This document shows, one piece after another, positions 1 to 64,000 of a stretch of 64,000 nt of DNA. The notes under the pieces were generated by a model. It was not told the DNA's origin. It saw only the letters and a program-made list of their open reading frames with translations, and did no database searches. The stretch is from Cymodocea nodosa (lineage: Eukaryota > Streptophyta > Magnoliopsida > Alismatales > Cymodoceaceae): the NCBI GenBank assembly GCA_036874045.1, contig CM072344.1, positions 4,374,501 through 4,438,500 on the forward strand, in the 5' to 3' direction. Positions within the stretch are counted from its first letter, which is position 1. Each line of letters opens with the position of its first letter. A program made the position numbers and the translations under genes.

Positions 1-70
1 TTGTCTTAGTGTTCAATATAACAACTCAACGCATTTAGTTATGTTAACTTAATGAGTTAAACATGTGCAC

Positions 71-443
71 TGTGATGCGTGTGTCTTCCATCAAGTATAT
101 GTATGTGTCATTGAATATGGTTGTATTTCTTTGATAATTTGTACAGGGGCAAACTTGTCTTTTAGGTATCACCAACCGTTGCCCCTATATATGTAAGGGG
201 TCATCCACGTCCAAGGGATGCCATGCCAAACCATCCCTTGATTTTGTTCTCCCCCTTCTTTGTACCAGCAACCATACAGCAAGGAATCACGATAGATTGA
301 TCACCCGTGGACGTACCTGTGTTAGGGAACCACGTAAATTTGTTGTTCTTCGAATTCTCCACTCGCAATCCTCTCTTTCACGTAGATCTCTTCTCCACGC
401 CACCCCTAGATGCTCCATGTTTGTTTGATCTTTCCGCACAACA
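71..443 (+). repeat. Copia-1 5' LTR
   Basis: Starts TGTGATGC and ends GCACAACA, directly before the primer site. A TATATATG box lies at 186-193. Its partner is 5,183-5,555. Confidence 0.93.
186..193 (+). promoter_or_regulatory. Candidate TATA box of Copia-1 LTR
   Basis: TATATATG inside the LTR, kept at 5,298-5,305 in the other LTR. It is flanked by the short inverted pair GCCCC and GGGGT. Position about one third into the LTR fits a U3 promoter; the role is inferred. Confidence 0.5.
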
Positions 444-444
444 A

Positions 445-461
445 TTGGTATCAAAGCCAGG
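445..461 (+). other. Copia-1 primer-binding site (initiator tRNA-Met type)
   Basis: TTGGTATCAAAGCCAGG begins one base after the LTR end. It resembles the plant Copia site TGGTATCAGAGC, complementary to the 3' end of initiator tRNA-Met. Confidence 0.85.
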
Positions 462-1165
462 TTGGACATCTCTAGGTTTGCATCTGAAGTTTCGAAGAGT
501 TTTATCAAGGTTCAAGCTATTTCCGCAAGGGATCTCTCTATTGTTGTAACTGCGTCGTCGGTGACACTAGTCTGCACACTCCGACGCCAAGTTGTGCGCC
601 TTCCTCGTTCGTGCTCCGTTGCATCTCAAATTTTGAGGACGTGTAATAAGCTTCCTGAAATTCCTTTCTTTAAAATTTCGAAGAGATTGATCAAGGTTCA
701 AGCCATTTCCGCAAGGATATCCCCCATTTCCGCAACTGCCGTCGTCGTCGGCGCCAATCTACACACTTCGACGCCAAGTCATGCACCTTCCTGAAGGTCA
801 TGTAGTAAGCTTCTTGAAATTCTTTCCTCTAAAATTTTATGGTCAAAAGTTTCGTATTCAGAGAGATTCAACAGGAGGCGTCTGGTTAGGGCATAGCAGT
901 TTTCTAAGCGAGTGACTCTTTGATTGTTGGATTTTGGGAATTTTGTGATTGTGGTTTTGTGCTTGGTTTGTGCGAGTATTTGCTACTGTTTAGTGATAAG
1001 TAGTGTGCTTGGCTTGTGGCTGATTGCATTTCGTTGAAATCAGTAGTTTCAGTAGCATATTGTTGTTGAGATATTGCTTGCTATTGTGTACCTTGCCGCA
1101 GAATTGTGTTTGTTAAAATCACATTGTATCTCGTGTGTATTGCTGGTTGTTTATTGTTTGAAAAC
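462..1165 (+). repeat. Copia-1 leader with an internal duplication
   Basis: Untranslated leader between primer site and gag. Two related blocks about 185 bp apart begin TTCGAAGAG at 491 and 676, share AAGGTTCAAG and ATTTCCGCAAG, and both end near GACGCCAAGT followed by CACCTTCCT or CGCCTTCCT. The second copy is diverged, so the duplication is older than this insertion or part of the family. Open reading stretches here are not convincing genes. Confidence 0.7.
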
Positions 1166-1907
1166 ATGAATACTTCGGGGTTGAAGATAGAAAAGTTTGA
1201 TGGTAAGAATAACTTCAGCTTATGGCAAATTAAGATGAAAGCACTTCTAAAGCAACAAGGTATTTGGGCTCCGTTAAATAAGGAAACTACTCTAAACAGA
1301 AATTCACTAGAGTTTGAATTGCAGGAGGAGAAAGCTCACTCCACCATCTTGTGTTTTTCTAATGAAGTTATAATAGAAGTTGCTGATGAATCTACCTCGT
1401 TAGGTCTTTGGTAGAAACTTGAGTCATTGTATATGACTAAGTCTTTAACATACAAATTGTTGTTAAAGCAGAGATTGTTCTCTTTAAAGATGATAGAAGG
1501 TGTACCTCTTAAGCAGCATTTAGATCAGCTAAATGCTATTCTGATGGAACTCAAGAATATTGGAGTAATCATAGAAGATGAAGATGCAGCTCTAATCTTG
1601 CTTTGTTCACTCCCATTGAGTTATGAAAACTTTGTTCAGTCTTGTGTAGTCGGAAGAGATTCAATTGCACTGGAAGAAGTGAGGTCCAGCCTTCATTCCA
1701 GGGAACTCAAGCACATGGTGCATGATAGAAACGAGGCAAGTGGTGTTGGCCTCTCAGCTCAACAGCAAGAGAACAAGGGAAGAAGCTAGAAACAAGGTGG
1801 ACGGAAGAATAGAAGCAGAAGCAAGTCGAAGGGCAAGTACTCTAGGGATACTTACCATTACTGTAAGAAGAAAGGACACTAGAAATCACATTGTCCTAAG
1901 CTTATGA
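1166..1907 (+). pseudogene. Copia-1 gag region
   Basis: Encodes the Copia gag (UBN2-type) region, which would package the element RNA. The recognisable start is MNTSGLKIEKFDG at 1,166, followed by WQIKMKALL and, further on, LKQHLDQLNAILMELKNIG and LLCSLPLSYENFV, all standard Tnt1-type gag motifs. The following stretch to ~1,907 is basic and serine/arginine-rich and leads into a zinc-knuckle-like YYCKKKGH-type context. The region is broken; it is described as a fossil only. Confidence 0.85.
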
Positions 1908-3365
1908 ACAAAGGAAAGGCTGTTGTGGAAGAAACCAGTTTTACGTCAAGTGATGACTTTTCTCTTACAGTTTGTTGCAGTACCTATTCTGATGATCAGT
2001 GGATTATAGACTTAGGAGCTTCACATCATATGACTCCTACTAGGGAGTATTTTGACACCTACGAGCAGGTGGAGGGTGGTCAAGTGACTTTGGCCAATGA
2101 TGATGTGTGTTCTAGAGTTGGTGTGGGCACTATAAAATTTAAACAACATGATGGCACCGTTAGAATTCTAGAGGACGTTTGGCACGTCCCAAATCTTGGA
2201 AAAAGTCTATTCTCATTGATAGCCATTGATGCTAAGGGTTATAGATATACAGGTGGTGAGGGGAAAATCAGCATACTGAAAGGCTCGTTAGTTGTTATGA
2301 AGGGAACCAAATCTGGTCCCTTATACATTTTGCAGGGCACTCCAATTGTTGGCGTAGCTACATCAGCTATATCTGGTCAGCAGGATTTTTCTATCATGTG
2401 GCACTTAAGGATGGGTCATTTGGGGTAGAAAGGAATGCAGAAACTAAGTAGTCTGGGCAAGTTTGATGGGCACAAGGTTGCTTGTATTGACATGTGCAAG
2501 CATTGTGTCTTTGGCAAACAGAAAAGAGTGTCATTTGCACGTAGTCAGCATAGCTCCAAGGGAGTTCTTGATTATATTCATGTTGATTGTTGGGGGCCTT
2601 CACATCAGCCTTCTATTGTAGGTTCCAGATATTTTCTTTCTATCATTGACTGTCATTCAAGGATGAATTGGGTTTTCTTTTTGACACACAAAAGTGAAGC
2701 TTTTTCTTGCTTCAAGCATTGGAAGAAGTAGGTAGAAAACCAAACAAACAGAAAGGTAAAATATCTTAGAACTGATAATGGTCTTGAGTTTTGTTCTCAA
2801 GAATTTGATAACTTTTGTAAAGATGAAAGCATTACACGGCATAACACTGTCAAGTATACCCCTCAGCAAAATGGAGTGGCTGAAAGATTGAACAGAACAC
2901 TCCTAGAAAAGGCACATTGTATGCTGTCTCATGCAGGTTTGAGCAATAAGTTTTGGGCAGAGGCTGTTAACACAGCTTCCTATCTGGTGAACAGGTCCCC
3001 TTCTGAACAGGTCCCCTTCTAGTGCATTAGATGGGAAGATACCTATTGAGGTATGGTTGAAAAGATCTACTAGTTATTCAAAGCTCAAAATTTTCGGGTG
3101 TCTAGCTTACTATCATGTGAACAATGGCAAGTTGGAACCACGTGCTAAGAAAGGCATATTTGTGGGCTATGCTGTTGGTGTGAAGGGATTCAAGATATAT
3201 GATATTGAATCTCACAAAGTAATATATAGCCGTGATGTTACTTTTGATGATAATTCTCTTTTGCAGGCAATAGATAAACTAGTAGGTGAAACACCAGAAA
3301 TTGAGCACACCCTTCCTAAACAGATGGAGATAGATGACGCACAACAGCTGCCTATCACTAATTAA
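1904..3365 (+). pseudogene. Copia-1 protease and integrase region
   Basis: The protease region is recognised by WIID...ASHHMTP (~2,000-2,040), TLANDD and DVWHVPNLGKSLFS. Integrase follows: the MWHLRMGH zinc-binding start near 2,395, CKHCVFGKQKRVSF, DYIHVDCWGPS, YFLSIIDCHSRMNWVFF, then the NGVAERLNRT and FWAEAVNTASYLVNRSP blocks to ~3,010, and the C-terminal FGCLAYYHV...GIFVGY...VIYSRDVTFDD block (3,057-3,365). Together these give protein cutting and DNA insertion functions in an intact Copia. Fossil with several interruptions. Confidence 0.88.
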
Positions 3366-3422
3366 GTTGAAATTAGAGAAATCTCATCTGAAACTCAGGA
3401 AAATGAAGTTGAGGAGGAAGAG

Positions 3423-5114
3423 GTGGAGCAACCACCACCAAGAACCATTGGCAAAGATCGTCCTAGAAAAGTCGTTAGACCTCCGATTAGATATGGCTAT
3501 GACAGTTTGGTTGCTTTTGCCTTACAAGTAGCAGTTGAGGTGGAGGATTCTGTTGATCCACCTACATATGAAGCTGCAATGAAAGATTCAAAAGCTGGTC
3601 TTTGGATGTCTGCTATGGAGGAGGAACTCCAATCTCTCCATAAGAACAAGACTTGGGAACTAGTGAAACGTCCAAAGAACACAAATATTGTTGGTTGCAA
3701 ATGGGTCTATAAGAAGAAGACTGGGACTCAAGGCAACACAAGTGTGCAGCACAAGGCAAGATTAGTCGCCAAAGGTTATTCACAATGAGAAGGAGTTGAC
3801 TTCAATGAGGTATTTGCTCCTATTGTATGTCATACATCTATTAGAATTTTGTTATCCATTGCTGCAGTATAGAATTTAGAATTGGAACAACTAGATGTAA
3901 AGATGGCCTTCTTGCATGGTGAGTTGGAAGAAAATATTTGGATGGAACAACCAACAGGGTTTGTGGTGAAAGGTAAATCTGATTGGGTGTGCAAATTAAA
4001 TAAGTCCTTGTATGGACTTAAACAGTCATCACGACAATGGTACAAAAGGTTTGATGCCTTTATAGTTAAAGTTGGTTTTAGACGCAACAACTATGATTCA
4101 TGTGTATATGTTAAAACTCTTGATAAGAATACACATGTTTATTTGTTATTGTATGTTGATGATATTCTTATAGCTGCGAAGAATATCGAAGTGATATAGG
4201 AGCTGAAGGACACACTAAAATCAAAATTTGATATGAAGGATCTTTGTCCAATTGGCAGAATTCTTGGAATGGAGATTAGGCGTGAAAGAAATTCTAGTAA
4301 GCTGTTTTTGAATCAACAGAAGTATATTGAGAATATCCTTAACAGATTTGGTATGGCTTCATGCAAAGCCATTAGCATGCCTTATGACAAATATGTCAAA
4401 TTGTCATCTGCGATGTGTCCACAAATTGATTCTGAAAAGCTTGATATGCAGCGAGTTCCTTATGCACAAGCAGTTGGAAGTCTTATGTATGCTATGGTAT
4501 GCACTAGGCCTCATCTGGCATATCCTTTGAGTGTTGTTAGTAGGTTCATGTCCAATCCGGGCAAGGAACATTGGAAAGTAGTTAAAAGGATATTTAGATA
4601 TTTAAAAGGAACTCTAGGTGTTGGCTTGATGTATGTAGCAGATCAGGGTTGTACTATGACTGGTTATACAGACTCAAACTATGCAGGTGATGTTGATAGA
4701 AGGAGATCATTATCTGGTTATGTCTTTACATTTGCAAGTTCTATTGTAAGTTGGAAATCAACTCTTTAGCCTACAATATCTCTGTCCACAACTGAGGCTA
4801 AATATGTGGCTATGACAGAAGCTGTAAAGGAAGGGATTTGGCTGAAAGGCTTACTTGGAGACTTTGGTTGGCGCATTGATAAAGTTGATATCTTCTGTGA
4901 TAGTCTTAGCGCTATTTGTCTCTCCAAAGATAATGTCTTTCATGATAGAACTAAACATATTGATGTTAAGTATCACTTCCTCAGGAATGAAGACAAGATA
5001 AAGATTATGAAGGTCAACACAAAGGACAATCCGGCTGATATGTTTACAAAGGGCATTGTTGAAAGCAAGTTCAAGCATTGTTTGAACTTACTCAACGTCT
5101 ATTGCTGCTGCTGA
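3423..5114 (+). pseudogene. Copia-1 reverse transcriptase and RNase H region
   Basis: RT starts near 3,560 with the TYEAAMKDS...LWMSAMEEELQSL block, then WVYKKK, RLVAKGY, MAFLHGELEENIWMEQP, the LYGLKQSSRQWYKRFD motif and LLLYVDDILIAA, which holds the YVDD catalytic box (~4,150). RNase H runs from about 4,640 (GYTDSNYAGD) through LSGYVFT and LSTTEA to KHIDVKYHFLR and NPADMFTKG near 5,060. Copia order (integrase before RT) is clear. Broken; part of the roughly ten interruptions counted for the whole element. Confidence 0.9.
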
Positions 5115-5170
5115 CCCAAGTTGGGTCTTGGTGATCCATCACCTGTTCGTGGTGAAGATTGATGAAAGAC

Positions 5171-5182
5171 AAGGTGGAGATT
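5171..5182 (+). other. Copia-1 polypurine tract
   Basis: AAGGTGGAGATT lies directly before the 3' LTR. It is the expected primer site for plus-strand synthesis in an LTR element. Confidence 0.8.
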
Positions 5183-5555
5183 TGTGATGCATGTGTCTTC
5201 CATCAAGTATATGTATGTGTCATTGAATATAGTTGTATTTCTTTGATAATTTGTACAGGGGCAAACTTGTCTTTTGGGTATCACCAACCGTTGCCCCTAT
5301 ATATGTAAGGGGTCATCCACGTTTAAGGGATGTCATGCCAAACCATCCCTTGATTTTGTTCTCCCCCTTCTTTGTACCAGCAACCATACAGCAAGGAATC
5401 ATGATAGATTGATCACCCATAGATGTACCCGTGTTAGGGAACCATGTAAATTTGTTGTTCTTCGAATTCTCTACTCGCAATCCTCTCTTACACATAGATC
5501 TCTTCTCCATGCCATCCCTAGATGTTCAATGTTTGTTTGATCTTTCCGCACAACA
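5183..5555 (+). repeat. Copia-1 3' LTR
   Basis: Partner of 71-443 with ~95% identity by hand count. About 16 of the 19 differences have T or A here where the 5' copy has C or G. Ends CAACA, followed by the TGCAC target duplication. Confidence 0.93.
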
Positions 5556-6003
5556 TGCACCTCACGTGATACAATATAACATTCATAACTTATAATTTCA
5601 CCACGTGTACAACACTAACTTAACAAGTTCGTCTCTTCTTTTACTCACTAACTTAATGAGTTCTCACGTGACCTATTTTAACCTTTAAGCCTTTAACTTA
5701 ACAAGTTCTCACGTGACATCTATACGAATAACACTCTAACTTAACGAGTTGTCTAAACGTGCACTGTTCATGATACATAAGATATAACTTTAAAAGCTTA
5801 GTATAATTTTTGTTAACTTAACGTTTAGTTAAATGAGAAATTAATGCAATTAAATGACTAGTTACTAACTTAGTATAATTTTAGATCCAATACATACACG
5901 TATTTATATCAATAAGCTTTTTCTGTATTAATTGATGTACTTAATTTCCTTTCACAAGCAATAGTAATTGAGCAAATATGATTATTTTTATTCAGCACAC
6001 ATT

Positions 6004-7457
6004 TGAAAGGATTTTTAGATTTTGATAATGCAAAAATCAATGTAAGGTTTTGAATTGTATTTATCAGGTTTAGTTAGTACAGCAAAAGATCAGAGGGCAA
6101 ACAAATCAAAGCAGCAAACAGGTTGTAGTAAATCTTAGAATATGCTGCTACAGAAAATCGGACAGTTAAGAAAGGATTGAATGATCGGATAGTTAAGGAG
6201 TTAACTATCTGGAAGCTTAAAGGACTTTTCAGAGAGTTACAGGTATAACTATCCGAAAGTTAAGTCATTCAATTAATCACGTGTAGATATACAGAACGGA
6301 AGCGTAAAGAACTTTTCGGAGAGTTACAAGTATAACTATCTGAAAGTTAAGTCATCTTATTACGCACGTGCAGAATAGAGAAGCCGGTAGTCAAAAGCTT
6401 AAAAGAAAAAATCGAAGAGTTAGATAACTATTCGAAATCTCGAAGAGAGTTTCGGTGAGTTACAGTTTAACTATCCGAAACTTAAGTCACTGAATTCCCC
6501 ACGTGCAAAATTCCAAACAGAAGTTCATATAAGATTTCAGAGAGTTAGAAAGATAACTATCTGAACATTTAAGAGAGTTTCGGTGAGTTACAGTTTAACT
6601 ATCCGAAACTTAAGTCATTGAATTTCCCACGTGCAGAATTCTAGAGAGAAGCTCAAATAAGTTTTCGAAGAGTTATAAAGATAACTATCTAAAATCCTGA
6701 AGCATTTTGGTAAGTTACAATTATAAATATCCGATTGAATGACAACTTGTAGTATATAGTCTGCAATCCTACATGGCAGAAAGGTTTAAGTGATCTTTCA
6801 GTGAGTTACAGATATTCTTCGAAGAGTTACACAACTAACTATCCGAAAGGTTAAGAAAATCGGAAGGACATCTTGAAATAACTTTCTGAATGCTAACTTA
6901 CCGTATTTGGGACTGAAGTCTAATCAAGTACAGTAGAATACATCTGTTGGAAGAAAATATGATCGTTACACATGTTTGGTATATATACAAGATACAGACA
7001 ACATATTTAGATAGCTTTTGCTCATATACATATTTACACCAAGCTCAACAGAAGAAAAGCTTTAGATATCAAATCATCTTCAACGTTTACAGACTAAATT
7101 TCAGAAGCTCATCATGCACTCAACTCTGTTGCTCACAAGCTAGTGTTTACTGAAGTACACAGATCAAAACTTCAGAGAAAGGATTGATTGAAGCTTCGAT
7201 AAGGAAGCTCAAGTGAATGGTTGGTTGGTTCTTGCTTAAACCTTAAAGCAAGTGATTATAAGTTTTGCAAGAGTTTAGTGAAGCCCAAGTATCCCTTGGG
7301 GGTGGACTAGTCGTTAGTGGTGAACCACCTAAAAATCTCTGTGTAAATTCTTTTATTGTGTGCTTGCTATCTCTTTACATTAAACTACTTCAAAAAGGTT
7401 AAGAAATGAATTATTACCATTCACCCCCCCCCTCTGGTAAGCCTTAAGGTCCTAACA
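6004..7457 (+). repeat. Copia-2 5' LTR with hairpin/G-box array
   Basis: Starts TGAAAGG, ends CCTAACA. The U3-like part (~6,140-6,870) holds repeated cassettes of about 110-120 bp: an inverted repeat (AGTTA...TAACT with CGGA/TCCG arms), TTAAGTCA, then CACGTG. TATATATA lies at 6,980-6,987. A C-run near 7,423 precedes the end. Confidence 0.92.
6980..6987 (+). promoter_or_regulatory. Candidate TATA box of Copia-2 5' LTR
   Basis: TATATATA follows the hairpin array and is kept at 15,489-15,496 in the 3' LTR. Position downstream of the repeat cassettes fits a U3 core promoter; inferred. Confidence 0.55.
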
Positions 7458-7458
7458 A

Positions 7459-7474
7459 TTGGTATCAGAGCAAG
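7459..7474 (+). other. Copia-2 primer-binding site
   Basis: TTGGTATCAGAGCAAG starts one base after the LTR. It contains TGGTATCAGAGC, the standard plant initiator tRNA-Met site. Confidence 0.92.
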
Positions 7475-7499
7475 ATTGATCTCATTAATAGATTTAACC

Positions 7500-8838
7500 A
7501 TCTGAGATCATAGCTTTCCACACTGCAGAGGGTCAGAATATCCATCAACCTCCCCTCTTTGATGGTAGTAATTATAGCTACTGGAAAAATAGGATGGAGT
7601 GCTTTCTCAGAAGTACAGATGTGAAACTTTGGAGAATGGTTGTACATGGTACACCAACTCCAATCAGTCATGAAAGTGACTGGACTGAGGAGGATGAAAG
7701 AATCATCCAGATAGATGCTCGTGGGCTTAATTCCATTTACTGTGCACTAACTGGTGAACAGTATAATAAAATATCTGCTTGTAAATTCTCCCATGAAGCT
7801 TGGAAGATCCTTCAAATTACATATGAAGGAACCAGCCAAGTTAAAGATACTAAAATCAACATTTTGTTAAGAAAATATAAATTATTCAAAATGCTTGAAA
7901 AAGAAAGTATCACTGAAATGTTTTCTAGATTCACAGAAATTGTGAATGAACTAAGAGGCCTTGGGAGGAGTTTTTCTAATCGTGAATAGGTATAAAAGAT
8001 CCTAAGGAGCCTAACAGTCGAATGGAAGTAGAAGTCTACTTCCATACAAGATTCAAAGGATCTGAATAACTATTCAGTTGAAGATCTATTGGGAAACCTT
8101 CTAGCCCATGAAGTCCAAATGAAGGAATGGAAAGAAGAAGAAGGAGTCACTAAAAGAAAAGTAGAGAAAAACAAAGAACTAGCTTTTCCCTCAATAGAAG
8201 ATCAACTAAGCTCGGATGAGGGTGAAGTGTTACTACTGGCCAGGAACTTCAGAAAGATGATGAGACAAAAAGGCAAAGCCAGTTCCTCAAAACCAAAAGT
8301 CCCTACATGCTACAAGTGCAAGAAACTGGAACACATTCAACTATACTGTCCTTTTCAATAGGAGGAGGACAAATAGAAATGGAAAAGGAAGAATAAGAAG
8401 AAAATGGCCTTGAAAGCCACTTGGGATGACAGCAGTTCATCCAACAGCTCATCAAGCTCAAATGACGAGGCATCTGCAAACGTGTGCTTTGCTGCACAAG
8501 AGGTATGCTCTACATCTCCCTATTGCTCAGAAAAAGAAAATGATGATGTAGATATAGATAGTCTTCTCTGTACAGTAGATAACTTATATGTAAAATGTAA
8601 GAAGTATAAGAAAGAATTAAAGAGTTTAAATTCCTATCTAGAAGATGTTTTTGCTGAACTAGAAAAGGCCCTAGTTGATAATAGGGAATTAAAAACTAAA
8701 ATGGATAGCTATAGTTGTAAAAATTTTGATCTAAAAGAAGAAAATAAAAATCTGTTATCTGAAGTTACTGATTTAAAGAAAACTGTATGCAAATTTACTA
8801 AGGGTGAAAATAGTTTAAACAAAATCATAGGATCTTAA
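7500..8838 (+). pseudogene. Copia-2 gag region with zinc knuckle and coiled coil
   Basis: Sirevirus-type gag. Recognisable blocks are FDGSNYSYWKNRMECFL (~7,560-7,610), LWRMVVHG, AWKILQITYEGTSQVKD and NILLRKYKLFKM, then a CCHC-like knuckle beginning CYKCKKLEH (~8,305-8,350). The last part (8,404-8,838) is serine- and acid-rich, then a predicted coiled coil with many Leu, Lys and Glu residues (DLKEENKNLLSEVTDLKKT). A coiled-coil gag tail is known from Sireviruses. The region is broken and is annotated as a fossil. Confidence 0.88.
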
Positions 8839-9061
8839 AGAATAGGAAGAAGTAAATTTGGCCTAAGGTATGCTGTACCACAGGAAACCCCTTACTGTGG
8901 TGAAAAAATTAGATCTTACAAAGATGACACAACTGTGTTTGTCATTAAGAAGAGATCTTCATCTATATGGCTACCAAAAGGCAACAAGTTTAGTATACAG
9001 AAGACTAACAATGATGGACCCAAGAAGATATGGGTACCAAAAATCTTAATTTCAACATGAC

Positions 9062-10579
9062 TTGCAGGACTGCATGGACAAGAAAGCTCAAACATCCAAG
9101 TGGATCATTGACAGTGGTTGCTCAAAGCACATGACAGGTAAGAAAAGACTTTTGGAATTTGTTAAATCAATAAATTCAGGATCTGTTAAGTTTGGTAACA
9201 ATGAAAAATGTAGAATTACTGCCATAGGAAATGTTGCATCTGAAAATGGAAAAATAGAAAATGTCTTACATGTAAATGGTTTAAAATAGAATCTGCTAAG
9301 TGTAGGTTAATTATGTGACAAAGGTTACAATATACTTTTTACTGCAGAAAATTGTTTTATATTACAACAAGATATACATGAAATCAAATTTACTAGATAT
9401 AGAAATAATTCAATTTATACTTTGGAATTTCCATGTGATATTATATCTAGTGATGCATGTTTAGTTGCTTCTAATGAAGATGAATGGTTATGACATAAAA
9501 GATTAAATCATGCAAACATGAGACTTAAAAGAAATTTGACCAAACATGTTCTTGTTAGAGGTGTGCCTAAGCTCAAATTCAAGAGAGATAAATTGTGTAG
9601 TGACTGTACAATTGGAAAACAAAAGAAATCAACACACAAGAATATTGAAGACATTGCCACACGTCAACCATTGGATCTATTGCATATGGACCTGTTTGGT
9701 CCTACACAGACAACTAGTTTAGGAGGAAGAAAATATACCTTAGTGGTAGTTGATGATTATACAAGATTCACTTGGGTTATTTTCTTAATACACAAAAATG
9801 AAGCCTGTGATGAATTCAAACATCTCTGTATTAGAATTCAAAATGAAAAAGAATCAACTGTGAAGAAGATCAAAAGTGATCATGGAGGTGAATTTGAAAA
9901 TTCAGAATTTGAAGAATTATACAATTCTTTCGGCATACTACATGAATTCTCATGTCCAAGAACTCCTGCTTAGAATGGAGTTGTAGAGAGGAAGAATAGA
10001 TTAGTACAAGAAATGGCAAGGACAATTCTTAATGCATCTGATCTACCAAAATCTCTATGGGCTGAAGCTGTAAATACTACATGTTATTCTATAAACAAGA
10101 CTCACTTTAGACCTATCCTACATAAGACACCTTTTGAACTATGGTATGGTAAAATACCAAATGTTGGATATTTTAAGGTCTTTAGATCAAGATGTTTTGT
10201 GCTTAACACTAAGGATCAAAAGGACAAATTTGATGCAAAGTTTGATCCTGCTCTACTTGTTGGATACTCTTCAAGAAGCAAGGCCTACAGAGTCTATTTT
10301 GAACATGAAAGAAGAATAGAAGAGTCAATAAATGTATTCTTTGATGAAGATATGGTAGGAAAATTGAAGAGGCTAAAAATAGATAGTGAAAGTGAAAGTG
10401 AATTAATAAATCCGAAAATTCCTCAGAAAAAGGATAGTTCAACACTGCCTACACCTACTAAGACAGAAAAAGCATGGAAGACAAAGTCTGAACATCCCAT
10501 TGGACAAATTATTGGGAATATAAATCAAGGTGTTCAAACTAGAAGTAAAATTCAAAATATTTGTAATTTTTGTGTCTAA
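9062..10579 (+). pseudogene. Copia-2 protease and integrase region
   Basis: Protease: KWIIDSGCSKHMTG (~9,098-9,140), VKFGNN and IENVLHVNGLK. Integrase: RLNH...N zinc-binding start (~9,500), CSDCTIGKQKKSTHK, PLDLLHMDLFGP, YTLVVVDDYTRFTWVIFL, IKSDHGGEFENSEFEELY, then RKNR (~9,990), LPKSLWAEAVNTTCY and PFELWYGKIPNV, ending with the FDPALLVGYSSRSKAYRVY block and an acidic tail. The order and motif spelling are those of Sirevirus pol. Fossil, with several interruptions. Confidence 0.9.
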
Positions 10580-10599
10580 ACTTGAACCTTCAACAGTTG

Positions 10600-12111
10600 A
10601 AGATGCCTGGAATGATGAATACTGGATCATGGCCATGCAAGAGGAACTAAATTAGTTCAAGAAAATTGAAGTCTGAAACTTGATTGAAAGGTCCATCGAA
10701 AAATCAATTATTGGTACTAAATGAGTGTTTAAGAACAAACTTGATAATAATGGTAGTATTATCAGAAATAAGCTAGACTTGTTGCTCAGGGATACAACCA
10801 ATAGGAAGGAATCGACTATGACGAAACTTTTGTACCTATTGCAGGACTTGAAGCAATTAGAATGTTACTTGCCTTTGCAAGCAGTATGAAAATCAAGCTT
10901 TATAAAATGGATGTTAAAAGTGCATTTCTTAATGGCATTCTACAAGAAGTATATGTAGAACATCCACCAGATTTTGAAGATGAAGAAAATCCAAACCATG
11001 TATACAAACTGAATAAAGCTCTCTATGGTTTGAAGCAAGCACCACGTGCATGGTATGATAAACTAAAGAGTTTCCTTCTTGAGAATCAGTTTAACATAGG
11101 AACTGCAGACAACACCTTATTCATCAAATCTGAAAGTTCTCATATGTTGATTATTCAAATCTACGTGGATGATATCATTTTTGGTGCCACGCATGAGAAA
11201 CTATGTCATGATTTTCAAATCTTAATGAAGAATGAATTTGAGATGAGTCTTATGGGAGAATTAAAATTCTTTCTAGGATTACAAATTCATCAACTTCAAC
11301 ATGGCATTTTCCTGAATCAAGAAAAATTCTGCAAAGAGATTCTCCTAAAATTTGGTATGGATAAATCCAAAGCAGCAGGTACTCCCATGAACTCAAATGA
11401 AAAACTTGATAAGGACATTTCTGGCATTCCAGTAGATCAAAAGAAATACAGAGGCATGATTGGATCACTTCTATATCTAACAGTCAATAGACCAGATATA
11501 ATGTTTAGTGTTTGTGCTTGTGCAAGATATCAAGCCTCTCTAAAAGCATCACATTTAAAAGCAGTTAAACGTATATTTAAATATCTACAAGGTACCAAAG
11601 ACTTTGGCTTATTTTATTCTTCACAGAATCAATTGATATTAGAAGGATATAGTGATGCAGATTATGTAGGATGCAAATCAGATCGAAAAAGCACTAGTGG
11701 GACATGTCAGTTGCTTGGTCATTCACTTGTTTCTTGGTTCAGTAGGAAACAAAACTCTATAGCTCTATCCATCACGCAAGCTGAATATATGGCAGTAGGC
11801 CTATGTTGTGCACAGATCTTATGGATGCAACAAACTCTAGTAGATTATAAGCTAAATTTTTAGAATACCATTATTTACTGTGATAGCAATATTGCCATCA
11901 ATCTCTCCAAAAATATAGTTCTACACTTTAGAGCAAAACATATCGAGATTAGACACCACTTTTTAAGAGACCATGTTGAAATATGTCATATTTCCTTAGA
12001 ATATGTCTCTATTAAAGAACAACTTGCAAATATTTTCACCAAACCATTATCTAAAGCTGCATTTAATCATATTAGACGAAATTTAGGGATTTGTTCTTTA
12101 TATGATTTATA
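10600..12111 (+). pseudogene. Copia-2 reverse transcriptase and RNase H region
   Basis: A long open stretch (10,862-11,863) carries MLLAFASSMKIKLYKMDVKS, FLNGILQEVYVEHPP, LYGLKQAPRAWYDKLKSFL, then IQIYVDDIIFGAT with the YVDD box (~11,160) and FFLGLQIHQ. RNase H begins near 11,640 (EGYSDADYVGCKSDRKSTSG) and includes SWFSRKQNSIALS and AEYMAVGLCCAQILWM; its tail (KHIEIRHHFLRDH, LADIFTKPL-like) reaches ~12,111. Upstream of 10,862 the RT start (WIMAMQEEL) is visible but decayed. Fossil. Confidence 0.9.
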
Positions 12112-12257
12112 ATTTTATATCTCTACTCTCCAAGCTTACAACTAGGAGCTTGTTCTACTAACATCTCTGTTTTGCAACAATTTAGACATTTTGATACTCA
12201 GCTATAATTGCTCCACCAACTTAGTATTTGACTTCTCACTTCTTTTTGACAATTGGC

Positions 12258-12273
12258 AAAAAAGGGGGAGAAA
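12258..12273 (+). other. Copia-2 upstream polypurine-like tract
   Basis: A AAAAAGGGGGAGAAA run about 150 bp after RNase H, similar to the real tract at 14,500-14,512. Sireviruses are known to carry extra polypurine motifs. Confidence 0.65.
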
Positions 12274-12337
12274 TATCTCTGTATTCTTCATGTGTTTTTC
12301 TTGTATAGATATATAGGGAGAGAAATACATGTAATAC

Positions 12338-14471
12338 TGTTTGGGTTTTCCCAGCACTACACTAGAAAAACTTGGATTTGTTACTTCTATTTTTACTTAG
12401 TTAATTTATCTTTATGCCTATTCTTTCTTTTAGAAGTAAACAAACAACCTTTAATACAATTTAGATATTAATTCCAATTTGTACTTTAACTGCAAGTGCA
12501 CAGTGTCTATTGTATTAGTGTACAAGTACAGGTCAATCCCACAGGGAATTGCTGACGAACTTGAGAACTATTTTCTTGTTAAAAATCAAATTTATATATT
12601 CAATAAGCTCTCCATTGAATTACAGCTAACTCAACGGACTAACCTCGTGAACTTAAGTGAACTCCACGAGCCTATCTTTTCTTTTTAATACTGCTATTTA
12701 CAGAGGAATTTGGACAACCATTGGGCGATTCCACAGATTGTAAATAACATCAATTAAGCTCTTTAATGTTAGTTAACATTGGATTTATCATTGAGCAATA
12801 CTAACATTCAGATAATTCAAACAATAACCATTAAAATCTTTAAGTCTTTTGAACGAACCAATTTTAATAAACTGTAAAACTAAAATAAACATAAAACAAT
12901 CACAACACTGACAAAGATAACATTAATCACGATACAACACAAACAATACAATACTCAAATACAACATACAAACATAGATAAATTGTTTTTGGTATTTTTA
13001 TTTTAATATGAACATGGAAATGGGTGAAAGGTGAAATGTAAAGTAATCTCACTTGACAGTAAATACATCCGACACTACTTGCACCGCGATTACACCACTG
13101 AAAATTAAACCACTTACAATTCTATCTCCTCTCCCTATAGAATCACAAGTCTAGAATTACAAGATGATCTCCTCTTCAGCATACAGGCATCAACCCAAAG
13201 CCAAGGCTAAAAGCTTTACGATCTCTTGAAATATGAGTCGGCGCTTGGTGAAAATGGCTTCCCTTCTCGCGACGCGATTACTCCTCACAGTGGTTGTCAG
13301 GCACTGTGTTTGGCTCGAAATCGACTCGACAACAGGCAAGTATCCTCACAGACTTCCGATGGTTGGTGATTATGGTGTGGTGATGGTGATGATGATGGTT
13401 GGTGTGGTACTTTAGAGAATTGCGACACCGATCTTCCTCTACACACACTGTCCGCCCATCGATCACACACTTTCTTCTTTTTTTTCTTCTTTTCTTTTAT
13501 ATTTCTTCAGTAGTAACTGCTTCTACTTGAATGGTCGGTTGGATTTCCTTCATTCATATCAACGGCGATGCTTTCTTCTCCCTGTGCGATTGAATTCTTG
13601 CGTGATACGTGCAAACGTGGTTTTTCTCTTCCAACTATCTGTTCCTGCAACCGCTACAGTGGCATATTAGAAAATATATAGTCTGTGGAGTTACAGATAA
13701 CTCAACGGACTTTCTTCGTTGATTTAACTATAAAACACATGCATAAATTTAACTATCCGATGCTTAGGTGCATTTCGAATACTTATAAATAACTCACCAA
13801 TATATAACTTAAGTAAATCTACCAGATCTCAACACGTGTCAACAGCAGTTTAATCATAAAATAACATTTCGGAGAGTTACAGGTCTAACTATCCGATGCT
13901 CAAATGCATTTCGGATAGTTACAGCTAACTCACTGAAAATCCACTTAAGTCACTTTCCCAGAACATGACACGTGTCCTCAGCTATTTTATAAATAAAAAG
14001 AGATTTCGAAGAGTTACAGGGATAACTATCCGATGCCTAGCTGCAATTTCGGATAGTTATAGATAACTCACCGAAAGTTCACTTAAGTCATTCATTATGG
14101 TTTCGACATGTGTACTTTAGGAAATAATAAAATATTCTCTCAAAACATAACTGTTCGGCAATTTAAACATAATTATCTGATACATATTCGGTCTGTTAAA
14201 CATAACTGTCCGAATTTGTTCGGTATGTTAAACATAACTGTCCGAAATATCAAAAAATTCGGATACTTAAGAATTTCACAGCCTACAACTTACCGACAGT
14301 TCATAAATGTACTAAATTAACATTAATTCCCCCAAATTAAGCAAATTCTTCAATTAAAGCATATAACAGTGCAATTATAACATAATGGCTTAATTCTTAT
14401 ATGATAAGCTAAATATTATGCAATTAACCATCATTTAACCGTTAATAATATGCACTTTTTCATTCTAAACA
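12338..14471 (-). mobile_element. Solo LTR of the Gypsy (Athila-like) family inside Copia-2
   Basis: A 2,134 bp sequence reading TGTTTGGG...CTAAACA on the plus strand, collinear with both Gypsy-young LTRs (24,133-26,289 and 38,815-40,971). It is flanked by the perfect duplication AATAC (12,333-12,337 and 14,472-14,476). No internal sequence is present, so it is a solo LTR, the usual product of LTR-LTR recombination. The minus-strand TATA motif AATATAAAAG is at 13,494-13,503. A CTGCAAGTGCACAGTG motif lies at ~12,488. Hairpin cassettes occupy ~13,675-14,290. Confidence 0.95.
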
Positions 14472-14499
14472 AATACATTGTAAGGTTTTTGCCATTATC

Positions 14500-14512
14500 A
14501 AAAAGGGGGAGA
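14500..14512 (+). other. Copia-2 polypurine tract
   Basis: AAAAAGGGGGAGA directly before the 3' LTR, preceded by CATTATC. This closely resembles the Sirevirus polypurine signature. Confidence 0.88.
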
Positions 14513-14513
14513 T

Positions 14514-15964
14514 TGAAAGGACCTCTAGATTTTGATAATGCAAAAATAATGTAAGGTTTTGAATTGTATTTATCAGGTTTAGTTAGTACAGCAAAAGATT
14601 AGAAGGCAAACAAATCGAAGCAGCAAACAGGTTGCAGTAAATCTCAAAATGTGCTGCTACAGAAAATCAGACAGTTAAGAAAGGATTGAATGATCGAATA
14701 GTTAAGGAGTTAACTATTCGAAAGCTTCAAGGACTTTTCAGACAGTTACAAGTATAACTATCCGAAAATTAAGTCATCCAATTAATCATGTGTAGAAATA
14801 CAGAACGGAAGCGTAAATGACTTTTTGGAGAGTTACAGGTATAACTATCCGAAAGTTAAGTCATCTTATTACGCATGTGCAGAATAGAGAAGTTGGTAGT
14901 CAAAAGCTTAAAAGGAAAAATCGGAGAGTTAGATAACTATCCGAAATCTCGAAGAGAGTTTCGGTGAGTTACAGTTTAACTATCCGAAACTTAAGTCACT
15001 GAATTCCCCACATGCAGAATTCCAAACAGAAGTTCATATAAGATTTCGGAGAATTAAAAAGATAACTATCCGAACATTTAAGAGAGTTTTGATGAGTTAC
15101 AGTTTAACTATTCGAAACTTAAGTCATTGAATTTCCCACGTGCAGAATTCTAGAGAGAAGCTCAAATAAGTTTTCGGAGAGTTATAAAGATAACTATCCG
15201 AAATCCTTAAGCATTTCGGTAAGTTACAGTTATAAGTATCCGATTGAATGACAACTCGCAGTAAATAGTCTGGAATCCTACATGGCAGAAAGGTTTAAGT
15301 GATATTTCGGTGAGTTACAGATATTCTTCGGAGAGTTACATAGCTAACTATCCGAAAGGTTAAGAAAATCGGAAGGACATCTTGAAATAACTTTCTGAAC
15401 TGTAACTTACCGTATTTGGGACTAAAGTCTAATCAAGTACAGTAGAATACATCTGTTGGAAGAAAATATGATCGTTACACATGTTTGGTATATATACAAG
15501 ATATAGACAACAAATTTAGATAGCTTTTGCTCATATACATATTTACACCAAGCTCAATAGAAGAAAAGCTTTAGAGATCAAATCATCTTCAATGTTTACA
15601 GACTGAATTTCAGAAGCTCATCATGCACACAACTCTGTTGCTCACAAGCTAGTGTTTACTGAAGTACATGGATCAAAACTTCAGAGAAAGGATTGATTGA
15701 AGCTCCGATAAGGAAGCTCAAGTGAACGGTTGGTTGGTTCTTGCTTAAACCTTAAAGCAAGTGATTATAAGTTTTGCAAGAGTTTAGTGAAGCCCAAGTA
15801 TCCCTTGGGGGTGGACTAGCCATTAGTGGTGAACTACCTAAAAATCTCTGTGTGAATTCTTTTATTGTGTGCTTGCTATCTCTTTACATTAAACTACTTC
15901 AAAAAGGTTAAGAAATGAATTATTACCATTCACCCCCCCTTTAGTAAGCCTTAAGGTCCTAACA
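14514..15964 (+). repeat. Copia-2 3' LTR
   Basis: Partner of 6,004-7,457, including all hairpin/G-box cassettes and the TATATATA box (15,489-15,496). Ends CCTAACA before ACATC. Confidence 0.93.
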
Positions 15965-15990
15965 ACATCATCAAAACAAAATACTCAATA

Positions 15991-16278
15991 GTACCTAACC
16001 TTGTCAACAGAATTGTTAATGAAATTGATACCTCCTTTGAGAGGGTAGCTGAATGAAACAGTATAACTGAAGTAACTATGTATAATATAGTAAGTAGAAA
16101 AAATAAAAATAAAAAGAAAAATGTAAGTTTAATTATAGTTAGTAGTATCGTAGAGTTATTAGTTAACTCAATGAACTTAGTCTATTGAGTTATGACCTAA
16201 CTCCACGAGGATAAGTAAGTAGCTATGTTGATTTTGTCTCTGTTAAATTTTTGTTTATGTTATACAAAATCACAACAG
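15991..16278 (+). repeat. Gypsy-old gag tail and spacer
   Basis: Matches the reverse complement of ~29,490-29,200. The start resembles the end of the downstream gag region of Gypsy-young (a VNEIDTS-type motif), and the spacer holds GAGTTA/TAACTC inverted motifs (~16,155-16,215). No separate gene is seen. Confidence 0.75.
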
Positions 16279-17058
16279 ATGAAATTGATGAAATTACCAC
16301 TGGATGCACTAAGGGAAGTACTAAGTAACCTATCAACTAGAGATCTATGCAGACTATGTTGTGTATCAAAAGAAATTAAAGACTATGTTAGAGAAAAATA
16401 TTTTCATAGACTACAAGCAGCAAAAATGACTAAGATTAGAGATGGATTTTTATGGAAGTCATTTAATCGTAGTTCAATCAGCTATGAATATCTAAATATG
16501 GAAGAAACTGTTGGAATTCCACCCAATACATTAGAAGGAATAGATCATATTATGGGGATAAATGAAGGATTAATTATTTACCGAACCAAACCAAGGTATG
16601 CAATTATGTTACCTGATATTTTGATTAGAAATCCTATCACTAGAGAAGAATGGAATATAGGAAGGCCTAATAGATTTGAAGTACCAACTAAAAATTGTAG
16701 GTCAGCTTTAATATTTTCTGATAAAAATTTGAACATTCCTGAAAAATTATATTATTAGAGACCAACTTAAAATTGGGATGAAGATTTATACTTAAGTGTG
16801 TATAATTTTCTGAATAGATTTTGGACTAAAAATACTATGATATATCTAGGACAGAAAGCATTAATTAACAGCATACATGTCATACTTGATGGATATATAT
16901 ATCTAGTCACAGATATATCAGTTGCATTTGGATCTAATTTATACATAGTAAGCATAGACAGTTATGATGATTTTATAGAAATATTACCTATACCGAGTGA
17001 TATAGCTAAACCACCATCTTCAAAATATGATCAAATTCAATTAGGAATGTGGTATAAT
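16279..17058 (+). pseudogene. F-box-like ORF region in Gypsy-old, 5' part
   Basis: Encodes an F-box motif at its start (LPLDALREVLSNLSTRDLCR, then CCVSKEIKDYV), which in host proteins binds SKP1 in SCF ubiquitin ligases. It continues with a block like F-box-associated repeats (GINEGLIIY-type, ILIRNPITREEWNIG). It is about 80-85% identical by eye to 28,345-29,193 on the other strand. Copia-3 inserted at 17,064, and a further short part of the same region lies at 23,979-24,132 and 40,977-41,160. It is part of the retroelement and broken; no host function is claimed. Confidence 0.8.
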
Positions 17059-17063
17059 GAATA

Positions 17064-17341
17064 TGTTGAGTATTTTGTTTTGATGATGTGTGCTGAATGA
17101 ATATAATCATATTTGCTCAATTACTATTGCTTGTGAAAAGAAATTAAAATCATCAATTAATACATAAAAAGCTTACTAGCATAAATACTTGTCTGTATTG
17201 GATCTGAAGTTAATAACTAGTCGTTTCGTTGCATTAATTTCTCATTTAACTAAATGTTAAGTTAACGTGTGTTTTTATTGAAAAGCATGATATGTTTTAA
17301 AGTTATATCTTCTGTATCATGAACAGTGCATGTTTAGACAT
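17064..17341 (+). repeat. Copia-3 5' LTR remnant
   Basis: Matches 22,225-22,501 at ~97%. Begins TGTTGAGTATTTTG next to the GAATA target duplication. Confidence 0.9.
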
Positions 17342-17370
17342 ATATATACAAGGAAAATTTTACTAAAAAT

Positions 17371-17880
17371 TTCGGACTGTATTATTCTAAGGATAGTTCA
17401 ATAGATCTTATAGGATATACTAATGCTGATTATGTAGGATCTAAATCTGATAGAAAGAGTACCAGTGGCATATGTCAATTATTGGGAAATAATTTGGTTT
17501 CATGGTTTAGTAAAAAGCAAAACTGTGTAGCACTTTCTACTACAGAAGCTGAATATGTTGCTGCTGCATTGTGTTGCACTCAAATTCTGTGGATAAGGCA
17601 AACTTTAGAAGATTTTGGATTATTTTATGATATAAATGAGATTTATTGTGACAGTAGTTCTGCAATAAATCTTTCCAAAAATCCTGTATTACATTCAAGA
17701 GCAAAACATATAGAGGTTAGACATCATTTTCTAAGAGATAACATAATTAAAGGAAAAATTAAATTAGAATTTGTGTCTAGTAAAAATCAATTAGCTGATA
17801 TATTTACAAAACCTCTAGACGAAAATACATTCTGCAACATTAGATTAAATTTAGGTATTTGTAGGCTATGTGATGTGTAA
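17371..17880 (+). pseudogene. Copia-3 RNase H region
   Basis: Copia RNase H: FGLYYS, GYTNADYVGSKSDRKSTSG, NLVSWFSKKQNCVALSTTEA, LCCTQILWIRQTLEDFG, YCDSSSAINLSKNPVLHSRA, KHIEVRHHFLRD and LADIFTKPLDE, ending RLCDV. It is related to, but distinct from, the Copia-2 copy. This is the only pol domain visible in the element. Fossil. Confidence 0.9.
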
Positions 17881-19472
17881 AATGCTTAAACTCCACATAA
17901 AAAGATAAATATTATTGATGATGTTATTCACCTCATAGATATTATATACTTATTATAAATATCTAAAGTAATATCTAAACTGCTACTTAAGATACTATGT
18001 ATTTATTGTAAAATCATAGTAGTATCTTATTGATTTTAAGTAGTTTATCAATTTTAATGGTTTTTACAATTTTAAGTGGAAGTGTAAATGAAAAACATTA
18101 AATACTTCTGACAATCTGAAATTTTGATTAAATGTTTTCTTTGAATCAAGGAAAATGCATATGATCATGCATAAATTTGACTTAATTGATTAAACTTGTA
18201 GAATAAGTTATATGTAACTCATCTTAAACTGTTAATCAAAAGTATAAGCTTATTGAAACTGATTCATATTCTCAGTACAATCATAGAAGTAAAAATTGTA
18301 TGAGATTTGTGTTTTATTACATCTGTATTAATGGAATACATATATACTGTGCTTAAAATGAAAAGTGCTTACAAAGTGAAAATCTTTGAGAGTTTATTGA
18401 TCAGTTTGATCACGAGCCTTTTGTACTTGAGCAGATAGGTATGTAAGGATTGTTGTCCTGAAAAAGGATTTTTTAAATCTGGCAACCTAAGGTCCTAATC
18501 AGATCTAGGATTGTTGACTGAAAGCTCATTACATGGGTACATTAGAAAGCTCTTGTATGATTCAAGCTTTTCAAACTAACTTTTAAAGAAAATTATCAAT
18601 ATTCACTATTTTGAAAAAAAAATAAAAAATAAAAAATGTTGTTTCATTAATTACAGATATCTTTGAATCACATATAGTTTCTACCAATATGACTACTGAT
18701 TTATTGAATCAACATTAGTACCTTTGAAAACGTTTATTTGAGATACATTCTTTTATTCTCCTTGAATTAATCACATTGAGTTCACAGTTATGTCTTGATT
18801 CATATACAGTAGGAATTGATTCTGGAAATCATTTTTGATGTTGTCAGGATAACGGAAGTCTCTAAAAAGAAAATTTAAAAGTATAGTTATACTTAACATC
18901 TATTGTCACTACAAATATATTTTGTATTTTGATTGAATATATTTGAAGTATATTTGTAGGGGGAGGATTAACAATGTCGAAAATAGATTAATATAATTTA
19001 GAATACAAGTCTTAGTTAATGTCCTCTTAAAATATTGATGAAATAATTAAAAAGGACATACAAACTATTTTAGATTCAAAGGACAAAATGTTCAAATAGT
19101 TTAAAATGTTCTCAAGATAATGTTAAGTTTAGCATGTGTGTTATTTTTGGAACGTTTCAGTTGGAAGCATCTGTAAATTGTTTTAAGTGTACTAACTAGA
19201 CATTATGTTAAATAAGGTAACGTGTAAAACTGCCTCTAGACAGCGTTTTACTCGTTAGGTTAGTTAACTCAACAAGTTATACTTGAATATTTCGGGCACT
19301 TCGATTGAATAAATTTTATTCAATATTTATTTAATTTTTAAACCCGACTTCTCTTCACGTTGAGTTATACACCTAAAAACCCTATTTAAACACTTATTAC
19401 ACGAACACTTAAGTTATTTGTAAACTTTGTCAAAAAAATCTTTCCTGCTTGTTGTTGTTACAACCTGCGACG
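17881..19472 (+). repeat. Copia-3 noncoding block shared with Gypsy elements
   Basis: About 18,100-18,960 aligns with Gypsy-old ~47,960-48,790 and Gypsy-young ~27,400-26,450 (reverse). The best-kept part is 18,384-18,590, around GATAGGTATGTAAGGATTG and CATGGGTACATTAGAAAGC. From ~19,250 a TATTTAAAC box and A/T-rich leader precede the first envelope-like frame. No gene seen. Confidence 0.8.
19382..19391 (+). promoter_or_regulatory. Candidate internal promoter box upstream of envelope-like ORF
   Basis: CTATTTAAAC lies ~80-90 bp before the ATG at 19,473, after AAAAACC. A similar CTTATTTAAAC, near AAACC, lies upstream of the envelope-like frame of Gypsy-young (33,565-33,575, minus). Role inferred only. 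Confidence 0.35.
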
Positions 19473-21488
19473 ATGGTCTCCAAGTTCTACAAAGGTTGTT
19501 GCAGAGGAAAAGGCAAAAGCAGAGGAGATGCAAAAGGAAAAGAAATAGAGAATGATGAAGTTCCACGTACTTGGTTCAAGAAAATCTTTCGAGTGGACAA
19601 AAGGTTAGCAGAAATTTATAGTGAATATTTCTTTCTTGAAGGTATACTAAATGAAGTTAGACAAGAACTCCGAAATACTGATGCTAGTATTACATACATG
19701 GGGATTCGAAGTAAATTTGCTAGAGAATACAGAATGAAATGTGCTGAGATTGCATTTTTGGAACAATATGCAAAATATTTGGAAAAAGATGTAGGTTCAT
19801 CAAATAGAACTCCTCAAACTCCTATAAACGGTACAAGACTACATGCATTTAAGGAAGAGCATGAATCAGCTATTCCTACTCCTTTATATTCAAAACAAGT
19901 AGAATCAAATATTGCTATTGACAAAACAAAAGATGATAGTCTTCAAAAGGCCGTTGCAATAGAAAGTGCCTTAGAAGAATTAAAGTAGAAAACTTTTATA
20001 GAGCAATCTAAAAAAAAAACAACAATACTTGAAGAGGAGAAACAGAAATGTTATAGAAGAAGGAAAGTCAGAAAAATTATGTCTAAGGAAAAAAAGTCTA
20101 TTGGAAAAGGACAATCAGATGAAAATTTATTTCCAAAGGACAATGTATGTCTAGACATTGTACCGTATTGGGCATCTGATAAACTCATCAGTTCCGAACA
20201 CATTGAAACTAATGAAGATAATGAGACTTTATTTTCCCTTGCTAGAAAGCTTGAGAAGAAATACAAGTCAAATATGAGCTCAAGTTTTTCTATTAGTACA
20301 AGTCTTGATGATGCAGAAATTGACAAATCAGAGCATCAGGCACCTGACATTGAATAAGTTATTGCAGATATAATTGACAATGTTGAGGTAGTAACTAGTT
20401 CACAGGTTGAATTGTCTAGAGTAGCAGATATTGAAAATGGTAAGACTCCAGAAGAGCTAAAAATTAACCAGCCTTCTTTAGAATCTATAGAAGTAGAGTC
20501 TAAGAATTCACAGCATGAATCAATGGAAATATCTGTTGAACAGAATGAACAATTACAAACAGATACACCGGCTGTAGAATTTATGGAAAAATTGAACTCT
20601 GAACATTCTATAGAGACTAAACAGATGAATGTTGAGCATATTGACAATGTTCCTAACACTGTTGAAGCTGAAGAATCAAGCTTACCTGAGCAGCTTCAAG
20701 ATAATATTTTGGAAGAGGAACAACATGACATTCATTTTGAAGTTCCTGAAGATGAATTAAACTCTGAATCACAGCTTCAGGTATCACCTTCTTTGTGTAC
20801 AATATTACAAATTCAAGGCAATACAATTCATTTTAGATCTGAAGAAGCATTGCAGAAATAAAATAATCTGATTACATGTCAGATTCTGCATGCTCGTCCA
20901 ATAAAATTTAGAAATTTGATGCAAATAAGTGATCTGTTTGAGTTTCAAGGCCTCATTAAATTCTTGCTAGAAGGAACGAAATGGAAGCAATACACAAAGC
21001 TTATTATAACTTTTTATAGCGATTTGGTCAAGAATGGAAATTTTCTGAAAACTCAAATAAATGAACAGGAGTTTATATTATCTCCTGAGTTAATTTTTGA
21101 CATTTTAGGATTAAAGAATGACGGTGTTGTTGTTACAAATAGATTTGACATGATAAGACAACTAGAATGGAACATTCAGTCTTTATCAAAAATTCTAGAT
21201 GTATATTCTGAAATGAGATTAATGGAAAATTTGAATGTAGAGGCAATGTTTATTGTAAATATATTGCATGCAAATTTATTTCAAAGAGTTAGACACAATT
21301 TGGAAGTCAACAAAAGCTGTTTATATGCAACTTATGGCCTACTGAATAGAATTCAAATAAATTGGTTTGATGTTTTTATGTCTCAACTACAGCATATGAG
21401 TTCAAAGTTATTTTATGGTGATGCTGTATGTAGAATCCTTACAAGCCAATTGATTTATCCGATTGGCCCTCAGAAACTAAAGGCATGA
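19473..21488 (+). pseudogene. Copia-3 envelope-like (plant transposon protein domain) region
   Basis: Three reading-frame stretches: 19,473-19,988 (basic start MVSKFYKGCCRGKGKSRG, then a charged helical part), an acidic Glu/Ser-rich stretch to 20,861, and 20,916-21,488. The last has LFEFQGLIKFL, a FYSDLV motif, SPELIFDILGLKNDGVVV and RIQINWFDVF, and LFYGD. It resembles Gypsy-young 31,827-32,846 at LFEFQGL, ELL-IFGLNN, IQINW and LFYGD. The domain looks like the putative plant transposon protein domain found in the extra ORF of some LTR elements. Its function is unknown. A Gln-rich tail follows to ~21,610. Fossil with a few breaks. Confidence 0.75.
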
Positions 21489-21906
21489 GAGCATTTAGTG
21501 TTAAGATTTGCAAAAATTCCAAGCCATGCATAAACCTTAACGACAACATCAACAACAACCTGATTATACAGACCATATACAACAACAAAGTTATTCAGTT
21601 CAAGTAGAACAGCAAACCTAGCTACCTCCTGACTTAGATGCAGTGCTTAACGACATTAGAAATGATATTGGCATCTAGGAGATAAAATATGTAATGCTAT
21701 AAGTGATATACTTAGGAGTGGTCGATAACAGTTTTTGTTTATTTCTGAATACAAAATGTAATGTTTGTATTACTTATTTGATTCATTGAACAATACATTT
21801 TTCTATAAAAATGTTCAATTATTATTCTAGTTTACAGAAAGAGTTGTTGTAATTATATCTCGTATATATATATATATTCTTTGTAATTATCTTTTTGATT
21901 AATGAC

Positions 21907-21920
21907 AAAAAGGGGGAGAA
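21907..21920 (+). other. Copia-3 upstream polypurine-like tract
   Basis: AAAAAGGGGGAGAA about 300 bp before the true tract, as in Copia-2. Multiple tracts are a Sirevirus trait. Confidence 0.7.
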
Positions 21921-22210
21921 ATATTATAAAAATGATTATGATCTTAATTGCATATATATATTATAAAAGGAGATGTTATTTAAATGGTTATTGTAATCTG
22001 ACAGATGATAATTAGAACATTGATACTTATATAATTAATGACATCTGAGAGTTTTATTTCTGAGAGGTAAAATTTACACAAACAATAGAAATAAGCTTAA
22101 GTGAACTTAAGTCAATAAACAAGTTTGTTGAATTAAAAGTTAACCCAACGAAGGTGCTTTGTTGAGTTAAACATATTTCATAATTGATTTAATATGATTT
22201 TGTCATCATC

Positions 22211-22223
22211 AAAAAGGGGGAGA
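22211..22223 (+). other. Copia-3 polypurine tract
   Basis: AAAAAGGGGGAGA directly before the 3' LTR, preceded by TGTCATCATC, the standard Sirevirus form. Confidence 0.9.
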
Positions 22224-22224
22224 T

Positions 22225-23973
22225 TGTTGAGTATTTTGTTTTAATGATGTGTGCTGAATGAATATAATCATATTTGCTCAATTACTATTGCTTGTGAAAA
22301 GAAATTAAAATCATCAATTAATACAGAAAAAGCTTACTAGCATAAATACTTATCTGTATTAGATCTGAAGTTAATAACTAGTCGTTTCGTTGCATTAATT
22401 TCTCATTTAACTAAATGTTAAGTTAACATGTGTTTTTATTGAAAAGTATGATATGTTTTAAAGTTATATCTTCTGTATCATGAACAGTGCACGTTTAGAC
22501 AACTCGTTAAGTTAGAGTTTTGTTTGTATAGAGGTCACGTGAGAACTCGTTAAGTTAGAGGCTTAAAGGTTAAAATAGGTCGCATGATAACTCATTAAGT
22601 TAGTGAGTAAAAGAAGAGACGAACTCGTTAAGTTAGTGTTATATACGTGGTGAAATTATAAGTTACGAATGTTGTATTGTATCATGTGAGGTGTACATGT
22701 TTAACTCGTTAAGTTAACATAACTAAATGCGTTGAGTTGCTATATTGAACACTAAGGCAACACGTTACGTTAGCGTTATAAACTTAAGTTGTTATTTTTT
22801 TGCACGTGGTAAAATTCTTATTATAAAAACATTTGTTTATGACTGAATCGGTGAGTTAAAGTTTTTTCGGAGACTTACAGTCGTAACTATCCGAAAGGTA
22901 ACTTAAGTCATGATTTTAGGTCTTGACACATGTCTCACTAGTTTTATGATATAAAGAGCTTTTCGGTGACTTACAACTGTAACTATCCGAAACTTAAACT
23001 GTTTTCAGTGAGTTATCGTTTAACCTTCTGAAAGAAAGGTTAAGCTGGTTCATTGAGTTAGCATAACACCACAGACTTAGTTCGTTGAGTTAGCTACAGT
23101 ACTTGTCACGTGAAATGGCACATGAGGAACTCGTTAAGTTAGAAACATTAAGTTATATATATATATACTTGTGTTACTCGTTTAGTTAACATTAAATTAA
23201 CGACTTCGTATTACACTTGATGGAAAATTCTTTGGATGAGAAAGTTTATTTTGTAGGAAATTTTTCAGAGATCCAGGACTAATGATTAAAGAAAATTTGA
23301 AATATAAACGTGGGTTAGAATGTGTGTGTTTTGATGAAGGAAAAAGAAAAGACGTGGAGAAGTGGAAAACTAGTAGTGGTTAAACATGAAGGATATGCAT
23401 GAAATGAAGAAAAATATAAAAGGCATAGAATTCTCGTTGATCAAACTATCCTTGCATATAAAACGAAAAATCTTTTCAAGGATCAAACTATCCCTGCACA
23501 CCAAAAGAAAAATCTTTTTCAAGGATCAAAAACACCTTCTCGGGGAAAATCTCTCAAGTGAAAGAAAATTCAGTGAAGCAGAAAAAGGTATTATATATGT
23601 CGCTGAAGTATCAGAAGAAAGCAAATTCAATGAAGTAGAGAAAGACAAGATATTCATCACTGAAGAATTGCTGAAGAAGAAAAAGAAGAAGAAGAAAGAT
23701 CTCAAATAGGGAGAAATGTTTTAAATTCAGCAAATTAGTTTTCTCTGTTTGTAGTTATGAAATTGTTTAGATGATACATGGTATCGAGATATAATTGCAT
23801 CTATAATTTCTAAGGAGAATTGAATTGTATATTGTAATTGAAACCTTGAATAAAAATGATTTTATGAAAACAATATCTCGACTTGTTTTTGAGTTTTAAA
23901 GTTTCAATTATATGTCAGAAAATATTAAAAATACACAATTCACCCCCGTCTTGTGTAGCCATACGATCCTACA
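22225..23973 (+). repeat. Copia-3 3' LTR
   Basis: 1,749 bp, TGTTGAG...CCTACA. It holds repeats of CTCGTTAAGTTAG (~22,500-22,720), hairpin cassettes with AACTTAAGTCA (~22,845-23,050), a TATATATATATA run near 23,158, and two ~44 bp tandem units starting GATCAAACTATCC near 23,440 and 23,484. A Lys-rich open frame at 23,386-23,709 lies inside this LTR and is not taken as a gene. Confidence 0.9.
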
Positions 23974-24132
23974 GAATATGATGATCCTACTTTATGTTTG
24001 AAAAGATGGTGAGATGAATTGAGGAAATATGGATTATGAAAGATCTAAATGAATGGAAGTGGGAAGAAGAATATATTGAAATAGATGTAGAAATAGAAAT
24101 AGCTAGATTATCTTGGAACAGAAGAGGATCCC

Positions 24133-26289
24133 TGTTTGGATTTTCCCAACACTACACTAGAAAAACCTTGATTTTTTACTTCTAGTTTACTTAATTAATT
24201 TATCTTTATGCCTATTCTTTCTTTTAGAAGTAAACAAACAACCTTTAATACAATTTAGATATAAATTCCAATTTGTACTTTAACTGCAAGTGCACAGTGT
24301 CTATTGTATCAGTGTGCAAGTACAGGTCGATCCCACAGGGAATTGCTGACGAATTTCAGAACTGTTCGTTTGTTAACAATCAAATTTATATATTTAATAA
24401 GCTCTCCGTTGACTTATAGTTAACTCAACGGACTAAGTTCGTTGAGTTATGGCTAACTCAACAGACTAACCGCGTGGACTTAAGTTAACTCCACGAGCTT
24501 GACTTTTCTTTTTAATACTGCTATTTATAGAGGAATTCGGCCAACCATTGGACGATTCCACAAATTGTAAATAACATCAATTAAGCTCCTTAATGCTAGT
24601 TAACATTGGATTTATCATTAAGCAATACTAACATTCAGATAATTCAAATAGTAACCATTAAAATCTTTAAGCCTTTTGAACGAACCAATTTTAGTAAACT
24701 GTAAAACTAAAATAAACCTAAAACAATCACAACACTGACAAAGATAACATTAATCACGATACAATACAAACAATACAACACTCAATTACAACATACAAAC
24801 ATAGATAACTTGTTTTTGGTATTTTTGTTTTAATATGAACATGGAAATGGGCGATAGGTGAAATGTAAAGTAATCTCACTTGACATTAAATACTTCCGAC
24901 ACTACTTGCAACACGATTACACCATTGAAAATTAAACCACTTACAATTTTGTCTCCTCTACCTATAGAATCGCGAGTCCAGAATTGCAAGATGTTCTCCT
25001 CTTCAGCATACAGGCATCAACCTGAAGCCAAGGTTAAAAGCTTTACGATCTCCTGAAATATGAGTCGACGCTTGGTGAAAATGGCTTCCCTTCATGCGAC
25101 GTGATCACTCCTCACAATGGTTGTCAGACACTGTGTTTGGCTCGGAATCAACCAGACATCAGGCAAGTATCCTCACAGACCTCCGATGGTTGGTGATTAT
25201 GGTGGTGATGATGGTGGTGATGATGGTTGGTGTGGTACTTCAGAGAATTGCGACATCGATCCTCCTCTACACACATTGTCCTTCCATCGATCACACACTG
25301 ATCACACCTTTCCTTTTTTATTCTTTTCTTTTATATTTCTTCAGTAGTAACTACTTCTGCTTGAATGGTCAATTGGATTTCCTTCATTCATATCAACTGT
25401 GATGATTTCTTTCCCTACGCAATACGTGCAAACGTGGTTTTTCTCTTCCAACTATCTGTTCCTGCAACTGCTACAGTGGCATATTAGAAAATATATAGTC
25501 CGTAGAGTTACAGATAACTCAACGGACTTTCTTCGTTGATTTAACTATAAAATACGTGCATAAATTTAACTATCCGATGCTCAGGTGCATTTCGGATAGT
25601 TACAGCTAACTCACCGATATATAACTTAAGTAAATCTACCAGATCTCAACACATGTCAGCAGTAGTTTAATCATAAAATAACATTTTGGAGAGTTACAGG
25701 TCTAACTATCCAATGCTTAGATGCATTTCAGATAGTTACAGCTAACTCACCGAAAATCCACTTAAGTCAATTTCCCAGAACATGACACGTGTCCTCAGCT
25801 ATTTTATAAAATAAAAAGAGATTTCGGAAAGTTACAAGGATAACTATCCGATGCCTAGTTGCAATTTCAGATAGTTATAGATAACTCACTGAAATTTCAC
25901 TTAAGTCATTCATTATGGTTTTGACATGTGTACTTCAGGAAATAATAAAATATTCTCTTAAAACATAACTGTTCGGCAATTTAAACATAACTATCCGATA
26001 CATATTCTGTCTGTTAAACATAACTGTCCGAATTTGTTCGGTATGTTAAACATAACTGTCTGAAATATCAAAAAATTTAGATACTTAAGAATTTCATAGC
26101 CTGCAACTTATCGACAGTTCATAAATGTACTAAATTAACATTAATTCCCCCAAATTAAGCAAATTCTTCAATTAAAGCATATAATAGTGCAATTATATCA
26201 TAATGGCTTAATTCTTATATGATAAGCTAAAAGTTATGCAATTAACCATCATTTAACCGTTAATAATATGCACTTTTTCATTCTAAACA
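24133..26289 (-). repeat. Gypsy-young 3' LTR
   Basis: Mate of 38,815-40,971 and same length. TATA-like AATATAAAAG (minus) at 25,328-25,337; hairpin/G-box cassettes ~25,490-26,110; CTGCAAGTGCACAGTG motif ~24,286. Confidence 0.93.
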
Positions 26290-26301
26290 CTTCCCCCATA
26301 C
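26290..26301 (-). other. Gypsy-young polypurine tract
   Basis: On the minus strand TATGGGGGAAG sits directly before the LTR start. The same motif precedes the Gypsy-old LTR at 48,944-48,955. Confidence 0.88.
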
Positions 26302-28053
26302 GTAAATTTTGCTAGTCCCTTAGCAAACTAAGATCTAATTAATTGGTTTTTAAAAGTGCTAGAATTAATTCTTCCCCTTTTTTTCTTCTATTTAGCATAA
26401 AAATATATTCTGTATGTTTCAGTAATCAACCTGCAAATATACTTAGAATATATGTAAATTACATACCAAGTATATCATCATCATATAGGTGTTAATTATA
26501 TTATCATTTGTTCTTCTTTTCATCATCTGTCATCTTGAATTTTCCAATAAGATTTCTAGAAGAAATTTCAACCACATACGAATCAAAGTACAATCCAATT
26601 CAATCTGATTAAGACAAGTAGAATAAAGAATTGTATCTCCATTAAACAACTTCAAAAGTCAATTCCAGATTCATATTTCAGCAATTCTAGATAACAGAAA
26701 ATATACTCGATTCATAAGATATCTGTATTTCACAAAACACTAGTATCTTTTCAGAACAGTATATGTTTTTTTTCTTTTTCTTTTTCTTTTTTTCTTTTTT
26801 TTTCTTTAAGAGTTAATTTGGCAAGCTTAAATCATACAAGAGCTTTCTAATGTACCTATGTAACGAGCTTTTAGTCAACAATCTCAGATCTAATCAGGAT
26901 CTTAGGTTGCCAGATTTTAAGAGTCCTTTTTAAGGTCAACAATCCTTACATACCTATCTGCTCAAGTACAAAAGGCTCGTGATCAAACAAGTCAATAAAC
27001 TCTCAAAATTTTATTTATTTATTTTTTTTTTCAAAACTACAAACACAAAACAAAACATTAATCACATACCATATATGTATGTATTTCATTAATATAGATG
27101 CAGTAAAACGCCAATCTCATATAGTCCTACTTCTATCATTTACTTAAAACATGAATCCATCTCAATAAACTCATACTTTTTCTATAGTTTAATAAGATCT
27201 ACACATAAATCATTCTACAAGTTCAATTAGTCAAATTAAATGTATCTTTAATCATATGTGTTTTATCTAATCTAGAATTCACATCTCAGCTCCTTCAGGA
27301 CTTCAGATAATTTTCTAATTAAGCATTAAATATTCTGATTTCATTTTAAAATCGTGAAATTGTTAAACTCATGAACTTCAGAAAAAACATAAGATACTAT
27401 ATCTAGATTTACATAAATAATAAATTCTATAGCATCTTCTATAGCCTTCTAAATATAACATTCAAGTAGTTTATAAAAATTTTACAGTCTCAATTATCGG
27501 ATAGTTACAGCAAGTTCATAAAAATTTTCAATTTCCTCAAAACTTTGCAGTACCATTTTAATTTCTTTACAAAACTTACATGGTTGTTACTTTAATTACC
27601 TCCCCCCCATACCTACATTTTGCATTGTCCTCAATGTAAAAGATTTGACAATAAATACAGTAATTGTAGCAGGCATGAATACAGTTTTGTTTGATTTAAA
27701 ATTTAGGATAAGTAATTGGTTACATACCTTGTTCCATTTGTATCTCCTTCTGCATATTCCGATTTTTGATTCTGAAAAACTTTTCATTCCTAGATAAACA
27801 CAGAATATATAACAAAATAACATTTAATAGATATTGATAAATCAATATCTTTTGTGGAACCCAGGCTCCTATGCCTTAGGTGGCTCACAAGCAAGCTAGT
27901 TGGTTTCCCAAAACAGATACCAACAAACTGGATTGATATTTCGTTTTGTTTATTTTTTTTTTATAAAATGAACATGAAAACTTCAAAATTCCTTTTTTTT
28001 TCTTTCTAAAAATAAATGCAGAATACACAACATTAAACACACAAAATCACAGC
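26302..28053 (-). repeat. Gypsy-young 3' noncoding tail
   Basis: About 1.75 kb without a convincing gene. It aligns with Gypsy-old 41,170-41,526 plus 47,550-48,940 and with Copia-3 ~18,100-18,960. The most conserved stretch is 26,809-27,008. A purine-rich/pyrimidine-rich run lies at 26,768-26,809. It may be the element 3' untranslated region. Confidence 0.8.
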
Positions 28054-29193
28054 TTAAGAATATGATTGAAAAGTAGAAACAAATGGAATAAATGTATCGG
28101 TCCAAGCAAACTTTTTAGGCATAGTTCTTCTTACTATTAATTCTATTTTAATGCAATTTTTGTTCCTTTTTAATTTGTAAACATGCAATATATTATAAAT
28201 TCCAAATACGAGTGTATTACCATTAATGATATGTAATGCAGAAAGGGATCCTTTTTTATTCCAAGGTAATGTAGCAATTTCTATTTCTACATCTATTTCA
28301 ATATACTCCTCTTCCCACTTCCATTCATTCATGTCTTCCATAATTCATATTTGAAATTTCATCAGTTCATCCCACCATCTTATCAAACATAAAGTAGGAT
28401 CATCTTCTTCATTATACCACATTCCTATTTGAATTTCATTAAATTCTGTAGATGGTGGTTTAGCTATTTCACTCGGTACAGGTAAAATTTCTATATAATC
28501 TTCATAACTGTCTATGCTCACTATGTATAAATCAGATCTATATGTTATTGATATCTTAGTGACTAAATAGATATATCCATCAAGTATAACATGTGTTTGG
28601 TTAATTAATGATTTCTGTCCTAGATATATTATAATGTTTTCATTCCAAGATCTGTTTAGAAAATTATACACACTTAAGCATAAATCTTCACCCCAATTTC
28701 CTGTAGGTCTCCAATAATATAATTTTTCAGGAATTGCAGAATTTTTATTAGAAAATATTAAAGCTGACCCACAATTTACAGTTGGTGCTTCAAATCTATT
28801 AGGTCTTCCTATATTCCATTCTTCTCCTGTTATAGGATTTCTTATCAAAATATCAGGTAATAATAAACTTGCATACCTTGGTCTCGTCTTGTATATGATT
28901 AATCCTTCATCTATCCCCATAATATGATTTATACCTTCTAATGCATTGGGTGGAATTCCAGTAGTTTCTTCCATAGCCAGATATTCATGGGTATTTGAAC
29001 TACGATTAAATGACCTCCATATGAATCCATCTCTAATCTTAGTCATTTTTGCAGTTTGTAGTCCTTGAAAATATTTTTCTTCAATACAATCTTTAATTTC
29101 CTTTGATACACAACACAGCCTGCACAGATCTTTAGCTGACAAGTTACTTAGTACTTCCCTTAGTGCATCCAACGGTAATTGCATCAATTCCAT
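28054..29193 (-). pseudogene. F-box-like ORF region in Gypsy-young (captured host-type gene)
   Basis: Starts MELMQLPLDALREVLSNLSA, followed by KDLCRLCCVSKEIKDC, a clear F-box of the SKP1-binding kind. The rest looks like an F-box-associated propeller: GIDEGLIIYKTRPRYA, ILIRNPITGEEWNIGRP, YYWRPTGNW, ILDGYIYLVT and, near the end, WKWEEEYIEIDVEIEI and LVRRTMPKKFAW. The nearly open region is striking next to the heavily broken pol; it has about one interruption. Copies in both Gypsy elements show it travels with the family. In plants such proteins select targets for ubiquitination; a role here is unproven. An alternative is a chance late capture shared through an ancestor of both copies. Confidence 0.8.
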
Positions 29194-30727
29194 TTGTCGA
29201 TTCTGTAAAACACAAACAAAAATTTAGCAGAGACAAAAATTAGCATAACTACTGCACACCCTCGTGGAGTTAAGGCATAACTCAACGGACTAAGTTCATT
29301 GAGTTAAAAATTAACTCTACAATACTATTAACTAAAAATTAAAAAAACATATATACATACAGATAGTTGCTTCAGATATGCTGCTTCATTTAGCTGCCCT
29401 CCCAGAAGAGGTATCAATTTCATTAACCGTTCTATTGATAGGATTAGGTATAGCTTGTATTGGCAATCCTCCAGTAGGTCTAACTTCCATTGGTTCCTTC
29501 TGTCTAAGTGATATATTTCAATTCTGATTTTGAATTGCAGCATTTCCAAATATAAATTCTAGACGATTATTTACTTGTTGGATTATCTTTTCTAATTTCT
29601 CTATTCTAGCTCCTTGTTCAATTAATACTTCATAACTTATGTTCTTCTCATTTATATTTTCTCCTCCCTAGAAATTGTTGTTTCTCCAAGATAAATTCGA
29701 GTGATTTCTCCAATTAGGATGATAAGAATTTCCCAAGTTCTCTTTGGTTTCTAGCATAAATAATATCTAAGTCATTTATGTTTGCATTCTTTTCTGCTAG
29801 CTTTTGATTTAATGATAACTCTTCTATTTTCTTTGTTAATTCATTTAATTTCACCTCAAGCATAGTATTGGAATTTATTTCATGCATTCCTCTTGGCAAT
29901 ATTTTTTTATCTACAATAGCTTCAACCGAATTTTCCCACTATGTAGTTCTTTTTGCAAAATTTTCTAAATATGCCCATGCTTCTTCACTACATAATTTTA
30001 AAAATCCATTTTGACAAGTAGATTCTAATAAAGATTTCGTTGAAACATCTATTCCTTCATAGATTATACCTATTAATTGTGCTTTACTCATTGCATGATG
30101 TGGACATTGAGTCAGTAAATCTTTAAATCTTTCAAAATATTTCTAGAATGATTCACCCTATTTTTGGCTACACATTAATATTTCTTTCTTCTTTTTAATC
30201 GTTTGATGTGTTGGATAATATTTTTTCAGAAAAAGAGAGCAAAATTCAGTCCATGTAGAAATTGAATCAGGTGACATAGTATATAACCATCTCTTAGCTG
30301 TGTCTTTTAAAGAAAAAGGGATATATCTAAGTTTAATAGCATCTATACTCATGTTCAGCATTTTCATCATTTGACAAACTTCGTTAAATTCTCTAAGGAA
30401 ATAATAGGCATCCTCTCTTTCTAATCCATGAAAATGTGGCAATTGACTAATATAATTAGATTTTAGTTCAAACTTATCTCCCTCAAAGTTTGGCAATCGA
30501 ATACATGAAGGTTCATCAATTAATTCAGGATACAGAATCTCTCCTAATGGTTTTTCTACTAGAGCAGCCATCTCTACGTTCTCTTTTAAAGAAATGTTAG
30601 ATACACCCCAAAGAATTTTGTTAAAGTTCAGTTTAGAAAATTTTCCAGTATGCCTCAGTGTTGAATATTCTTGGGTAGGTGTTCTTACTAATCGTTTAGT
30701 GCTAGGAGAACGGGTCCATGTGCTCAT
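29194..30727 (-). pseudogene. Gypsy-young gag core region, placed after the envelope-like ORF
   Basis: Athila-type gag. The start holds ILYPELIDEPSCIRLPNFEG, LPHFHGLEREDAYYFLREF, IPFSLKDTAKRWLYTMSP and WTEFCSLFLKKYYP, the classic retrotransposon gag core. Further on are the ESF-KYFERFKDLL-type block, CPHHAMSK and, near 29,700, a WRNHSNLSW motif seen in Athila gag tails, then a VNEIDTSSGRAAK-type end. Its position downstream of pol and the envelope-like ORF is not the usual Gypsy order, where gag follows the primer site. Fossil with several breaks. The last ~170 bp before the F-box frame are spacer with GAGTTA/TAACTC motifs. Confidence 0.82.
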
Positions 30728-31672
30728 AAATAAATAACAGAAGATTAATTACATACCAGTCTAAATCTTTCCATTCAATAAATATTTGTTGTCGGATGAA
30801 GTTGAATCAGCTGCTTCTCCTTCCAAGTCCTCCAACACCTTCTCCTTTCTTTTAAAAGTGCTGGTAACTTGTAAATAATATTCTATTTCATATATATACT
30901 ACACATTCATAAAGTGAATAAATCTCGTTGCAAGAACGTGTCTTGCAACGTGCATCGTGGTTCCTATTTTTATGGGTACGTGTACCACTACTCATTTCAA
31001 ATTTTGGTAACCGCTAAACTGACGAAGTTTCGTTCGTGGTTAAAAGAATAACCGTTCTGCTTAATCCACGAACTAACCTCATTGAGTTACAAAAAACTCA
31101 ACAGAATACAGTCGGTTACTTTTGCTAACTCCACAAACTAACTTCGTTGAATTACAGATAACTCAACGAAGTGACCTTATATTATATTACTGACCTTGTG
31201 GAGTTACATTTAACTCAACGGACTTACTTCATTGAATTAACACTTGGCAACTTCTAAGTTTTACTCTCGTAAGCTCTTTTCTATTTTTTTTTTTCTTTGT
31301 CTTTCTACTAACTGTAATAAAGTTAAATCTATGTCATTAATGCATCATTTTGATTAAAATTCATTTAAATCTAAATCTTATATAGAGATTTAACTTGTAG
31401 GTCATTTTATGTTATGCAGAATTTACATTTTACCTTATAATATGCAGAAATTTTTAAGCAGTTATCCTATCATTCAGCAAATTGTAAATCTATTACATAT
31501 TCATTCATAAAGTTCCACAATAACATAATATTCAATATATTCCATTCATTTCACATCCAAACACGTATGAAAATTGCATCTGAAAAATTATATTCATTAA
31601 TATGAATCAATTACATTACAAGTACATCATACAATTTCATACAATTTCACACAAGTAGACGAACAATACAAT
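30728..31672 (-). repeat. Gypsy-young spacer between envelope-like ORF and gag core
   Basis: AT-rich, no convincing gene. It holds several ACTCAACGGA / TCCGTTGAGT-type motifs (31,015-31,245), the same short motif that fills the Gypsy LTRs. Confidence 0.7.
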
Positions 31673-33540
31673 TTAATCTCTATGACTAAGTTCATCTACT
31701 TCCTTCTGGAGTTTTTCTAATTGCTGCTCTAATTGATTTATCCTTTCTACTGCTCCCGAAATTCCTCTAGAAGGTACAGCTAGTTCTGCAACTACAAAAT
31801 TCCTATATTCTTTCACTGAAATGGTTCTAAATCCTTTTTGATGTCCATTTCGTGAAATCAATACAGTCCACCATCAGCAATGGAATCAAATCTCCATAAA
31901 ATAATTTCTTCTTCACTGTTTTCAGCTTGGAGATAAAAACTGCAGACCAATTTATTTGGATCTTATTTACAACTGCATACGTGGCCCATTTGACAAATTG
32001 ACTTAATTCTATGTCATGGCCCTGTCGTTGATAGACATTCTTAATCAGAATGTTAGCTACCATGTGTGCTTTACCATTTAAATGCTTCAATCTATTTAAT
32101 AATGGTACACCAGGATTGATAGCTAAACAATCCTTAATTTGCTGCTTAGTCCATTCAACTGCAGTTGTATCTTCCAAAATTATTGTTCCTTCATTGTTTA
32201 AACCAAAAATGTTGTGGAGAAGCTCTGGTGTTATCTGTACATCAGCTTCCTCCACGCTTGAAATTAATCCTCCTTCTCCTTCTATTAAATTTGCATAGAA
32301 ACAATGCACTAAATTCTCATATACTACATGCCCTCTTTCTTGAGATATAAATTGCAGTAGACCTTGGAATTCAAATAATTCTTTGATTTCTTGCATTCCA
32401 TCCCAATTTACTGGTCTATTGTAAATAATATCGTAACCCCTTATTTCTTGATATTTAGTATAAGCTTCCTGACTACTAAAGTGTACTTCATTTAAAATTG
32501 TTGTTTCAGTCGGGTCAGAAAGGTGACTTTGTTGTTCCAGAAGGGTTTGTACTTGATCCTCCTCTAACATAGGCTGCATTTGAACATTCTCTTCAGATTC
32601 CTGAATTTTTGCTTTTGCTTCTGTCTGTGGTGGTGAGCTGGCAGAACTCTCCACTCTGTCTTGAATTCTTTCCATAATTTGCTGAAGAGTTTTTTGCTCT
32701 TTAGTGGAATTTGTGAAATTATTTTTGTCCAAATGGCTTCTTTCAGCCTCTTCATTTTCTGCTCTTTCTTGTTCCTCCTGACTACCAATCTGTTCTGTTA
32801 CTATTCTTTCTAATTTTGTAACAGATTGGGATGGAGTCACAGGCAATTCAGTTTCTGCCCTACTTTCTATTTCTTCTTGTACAAGCTGCAGACTAATTTT
32901 AGCCTGATTTTCTTCTTGTCTTTGCTCCTCCTACTCCTCCTCAGAATCGGATAGCAAGTTAATAAAAATCTGCTCTACAGGCCTTGTAAAAATTGGTACT
33001 TCAGATTTAATTTCCTCATATTCAGGCACTTTTTCTTTTCCTTTCCTTTTTCTGATTAGTTGTGCCTATTCTTCCTCTTCATCTTCTGAAATTAAATCCA
33101 CAAAAATAGGCTTTGTAGGCCTTCGAGCCACAGGTACTAACTCTTCCTGTTTAATTCTTCCAATAATTCTTGGTCTTGAAGGACCAGCTTCATCTCCTTT
33201 TGCAGCAGGTTTGGCAGCAGTTCTAGCAGTAGCTTCGTGATGTTATTCCACTTTGATTTTATATTGGGCTTTCAACTTTTCTACAGCCCTCTTTTTGTAA
33301 AGTGCATAAAACACTAGGTGTGCTTTAGCCACTGCCAAATCTTCTAATTCTCCTTGGTTCTTCCCAACTTGAACCAGTTCTGCAAATTCTCTTATTTCTT
33401 CTTCAGTTGAAGGCCCCATCATTTCTGCTTGTGCCAACAGCTTAAATGGTGGAACTAAAGGTCCTAACTGCTGTTCCTCAAAAATAGGTCTTTCAGTAGT
33501 CGTCTCCTCCTGTTCTAGATTCTAAATGATTTACCGGATA
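31673..33540 (-). pseudogene. Gypsy-young envelope-like (plant transposon protein domain) region
   Basis: The N-terminal part (~33,437-32,560) is Glu/Gln-rich and charged. The core (~32,450-31,900) has YTKYQEIRGYDIIYNRPVNW, ELFEFQGLLQFI, a FYANLIEGE motif, TPELLHNIFGLNNEGTIIL, VANILIKNVYQRQGHD, ATYAVVNKIQINWSAVF and KKLFYGD. A short coiled-coil-like tail (INQLEQQLEKLQKEVDEL, ~31,690-31,750) follows. It matches the putative plant transposon protein domain and the Copia-3 ORF. In Athila-type elements the ORF after integrase is called envelope-like, but I see no clear signal peptide or membrane segment. Fossil with some breaks. Confidence 0.8.
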
Positions 33541-34061
33541 ATGCCCCCAAAACCCTAGGTTTTAGTTTAAATAAGCCCTAAGTTTTAGACGGGTAATCGG
33601 GTCATTTCCTGAACTAACTATTACTCTTTTATCTGCGGTCTTAGCTATTGTACTCCGTTTAGTTACAGTTAACTCAACGGAATAAGCTCGTTGACTAACT
33701 CAAGACTCAATGGAGTAAGCTCGTTGAGTTAAGCGTAACTCAACGGACTCCCCATACAAGCAAATATAATAAAAATATTACAGAGAATAGTTTTTCTGTT
33801 TTTTTACTAGTTTAACCGATACTATGTTTCGGTCAGACCTAAATATTTTTTATTTATATATATATTTTATTTTTCTTTCGATTGAACTAATACTATGTTT
33901 CAGTAAAACCAATATATTTTTTTTCTGAAAATTAATATACAATTTTTTATGTTCCGATCATACCGATGGATCCAATCAATTGAACCGCAACTATTTTTTA
34001 TGTTTTATATATATTTTTAATGTTTTTTTTTATATATATAAACATAAAAACTGATTTCTTA
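33541..34061 (-). repeat. Gypsy-young spacer between integrase and envelope-like ORF
   Basis: AT-rich spacer. It contains a candidate TATTTAAAC box (33,565-33,575), CAACGGA/TCCGTTGAG motifs (33,655-33,750) and several AACCGAT/ATCGGTT-like motifs separated by T/A-rich runs (33,820-33,990). No gene seen. Confidence 0.65.
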
Positions 34062-35160
34062 CTAAATAAAGCTCGAGTAGTCCTCTACTCTGACTTCTTC
34101 AATAATTCCAAAGGAGCTTTTTGGTATTTTCAGAATAGGTTTCAGTCTTTGTCCATTTACTTTAAATATATTCTGATTTCTAGGATTTTCAATTTCAATA
34201 GCTCCATAAGGATAAATATTTCGAACTATGTAAGGTCCTGCCCATCTAGATCTTAATTTTCCTAGATGGTTATGGAGTCTAGCCATATAAAGATATACTT
34301 CTTGTCCTATTTCAAAGCTTTTAGGAAAAAATTTTCTATCATGCCAAAATTTAATTTTCTCTTTTTCTCTTACATTACTCAAATAAGCTTCATTTCTAAA
34401 TTCTTCTAATTCAATTACTTGCATTTTTCTATTTTCAGCAGCTTGATTTAAATTAGTGTTTAGAGTTTTTAATACCCAATAAGCTTTATGTTCTATTTCA
34501 GTAGGTAAATGACAACTTTTTCCATATACTAGCCTAAAAGGTGACATACCTAAGCTTGTTTTATAAGCAGTTCTATAAGCCCAAAGTGCATCTATCAATC
34601 TATTAGCCCAATCTGTTCTAGTAGGATTTACTACTTTTTCCAAAATTAATTTAATTTGTTTGTTTGCACATTCTACTTGTCCACTTGTTTGCGGATGATA
34701 TGATGTTGCAATTTTGTGGTTTACTCCATATTTCTTCATTAAGGCTTCAAAACTTCTACTACAAAAATGAGTTACTCTATCACTGATAATAGCTTTAGGT
34801 ATTCCAAATCTGGCAAATATATTTGTTCTTATAAATTGTATTACCACTTTGTTATCATTAGTTTTTGTAGGAATAGCTTCTATCCATTTAGAGATGTAAT
34901 CCACCCCCAACAATATATAATTAAATTGATTAGACATAGGAAATGGACCCATAAAATCTATTCCCCACACATCAAAGATTTCAACCTCAACAATAGGATT
35001 AAGAGGCATCATATTCCTCTTTGATATTCTTCCTATTTGTTGACATCTTAAACAACTTAAGCAATATTTATGAGCATCTTTGAATAGTGTTGGCCAATAA
35101 AACCGACATTGCAGAATTTTTGCAGCAGTTTTCCTTGAACCAAAATGCCCTCCACAAGCT
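34062..35160 (-). pseudogene. Gypsy-young integrase region
   Basis: The HHCC zinc-binding part is at ~35,160-35,020 (H...[12 protein letters not shown]). The catalytic core has [45 protein letters not shown] and [20 protein letters not shown], with typical D, D and E positions. Then come [39 protein letters not shown] and the C-terminal [16 protein letters not shown] and VNGQRLKPI block. These are typical of Athila-type Gypsy integrases. Mostly open from 35,012 to 34,062. Fossil because the element as a whole is broken. Confidence 0.92.
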
Positions 35161-35300
35161 TAGTCATGATAGAAAGACAATATGCTCAGATATTCAGTTT
35201 CTAGAACACACCTCCTTAAAACCAGATCAGAACATTTCTTAAATAAGTATGGGTCTTCCCAATCGTAGTATTTTACTCTTAAAAAAAATAATTTCTTATC

Positions 35301-36530
35301 CTATCTATTCCAATCCTTAGGTGTTAAACCAGTAACTAAGTAATTAACTATGTCTGCGTACCAAGGCATTGTGTTAATGGTCATTAATTGTTCATCAGGA
35401 AAATTATCCTTAATTTCAATATTTGATTTTTCTATTTGTAATCTTGATAAATGATCTGCTACTACATTCTCACAACCTTTTTTATCTTTAATTTCTAGAT
35501 CAAATTCTTGTAATAATAATATCCATCGGATCAATCTAGGTTTAGTTTCTTTTTTCTTTATTAGATGTTTTAGAGCTGAATGATCCGTGTATACTATTAC
35601 TTTAGTTCCAATCAGATATGATCTAAACTTTTCTAAAGCAAACACAACAGCTAATAATTCTTTTTCAATAGTTGTGTAATTAACTTGAGCATCATTTAAG
35701 GTTTTGCTTGCATAATGAATCACTCTAGGAGATTTTTCTATTTTCTGTCCCAACATTGCTCCTATAGCAAAATCAAAAGCATCGCACATTAATTCAAATG
35801 GATAGTTCTAATCAGGTGCTTGAATTATAGGAGTTGAAATTAAACTAGTTTTAAGTCTGAAAAATGCCTCTTTGCAATTTTTATCAAAGTTAAATGGGAC
35901 ATCTTTTAATAGATTAGTTAAAGGCCTAGCTATCTTGCTAAAGTCTTTAATAAATCTTCTATAAAAACCAGCATGTCCTAGAAATGATCTAATATCTTTT
36001 ACTGATTTAGGTTCAGGTAGATTAGAAATTACTTCTATTTTAGCTTTATCTACTTCCAACCCTTTCTTAGAAACAACATGCCCTAAGACTATTTCTTGTT
36101 TAACCATGAAGTGACATTTTTCCCAATTTAAAACCAGATTTTTTTCCACACAGCGTTTTAATATTTAGTCTAAATTGCTTAAACACACTTCATATGAGTT
36201 GCCATACACAGTAAAATCATCCATAAATATTTCTAAAAAATCTTCAGTCATTCCAGTAAATATGCCCTACACACACCTTTGAAAGGTAGCTGGCGCATTA
36301 CATAATTTGAATGGCATTCTTTTAAAAGCATAAGTTCTACTAGAATAGGTGAAAGTTGTTTTCTCTTGATCCTCTAATGCTACTAGAATTTGATTATACC
36401 TTGAATACCTGTCTAGGAAACAAAAATATTTTTGCCTTGCTAATCTTTCCAGCATTTGATCTATAAAAGGTAAGGAAAAATGATCTTTACTAGTCACAAC
36501 ATTCAGCTTTCTATAGTCTATACATACTCT
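35301..36530 (-). pseudogene. Gypsy-young reverse transcriptase and RNase H region
   Basis: RT blocks: KDHFSLPFIDQMLERLA and FCFLDRYSRYNQI, then FKLCNAPATFQRCV, a YDSHEVC-like stretch, CHFMVKQEIVLGHVVSKKG, DVRSFLGHAGFYRRFIKDFS and PLTNLLKD. RNase [55 protein letters not shown] and [10 protein letters not shown], ending with VVADHLSRL. These spellings are those of Athila/Gypsy pol. Fossil with several breaks. Confidence 0.92.
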
Positions 36531-37850
36531 TCAGCCTGATTGAATTCTAGTAGGTATCAAGTCTTGACTTTCATTCCTAATAACTGTTAATCCTGATTTC
36601 TTGGGAACTACATGGATTGGACTAACCCACGAGCTATCAGAAATTGGATAAATTATATCATTATCTAACCATTTAACTATTTCTTTCCTGACTACTTCTT
36701 TAAGGTTTGGATTTAATCTCCTCTCAGGAATTCTAACAGGTTTAGCATACTCTTCTAAATATATGTGGTGACAGCATAAAGTTGAACTTAACCCTTTTAT
36801 ATCAGTCATAGTCCATCCTATTGCTTCTTTATAACTTTTTACTACATCTTTTAATTTAGCTATTTGATCCTCTTTTAAATCTAAAGCAATAATGATTGGA
36901 CATGTTCGTTTTTCTTCCAGAAATATATAGGTTAATTCAGGAGGTAAAGGTTTTAATTCTAAATGTTGCCCATCAGAAGCTAGAGCTCCTAACTGAACAT
37001 CATCATTTTTTAAATTAATTTCTTCCATATCTCCTTCTATATTTATGCTTTCACTTTCTTCTAAAATTTCAGAATTGATTTGCCTATTTAATTCTTCTTG
37101 AATCACATCATCTAACATATCTCCTTCATCCTCTAAAAAGTCTATGGTGTGTAAGGACATTTCTAACTCTTCAAACCTTTCTGGTTTGAAAATATTTAAT
37201 TGAGTATCCTCATTACCATATGCTAACTTCATTACTCCAATTTTACAATTTATAACAGCCCCTGATGTTGTTAAAAATGGTCTTCCCAAAATTAAAGATG
37301 TATCACTATTTTTATGTTTAATTTGTTGGGAATCCAAAATTACAATATCAATAGGATATATAAAATTCTTGATTTTAATTAAGACATCCTCTATTTTTCC
37401 TCTAGGGTATCTTATACTTCTATCAACTAATTGAATAACCGTACTAGTAGGAGTTAAGCCTTCTAATTCTAAGGATGCAAATATATCACTTGGCATAACA
37501 TTTATACCTGCACCTAAGTCTATTAAGGTTCTTTCTAGAATGGTATTTCCTATTGTGCATGATATAATAGGGATTCCATGATCAAATAACTTTTTAGGAA
37601 TTTGTGGCAGAAATAAGGAACTACTTTGCTCAGCTAAAAAGACCTTTCTAAGAACTTTTCACTCTCTTTTCTTAGTACGCCAATCCTTAAGAAATTTAGC
37701 ACAAGGTGGCATTTTCTGCAATAGATCTAACAAAGGAATGTTAACTTGTACTTTTTCAAAAATTTCTCTGATTTTCTCTTGTCTTTCAAGTATTGTTTGT
37801 TGTAATCTTTCAGGATAGGGTGCTAAAGATTTTGATTTCAAAGACTCTTT
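36531..37850 (-). pseudogene. Gypsy-young protease region and pol start
   Basis: Near 37,841-37,659 is YPERLQQTILERQEKIREIF followed by KMPPCAKFLKDWRTKKRE, the standard Athila stretch before protease. The protease core shows the SLEGLTPTSTVIQLVDRS-type block, GKIEDVLIKI, ILGRPFLTTSGAVINC and KLAYGNE. Past it, an acidic linker leads into ELKPLPPELTYIFLEE and CPIIIALDLKEDQIAKL, then PERRLNPNLKEVVRKEIVKWLDNDIIYPISDSSWVSPIHVVPKKSG (start of RT). Fossil with some breaks. Confidence 0.88.
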
Positions 37851-38168
37851 TTCTTTCAGTTGATTTGTTTGATCATTTTTAGCTTCATTCGCATATTCAA
37901 ATTATTCTTCAGTGATTTCTAGATTTTCAGCTATATTTTCATTATCATTTTGATTTTTACTCTTATCCACCTTTATATCATTTTCATTTTGAGTTCTTAG
38001 TGATATATCAGTTCCAAATCTTAATGTTACACATACATCTTCTAGATTTTCGTTACTTTCATAATGTTTCTGTATATCATTTTCGTGATTATGATCTTCA
38101 ATTGTTTTTAGTTTTAAAGTACATTCTTTAAATTCTCTTGCATTAGTATTTTCTATTTGCTGTATATT

Positions 38169-38729
38169 TTACAAATTATGTAGGTTTATAGCATTATAAT
38201 TTTCATTGTCCTGTTGCATAACTTGTATTTTCATTGCATTTTCGTCTAATGCTTTTAATTTTGTTTCCAAATCATCTAATTTCATTGCAATCAATTTTTG
38301 ATCAATTTTCTTTATGGTTTTTTCAGTTTCATAAATTATATCCTTTTTAAGTTCTGAATATGATTCCTTATAATTTAATTGGTTGACTTCTTGTTGCTGA
38401 CACATAAAGTATTCTAGTTTGTCAAGATTTTGCTCTATACTATGCTCCAGTCTGTCATAGCTATCCCAAACTTCAGTGTCTCTCATCATATTACACATTC
38501 TATACTGACCATCAATTGGGTAAACTATAGGATTCTCATACTCGACTCTATTATATTGAGGATAATTTATTTGTTGTTCATGGGATCTAGCAATCTGTAA
38601 GTGTCTCAACTTCAAACAATCAGAAATGTCGTGTCCTTTAGAATTGCAGAATTCACATATGCAAATTACAAGTTTCAGAAATCTTTGAGCATAAGCATAT
38701 GCCATATTCTCAATTACAGAAGAAAACAT
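38169..38729 (-). pseudogene. Zinc-knuckle ORF next to the Gypsy-young primer site
   Basis: A 186-residue stretch beginning ~65 bp after the primer site. It has one CCHC-like knuckle, CEFCNSKGHDISDC, then HEQQINYPQYN, and a long charged part likely to form a coiled coil (KKIDQKLIAMKLDDLETKLK). This looks like only the nucleic-acid-binding tail of a gag; the capsid-type core is instead at 29,194-30,727. The stretch 37,850-38,168 after it is acidic and degenerate. Fossil. Confidence 0.7.
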
Positions 38730-38789
38730 ACAACTCTGGCTATTAAAATGAAACAGCTCTAACAGTTGCTTATATCAATTCAATTCAAT

Positions 38790-38807
38790 TCCCCGGCAAC
38801 GGCGCCA
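38790..38807 (-). other. Gypsy-young primer-binding site
   Basis: On the minus strand TGGCGCCGTTGCCGGGGA follows the LTR end after a few bases. This is the usual primer site of Athila/Tat-type plant Gypsy elements. Confidence 0.9.
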
Positions 38808-38814
38808 AAAAACT

Positions 38815-40971
38815 TGTTTGGATTTTCCCAACACTACACTAGAAAAACTTGGATTTGTTACTTCTATTTTACTTAATTAATTTATCTTTATGCCTAATCT
38901 TTCTTTTAGAAGTAAACAAACAACCTTTAATACAATTTAGATATTAATTCAAATTTGTACTTTAACTGCAAGTGCACAGTCTATTGTATCAGTGTACAAG
39001 TACAGGTCGATCCCATAGGGAATTGCTGATGAATTTGACAACTGTTCGTTTGTTAACAATCAAATTTATATATTAAATAAGCTCTCCGTTAACTTACAGT
39101 TAACTCAATGGACTAAGTTCATTGAGTTATGGCTAACTCAACAGACTAACCTCGTGGACTTAAGTTAACTCCACAAGCCTGACTTTTCTTTTTAATACTG
39201 CTATTTACAAAGGAATTCGGCCAACCATTGGGTGATTCCACAAATTGTAAATAACATCAATTAAGCTCTTTAATGCTAGTTAACATTAGATTTATCATTA
39301 AGCAATACTAACATTTAGATAATTCAAACAGTAACCATTAAAATCTTTAAGTCTTTTGAACGAACCAAGTTCAGTAAACTGTAAAACTAAAATAAACCTA
39401 AAACAATCACAACACTAACAAAGATAACATTAATCACGATACAATACAAACAATACAACACTCAATTACAACATACAAACATAGATAAATTGTTTTTGGT
39501 ATTTTTGTTTTAATATGAACATGGAAATGGGCGATAGGTGAAATGTAAAGTAATCTCACTTGACAGTAAATACTTCCGACACTACTTACAACGCGATTAC
39601 ACCACTGAAAATTAAACCACTTACAATTCTGTCTCCTCTCCCTATAGAATCACAAGTCTAGAATTGCGAGATGATCTCCTCTTCACTATACAAGCATCAA
39701 CCCGAAGCTAAGGCTAAAAGCTTTACGATCTCTTGAAATATATGAGTCGACGCTTGGTGAAAATGGCTTCCCTTCCCGCGACGCGATCACTTTTCACAAT
39801 GGTTGTCAAGCACTGTGTTTGACTCGGAATCAACCCGACATCAGGCAAGTATCCTCACAGACCTCTGATGGTTGGTGATTATGGTGGTGATGATGGTAGT
39901 GATGATGGTTGGTGTGGTACTTCAGAGAATTGCGACACCGATCCTCCTCTACACACACTGTCCTTCCATCGATCACACACCGATCACACCTTTCCTTTTT
40001 TTATTCTTTTCTTTTATATTTCTTTAGTAGTAACTGCTTCTACTTGAATGGTCGGTTGGATTTCCTTCATTCATATCAACGGTGATGATTTCTTTCCCTG
40101 CGCGATACGTGCAAACGTGGTTTTTCTCTTCCAACTATCTGTTCCTACAACTGCTAAAGTGGGATATTAGAAAATATATAGTCTGTGGAGTTACAAATAA
40201 CTCAACGGACTTTCTTCATTGATTTAACTATAAAATACGTGCATAAATTTAACTATCCGATGCTTAGGTGCATTTCGAATAGTTACAGCTAACTCACTGA
40301 TATATAACTTATGTAAATCTATCAGATCTCAACACGTGTCAGCAGTAGTTTAATCATAAAATAATATTTCGGAGAGTTACAGGTCTAACTATCCGATGCT
40401 CAAATGCATTTCGAATAGTTATAGCTAACTCACCGAAAATCCACTTAAGTCAATTTTCCAGAACATGACATGTGTCCTCAACTATTTTATAAAATAAAAA
40501 GAGATTTCGGAAAGTTACAAGGATAACTATCCGATGCCCAACTGCAATTTCAGATAGTTATAGATAACTCACCGAAATTTCACTTAAGTCATTCATTATG
40601 GTTTCGACACGTGTACTTCAGGAAATAATAAAATATTCTCTCAAAACATAACTGTTCGGCAATTTAAACATAATTATCTGATACATATTCAGTCTGTTAA
40701 ACATAACTGTCCAAATTTGTTCGGTATGTTAAATATAACTGTCCGAAATATCAAAAAATTTAGATACTTAAGAATTTCATAGCCTGCAACTTACCGACAG
40801 TTCATATATGTACTAAATTAACATTAATTCCCCAAATTAAGCAAATTCTTCAATTAAAGCATATAATAGTGCAATTATATCATAATGGCTTAATTCTTAT
40901 ATGATAAGCTAAAAGTTATACAATTAACCATCATTTAACCGTTAATAATATGCACTTTTTCATTCTAAACA
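38815..40971 (-). repeat. Gypsy-young 5' LTR
   Basis: Mate of 24,133-26,289. AATATAAAAG (minus) at 40,011-40,020 is kept in all four LTR copies of this family here. Hairpin/G-box cassettes lie at ~40,180-40,790. Confidence 0.93.
40011..40020 (-). promoter_or_regulatory. Candidate TATA box of the Gypsy LTR
   Basis: AATATAAAAG downstream (in element sense) of the hairpin array. The same 10-mer is at 13,494-13,503, 25,328-25,337 and 49,853-49,862. Confidence 0.6.
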
Positions 40972-41526
40972 ATCCATTTCTACATTTCATTTCATTAATG
41001 GTAATACACTTATATTTAGTATTGATAACATACTACAAGTTTACGAGCTAAAAAGGAAAGCAAACTGCATTAAAACAGAATTAATAGTAAGAAGAATTAT
41101 GCCTAAAAAGTTTGCTTGGACTAACACGTTTATTCCATTTGTTACTACTTTTTAATTATATCCTTAAACTATGATTTTGTGCATTTAATGTTGTGTGTAT
41201 TCTGCATTTACTTTTAGAAAAAAAGAGAAAAGGAAGAAAAATTTTAGTTTTAGTTTTATTTTATAAGAAAAGAAAAATAAAATATCAATCCAGTTTGTTG
41301 GTATCTGTTTTGGGAAACCAACTAGCTTGCTTGTGAGCCACCAAAGGCATAGGAGCCTAGGTTTTACATAAGACACTGATTTAACAAGTTATGTTTTGTT
41401 ATGTTGTTATATATTGTGCTTTTATTTGTGAATGAAAAGTTTTTCAGAATAAAAAATTGGAAGATATTGAAGGAGATACAAAAGGACAAGGTATGTAATT
41501 GATTACTTATCTTGAATTTACATTTA

Positions 41527-41547
41527 AGGGCTGTTAGTGCACACCGG
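41527..41547 (+). repeat. Harbinger left terminal inverted repeat
   Basis: Pairs with 47,478-47,498 (17 of 21). TTAGTGC-like copies of the motif recur just inside at ~41,623 and ~41,670. Confidence 0.88.
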
Positions 41548-42379
41548 AAAGTTCAGATGAAAAGGAAATGGAAAGTTCAGAAGGAAAGGAAATAGAATGT
41601 CTAAAATGTCAGAATTTCCATAAGGGTTTAGTGCGCCTATCGGAAAGTTCAGAAAGTTAGAATTCCTATGGGATTTTAGTGCACGCCAGAATGTTTAGAA
41701 ATTGAAAAAGTAATGAAATAAATTTTAATACACTAACTAAAATGGTGTAATTGATACATTAATTTGTAATTTTATATTTACACCTAAAAATAATATTAAT
41801 GAATTGAAAATAATATTAATTTATTTGATGTTCAAATATAATTATGTACATTAAATGTTTTTAATTGTACATTAGGAAATATAGAATAATAATCATCAAA
41901 ATGCAAAAGGTCCCTAAAAGATAAGCATACTTTTACCATTAAAAATCTACATCTTCATTTTTCTTTGTAAATTTAATGTTATTATTATTATTATTATTAA
42001 TTCTTAGATATATATGTCTAATATTATTCTCTCTTTTTCTTAAATTTTTTATATTATTATAATTATTTTATTTTATTTTATTTTGTGTATTTATAATTTT
42101 TAAAAAAATAATATAAAGATGTTATATCATTATTAATCCATTGTTTACCATTATTATTTTAATATATATGTATGTATATTTACTTAACTTGGCAAAATCG
42201 AGAATGTCTTTGTTGAGCAGAAGAACAAAATATTTACTGATATATTATTATTATTTACATATTTACTTATTGGAAAACGGTTGAACCGTAAATATATTGG
42301 TTCAAACGATAGATTATAAACTATTAATAATTATTAATATTGAAAAAGATTGAATTGATGATCTTTCAGTTCAATCGAT

Positions 42380-42730
42380 AATTTATGTTATATATATATA
42401 TATGTTCAACCAATAATTTATGTTATATATATATATATATTAATCGATTGAGTAGAGGGCTCAATATATTTGTAATTTTTTATGATATTTTTGAATTGAT
42501 TGAACCGATCATGTTCAGTTCAACCAATACTTTTTATATATATAAATATATATATATGTATATATATTTTTTGAATTAGTTGAACCGATCATGTTTGGTT
42601 CAACCGATACTTTTTATATATATAAATATATATATGTATATATATTTTTTGAATTGGTTGAACCGATCATGTTCGGTTCAACCGATACTTCATATATATA
42701 TAAAAATATATATATGTATATGTATTTTAA
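42380..42730 (+). repeat. Tandem array with a palindromic core, inside Harbinger
   Basis: Three units of about 78-80 bp start GAATT at 42,493, 42,573 and 42,651. Each has the perfect inverted pair GTTGAACCGA and TCGGTTCAAC (or near variants) around ATCATGT, then ATACTTTTTATATATATA. Partial units lie upstream from ~42,380. The AT-rich spacer is mostly (TA)n. Confidence 0.85.
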
Positions 42731-43061
42731 ACTAAATTGTATTTAAAGATTAAAATAATAATAATAATTTATAATCTATGGTTTGAACTAATAGATTTAT
42801 GATTTCAACAAGAATATATTATAAAACACTACCTAAAATTGTGTAATTAATACATCGATCTGTAATTTTATTTTTAAAAATGAAAATAATATTAATGACT
42901 TGAAAAAGTATATATGCTCAAATTATTACAACATAAATTTAAAAAGTAGTCTAAAGTACAAAGCATTCAAAGTATTACAACATCAATCTACACAATAGTC
43001 CAAAGATACAAAGCATTCTACTTATTACTTATTAAGATCCAAAGGTATAATATAAATGGAC

Positions 43062-44470
43062 TTAAATAGTCCTTTCATCCCACATTGCCATCATCATATC
43101 CTCACGCATCTTATCAGCTAATTCTTTTCGTTGTTCTTGACTCGTTCCAACCTGTGAATGTCCATCCATACACACTTCTCCTGTTGGTTGTATATCATCA
43201 GTAATATTTAATTCTTCTAACTCATCTTGCAAATCTTCAAGTAAATCTTCTTTATCAACCAATCGAATGAAATTGTGAAGTAAAAAACATGCGATCACAA
43301 TCTTCACTTGTGTTTCATATGGATATGGCATCTGACCTCGTAAGATTGAAAAATGATGTTTCACAACTCCAAATGTACGCTCAATGATTGTTCCTAGTTG
43401 TGAATGCCTGTAGTTAAAGTTTTCTACAACATTACTAGGAAGTCTATCATTAACATAATTAGATAAATGATAGCGTACACCTCGAAATGGGCAAATATAC
43501 TCTAGTCGATTGGGATATCCAACATCTACCAAGTAAAACTTACCTATATAAGAATAGAAATTAGTATAATAATGTGCATATTACTTGAAAATATACTAAT
43601 TGCATTTACCTAGAGGAATTTTGAAACCATTAGGTCTACTAATTGCATCTTGAAGGATACGAGCATCAGCTGCTGATCCTTCTCAACCAGCTAAAATATA
43701 TGTAAATCTCATATCAAAATTACATGCTGCCATCACATTTTGAGACAATTCACCATTCCTATTTCTAAATCTAGTTGTTTCTTGTCCAAAAATAGTTGCT
43801 TTGATATGAGTACCATCAATAGCTCCAATGCAATCCTGTACACATTAAACATCATTTAATCTTATTCCTTAAATAAAATAAAAACTACAAGGACATTACA
43901 AAAGTGAATACATACCTTAAAATATGGATAAACATTTACATCATCTGCAATTCGACTTGGTGTTGAAGATGAAGGTCTTACTATAAGCACATGATGTAGA
44001 CGTATTATAGCATTTAATACTTCATTAAAGTATTTGCTAACACTCCAACCTGAATAACTAAATCGCTCAACTATTACTCCATACCTTTGATTTTGCCTTA
44101 CTATGACAAGGAACATGGCAAATTTCTCTTCTACACTAATGTTATTGGTATCAGCAATAACTCCATTTCTCATTAAAGAACAAAAACTTTTAAACACACT
44201 TTGACTCATTCTGTAAATCTTCCGACAATTGTAAGCTTGATGAGGTTGACAAGGATCTAGTAATCTCTTAATGTAATCTGCACCTTCTTTACTATATATA
44301 TGACTTGTGTTATTGTATAGTAATAGTGACGTACTTGCCATTTTTGCTAAAATTGTCCATGACATAAATAGACGTAGTCGCCTTCTTCTAGCCACTTCTT
44401 CTTCATCCAGTATGAATGAAATTGCATTATCAACTGTAGTAGTAAACATGTCACTAGGATTCATCCTCAC
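43062..44470 (-). pseudogene. Harbinger transposase (DDE_Tnp_4 type), three exons, one premature stop
   Basis: The nuclease that cuts and joins the transposon. Exons 43,916-44,470, 43,610-43,835 and 43,062-43,543 are joined at GT...AG introns of 80 and 66 bp. Exon 1 has a helix-turn-helix-like part (VEEKFAMFLVIV, RFSYSGWSVSKYFNEVLNAI). Exon 2 starts DCIGAIDGTHIKATIF, with the first catalytic Asp, then NVMAACNFDMRF and the EGSAADARIL block with the second Asp. Exon 3 has LVDVGYPN, FRGVRYHLS, RHSQLGTIIERTFGVVKHHF (catalytic Glu) and IACFLLHNFI. A TGA at 43,683-43,685 falls where the family has Trp in AGWEGSAAD, one G-to-A change. A further 5' exon is possible since an AG acceptor lies just upstream of the start. 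Confidence 0.9.
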
Positions 44471-44788
44471 CTACAAGATAACAAGAATATTACGAATTTA
44501 CCATTTCACATTTCAATATATAAAAGACATTTCACATTTTTAAGAAAATAAAAGACATTCGATGTTTCAACTAATAAAAAGCATTTTACACTTCATAATG
44601 ATAAGTCATTTCACATTTCAATATATAATATCCATTTTACATTTCATCCATATATGACCTTCCACAAAAAGATTTCATCCATAAAAGATTACATTCACGA
44701 AAACACTTCATAAACACAAGAAGTTCAAGATTGGAAAGAAAGTGAATTCATGCACAAAACAAACATTTCATCCATTGTAACCATATGC

Positions 44789-45824
44789 TCACTTCTTAAA
44801 CCTCAACCATCCATAACGCATTTCTGCTGGTAAACTTAAGAACATTTTATAGAATTCTAGCTTTTGGGATAACTCCATAGCTTCATATTGTTCTTCTATA
44901 GAAAGACCTTCAATTTGAAGTAACGCTACAACAGCATGATCTAAATAGTTTTCAGTCTTTTCTTTAATATCAACCAACCTTTCCTGTACTTCAACTAATT
45001 TTTTTTGTGTATCAACCAACTCTTTAAATTGTTCGTTCTGTGTAGCTTGACTTTGTTGATCTATTTCACACATATGCATAATGGCTTTTGATGCATCTTT
45101 AAATGAATCTGCTATGATTTGATGGGACACTGCATGAGGTCTTGCTCATCTCTTCCTCTTCTCAATTGCCACCCTTGAACTTCCTCCTGATGAAGGAGGT
45201 AAATCAAAATCCATGTCCATTGTTTCCTAAGTGGTATTGAAAGTGTTCATTTCCACATCCTGTGTGTTTGATACAAACTCTACCTCATCACCTTGTTTAG
45301 CCATATTCCTAGTGGCCATACTACCTTCAAATATTTGTTGCAATTGCTCAAATATCAAGCATGGTTTGCCTTTGTAGCTTTCACACTCTAGATGTGCCTA
45401 TAAAAAGAAAATTGTAGTCAAAATGAAAAAAGATAAAGATTATAATATTTTATAAGTCATAAGTGATTAAAAAATTAACCTTAACGAACTCCTTCCAAAT
45501 CTCATTATCAATGTTAGTGTAACCTTGGATGAAATTCCAACCCCATCTACTATGGTTGGCAATTTTGGAGTAATTTCGATACATTAGTCGCCAAGTTTTT
45601 AAGCTACTTTCTACATTCTTCCTTGTGATACATGTGTTTCTTCTAGTATTGTATTTTTCAATTACTTCATCCCAAGTGCTACCTTTGATTTTTCCATCAT
45701 GAGTTTTCTTATTTCCTTCATTCAATACTTCTGCTAAAATATCTAAGAAATATGCATCTGCTTCAGCATTCCAACTAATGTAACTTCTACCTCCACCTAT
45801 CCTTCCCTTATCAAGAGTACTCAT
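44789..45824 (-). pseudogene. Harbinger MYB/SANT-like ORF1 protein, two exons, premature stops
   Basis: In PIF/Harbinger systems a MYB-like protein helps bring transposase to the DNA ends and nucleus. Exon 1 (45,480-45,824) encodes a trihelix/SANT-like domain: WNAEADAYFLDILAEVLNEG, GSTWDEVIEKYN, LKTWRLMYRNYSKI, WGWNFIQGYTNIDNEIWKEFVK. A GT...AG intron (45,398-45,479) leads to exon 2 (44,789-45,397): CLIFEQLQQIFEGSMATRN, a Ser-rich linker, a basic EKRKR stretch, then a helical C-terminal region (EQFKELVDTQKKLVEVQERL) ending MFLSLPAEMRYGWLRFKK. Two stops, TAG at 45,227-45,229 and TGA at 45,146-45,148, interrupt exon 2. It is divergent from the transposase gene by ~320 bp, same strand. Confidence 0.85.
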
Positions 45825-47000
45825 TTTCTACACAAGCACAGTTTCAACAACTACAATAAAACATATGGAATAACAACAATAATAAAAATGTTCATATGCA
45901 TTTCCAAATACCATTACATTCACATTTTTGTCAAAATCATATAAAAGAATTGCAAAAGTAAAAACAAAGTAAAACAATTAATCATTGGACATGCTACACA
46001 AGTCATGTAAAATGAAATTTGTGGGAGTTCTACACAAAAGATTGGTCAAATCTTCTATGTGATGTTTGACAAAGGTTTAATTGATTCTTATAACTAATGT
46101 GCATCTATTGAACAAAGTGACATTTGAAACTCATAACATGAAGGAAGAAAATAGTATTATAAACTATTTATAATGGAAACAAATGTTTGACTAGATTTTT
46201 TTTTCCCATGACCTTAGACATGTGGGGTTTCATTGAGAATGGGAATGTGGAAGGACACGGAAAGAACACCACCATATACTGATTTTATAGAAAGGCTGCC
46301 CACTCTTCGGATTTTCAAATAATTGTTTAGGTGATCAGGATCTCTGCATTCATCCAAATTAACATTCCTTTTGGACGAAGGGAAACGGCTTGAGCCGATG
46401 GAGCAAAACGAATAAAATACTAAAATCCACCACTCTTCACGTTAACACAAACTATACCAAAAATTTTTAGTTTCTTGACTTTATTCTTCGTTATCTGGTG
46501 CAAGCATTTATCAAGCAAATATTTATAAAAATAGAAAAATAATGTTGTCGACACTCATAGTTAAAATATCGTAGATATTTGTTTGATGTAGATATGTTAA
46601 TTTAAAATTAAATCTATAAGTATTCAAGATTATATTTAAAACAAATATTTGTAATAAAAAAATTATCTGATCTCATATACAATCATTTTAAGTTATGTAT
46701 TTAGTTGTAGGATAAGCACATACAGTAATTTTAACCATAAGAGCCTATTTTCCTCCATTCCTTTTGTACAAGACACTTGATCAAACATCTAGGCATCTTA
46801 CTGTATTCTTAGATTTTTACTATCTTATGGCTTATTGGTTCATTAGCTTTGTGCATCAGTAAAGCATGCAATAAAATTGGGGAAAAAAATATTAATCCAT
46901 CGCACTCGTGTATCAGATGCTATTATAGTGCAAAAAACAATAGCACTTATTGAAAGTGAATAAAGATTTACATAGCAAAGTATCTGTAGGCCAAACCTAT
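45825..47000. other. Harbinger interior without genes
   Basis: About 1.2 kb, AT-rich. I see no reading frame with family features. It may hold the promoter of the MYB-like gene. Confidence 0.6.
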
Positions 47001-47009
47001 TGGTAGTGG

Positions 47010-47310
47010 AAAATGGCGGGCGACAACAACTTTGAGCGACAGCAGTAGCTTCAGGTGACAGTGGAGGCTTCAGATGACAGCGGGGGCTTCAGGCGATAGC
47101 GAGGGCGGTTTCGGCACGAGGAGGTTTCGATGGTGCTACGTGTAGGAGGTTTCCGTGAGGGCGAGCAACGAGCGCGATAGTGAGTGCAAGTGCGAGTACG
47201 ACGACGACTGCGAGGGCAAGTGCGAGCGGCGAGCGCGATGACGAGCACAAGTGCAAGTGCAACAGCGAGTGCGACGGCAAGCGCAAGCGCGAGGGAGGGT
47301 GAGTGCGCGC
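47010..47310 (-). repeat. CpG-rich degenerate array near Harbinger right end
   Basis: A sharp GC rise in AT-rich DNA, built of GCGAG/GTGCAAG/GACGG-like words (minus: CTCGC, CCGTCGC). A matching array lies in the second Harbinger-like end at 63,400-63,780. Overlapping long frames on both strands are by-products of this composition. Confidence 0.75.
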
Positions 47311-47477
47311 ATGAGAGGGTAATTTTCGCGTGTGCGAGGGTGGGAAAATTTGAGGCAAAAATGGAAAATGAAGCTTTTATATGGACGGAAATGTGTAGAA
47401 TTCCTTTTCGTCAATTGGCATGCACACTAACGACTTACAAAAGGAAAGTTCAAACTTTCCTTTCCTTTCCATGAATC

Positions 47478-47498
47478 CCGGTATGCACTAACCCCCCC
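47478..47498 (-). repeat. Harbinger right terminal inverted repeat
   Basis: Pairs with 41,527-41,547; followed by TTA. A second TTAGTGTGCATGCC-like copy lies inside at ~47,417-47,435 on the minus strand. Confidence 0.88.
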
Positions 47499-47501
47499 TT
47501 A

Positions 47502-48943
47502 AACTCAGTTTGTGGAGTTATTCATTAACTCTACGAATTAAGTTTGTTGAATTAGGTGCTAAGTCAACAAAACAATATTCATGCCTACTACAATTACTGT
47601 ATTTATTGTAAAATCTTTTACATTGAGGACAATGCAAAATGTAGGTATGGGGGGAGGTAATTAAAGTAATAGCCATGTAATTTTGTTAATTAGAGGAATT
47701 AGAATGGTACTAAAAAAGTTTTATGGAAATTGAAAAAAAATTTTTATGAATTTGTTGTAACTATCTGATAATTGAAACTGTAAAATTTTTAAGAACTCTA
47801 ACTACTTGAATGTTATATAAGATGCTATAGAATTTTACTATTCATACAAATCTAGATATAGTATCTTATGTTTTTGCTGAATTTTATGAGTTTAACAGTT
47901 TCACGATTTTAAAAAGAAATCAGAATGCTTAACTGAAACTTAGTAAATTATCTGAAATCCTGGAAGAGCTGAAATGTTGATTTTTGGATTAAATGAAATA
48001 CACATGATCAAGGATACATTTAATTTGAGTGATTAAACTTGTAGAATGATTTATGTTTAGATCTTATTAAACTATAGAAAAAGTATGAGCTTATTGATAT
48101 GGATTCATATTTTCAATAAATAATAGAAGCAGGACTATATGAGATTTGTGTTTTATTACATCTGTATTAATGAAATACATATATATACTATGAATGTTTG
48201 AAAGAAAAAAAAAAGGAAAAAAAAAAGAGAAAAACTTTGAGAGTTTATTGACTTGTTTGATCACGAGTCTTTTGTACTTAAGCAGATAGGTATGTAAGGA
48301 TTGTTGACCTAAAAAGGACTCTTTAAATCTAGCAACCTAAGATCCTGATCAGATCTAAGATTGTTGACTAAAAGTTCGATACATGGGTACACTAGAAAGC
48401 TCTTGTATGATTCAAGCTTGTCAAATTAACTTTTAAAGTACAAATATGCATATACTGTTCTGAAAAAATACAAGTGTTTTGTGAAATACAAATATCTTTT
48501 GAATCGAGTATATTTTCTATTATCTAAAATTGCTAAAGTATGAATATACAATAGACTTTTGAAGTTGTTTATTTGAGATACAATTCTTTATTCTACTTGT
48601 CTTAATCATATTGAATTTGATTGTGTTTTGATTCGTATGTAGTTGAAATTTATTCTGGAAAACATATTGGAAAATTCAGGATGACAAATGCTGAAAAGAA
48701 GATATAATTAACACCTATGTGATGTTGATATATTTTGTATGTAATTTACATATGTTCTAAATATATTTGCAAGTTGAAGAGGAGAAAACAAAGTTAAAAC
48801 AGATTACTAAAAAATACAGAATATTTATATAGTAATCTAATTTATGTATTCTAAAGAAGAACAAAATGAAGAATTAATTCTAGCACTTTAGAAAGACCAA
48901 CTAGTTAGATCTTAGTTTGCTAAGGAACTAGCAAAATTTAAGT
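47502..48943 (+). repeat. Gypsy-old 3' noncoding tail
   Basis: Matches Gypsy-young 27,700 down to 26,302 and, in part, Copia-3. The best conserved piece is 48,235-48,438. No gene seen. Confidence 0.82.
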
Positions 48944-48955
48944 ATGGGGGAAGTG
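48944..48955 (+). other. Gypsy-old polypurine tract
   Basis: GTATGGGGGAAG directly before the LTR start at 48,956. Confidence 0.85.
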
Positions 48956-51093
48956 TTTAGAATGAAAAAGTGCATAATATTAAGGGTTAATTGATGGTTA
49001 ATTGCATAATATTTAGCTTATCATATGAGAATTAAGCCATTATGTTATAATTGCACTATTATATGCTTTAATGAAGGAATCTATATAATTTCAGGGAATT
49101 AATGTTAATTTAGTACATTTCTGAACTATCGGTAAATTGCAAGCTGTGAAATTCTTAAGTATCCGAATTTTCTGTTATTTTGGAGAGTTATGTTTAATGT
49201 ACCAGACAGTTATGTTTGAAAGAATATTTTATTATTTCCTGAATTACACATGTTGAATTTAAATTGCTTTAGTATATCACGTGAGCTGCACATGCTTAAC
49301 TCATTAAGTTAGCATAACTATACATGTTGAATTACTTGAATATATGCTAGAGTAACGCGTTGTATTAGTGTTATGCAAAAATAGGAAAAGTAAACTTTTG
49401 GATAGTTAACGTTTCATTTTTGTCGAAGAGTTATGTTAAAAACTCATATAATTAAGTTATATGCACGTGTGTTTTTAATGTTTTAAGTTGTCACGTGTTT
49501 TCCATGTGCGTTCGGTAATGAAAATCGAAGAGTTAGATAACTGTTCAAGTTTTATAAAATGACTAACGAATAGATAAGTTTTCTTGTTCAGTCACGTGTT
49601 TTGCAGGTGCAAAAACTCAAAGAGTTATAGATAAGTGTTTGACTTTTTACAAGACTTAAAGAATAAGTGTTTGACTAAAATAAAGACTAATATGCCATTA
49701 TAACAGTTGCAGAAACAAGAAATATGAAGGAAGACCATGATTACACATATCACACAGGAATTCGCTCGTGGAAGGAAGAAGAAATCACCATCGTTGATAT
49801 GAATAAAGGAAATCCAACAAATCATCTAAGCAGAAGCAGTTACAACTGAAGAAATATAAAAGAAGAGGAGAAAAAATGAAGAAAGTGTGGTTGGCGGTGT
49901 GCGGTAGTGTGTGTAGAGGTGGAGGACCATGCTAACTACAGGCAGCATTGGAAGTTCACTAAAGCATTCACACCATCACCAACAATTCACCAACATCACC
50001 ATAATCACCAACCATCGGAGGTCGGTGAGGATACTTTCCTAATGTCGAGTCGATTCTGAGCCAAATACGGTGCCTAACAACCACTGTGATGAGTGATCTC
50101 ATTGCGAGAAGGGAAGCCATTTTCACCATGCACCGACTCATATCTCAGGAGATCGTAAAACTTCTAGCCTTGGTTTCGGGTTGATGCTAGTATGTTGAAG
50201 AGGAGATCATCTTGCAATTCTAGACTCGCGATTCTATAGGGAGAGGAGTTAGGATTGTAAGTGATTAAGTTTTCAGTGGTGTAATTGTGTCGCATGTAGT
50301 GACAAAAATATTTACTATCGATAAAGATTTTTACATTTCATGTTTCGCCTATTTTCATGAACATATCAAAACAAAAATACCAAAAACAACAACTTATCTG
50401 TGTTTACATTTAGTATTTAAGTCTTGTATTGTTTGTCTTGTATCATGATTAAAGTTATCATTGTTAGTATTGTGAATGTTTTATGTTTATTTGATTCAGA
50501 AAATAGAAAATAGTTTTACGGTTTACTAAAATTGATTTGTTCCAAATACTTAAAGATTTAATGGTTACTGTTTAAAATATCTGAATGTTAGTGTTGCTTA
50601 ATGATAAATTTAATATTAACTAGCATTAAAGAGCTTAATTGATGTTATTTACAATCTGTGGAACTGTCCAATGGTTAACCAAATTCCTTTGTAAATAGCA
50701 GTATTAAATTGGAAAGATAGGCTCGTGGAGTTAACTCAACTCCACGAACTTGGTCTATTGCGTTAGCCATAACTCAACGGAGTGCTTACTAAACACATAA
50801 ATTTCATTATTAAAATCGGAATAATACACAATTCTTACTCAATCTCTATGGGATCGACCTGTATTTGCACACAAATACAATATACACTGTACACTTGCAG
50901 TTAAAATACAAATTAGAATTAATATCTAATTTGTGTGAAAGTTTGTTAGATTACTTCTAAAAGTAATTATTGATTTAAGCCTAAAGACAAATTAAACCAA
51001 TGTCTAATCTAACCTTTCACATCTAAATAAGTTTTCTGGCATCATTGTCGGGAAACTAATCAAGTTCTCTGGTGTTGCCTAAAAACCCAAACA
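48956..51093 (+). repeat. Gypsy-old 3' LTR
   Basis: 2,138 bp, TGTTTAGAATG...CCCAAACA, collinear with the Gypsy-young LTRs but more diverged. TATA-like AATATAAAAG at 49,853-49,862. Hairpin motifs are weaker than in the younger copies. The expected mate is not in the window. Confidence 0.9.
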
Positions 51094-51198
51094 CATATTT
51101 ACAAGAGGAAAGTTTTTATTATGTTTATGCTTTCATGATTAATTCATCTTTGCATTTCATTGTTGATTTAAAAACACAAATAACCTATCTATAAGGGG

Positions 51199-51703
51199 TG
51201 TTGTAGAAGAAACTCTAAAAGATTTTCTTTTAGAAGAGTTTTAGGTAACTTTACAAGAGTCTCTAAAGTTATATAGATAACTATATAAGGGTTCATATAG
51301 TTATCACGGTAACTATACAAGGGTCCATACAATTAGAGGGAGAACTTGACAAAAGATTGGTGTATTGTCAAGTTGATTTTGCTTTAAGTAAAGTTGTAGT
51401 ACATCGAGTTTTGAGTGAACCAAAAACTCTTGAAGATAGTGAATTCTTGAGTAGTGACTCAAGGAGTAGATGCATCTTGGTTGAGGAAAACTACTATAAA
51501 TTGTCTATGTGAAGATAGTGAATTATTGAGTGGGGACTCAAGGAGTAGATGTATCTTAGTTGAGGAGAACCACTATAAATTATCTGTGTGATTTAATCTC
51601 TATTTTATTTCTACGTTAACTAGATTTAAAAAGGAACCGAAAAATAAGAAAATTTATGACATACTTAATTCACCCTCCTCTTAAGTATAAACTTTTTCTA
51701 CAA
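51199..51703 (+). repeat. Possible solo LTR with a 79 bp tandem duplication
   Basis: Starts TGTTGTAGAA and ends TTTTTCTACA, giving inverted ends. It has a C-rich CACCCTCCTCTT near the end, as in many Copia LTRs. Two 79 bp units begin GAAGATAGTG at 51,432 and 51,511. I find no clear target duplication, so the ends are uncertain. The 105 bp before it hold nothing recognised. Confidence 0.5.
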
Positions 51704-52289
51704 TGGCCCTATCTAAGTTAATTCAACTTAAAGAAAGAGCTAGTCTAATCCTTACCCTTAGCTTGAATGGGCCAATGGAGCCTAGGCTAACTCTTACTTT
51801 TTATTACACTAAAAAGGATATCTAAATATAAGAAAATATTTGGAATCGATATTACATAAAAAAGAACATCATATAATCCTAATCATAAAACATTCCATAA
51901 ATTTTGTATTACAAATTCATGTCTGCCATAAATAACTTTCAAATCCGACAATACCCATGGAAGTTGACATCTCCAAATCTCTTGATTCATCCTTCAATAT
52001 GCATAAGGAGAAATACTGTGTAATAAAAAGACATAAAAGATAGAGGTTATGAGGGTGGCTTAGGCTAAGAACATCAAATTAAGGAGAAAGATTGTGTGTA
52101 AAGTAATGACAGAATGTTGTACATGTATTTTACAAAAGACATATAACACTGAAAACAATCATAGTGGTGTTCCACAATAAAATAGTATATATTTAAAATA
52201 GCAGCCGTCCACAGAAAATAAGCAACAACATCCTTTCAAATTAATCATCCGAGTAAGAATGAGACTTGTCCTCTGGATGAGTGGCAAGA
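51704..52289. other. Intergenic / ZIP 3' flank
   Basis: No other gene seen. The first ~200-300 bp left of the stop codon (minus strand downstream) probably hold the ZIP 3' UTR. Confidence 0.5.
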
Positions 52290-52595
52290 CTATTCCCACT
52301 TGACAAGAGCAGACATGGCTCCAGCACCAAGTAGAAGCCCAATGTATGACCAAAACTGGAGCTTTTTGTTGTTCAGTAGCCTATCGCTCATGAAATCAGC
52401 TGCCAAGAGATCGACCAGAGAGAGGTAGATCAGGATCCCAGCGGCAGCCGCATCAAAGACGCCCTCTACGATCAAAGCAGTAGTGCCATTGTTGTGGTAA
52501 CTAGATGAAACACCGATCCCTATTGCAATGCCAATTGGGGTGGTGAGGGAGAAGAAGAGAGACATGACTATCACTGTCTTTGTCTTGAAATTCGC
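52290..52595 (-). CDS. ZIP-family metal transporter, last exon
   Basis: Final exon of a zinc/iron-regulated transporter-like (ZIP) protein, which moves Zn, Fe or related metals into the cytosol across the plasma or an inner membrane. Starts after a minus-strand AG (TTTATCAG) with [20 protein letters not shown], continues [11 protein letters not shown], then [27 protein letters not shown] and ends [14 protein letters not shown] followed by TAG (52,290-52,292). This gives the last three membrane helices. Reading phase is 0 and joins cleanly to the upstream exon. The Met inside this exon is not the start. The final WE differs slightly from the WA seen in many plant ZIPs. Confidence 0.9.
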
Positions 52596-53361
52596 CTGAT
52601 AAATAGAGAAGAAAAATCCTCATGCTCGTAACATTTTCAAGCAACAATATATATATATATATATACAATTTATACACCAAAAGTATATCTATTCTTGTAG
52701 TACTCTTGTATTCATATATGTGTTCGGTTATACACAAAAAGTATGGTAAAAATTAAATTTCTTAAGAATGCCTACGATTAATTGATGAGGTAGCCTGGAG
52801 AGATGGATGTAAGGTGAGGCGTAATCCTTTTCATTTTATGCGACGATCATTTATGTCTGATATCAACAATGGAATATTGTATAGAAGATCCACTTTATTG
52901 TATAAGGAGATATATTAGGTTAAATTAATTCAAAAGTACTGTCATTATAAAAACACTCTTGAATAAAATTGAGAAAAAAATCACCTAAATTCTTCAACAT
53001 GGTTGTATGTGTTTTTTTGATAGCGGTAATGATTTTTATATTCATCAGATTGTAAATTTTAATTTAAACTACCGATATTATTGCCCTTGACAAAATGAGC
53101 TATTCTAAGGGTTTGCTTTTTGTGCTTGTCTTGAGGGTGACGCTGTAAACTACTTCAGTGACCATTAACAATTTGTAAAGGTAGTGTTTTCTTCTTCCGC
53201 AAGTGCATTACGAGAAAGTGATGAAAATTCAATATTCAGTAAAATCAACTATTTAAAAAAGGACATTTTTTAGCTTAACCAACGTTTGTTAATGTGGAAA
53301 CACAGCACCCAGACATAATATATAGAAGGAACAATAAAATGAAAAGTCACGTTAGTGATAC
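52596..53361 (-). other. Intron of the ZIP gene
   Basis: 766 bp intron with donor CAG|GTATCAC at 53,361 and acceptor TTTATCAG at 52,596. A (TA)n run lies at 52,649-52,664. Confidence 0.85.
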
Positions 53362-53511
53362 CTGAGCAATGCAGCTGCCAAGCCCCATCCCTTCAAAGAA
53401 CTGGTGGAAGGCCAATGCTCCTATGAGAGGTCTAATTGTTGAAAGACTTTCAGAGGCACCCAGTGATACACCAATTATGACGGAGTGCACCACAATTCCC
53501 AATTCCAACAC
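53362..53511 (-). CDS. ZIP-family metal transporter, penultimate exon
   Basis: 150 bp exon after the acceptor TTTCGCAG. Encodes [20 protein letters not shown] then [20 protein letters not shown] and [10 protein letters not shown]. It covers the metal-path helices of the family: HS with downstream G in helix IV and HQxxEGMGLG in helix V, whose His and Glu bind metal. No stop or frameshift is seen in either exon. The N-terminal half (first three helices and His-rich loop) is not found upstream in the remaining 10 kb, where retroelement relics start ~400 bp away. Either the gene is 5'-truncated, or a very long intron separates the first exon. Confidence 0.9.
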
Positions 53512-53920
53512 CTGCGAAATCCAATCCAAATAAGGAACCAGCCGATCACTTGGCTCTTGATTTTAGTTAGTTTGTGTTTGTAATCAATCAATAAGGATGT
53601 TGGGTAATGGGTGGCTCTCTCTCTCTCTATATATATATATAAAGATGGGCGATTTATCTGTTATATATTGTTGGAACCATATAGCACCAATCGTGGTTTT
53701 TATTTTTTTTTTGGGAAGGTCTTTTTGGTTTACTTTTTAATTATTAATTGTAAGTTACAATTACAATTTTTTACAAAATTATTTCAGATAAAAACTCGTA
53801 TTTTTCAAAAAAATAACAAAAGAATCTTATTTACATGTATATAAAAAATCATTTTGAGGAAGAAGTCATATTGCCAGTTCAGTAAAAAAAAAATCAAAGG
53901 TGATTGGCAATAAAAAGAAC
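53512..53920. other. ZIP upstream intron or flank
   Basis: AT-rich with a (CT)n/(TA)n run at 53,613-53,641. I see no exon coding for the missing ZIP half. Confidence 0.5.
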
Positions 53921-55770
53921 TGTTAGAAGACAATCTTGCTTTATTGGTTAATCTTGTATTTATTAGTTAATTTCTTATTTATTTTCTGCTCTTGGTTGTA
54001 CCATTCATGGCGTTGGTTGTTGATGTATAAATACTTTTTCACTTTGTCTGTGAACGAATGTTTTCCTTTTTATTATGGCAAATTGATTTTCCTTTTACCC
54101 TATTCTCCTTTTTCCCACCTTCTCTACATTTAAAATCCTTCTTCTTCCAAAGATCACTCCACTCCACCCAACTTTTGAATCTACTTGAAGTCCATGAGTG
54201 ATCTACCTCCTAGTCATGTATTTGATGGCAGTCCCAACTCTGCTTACATTTTTTGGATGAAAGCCAACAAACTTGTGCAAACTTGGATCCTCACCATTGT
54301 CGCCACTCCCATACGACAAATGCTTCTTCCTTGCTCCACCACCAAGGACACTTGGCTCACTCTAGAACTATACCTTTGTCCTTCAAAAATCCACATATGA
54401 AGTTTACGTGGTTTAAAGAAGATCTTGTATATTCCCATGGCTGATTCCGTTCACTTGCCAAAACCCATGCCGACGCTCTCATCGTTGCTAGTTCCTAAAT
54501 CTCCGATGATGAACTGATAGACTATATCCTTGATGCCCTTGGCCCAAAATTCAAGGAACCTAGTGTATGATGATCTTCTAGTACAAGAAGAAGGGTTACA
54601 ATGCAAAATCCCACCAATAGTACTTGTCAAATATGAAACAAAATGGATTACACCATGCACTTCTGCCATGAACGCACCAACTTAATTTGCTTACACTGTC
54701 GACATTGTTGCCGATCACCTCTCCTCTGCTCACCTCAATGGTGCCACTCACCACATGACGTCGCCACTTCCCTCGCTTCCCAAGTTCAACCTTACACAAG
54801 TAATCAACAAGTGGCCATCAGCAGCGATATTCCTCTCCCTATTTGTCACCGACGGCTTATCCTCTTTTCCATTACTGGATGTTCTTCATGTTCCTCTACT
54901 TCGAAAGAATTTATTATCAATCAAACAGTTTGCCAAATATCATAATTGTTATTTTATTATGGATGATTCTCATTTCCTTGTGAAGGACAAAACTATCTGG
55001 CGCCATTGCCGCTACCGCCATTACCGCTGTTGTAACTATCTGGCGTAGCAAGCTTGGTCATCCATCTTCCGACTCCCTCAATCTACTTACCTCATCTCAT
55101 CGAATTGGGCTCACTCTTGCCACCATCTCTCCCAATTTTGTTTCATGGCTCCACTTGCTTCTTAGAAAACCTGATGCTTATAATATTATCCAAAATATTT
55201 TCAAGATGGTTGAAACTCAATTTAATGCTTGCATGAAATTCATTCAAATCGATGGGGCTAGAGAATTGAAAAGTAAACAGTTTCAACAACTACTTCAAAA
55301 AGACATACTCCACCAAGTTACATGTCTGCACACTTTTAAGCAAAATGAAATTGTTCAACGCTACCACAAATCCATCTTAAGTCTTGGCCGATGTCTCTTA
55401 CACCAGGCACAACTATCTTTACAATTATGGGGAGATGCTTTTGCCACTGCTGCAACTCTCCTAAATTGTCTACCTTCAAAATCTTTACAAAATCAAAGCT
55501 CTTATGGCTAAGCAATCTGATTATTCTCTTTTACGAACCTTTGGATGCATATGCTATCCTTTACTATTTGCATATAGAAAGGATAAATTAAAAATTAGAT
55601 GCAGGCCATGTACTTTCATCGACTACAGCGCTCAGTGTCGAGGCTGCAAATGCTACGAAATTTTCAAATGCTACAGTTATATCTCTTGGCACATAAATTT
55701 TCCCATTTTGTTACAACCTCCGTTTCCCCTCTTTCTACACACCACGTTAACACCTCATGCCTAGGTTAAC
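53921..55770 (+). mobile_element. Ale/Retrofit-like Copia relic (gag to integrase)
   Basis: A possible LTR starts TGTTAGAAGA at 53,921 with TATAAATAC at ~54,025. The gag begins near 54,194 (SDLPPSHVFDGSPNSAYIFW, ANKLVQTWIL). Protease-end blocks lie at ~54,870-54,990 (LDVLHVPLLRKNLLSIKQFA, SHFLVKD). Integrase blocks lie at ~55,165-55,750 (LSLQLWGDAFATAATLLNCL, LLRTFGCICYPL, ISWHINFPI). No RT or RNase H is seen and no second LTR. Many breaks; clearly old. It sits upstream of the ZIP exons in the opposite direction and may have displaced the rest of that gene. Confidence 0.75.
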
Positions 55771-56559
55771 TAGGTTTTCGAATGGTATTTAAGTTAACTA
55801 GGTTCTGAACTTCATGCCTGGACAATCTACCCTTCACCTTCCATCACAATGTCCCCTTCCACGTGTCAACTATCGCGTAGTTACTCGCAAATCATTGCAC
55901 ACCTGCTCTTGTGAGTTGACGACTCTGTGTCTTGGATTGTGCACAATCGTCTACACGCCACTAGTGCACACCATCACCCTCTCCTGGCTATTTGTTGTTT
56001 GCCCTCACATATAAATAGAACAACATCCGTCTACATTAGTCGCCTACTCTCGCCTGCGAGCCATTGCCCATGCATGCATCCACCCTGACCAGCTTGCAGG
56101 TTTCCCCTCTTTGCACATCAAGCCCCATTACTCTGTCTGAGACACCTCCGTCTGCACATGTATCGACCCCCACCTTAGTCACCTCTCCCTTGTCTCTTTA
56201 TGTGTTCACCCCATTTCAATAGTAATTCATCGATTTAGGTTTGACATTTGTTATTTAGATAGTAGTAATGAGAGGAAAATATAGAAAATATTTTTAAAAA
56301 AAATCAAAAATAAGAAAATATTTTAATTCTTGTTTTTATTTTTTGAGCTAAGCCTTTGTTAAATTTTGCTAGTCTTGTTAGTTTCTTTACAAACTTATTG
56401 CATGCATTAAATTAAAAACAAAAATTACTATCACATTTAGTTAGCACATTATCATTGTTCTTAATTGCCATTTTCATTAGGAACTTACTGCTTACAAAAT
56501 AGAATATTGTTGGCCAATATTTTAATTTGAATATATGGCAGCAATTAATTAATTATCAC
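55771..56559. other. Degenerate region, no gene
   Basis: C-rich on the plus strand to ~56,210, perhaps a further decayed part of the relic to its left, then AT-rich. Nothing recognised. Confidence 0.5.
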
Positions 56560-57660
56560 TAAGTTGGTAAAAATTGACAAGTTAGATGGAGAAATTATGA
56601 GATTTAGTATAGCAAAATTAGTGAGGCACTTACCTAGGACAATCTAGAATATGTTATAGAAGTTGTTCCTTTAGAAGTTGACAATAATGCCCATAAGGTG
56701 AAAATTAAAAAAATTAGAAAAATAAAAACTTGACAATAAAAAGGTCTTCTATTTATGTTTATAAAGGATGGTGTGATAAAATCTTTTAGAATATATGACA
56801 TTTTGCATAAATTATAAAATATCTTGAAAGAGAAATGTGATAAAACCATAGAAATAAATACATAACTTCTCCTCGAAAAGTATAATTTTTACAAAATTCA
56901 AAAAAAACAAAGTATCGTAGAATGTGTTAAAATATGATTACATGACCAATGACTTAGCTCTTGTAAAAACTATAATTTTAGAAAGCCTACTAATTGTTAA
57001 TAGATTGCAACCGTTGTTAATAGATTGCAACCGTTGTTAATAGATTGTCAACTAATTTTGATATGGTGATCACATTTCTAAGGTATTTGAATTACTAGTT
57101 AGATTGAAAATTAAGTGAGTTCATGGTCAATTGAAAGCATAAATTAAATCTAGAAAAAATAAGTGTGACATTTTAGAAGATGAGAAATGATAAATGCCAA
57201 ATAGAGTGAAATTCAAGTTAAACCAAGTGCAAGTAAAGAATCAAATTTACCTCAATTTATGTACAACGATCTTACCATTTGTGTGGTCAATTTAACCATT
57301 TTAGAGCGAATTGACTAAATAAGCATGAAAATAAAGACACGATCTCAAAACAATGATCGACCCATAAAATGGTATTCATTGAAAAGGTAGAATATAATAA
57401 TGTTGTGGTGTCTAATTCTAATGATTGATGGATTGATCTTAGTGTATCTTGATATATTATAAAGGTAAAGAAAGAGTTGGAATCTTTCACAAAATTTAAA
57501 TATGATGGAAAACAATAACTACATAAATGTCAAAGACATTGATGCTTGTCGATTGGATTTTGGAGACAACATCATGCTCTTAAAAGATATCTTTTATGCA
57601 TCTACCATGAGATAACATTTAGGATATATAATAATAAAGAATATTATGATATTTATAAAT
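56560..57660 (+). mobile_element. Decayed Copia gag/protease relic
   Basis: Near 57,530-57,620 translated pieces resemble the Copia protease-end motif (IMLLKDIFYASTM). A knuckle-like CGQFNHF lies at ~57,275 and a gag-like charged stretch from ~56,560. Heavily broken and without visible LTRs. The family is uncertain. A 20 bp unit is repeated 2.8 times at 56,994-57,050. Confidence 0.5.
56994..57050 (+). repeat. 20 bp tandem repeat
   Basis: TTGTTAATAGATTGCAACCG twice in full, then 17 bp of a third unit with one extra change. Confidence 0.9.
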
Positions 57661-59400
57661 AATTTTTTAGGATATGCTTATGTTTGTTTAATGTCTCATA
57701 AAATAGAGGTATTAAGCTATTTTAAAAAGTACAAAATGGAAGTAAAAAAATAACTAAGAAGAAATATTAAGGTGTAAAAAATAGTTGAAGAATAGAATTA
57801 AAAGGAGTTGACACCCTACTTCAAGGCCCAACATTGGTTGCCAATTGCTAGAATGCACTCCATATATCTTATACATTTTCTCCATTATTAGCATTCTCTT
57901 ACCATTAGTCCTTTTCCCAATTATAAGCCCTTAATCTACCTAATTTTTGCAATTTGGTTTAAATCAAATTAATTTAGCTCATCTTCAATTAATCTGGTTC
58001 AAATCTAATTGGATTAGCTCAAACCTAACAATCTTGCTCATGTTTAATTAACTAAGTTTGTACTTAATTGATCTCGCTCAAATCCAATTGCACCATTGTC
58101 ACTCCCTAAGTCCAATCCACAAATTATTCAAGCTCCATTTTCTAGACTATCCTTGATTGAATTTGACCAAGCTAGATTCCACACCCATTCTATTTGGTTC
58201 ACCCAACCAGCTCACTAGGTGCTCACCCAATTGGTTAACCTTGACCTAGCTAGTTCACTATGATCTCACCCAACCCCTATGTTGCTCCTTACATCGCTCA
58301 CTTACACCACATCACACATAGCACTTGTAAGTTGGATCTCACTACACTTGGGCACAATTGCTCTTGCCTTTGTGAATCATCTTCTTCCTCTTGCATGCTT
58401 GGCAACTCACATCTAATGCTTACATCAATTGACCAACACCATACGCACCACTCTAATCACCCATTATCTACAACCAACTACTTTGAATATCAACATTCAC
58501 TTGTGCACACCTTGCCATTCCACCAACCATGCTCTATCAACACCCATTTTGTCAACCACACCTTTCTCCACCATGCCCTATTTAACTATCTCACCCTATT
58601 TTGCCGTAACTCTCACTTTGTGCACCATCATGCATCTCGCACATATACATTAAGGCTATGATACTAGTATTTAGATCATTTCCTATCTATCCACACTTGA
58701 ATGAGGAATTTACATGACTATCCTCTCTTCTTCTTACTTTCATAGGTCTTTAATTCTCATCTTTTCTTTTTATTCTCAACTCACTTCTTCACAAGTGAAT
58801 TATTCATATCTATTCTCTTTATCTCCTTTATTTTATACACTTACGCCCTCACTTAGTCCTAGAACACCTGCACCTTAAAAGCCTTGCCACTCTTACTATA
58901 ACGTTGCAATCATAAAAGGTGTGACATCCACTATGACACTCTAAGGTGAAGAGAGGAGAAAACTTGAAGTCAACACCTAGTGTAATCAAGGGTAAACTTT
59001 GAAAAACTTATATGTAAGTGCAAGTAACTTTGATGTAATGTGTAAGACTATGTTTTGTAAACCATGAGTTCAAGTAAGTGCTCTAGTTACACATAAAGAA
59101 GATGTTAAATACCTCATATACTTGAATTACTTAACTTCATACTTATCCCTATTAGGTAAAGAATTGCTAATCTCTTATGTTATGGGTGTTCTAAGACTAA
59201 GTGCTAAGTATAAGCTTGTGTGTGTAGAAAAGAGGAGATAAGAAGATAAATCAAAGAAATCTAAGTGAAATAAAATCAAAATGAGAGTGAAGTAAATAGT
59301 TAAGGTGAAAGGGCCTAAGGGGGCTAGAAGGAGAGAACAATTATGCAAGATTTCCTAAGCAAATGTAGGTTTGATAGGAAATAGTCTAAATGCCTTTAGT
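57661..59400. other. Intergenic, no gene supported
   Basis: Part of it (57,950-58,260) is a loose repetition of TTAGCTCA / AATTGGTT-like words. An open frame at 58,260-58,661 is His/Thr/Ser-rich and has no family features; I do not call it a gene. Confidence 0.5.
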
Positions 59401-59454
59401 GTCATTAACATAGTGTGTGTATGACTAAGCTAATCTAAACAAGCAAGCAATATA

Positions 59455-60010
59455 AAGAAATGCAAGATGGATGAAGTAAGTACATGTGTGAGATGCAAGC
59501 ATGAAAGAGCATGTGTGTGTGTTTATATGCATGAGTGTATACACATGTTTATGTGTTTATATGCATGAGTGTATTTGTGTGTGGACAAAATGTGTGGATG
59601 TGTGTGTAAACATGTATGTGCATGTGAGCATGTAAGTATGAGGATGCATGTAGATGTGTGCATGGATGTATGTGCAAGTTCATGATGCTATATGTATGTA
59701 TATGCCTATGTGCATAAGTATACATTTGTGTGCATGAATGTATGCATGTAAGCATGTAAGTGTGTAGCAAGTAGATGTATGAGTGTATTCATCAGTGCAA
59801 GCATGAAGGGATATGTGAGTGCATGTGCATATGCATGCATAAAGGTACATAAATGAAGTAAGCATGTTCATGTGAATCCATGAACATATGAGACGTGAAT
59901 GCATAAGCATATAAGGATGTGAATGCATGAGTGAATGTGTGTATGAAATAGAACTACATGAAAATGGATTATAGTGCATGGAATGAAATTACATGAGCAT
60001 GCGTTAGAGT
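59455..60010 (+). repeat. Cryptic simple repeat, TG/CA-rich
   Basis: Dominated by TGTG, GCATG and TGTATG words, with GTTTATATGCATGAGTGTAT twice at 59,520-59,573. Long frames on the minus strand (His/Cys/Thr-rich) follow from the composition. Confidence 0.8.
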
Positions 60011-61074
60011 GAATGAAATGAGACTATATAGGCACATATTAGAGTGCACTATAAGGCATATAAGAAAGCCATATTAGAGCATGGAAGTAGGAGATAAAAA
60101 ATTTACATGTGACCATGAATGACCATACTCACGATGAACTACATAAAGGCAATAACTTATCTATGCATGTTTTTGAACATGAGGCTCTATTTGTATGCAT
60201 GATAATATATATATTTGTGCACAATAAAGTACAAAAACTAGGCATGACATTATTCATGTATAATGTTACACCCTAAGTATTAGGTCAATTCATGACATTG
60301 TTCATGTGTGAATATGCAAACATGGCACTACCTATATGCATGAGGATATTTATGTATGAACAAGAGAGTGCCATGTATGAGCATGACATATGGCATGGAG
60401 AAAGAGATACTAATAGTTATGTGTGAAAGCTAAGGAGAGATTGATGTTTTAAAACATATTTAAAGAACATACATAGCATGTCACTAAGGGAAAATCATAC
60501 TAAAAATTTTCTTAAAAATGGCATAATAAAGGAAGAACTAAAATAAAGATGCAAACATGTCCAAACTTAATCCCCAAGATGAAGATGAAAAGTAAAAAAC
60601 AATAAAAGAAGAAACTCACAAATGCACAAGTGTGTCAACTCTAAAAGATGAAGATGAAGAAATATTGATCATGACCTCTAGTAGAATTAGAGACTTGAGA
60701 GACGTGTGAAGGGGTGCGAGAGTTGGGATGGGAATTCGATCAGTGTTGTGAGGACATAGGCAAGGGAAGCATCAGAGTGAGGGTGGAGGTGGTAGTGATT
60801 GGTGTGCTTAGGATGATTGGCTAGGATGCTTAGACGATGTGCAAATTGTGGTGTGAATGTTGGGAGAGCTCCCGATGGGTTTGGATGATGGAGGTTTTAG
60901 TTGATTAGATTTGCATGGAGAATGGGTTCTATAGTGGTGTTGTGTTGGATTGAGGTAGTATAATTGGTGGTGCTAGGTTGGATCTCCTCTATGTCATGAA
61001 TCAAGAAACCACACAATGGTAGATTAGGTGGTAGGTGGATGTTGACACGACACTAAGAGTCATGAGTCATCTTT
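60011..61074. other. Intergenic, no gene supported
   Basis: Repeats of CATATTAGAGCA/CACATTAGAGTG-like words near 60,000-60,080, then unremarkable. From 60,700 the plus strand is G-rich. Confidence 0.5.
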
Positions 61075-61810
61075 TGTTGGAAATCTAAGATGTAATCATA
61101 ATATGGTTGTGCTAAGGGTATAGGGGAGTAAGTATGGTTCCCCATTTTGTAACCTATCATGTAACTTTTTGAAGTATTATTAATATGTAATACCCTTACA
61201 TGGGAAGGGCAGTTAGTTAGCCTAAAATACACCTTGTTACTTATTCTTGAATCATCCACTAAGGTTGCACCTCTACAAGCAAACTCCATCTTGGTTGTCA
61301 TTAACAACCTATCAATAGTACTCATCAACCAACATTGGTTGGTGTCGTAGTAGTTAACAAGACCCTTTGGTTGCCCGGCGATTGTAACGTTAAAGGGAAA
61401 TTTGATCCCAACCTGAGTCATGCCTTCCTACATTAGAACATGATAGTTTGGTATTAGAGTTAGAGGGTATGATGGAAATGCAGGACCTTTGAGAAATGTT
61501 GCTTCGATTAGTCTAAGAGCATGGAGAGTAAATAGAACCTTAAGGAATTGGTTGAGGAAGTACAAACAAGGTCAAAGGGGCCTCGTAGGGACGACATAGA
61601 TTAGGACCCCAAGGACCTAGAGGGGAACTAGTCAAGCAATGGGTACATAGATGATCTACCGGGACTAACTTGAAGCAAACTTTTCCAATTTACCATAATA
61701 AGGACTTGTTGAGGTGGCTCCTACATGCAAAGTGCTTCTTTGGCTACTATGTGGTAGCCAACAATCAAAGAACTCATTACATTACATGTTGAACTATATT
61801 TTTATCTCAA
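61075..61810 (+). mobile_element. Gypsy-like 5' end relic (LTR, primer site, gag trace)
   Basis: A candidate LTR runs from TGTTGGAAATC (61,075) to TTAGAACA (~61,440). TTTGGTATTAGAG at 61,447-61,459 resembles the tRNA-Met-type primer site TGGTATCAGAGC. Near 61,710-61,780 a frame reads WLLHAKCFFGYYVV-NNQR, like the W-x-x-x-x-E-x-FF block of Gypsy gag. No mate LTR. Old and broken. Confidence 0.55.
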
Positions 61811-63190
61811 GCTTTACTGCAAGTGCATAGTTCCTTTGGTGTACATGGAAAATACAGGTCATTCTTTCACAAGGATTGTGTTTATGACTTAATCAATTAT
61901 TACTCAACTTTGCTCTTTAAGCTCTTAGTTATACTTCAGTAAATTAATGAGATGCTAATGTAGAATCATCAAAAATAATACAAGCTCACAAATCATGTAG
62001 TTTCAAGGCAATGTGTAGTGGAAAATGGTGATGTGAATCAATTTTTTACTTGTAAATCTATCAAGCCATTCAAGTATGAAATCCACACCAATTCCACGTG
62101 AGTTTAGATGCAACATATATGCAAAAGAAAACAAGAGAGAAAAAAATAGAATATGAAAAAAAAATACACTACACTACTCTATTCTAATTTATACTAAGTG
62201 CATGCAACTATGCTATTTGCTAATCTAGCTAAAACTATACTACACTACTTGCATTAGAAATTCTTTTTGGGATTGATTTGGATAAAAGGTGATCAATATA
62301 AGAGATAACAAACTCAATTAACTACTGAAATTAAAATTAACAACTAGAGATAAATGATAGGTTCTTCATTCAAATGAACATCAACACTTATTTTCTTCTT
62401 TTTTCAATTCACACCTACTACTCAAATGCGCCAAGCCACCATTGATGGGTGTCATTCACTCTTGTGAAAGCCCCACTAATAGCCCCAACAATACATGTGA
62501 ATAGAGGATGCAATTTAGAAGTTGAAAAGAAGAATTAAACATTCATATACATTCATTAGAACTCTATCTAGCTAAGAAGACATATAATTGAGATGTTCAC
62601 CACCATTTCTCATCCTTCTATACAAGAAAATAATAAACTCTAAGGGTTATCACTACCTTAGGAGCTTCTTCTCTTCTTCTCTATGAAGAGTGAAAATAAA
62701 GAACATCACTACGAACAGTGAGTAAAAATTGAAAAGTTATGCTTTCCATAAAGCATAAGAGTAGAAATTGAAATTTATACTACCCACATATGGTGAGAGT
62801 ATATAAAGAATTCAATACATGCACGAAGTATGATACTTGAACTTCATGACCAATTAGAAGACGGTGAGTGACCAACAAAGACCATTGGAGATGACAGATG
62901 ATATTTTGCTCCCATTGTAAATAAGGTAGGAGATGGTTTTTTGACTCACTTAAAACAAAAACCAAAAAGAAAAACCCCCACCCGCTATTGTTGGAGCTTC
63001 TCCAACATCGTTGGTCGAAATTCTAGCTTGTTGGAGATTACCCTACGTTGCTCGTTTCGACTCCAACAAATCCTTCACCACTTGCCAGCAAGCAACCTAA
63101 CCTAACACTTGAAATCAATTGCTTCCTTTCTAATAAGAACATCTATGATCTATATTTGACTTTACCACTGAAGAAGATGATTTAGATTTA
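61811..63190. repeat. Trace of an Athila-type LTR and low-information DNA
   Basis: At 61,813-61,880 the words ACTGCAAGTGCATAG, TGTACATGG, ATACAGGTC and CACAAGGAT match, in order, the conserved U5-side motif of the Gypsy LTRs here (e.g. 24,284-24,345). The remaining 1.3 kb shows no gene. Confidence 0.5.
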
Positions 63191-64000
63191 AGGGGGGGTT
63201 AGTGCCTAATGGAATTCAGCTCACGAAAAGGAAAATTGCTGAATTCTGTCAGAATGCCATTAGTATGCACAATATCAAAGGAAAAAGAAAGTGTAAATTT
63301 ACCAACATATAAATATGTAAATTTACCTTTACCCCTTCATCATTTCCGACCTCCCCCTTTTGGAAAAATTGATCTTCCCCCCAAGTCCGACTCTTTCGTC
63401 GCCCCCTCCTCACGCTTGTTGCCCCCTTGTACAGCCTTATCTGTCGCTCACACTTGCAGCCGTCGCTCATGCTCACAACCGTCGCTCACACTCGCAGTCA
63501 TCGATCATGCTCGCAACTATCGCATCCGTTGCTCATGCTCGCTACCGTCGCTGATGCTCGCAGTTGTCGCTCACGCTCGTAGCTGTCGGTCATGCTCGCA
63601 ATCGTCGCTCACACTTGCAGCCGTTGCATTTGTCGCTCACGCTCGCTACTGCCGCATCCGTCGCTACCGCCACATTCGCCACTACCGCCACATATGTCAC
63701 TGTCGCCACATCCACCGCTATCGCCGCATCCACCGCTGCTAACGCATCCGCCGCATCCAAACCTCGATATTTTGACATCCAAATCGGTATTGTTTTGTTT
63801 AATCAGTTTTCAGCAATTGTTTTATTTATATTGTTAATGTTTTGATGTTGATATTATTTAGTATTGTTATATTTGAATTAAGATGTATTTGTATTTTTCG
63901 AATATTAGTTATAATAAATAATTAAATTTTTTTTTTTCAAAGATTTTCTTTTTTTTTCAAATATTAGTTATAATAAACTTTTATCAAAATTTCTATTTAA
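63191..64000 (+). mobile_element. End of a second Harbinger-like element
   Basis: TTA (63,188-63,190) is followed by AGGGGGGGTTAGTGC, matching the right end of the first Harbinger in reverse. A second inner ATTAGTATGCAC lies at ~63,258. As in the first copy, a CpG-rich array (63,400-63,780) sits behind the end, with words like CGTCGCTCA, CTCGCAG and CGCCACATC. No transposase lies in the visible 810 bp. The element runs off the right edge. Confidence 0.75.
63400..63780 (+). repeat. CpG-rich degenerate array in the second Harbinger-like end
   Basis: About 18 bp imperfect units (CGTCGCTCACACTCGCAG-type) to ~63,660, then shorter CACATCCGCC/CTACCGC units. Overlapping open frames in several registers have Ser/His/Arg- or Ala/Val/Thr-rich translations and are not genes. 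Confidence 0.8.

Follow-up and report, generated by a model that had tools for sequence, protein, structure and literature searches.

An F-box gene between pol and the 3' LTR in two members of an Athila-like Ty3/gypsy retrotransposon family

Introduction

The additional open reading frames of plant LTR retrotransposons (aORFs or eORFs) include sense ORFs between pol and the 3' LTR, such as the env-like ORF of Athila, which occur in more than one copy, as does the gene described here. Most of these additional ORFs have no known domain, whereas the present ORF has an F-box of host type (PMC7264820, PMC6317226). Neumann et al. 2019 report 3372 gypsy elements with extra ORFs that reach 250 codons or more, and 21.4% of the extra ORF proteins resemble any known domain (PMC6317226). 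The fixation of a host regulatory domain as a second ORF has a precedent in the Ty3/gypsy elements of Phalaenopsis orchids, whose AlkB ORF has been suggested to counter host control, with the difference that it encodes a demethylase domain and that its carriers are relatives of Ogre/Tat (PMC9289625). The giant Burro gypsy elements of planarians have likewise taken up domains tied to ubiquitination and apoptosis, but these are MATH, BIR and other domains in animal hosts, and the term “F-box” has no occurrence in that text (PMC6431247). Host coding sequence between LTRs is also found in LTR elements with captured genes, which differ in that the genes are reported as captured ones and not as the fixed gene of one family, and here too the main text has no occurrence of “F-box” (PMC3726574). 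An F-box “LTR-gene” of Thlaspi is mentioned as one gene of a host family (PMC8764390). Among plant viruses, the polerovirus P0 and the nanovirus Clink are the viruses' own F-box or F-box-like proteins and bind SKP1-type proteins, P0 being a suppressor of RNA silencing (PMC3588083, PMC6593998), with autophagy contributing to the loss of AGO1 (PMC6593998). They belong, however, to exogenous viruses, P0 has an F-box-like motif, and the likeness to the protein of the element is drawn here at the level of description.

The term “F-box” does not occur in the main texts (supplements aside) of PMC7264820, PMC11963269, PMC9289625 and PMC6317226, the last of which has a supplementary domain table that may hold one, and the main text of the 2025 Retand survey is without it as well. 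The survey of additional domains in the LTR elements of 121 plant genomes names 15 domains in its main text and covers 5 kb on each side of the reverse transcriptase (RT) (PMC9289625). In the element described below, 6.6 kb separate the ATG of the F-box gene from the point where the RT pieces end, so that this survey probably would have missed it, and the gene points to a blind spot of a search limited to 5 kb around RT. Among the open-licence PMC papers listed in literature searches, none announces, in its title or at the start of its abstract, an F-box gene that belongs to an LTR retrotransposon family. Within the texts searched, a host domain as an extra ORF of gypsy elements is already known, and an F-box as such an ORF is new.

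Architecture of the young element

Two related elements, here called young and old, were found in the window, that is, the whole stretch of 64,000 nucleotides that was analysed (Table 1). The young one is an Athila-like Ty3/gypsy element extending over 24133-40971. It has the hallmarks of this superfamily, namely two LTRs, a primer site, a polypurine tract and a target duplication whose two sides agree at 4 of 5 bases. The order protease-RT-RNase H-integrase is that of Ty3/gypsy according to the Pfam matches, of which that of the protease (E 0.005) falls under the Pfam cut-off, and the zinc-knuckle-like stretch ahead of the protease was judged by eye, Pfam giving only E 0.2. The primer site TGGCGCCGTTGCCGG, for which 0.01 matches with at most two mismatches are expected by chance, has a motif that we take to be of the tRNA-Asp type, and Athila uses a primer site of this type. 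There is neither a second RNase H, as in Tat, nor a chromodomain among the Pfam matches, three short stretches of the pol frame having lain outside the search and the broken frames being able to hide one. The label Athila-like is based on this absence in the pieces searched and on the primer site, rather than on an RT tree. A gag ahead of pol, as in Athila, was not found in the young copy, where the sole capsid-type gag match is downstream of pol, and the element is for this reason called Athila-like and not Athila.

Table 1. Positions of the features of the young element, the old element and the insertion between them (window coordinates)
Feature	Position	Strand	Basis or remark
F-box gene, young element	28054..29193	-	PF00646 E 1.6e-10; frame and final stop
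F-box domain proper	29071..29184	-	Pfam, residues 14-51 of the stop-to-stop frame starting at 29223
Candidate 3' splice site	29203..29226	-	T-rich tract then CAG, 9 bases before the F-box ATG
3' LTR, young element, TG...CA	24133..26289	-	94.5% identical to 38815-40971 (window self-comparison)
5' LTR, young element	38815..40971	-	window self-comparison
Primer binding site TGGCGCCGTTGCCGG	38793..38807	-	exact match, adjoins 5' LTR
Polypurine tract adjoining young 3' LTR	26290..26300	-	motif recurs at 48943-48959, old element
Target-site duplication, young element	left 24128..24132 ATCCC; right 40972..40976 ATCCA		4/5 bases alike
Zinc-knuckle-like region, protease, RT, RNase H, integrase	34065..38774	-	one frame, 9 stops
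Extra ORF between integrase and gag fragment	31830..32930	-	open for 367 codons, no Pfam match
Gag capsid-type fragment after pol	29331..30748	-	PF03732 E 2.4e-08 for 30158-30748
Old F-box gene, piece 1	16279..17063	+	PF00646 E 3.5e-10; 86.7% identical to young
Old F-box gene, piece 2, between both insertions	23979..24132	+	84.4% identical to young
Old F-box gene, piece 3, to final stop common with young	40972..41167	+	84.4% identical
LTR element (copia type by eye) in old F-box gene	17064..23973	+	window self-comparison
3' end of old element: conserved non-coding stretch, polypurine tract, 3' LTR	47566..50995	+	

In the coding direction, pol (38774-34065) is followed by the extra ORF, the gag fragment (three stops in 344 codons, then a frame change), the F-box gene, conserved non-coding stretches and the 3' LTR, which places the F-box gene between the gag capsid fragment and the 3' LTR. 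At the other end, the 5' LTR and primer site lead almost at once into the zinc-knuckle-like stretch and the protease (38774-34065, minus strand), with gag only at 30748-29331. Such a position of gag, seen here in one copy, is unusual for a gypsy element of any kind: either gag moved in the family or this copy is a recombinant. The long non-coding stretch before the 3' LTR (27698-26290) has its counterpart at 47560-48953 in the old element, with a substitution identity of 0.899 and 33 indel events, and is perhaps a packaging or regulatory region.

The F-box gene and its two copies

The span originally predicted to be an F-box-like gene coincides exactly with a minus-strand frame of the young element running from 29193 to 28054, which comprises 379 codons and the final stop and is interrupted by a single internal stop at 28345-28347. 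The predicted F-box at its start is real: PF00646 matches the young copy with 40.9 bits (E 1.6e-10), about twice the curated cut-off of 20.5, and the old copy with 39.8 bits against the same cut-off (E 3.5e-10). The longest open stretch of the young frame is 282 codons, the maximum in 2000 base shuffles being 138. The F-box-associated (FBA) body that had also been predicted is unproven, since no Pfam model, FBA and kelch included, matched the body after the F-box of either copy at E 1, and with regard to the substrate-binding domains FBA, kelch, LRR and WD40 the body pieces had no Pfam match at this threshold. The predicted fold of the protein has a mean pLDDT of 31.6, too low for interpretation.

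The same region had been proposed in the old element, and there it is indeed, with the F-box in the piece at 16279-17063 and the rest in the pieces that follow. The old gene lies in three pieces because two elements have inserted into it. The first, judged by eye to be of copia type (its frame 17338-17880 has no Pfam match), is flanked by the exact target duplication GAATA at 17059-17063 and 23974-23978. The second is the young element itself, whose insertion point corresponds to about 28245 of its own F-box gene, and after which the old gene resumes at 40972 and ends at 41165-41167 with the same final stop codon as the young copy. As the insertion point of the young element falls within the old F-box gene, the two copies are separate insertions of two family members. 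The two LTRs of the young element are 94.5% identical to each other, whereas their blastn pieces match the old 3' LTR at 77-84%. Immediately ahead of the gene, too, the sequence is common to both copies (84.6% identity over 253 aligned sites). In both of the two members whose corresponding region lies within the 64,000-nt window, the gene occupies the same place and strand within the element. These observations support the F-box gene being an internal part of an Athila-like gypsy family, and in this respect the original prediction of an F-box gene carried along by the family stands, in contrast to its argument that the gene is better preserved than pol, which fails (see Selection and decay). 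Of the results that had been named as refuting the prediction, the lack of an F-box match and a descent of both copies from one local duplication did not occur.

Regarding its expression, the gene has the layout of an accessory gene, with its own ATG and its own stop downstream of pol. Of the 942 AG sites of the internal region 111 are CAG, and among these the candidate acceptor just before the ATG has the most T-rich tract; a TAG site at 29332 surpasses it. In the old copy the T-rich tract is kept and the acceptor AG is absent. The site supports a predicted spliced message for the young copy only. A spliced message has been reported for the env-like ORF of the barley element Bagy2 (PMC7264820).

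Searches for relatives

A word-based search of the F-box protein against 5.8 billion proteins yielded 196 candidates, none of them at E 0.001, and the two copies aligned as one query yielded 2810 candidates from the same database, none at E 10. The integrase of the young element served as a control: of its 7978 scored candidates, 7444 matched at E 0.001, and the matches listed include entries named as plants, Malus, Vitis and Tanacetum among them, so plants are covered by the database. Such a search finds only relatives that have exact 5-residue words in common with the query and a similar length. No parent gene emerged from these protein searches: either the gene is fast-evolving, or it comes from a poorly sampled lineage, or its homologues are beyond a word-based search. 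Viral contigs contained no relative of the F-box protein and none of the integrase. Two further matches were rejected, one to a solved structure (E 0.82, meaningless) and one in NCBIfam, where the F-box of the old copy hit a family of bacterial F-box proteins (E 0.064, chance level); NCBIfam gave nothing for the young copy.

Proposed function of the F-box protein

Small RNAs and DNA methylation are the means by which plants suppress LTR elements, and few elements are known to counter this suppression. An F-box binds SKP1, and the substrate to which the remainder of the protein is bound is brought to a CUL1 ubiquitin ligase. What could a retrotransposon gain from such a protein? In the scenario that we propose, an Athila-like Ty3/gypsy lineage would have acquired a host-type F-box gene, placed between pol and the 3' LTR, and maintained it in the role of an accessory gene. 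The protein would be made from the element's RNA, perhaps via a spliced message, its F-box would bind the plant's SKP1, and whatever protein is held by its C-terminal body would be ubiquitinated to the benefit of the element. Taken as a whole, an accessory gene of host type, kept by the lineage and encoding an adaptor of an SCF ubiquitin ligase that benefits the element, is in our view the best explanation and on balance a probable one.

The likeliest class of target would be a host factor that limits the element, through small-RNA or chromatin silencing, the alternative being the element's own Gag. A silencing factor would be the target that pays the element best, and the target, be it such a factor or another, is something that we infer. 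The most specific version, in which an SCF adaptor encoded by the element and expressed in the manner of a retroviral accessory gene destroys a silencing or restriction factor of the host, as a transposon counterpart of the polerovirus P0, is speculative and, as it stands, rather unlikely. Possible, although still on the unlikely side, is that the protein acts instead on proteins of the element itself, or on the cell cycle or development, as has been proposed for Clink: F-box proteins have many targets, and Clink itself is described as an F-box protein that binds both SKP1 and retinoblastoma proteins (PMC3588083). If the reading as an SCF adaptor is true, an F-box adaptor encoded by a retrotransposon would be a tool to find host proteins that limit transposition, since the substrate of the adaptor can be captured, and one more host function would join those that plant retroelements have adopted.

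Selection and decay

A further reading does without any function: a fragment of a host F-box gene would have been transduced once and copied along in the subfamily as passive cargo. The capture of genes by LTR elements is well known, and many such genes decay (PMC3726574). Both copies are now broken, the young one by its single stop, which is absent from the old copy, and the old one by indels and by four separate stops ahead of the shared final one, the last of these at a distance of just four codons from the end. The stops of the young copy fit a neutral decay since insertion. With 0.0525 substitutions per site between the two LTRs, half of it per copy, 1.6 stops are expected in the F-box gene and one is seen, and 6.3 are expected in the pol frame and nine are seen; the extra ORF at 31830-32930 has none. 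Probably, then, the F-box gene and pol were both still intact, or almost, when the young element inserted, and since that time their decay has kept to about the expected rate. The claim that the gene is almost open while pol is heavily broken is thus no evidence for a special maintenance, given that both stop counts are close to expectation. Also in line with passive cargo, the substitution identity of the gene (0.868) does not exceed the values of 0.880 and 0.899 measured in the two non-coding stretches downstream, where gaps absorb differences.

Against it stand the same frame kept over most of the gene, the few indels and the deficit of differences at second codon positions, all of this despite a clear divergence. 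The comparison of synonymous and nonsynonymous differences that had been suggested gave a dS of 0.279, a dN of 0.110 and a pooled dN/dS of 0.395 (bootstrap 0.27-0.59) over a set of 377 codons from which six with a stop, the shared final stop included, were dropped. Frame-shifted controls gave 0.445 and 1.05, and the number of codons with a stop rose from six to 44 and 55, respectively; since the frame shifted by one is also low (0.445), the dN/dS is weak when taken alone, and the open frame is not. Differences between the copies at codon positions 1, 2 and 3 number 56, 34 and 59 at 376, 376 and 377 sites, respectively, a second-position deficit with p 0.014. Furthermore, the gene shows 6 indel events over 1129 aligned sites versus 53 in 1925 adjacent, mostly non-coding sites (p 7e-6), the adjacent non-coding sequence being rich in simple tracts that raise its indel rate. 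The few indels, the second-position deficit and the dN/dS of about 0.40 lend moderate support to a past purifying selection on the F-box protein, as far as can be read from two sequences. Much of the divergence between the copies may have arisen after both had died, which would dilute any signal of selection. With these points on both sides, a passive passenger appears to us an unlikely account.

Far less credible still is a local artefact, be it one duplication in the region or a host F-box gene around which elements inserted, because both copies do lie within 25 kb but on opposite strands, they have flanks in common (the stretch before the ATG, the downstream stretches, the polypurine tract and the LTR), and the young copy belongs to a complete element that is nested with its own target duplication inside the old gene, by which the local duplication is rejected.

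Surrounding insertions

The two parts of the old element are also separated by the stretch 41520-47565, perhaps a DNA transposon, with minus-strand ORFs at 43065-43580 and 43865-44470. The left part of the old element lies outside the view, and in 1-15989 there are nested LTR pairs (71-443 with 5183-5555, and 6003-7458 with 14513-15965), the latter of which encloses a gypsy solo LTR at 12337-14472 that has no bearing on the F-box question. The copia-type element and the young gypsy element have a non-coding stretch in common (18152-18960 and 27264-26430, 71% over 853 aligned columns), and the copia-type ORF at 20862-21485 is homologous to the young extra ORF at 32930-31830 (32% identity), in an order different from that of the gypsy element; an exchange of modules between superfamilies or a nested remnant are possible origins of these pieces. 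The decamer CGTTGAGTTA occurs at 15 places between 12627 and 50779, with 0.11 expected, and sits in the LTRs and untranslated parts of both gypsy and copia-type elements.
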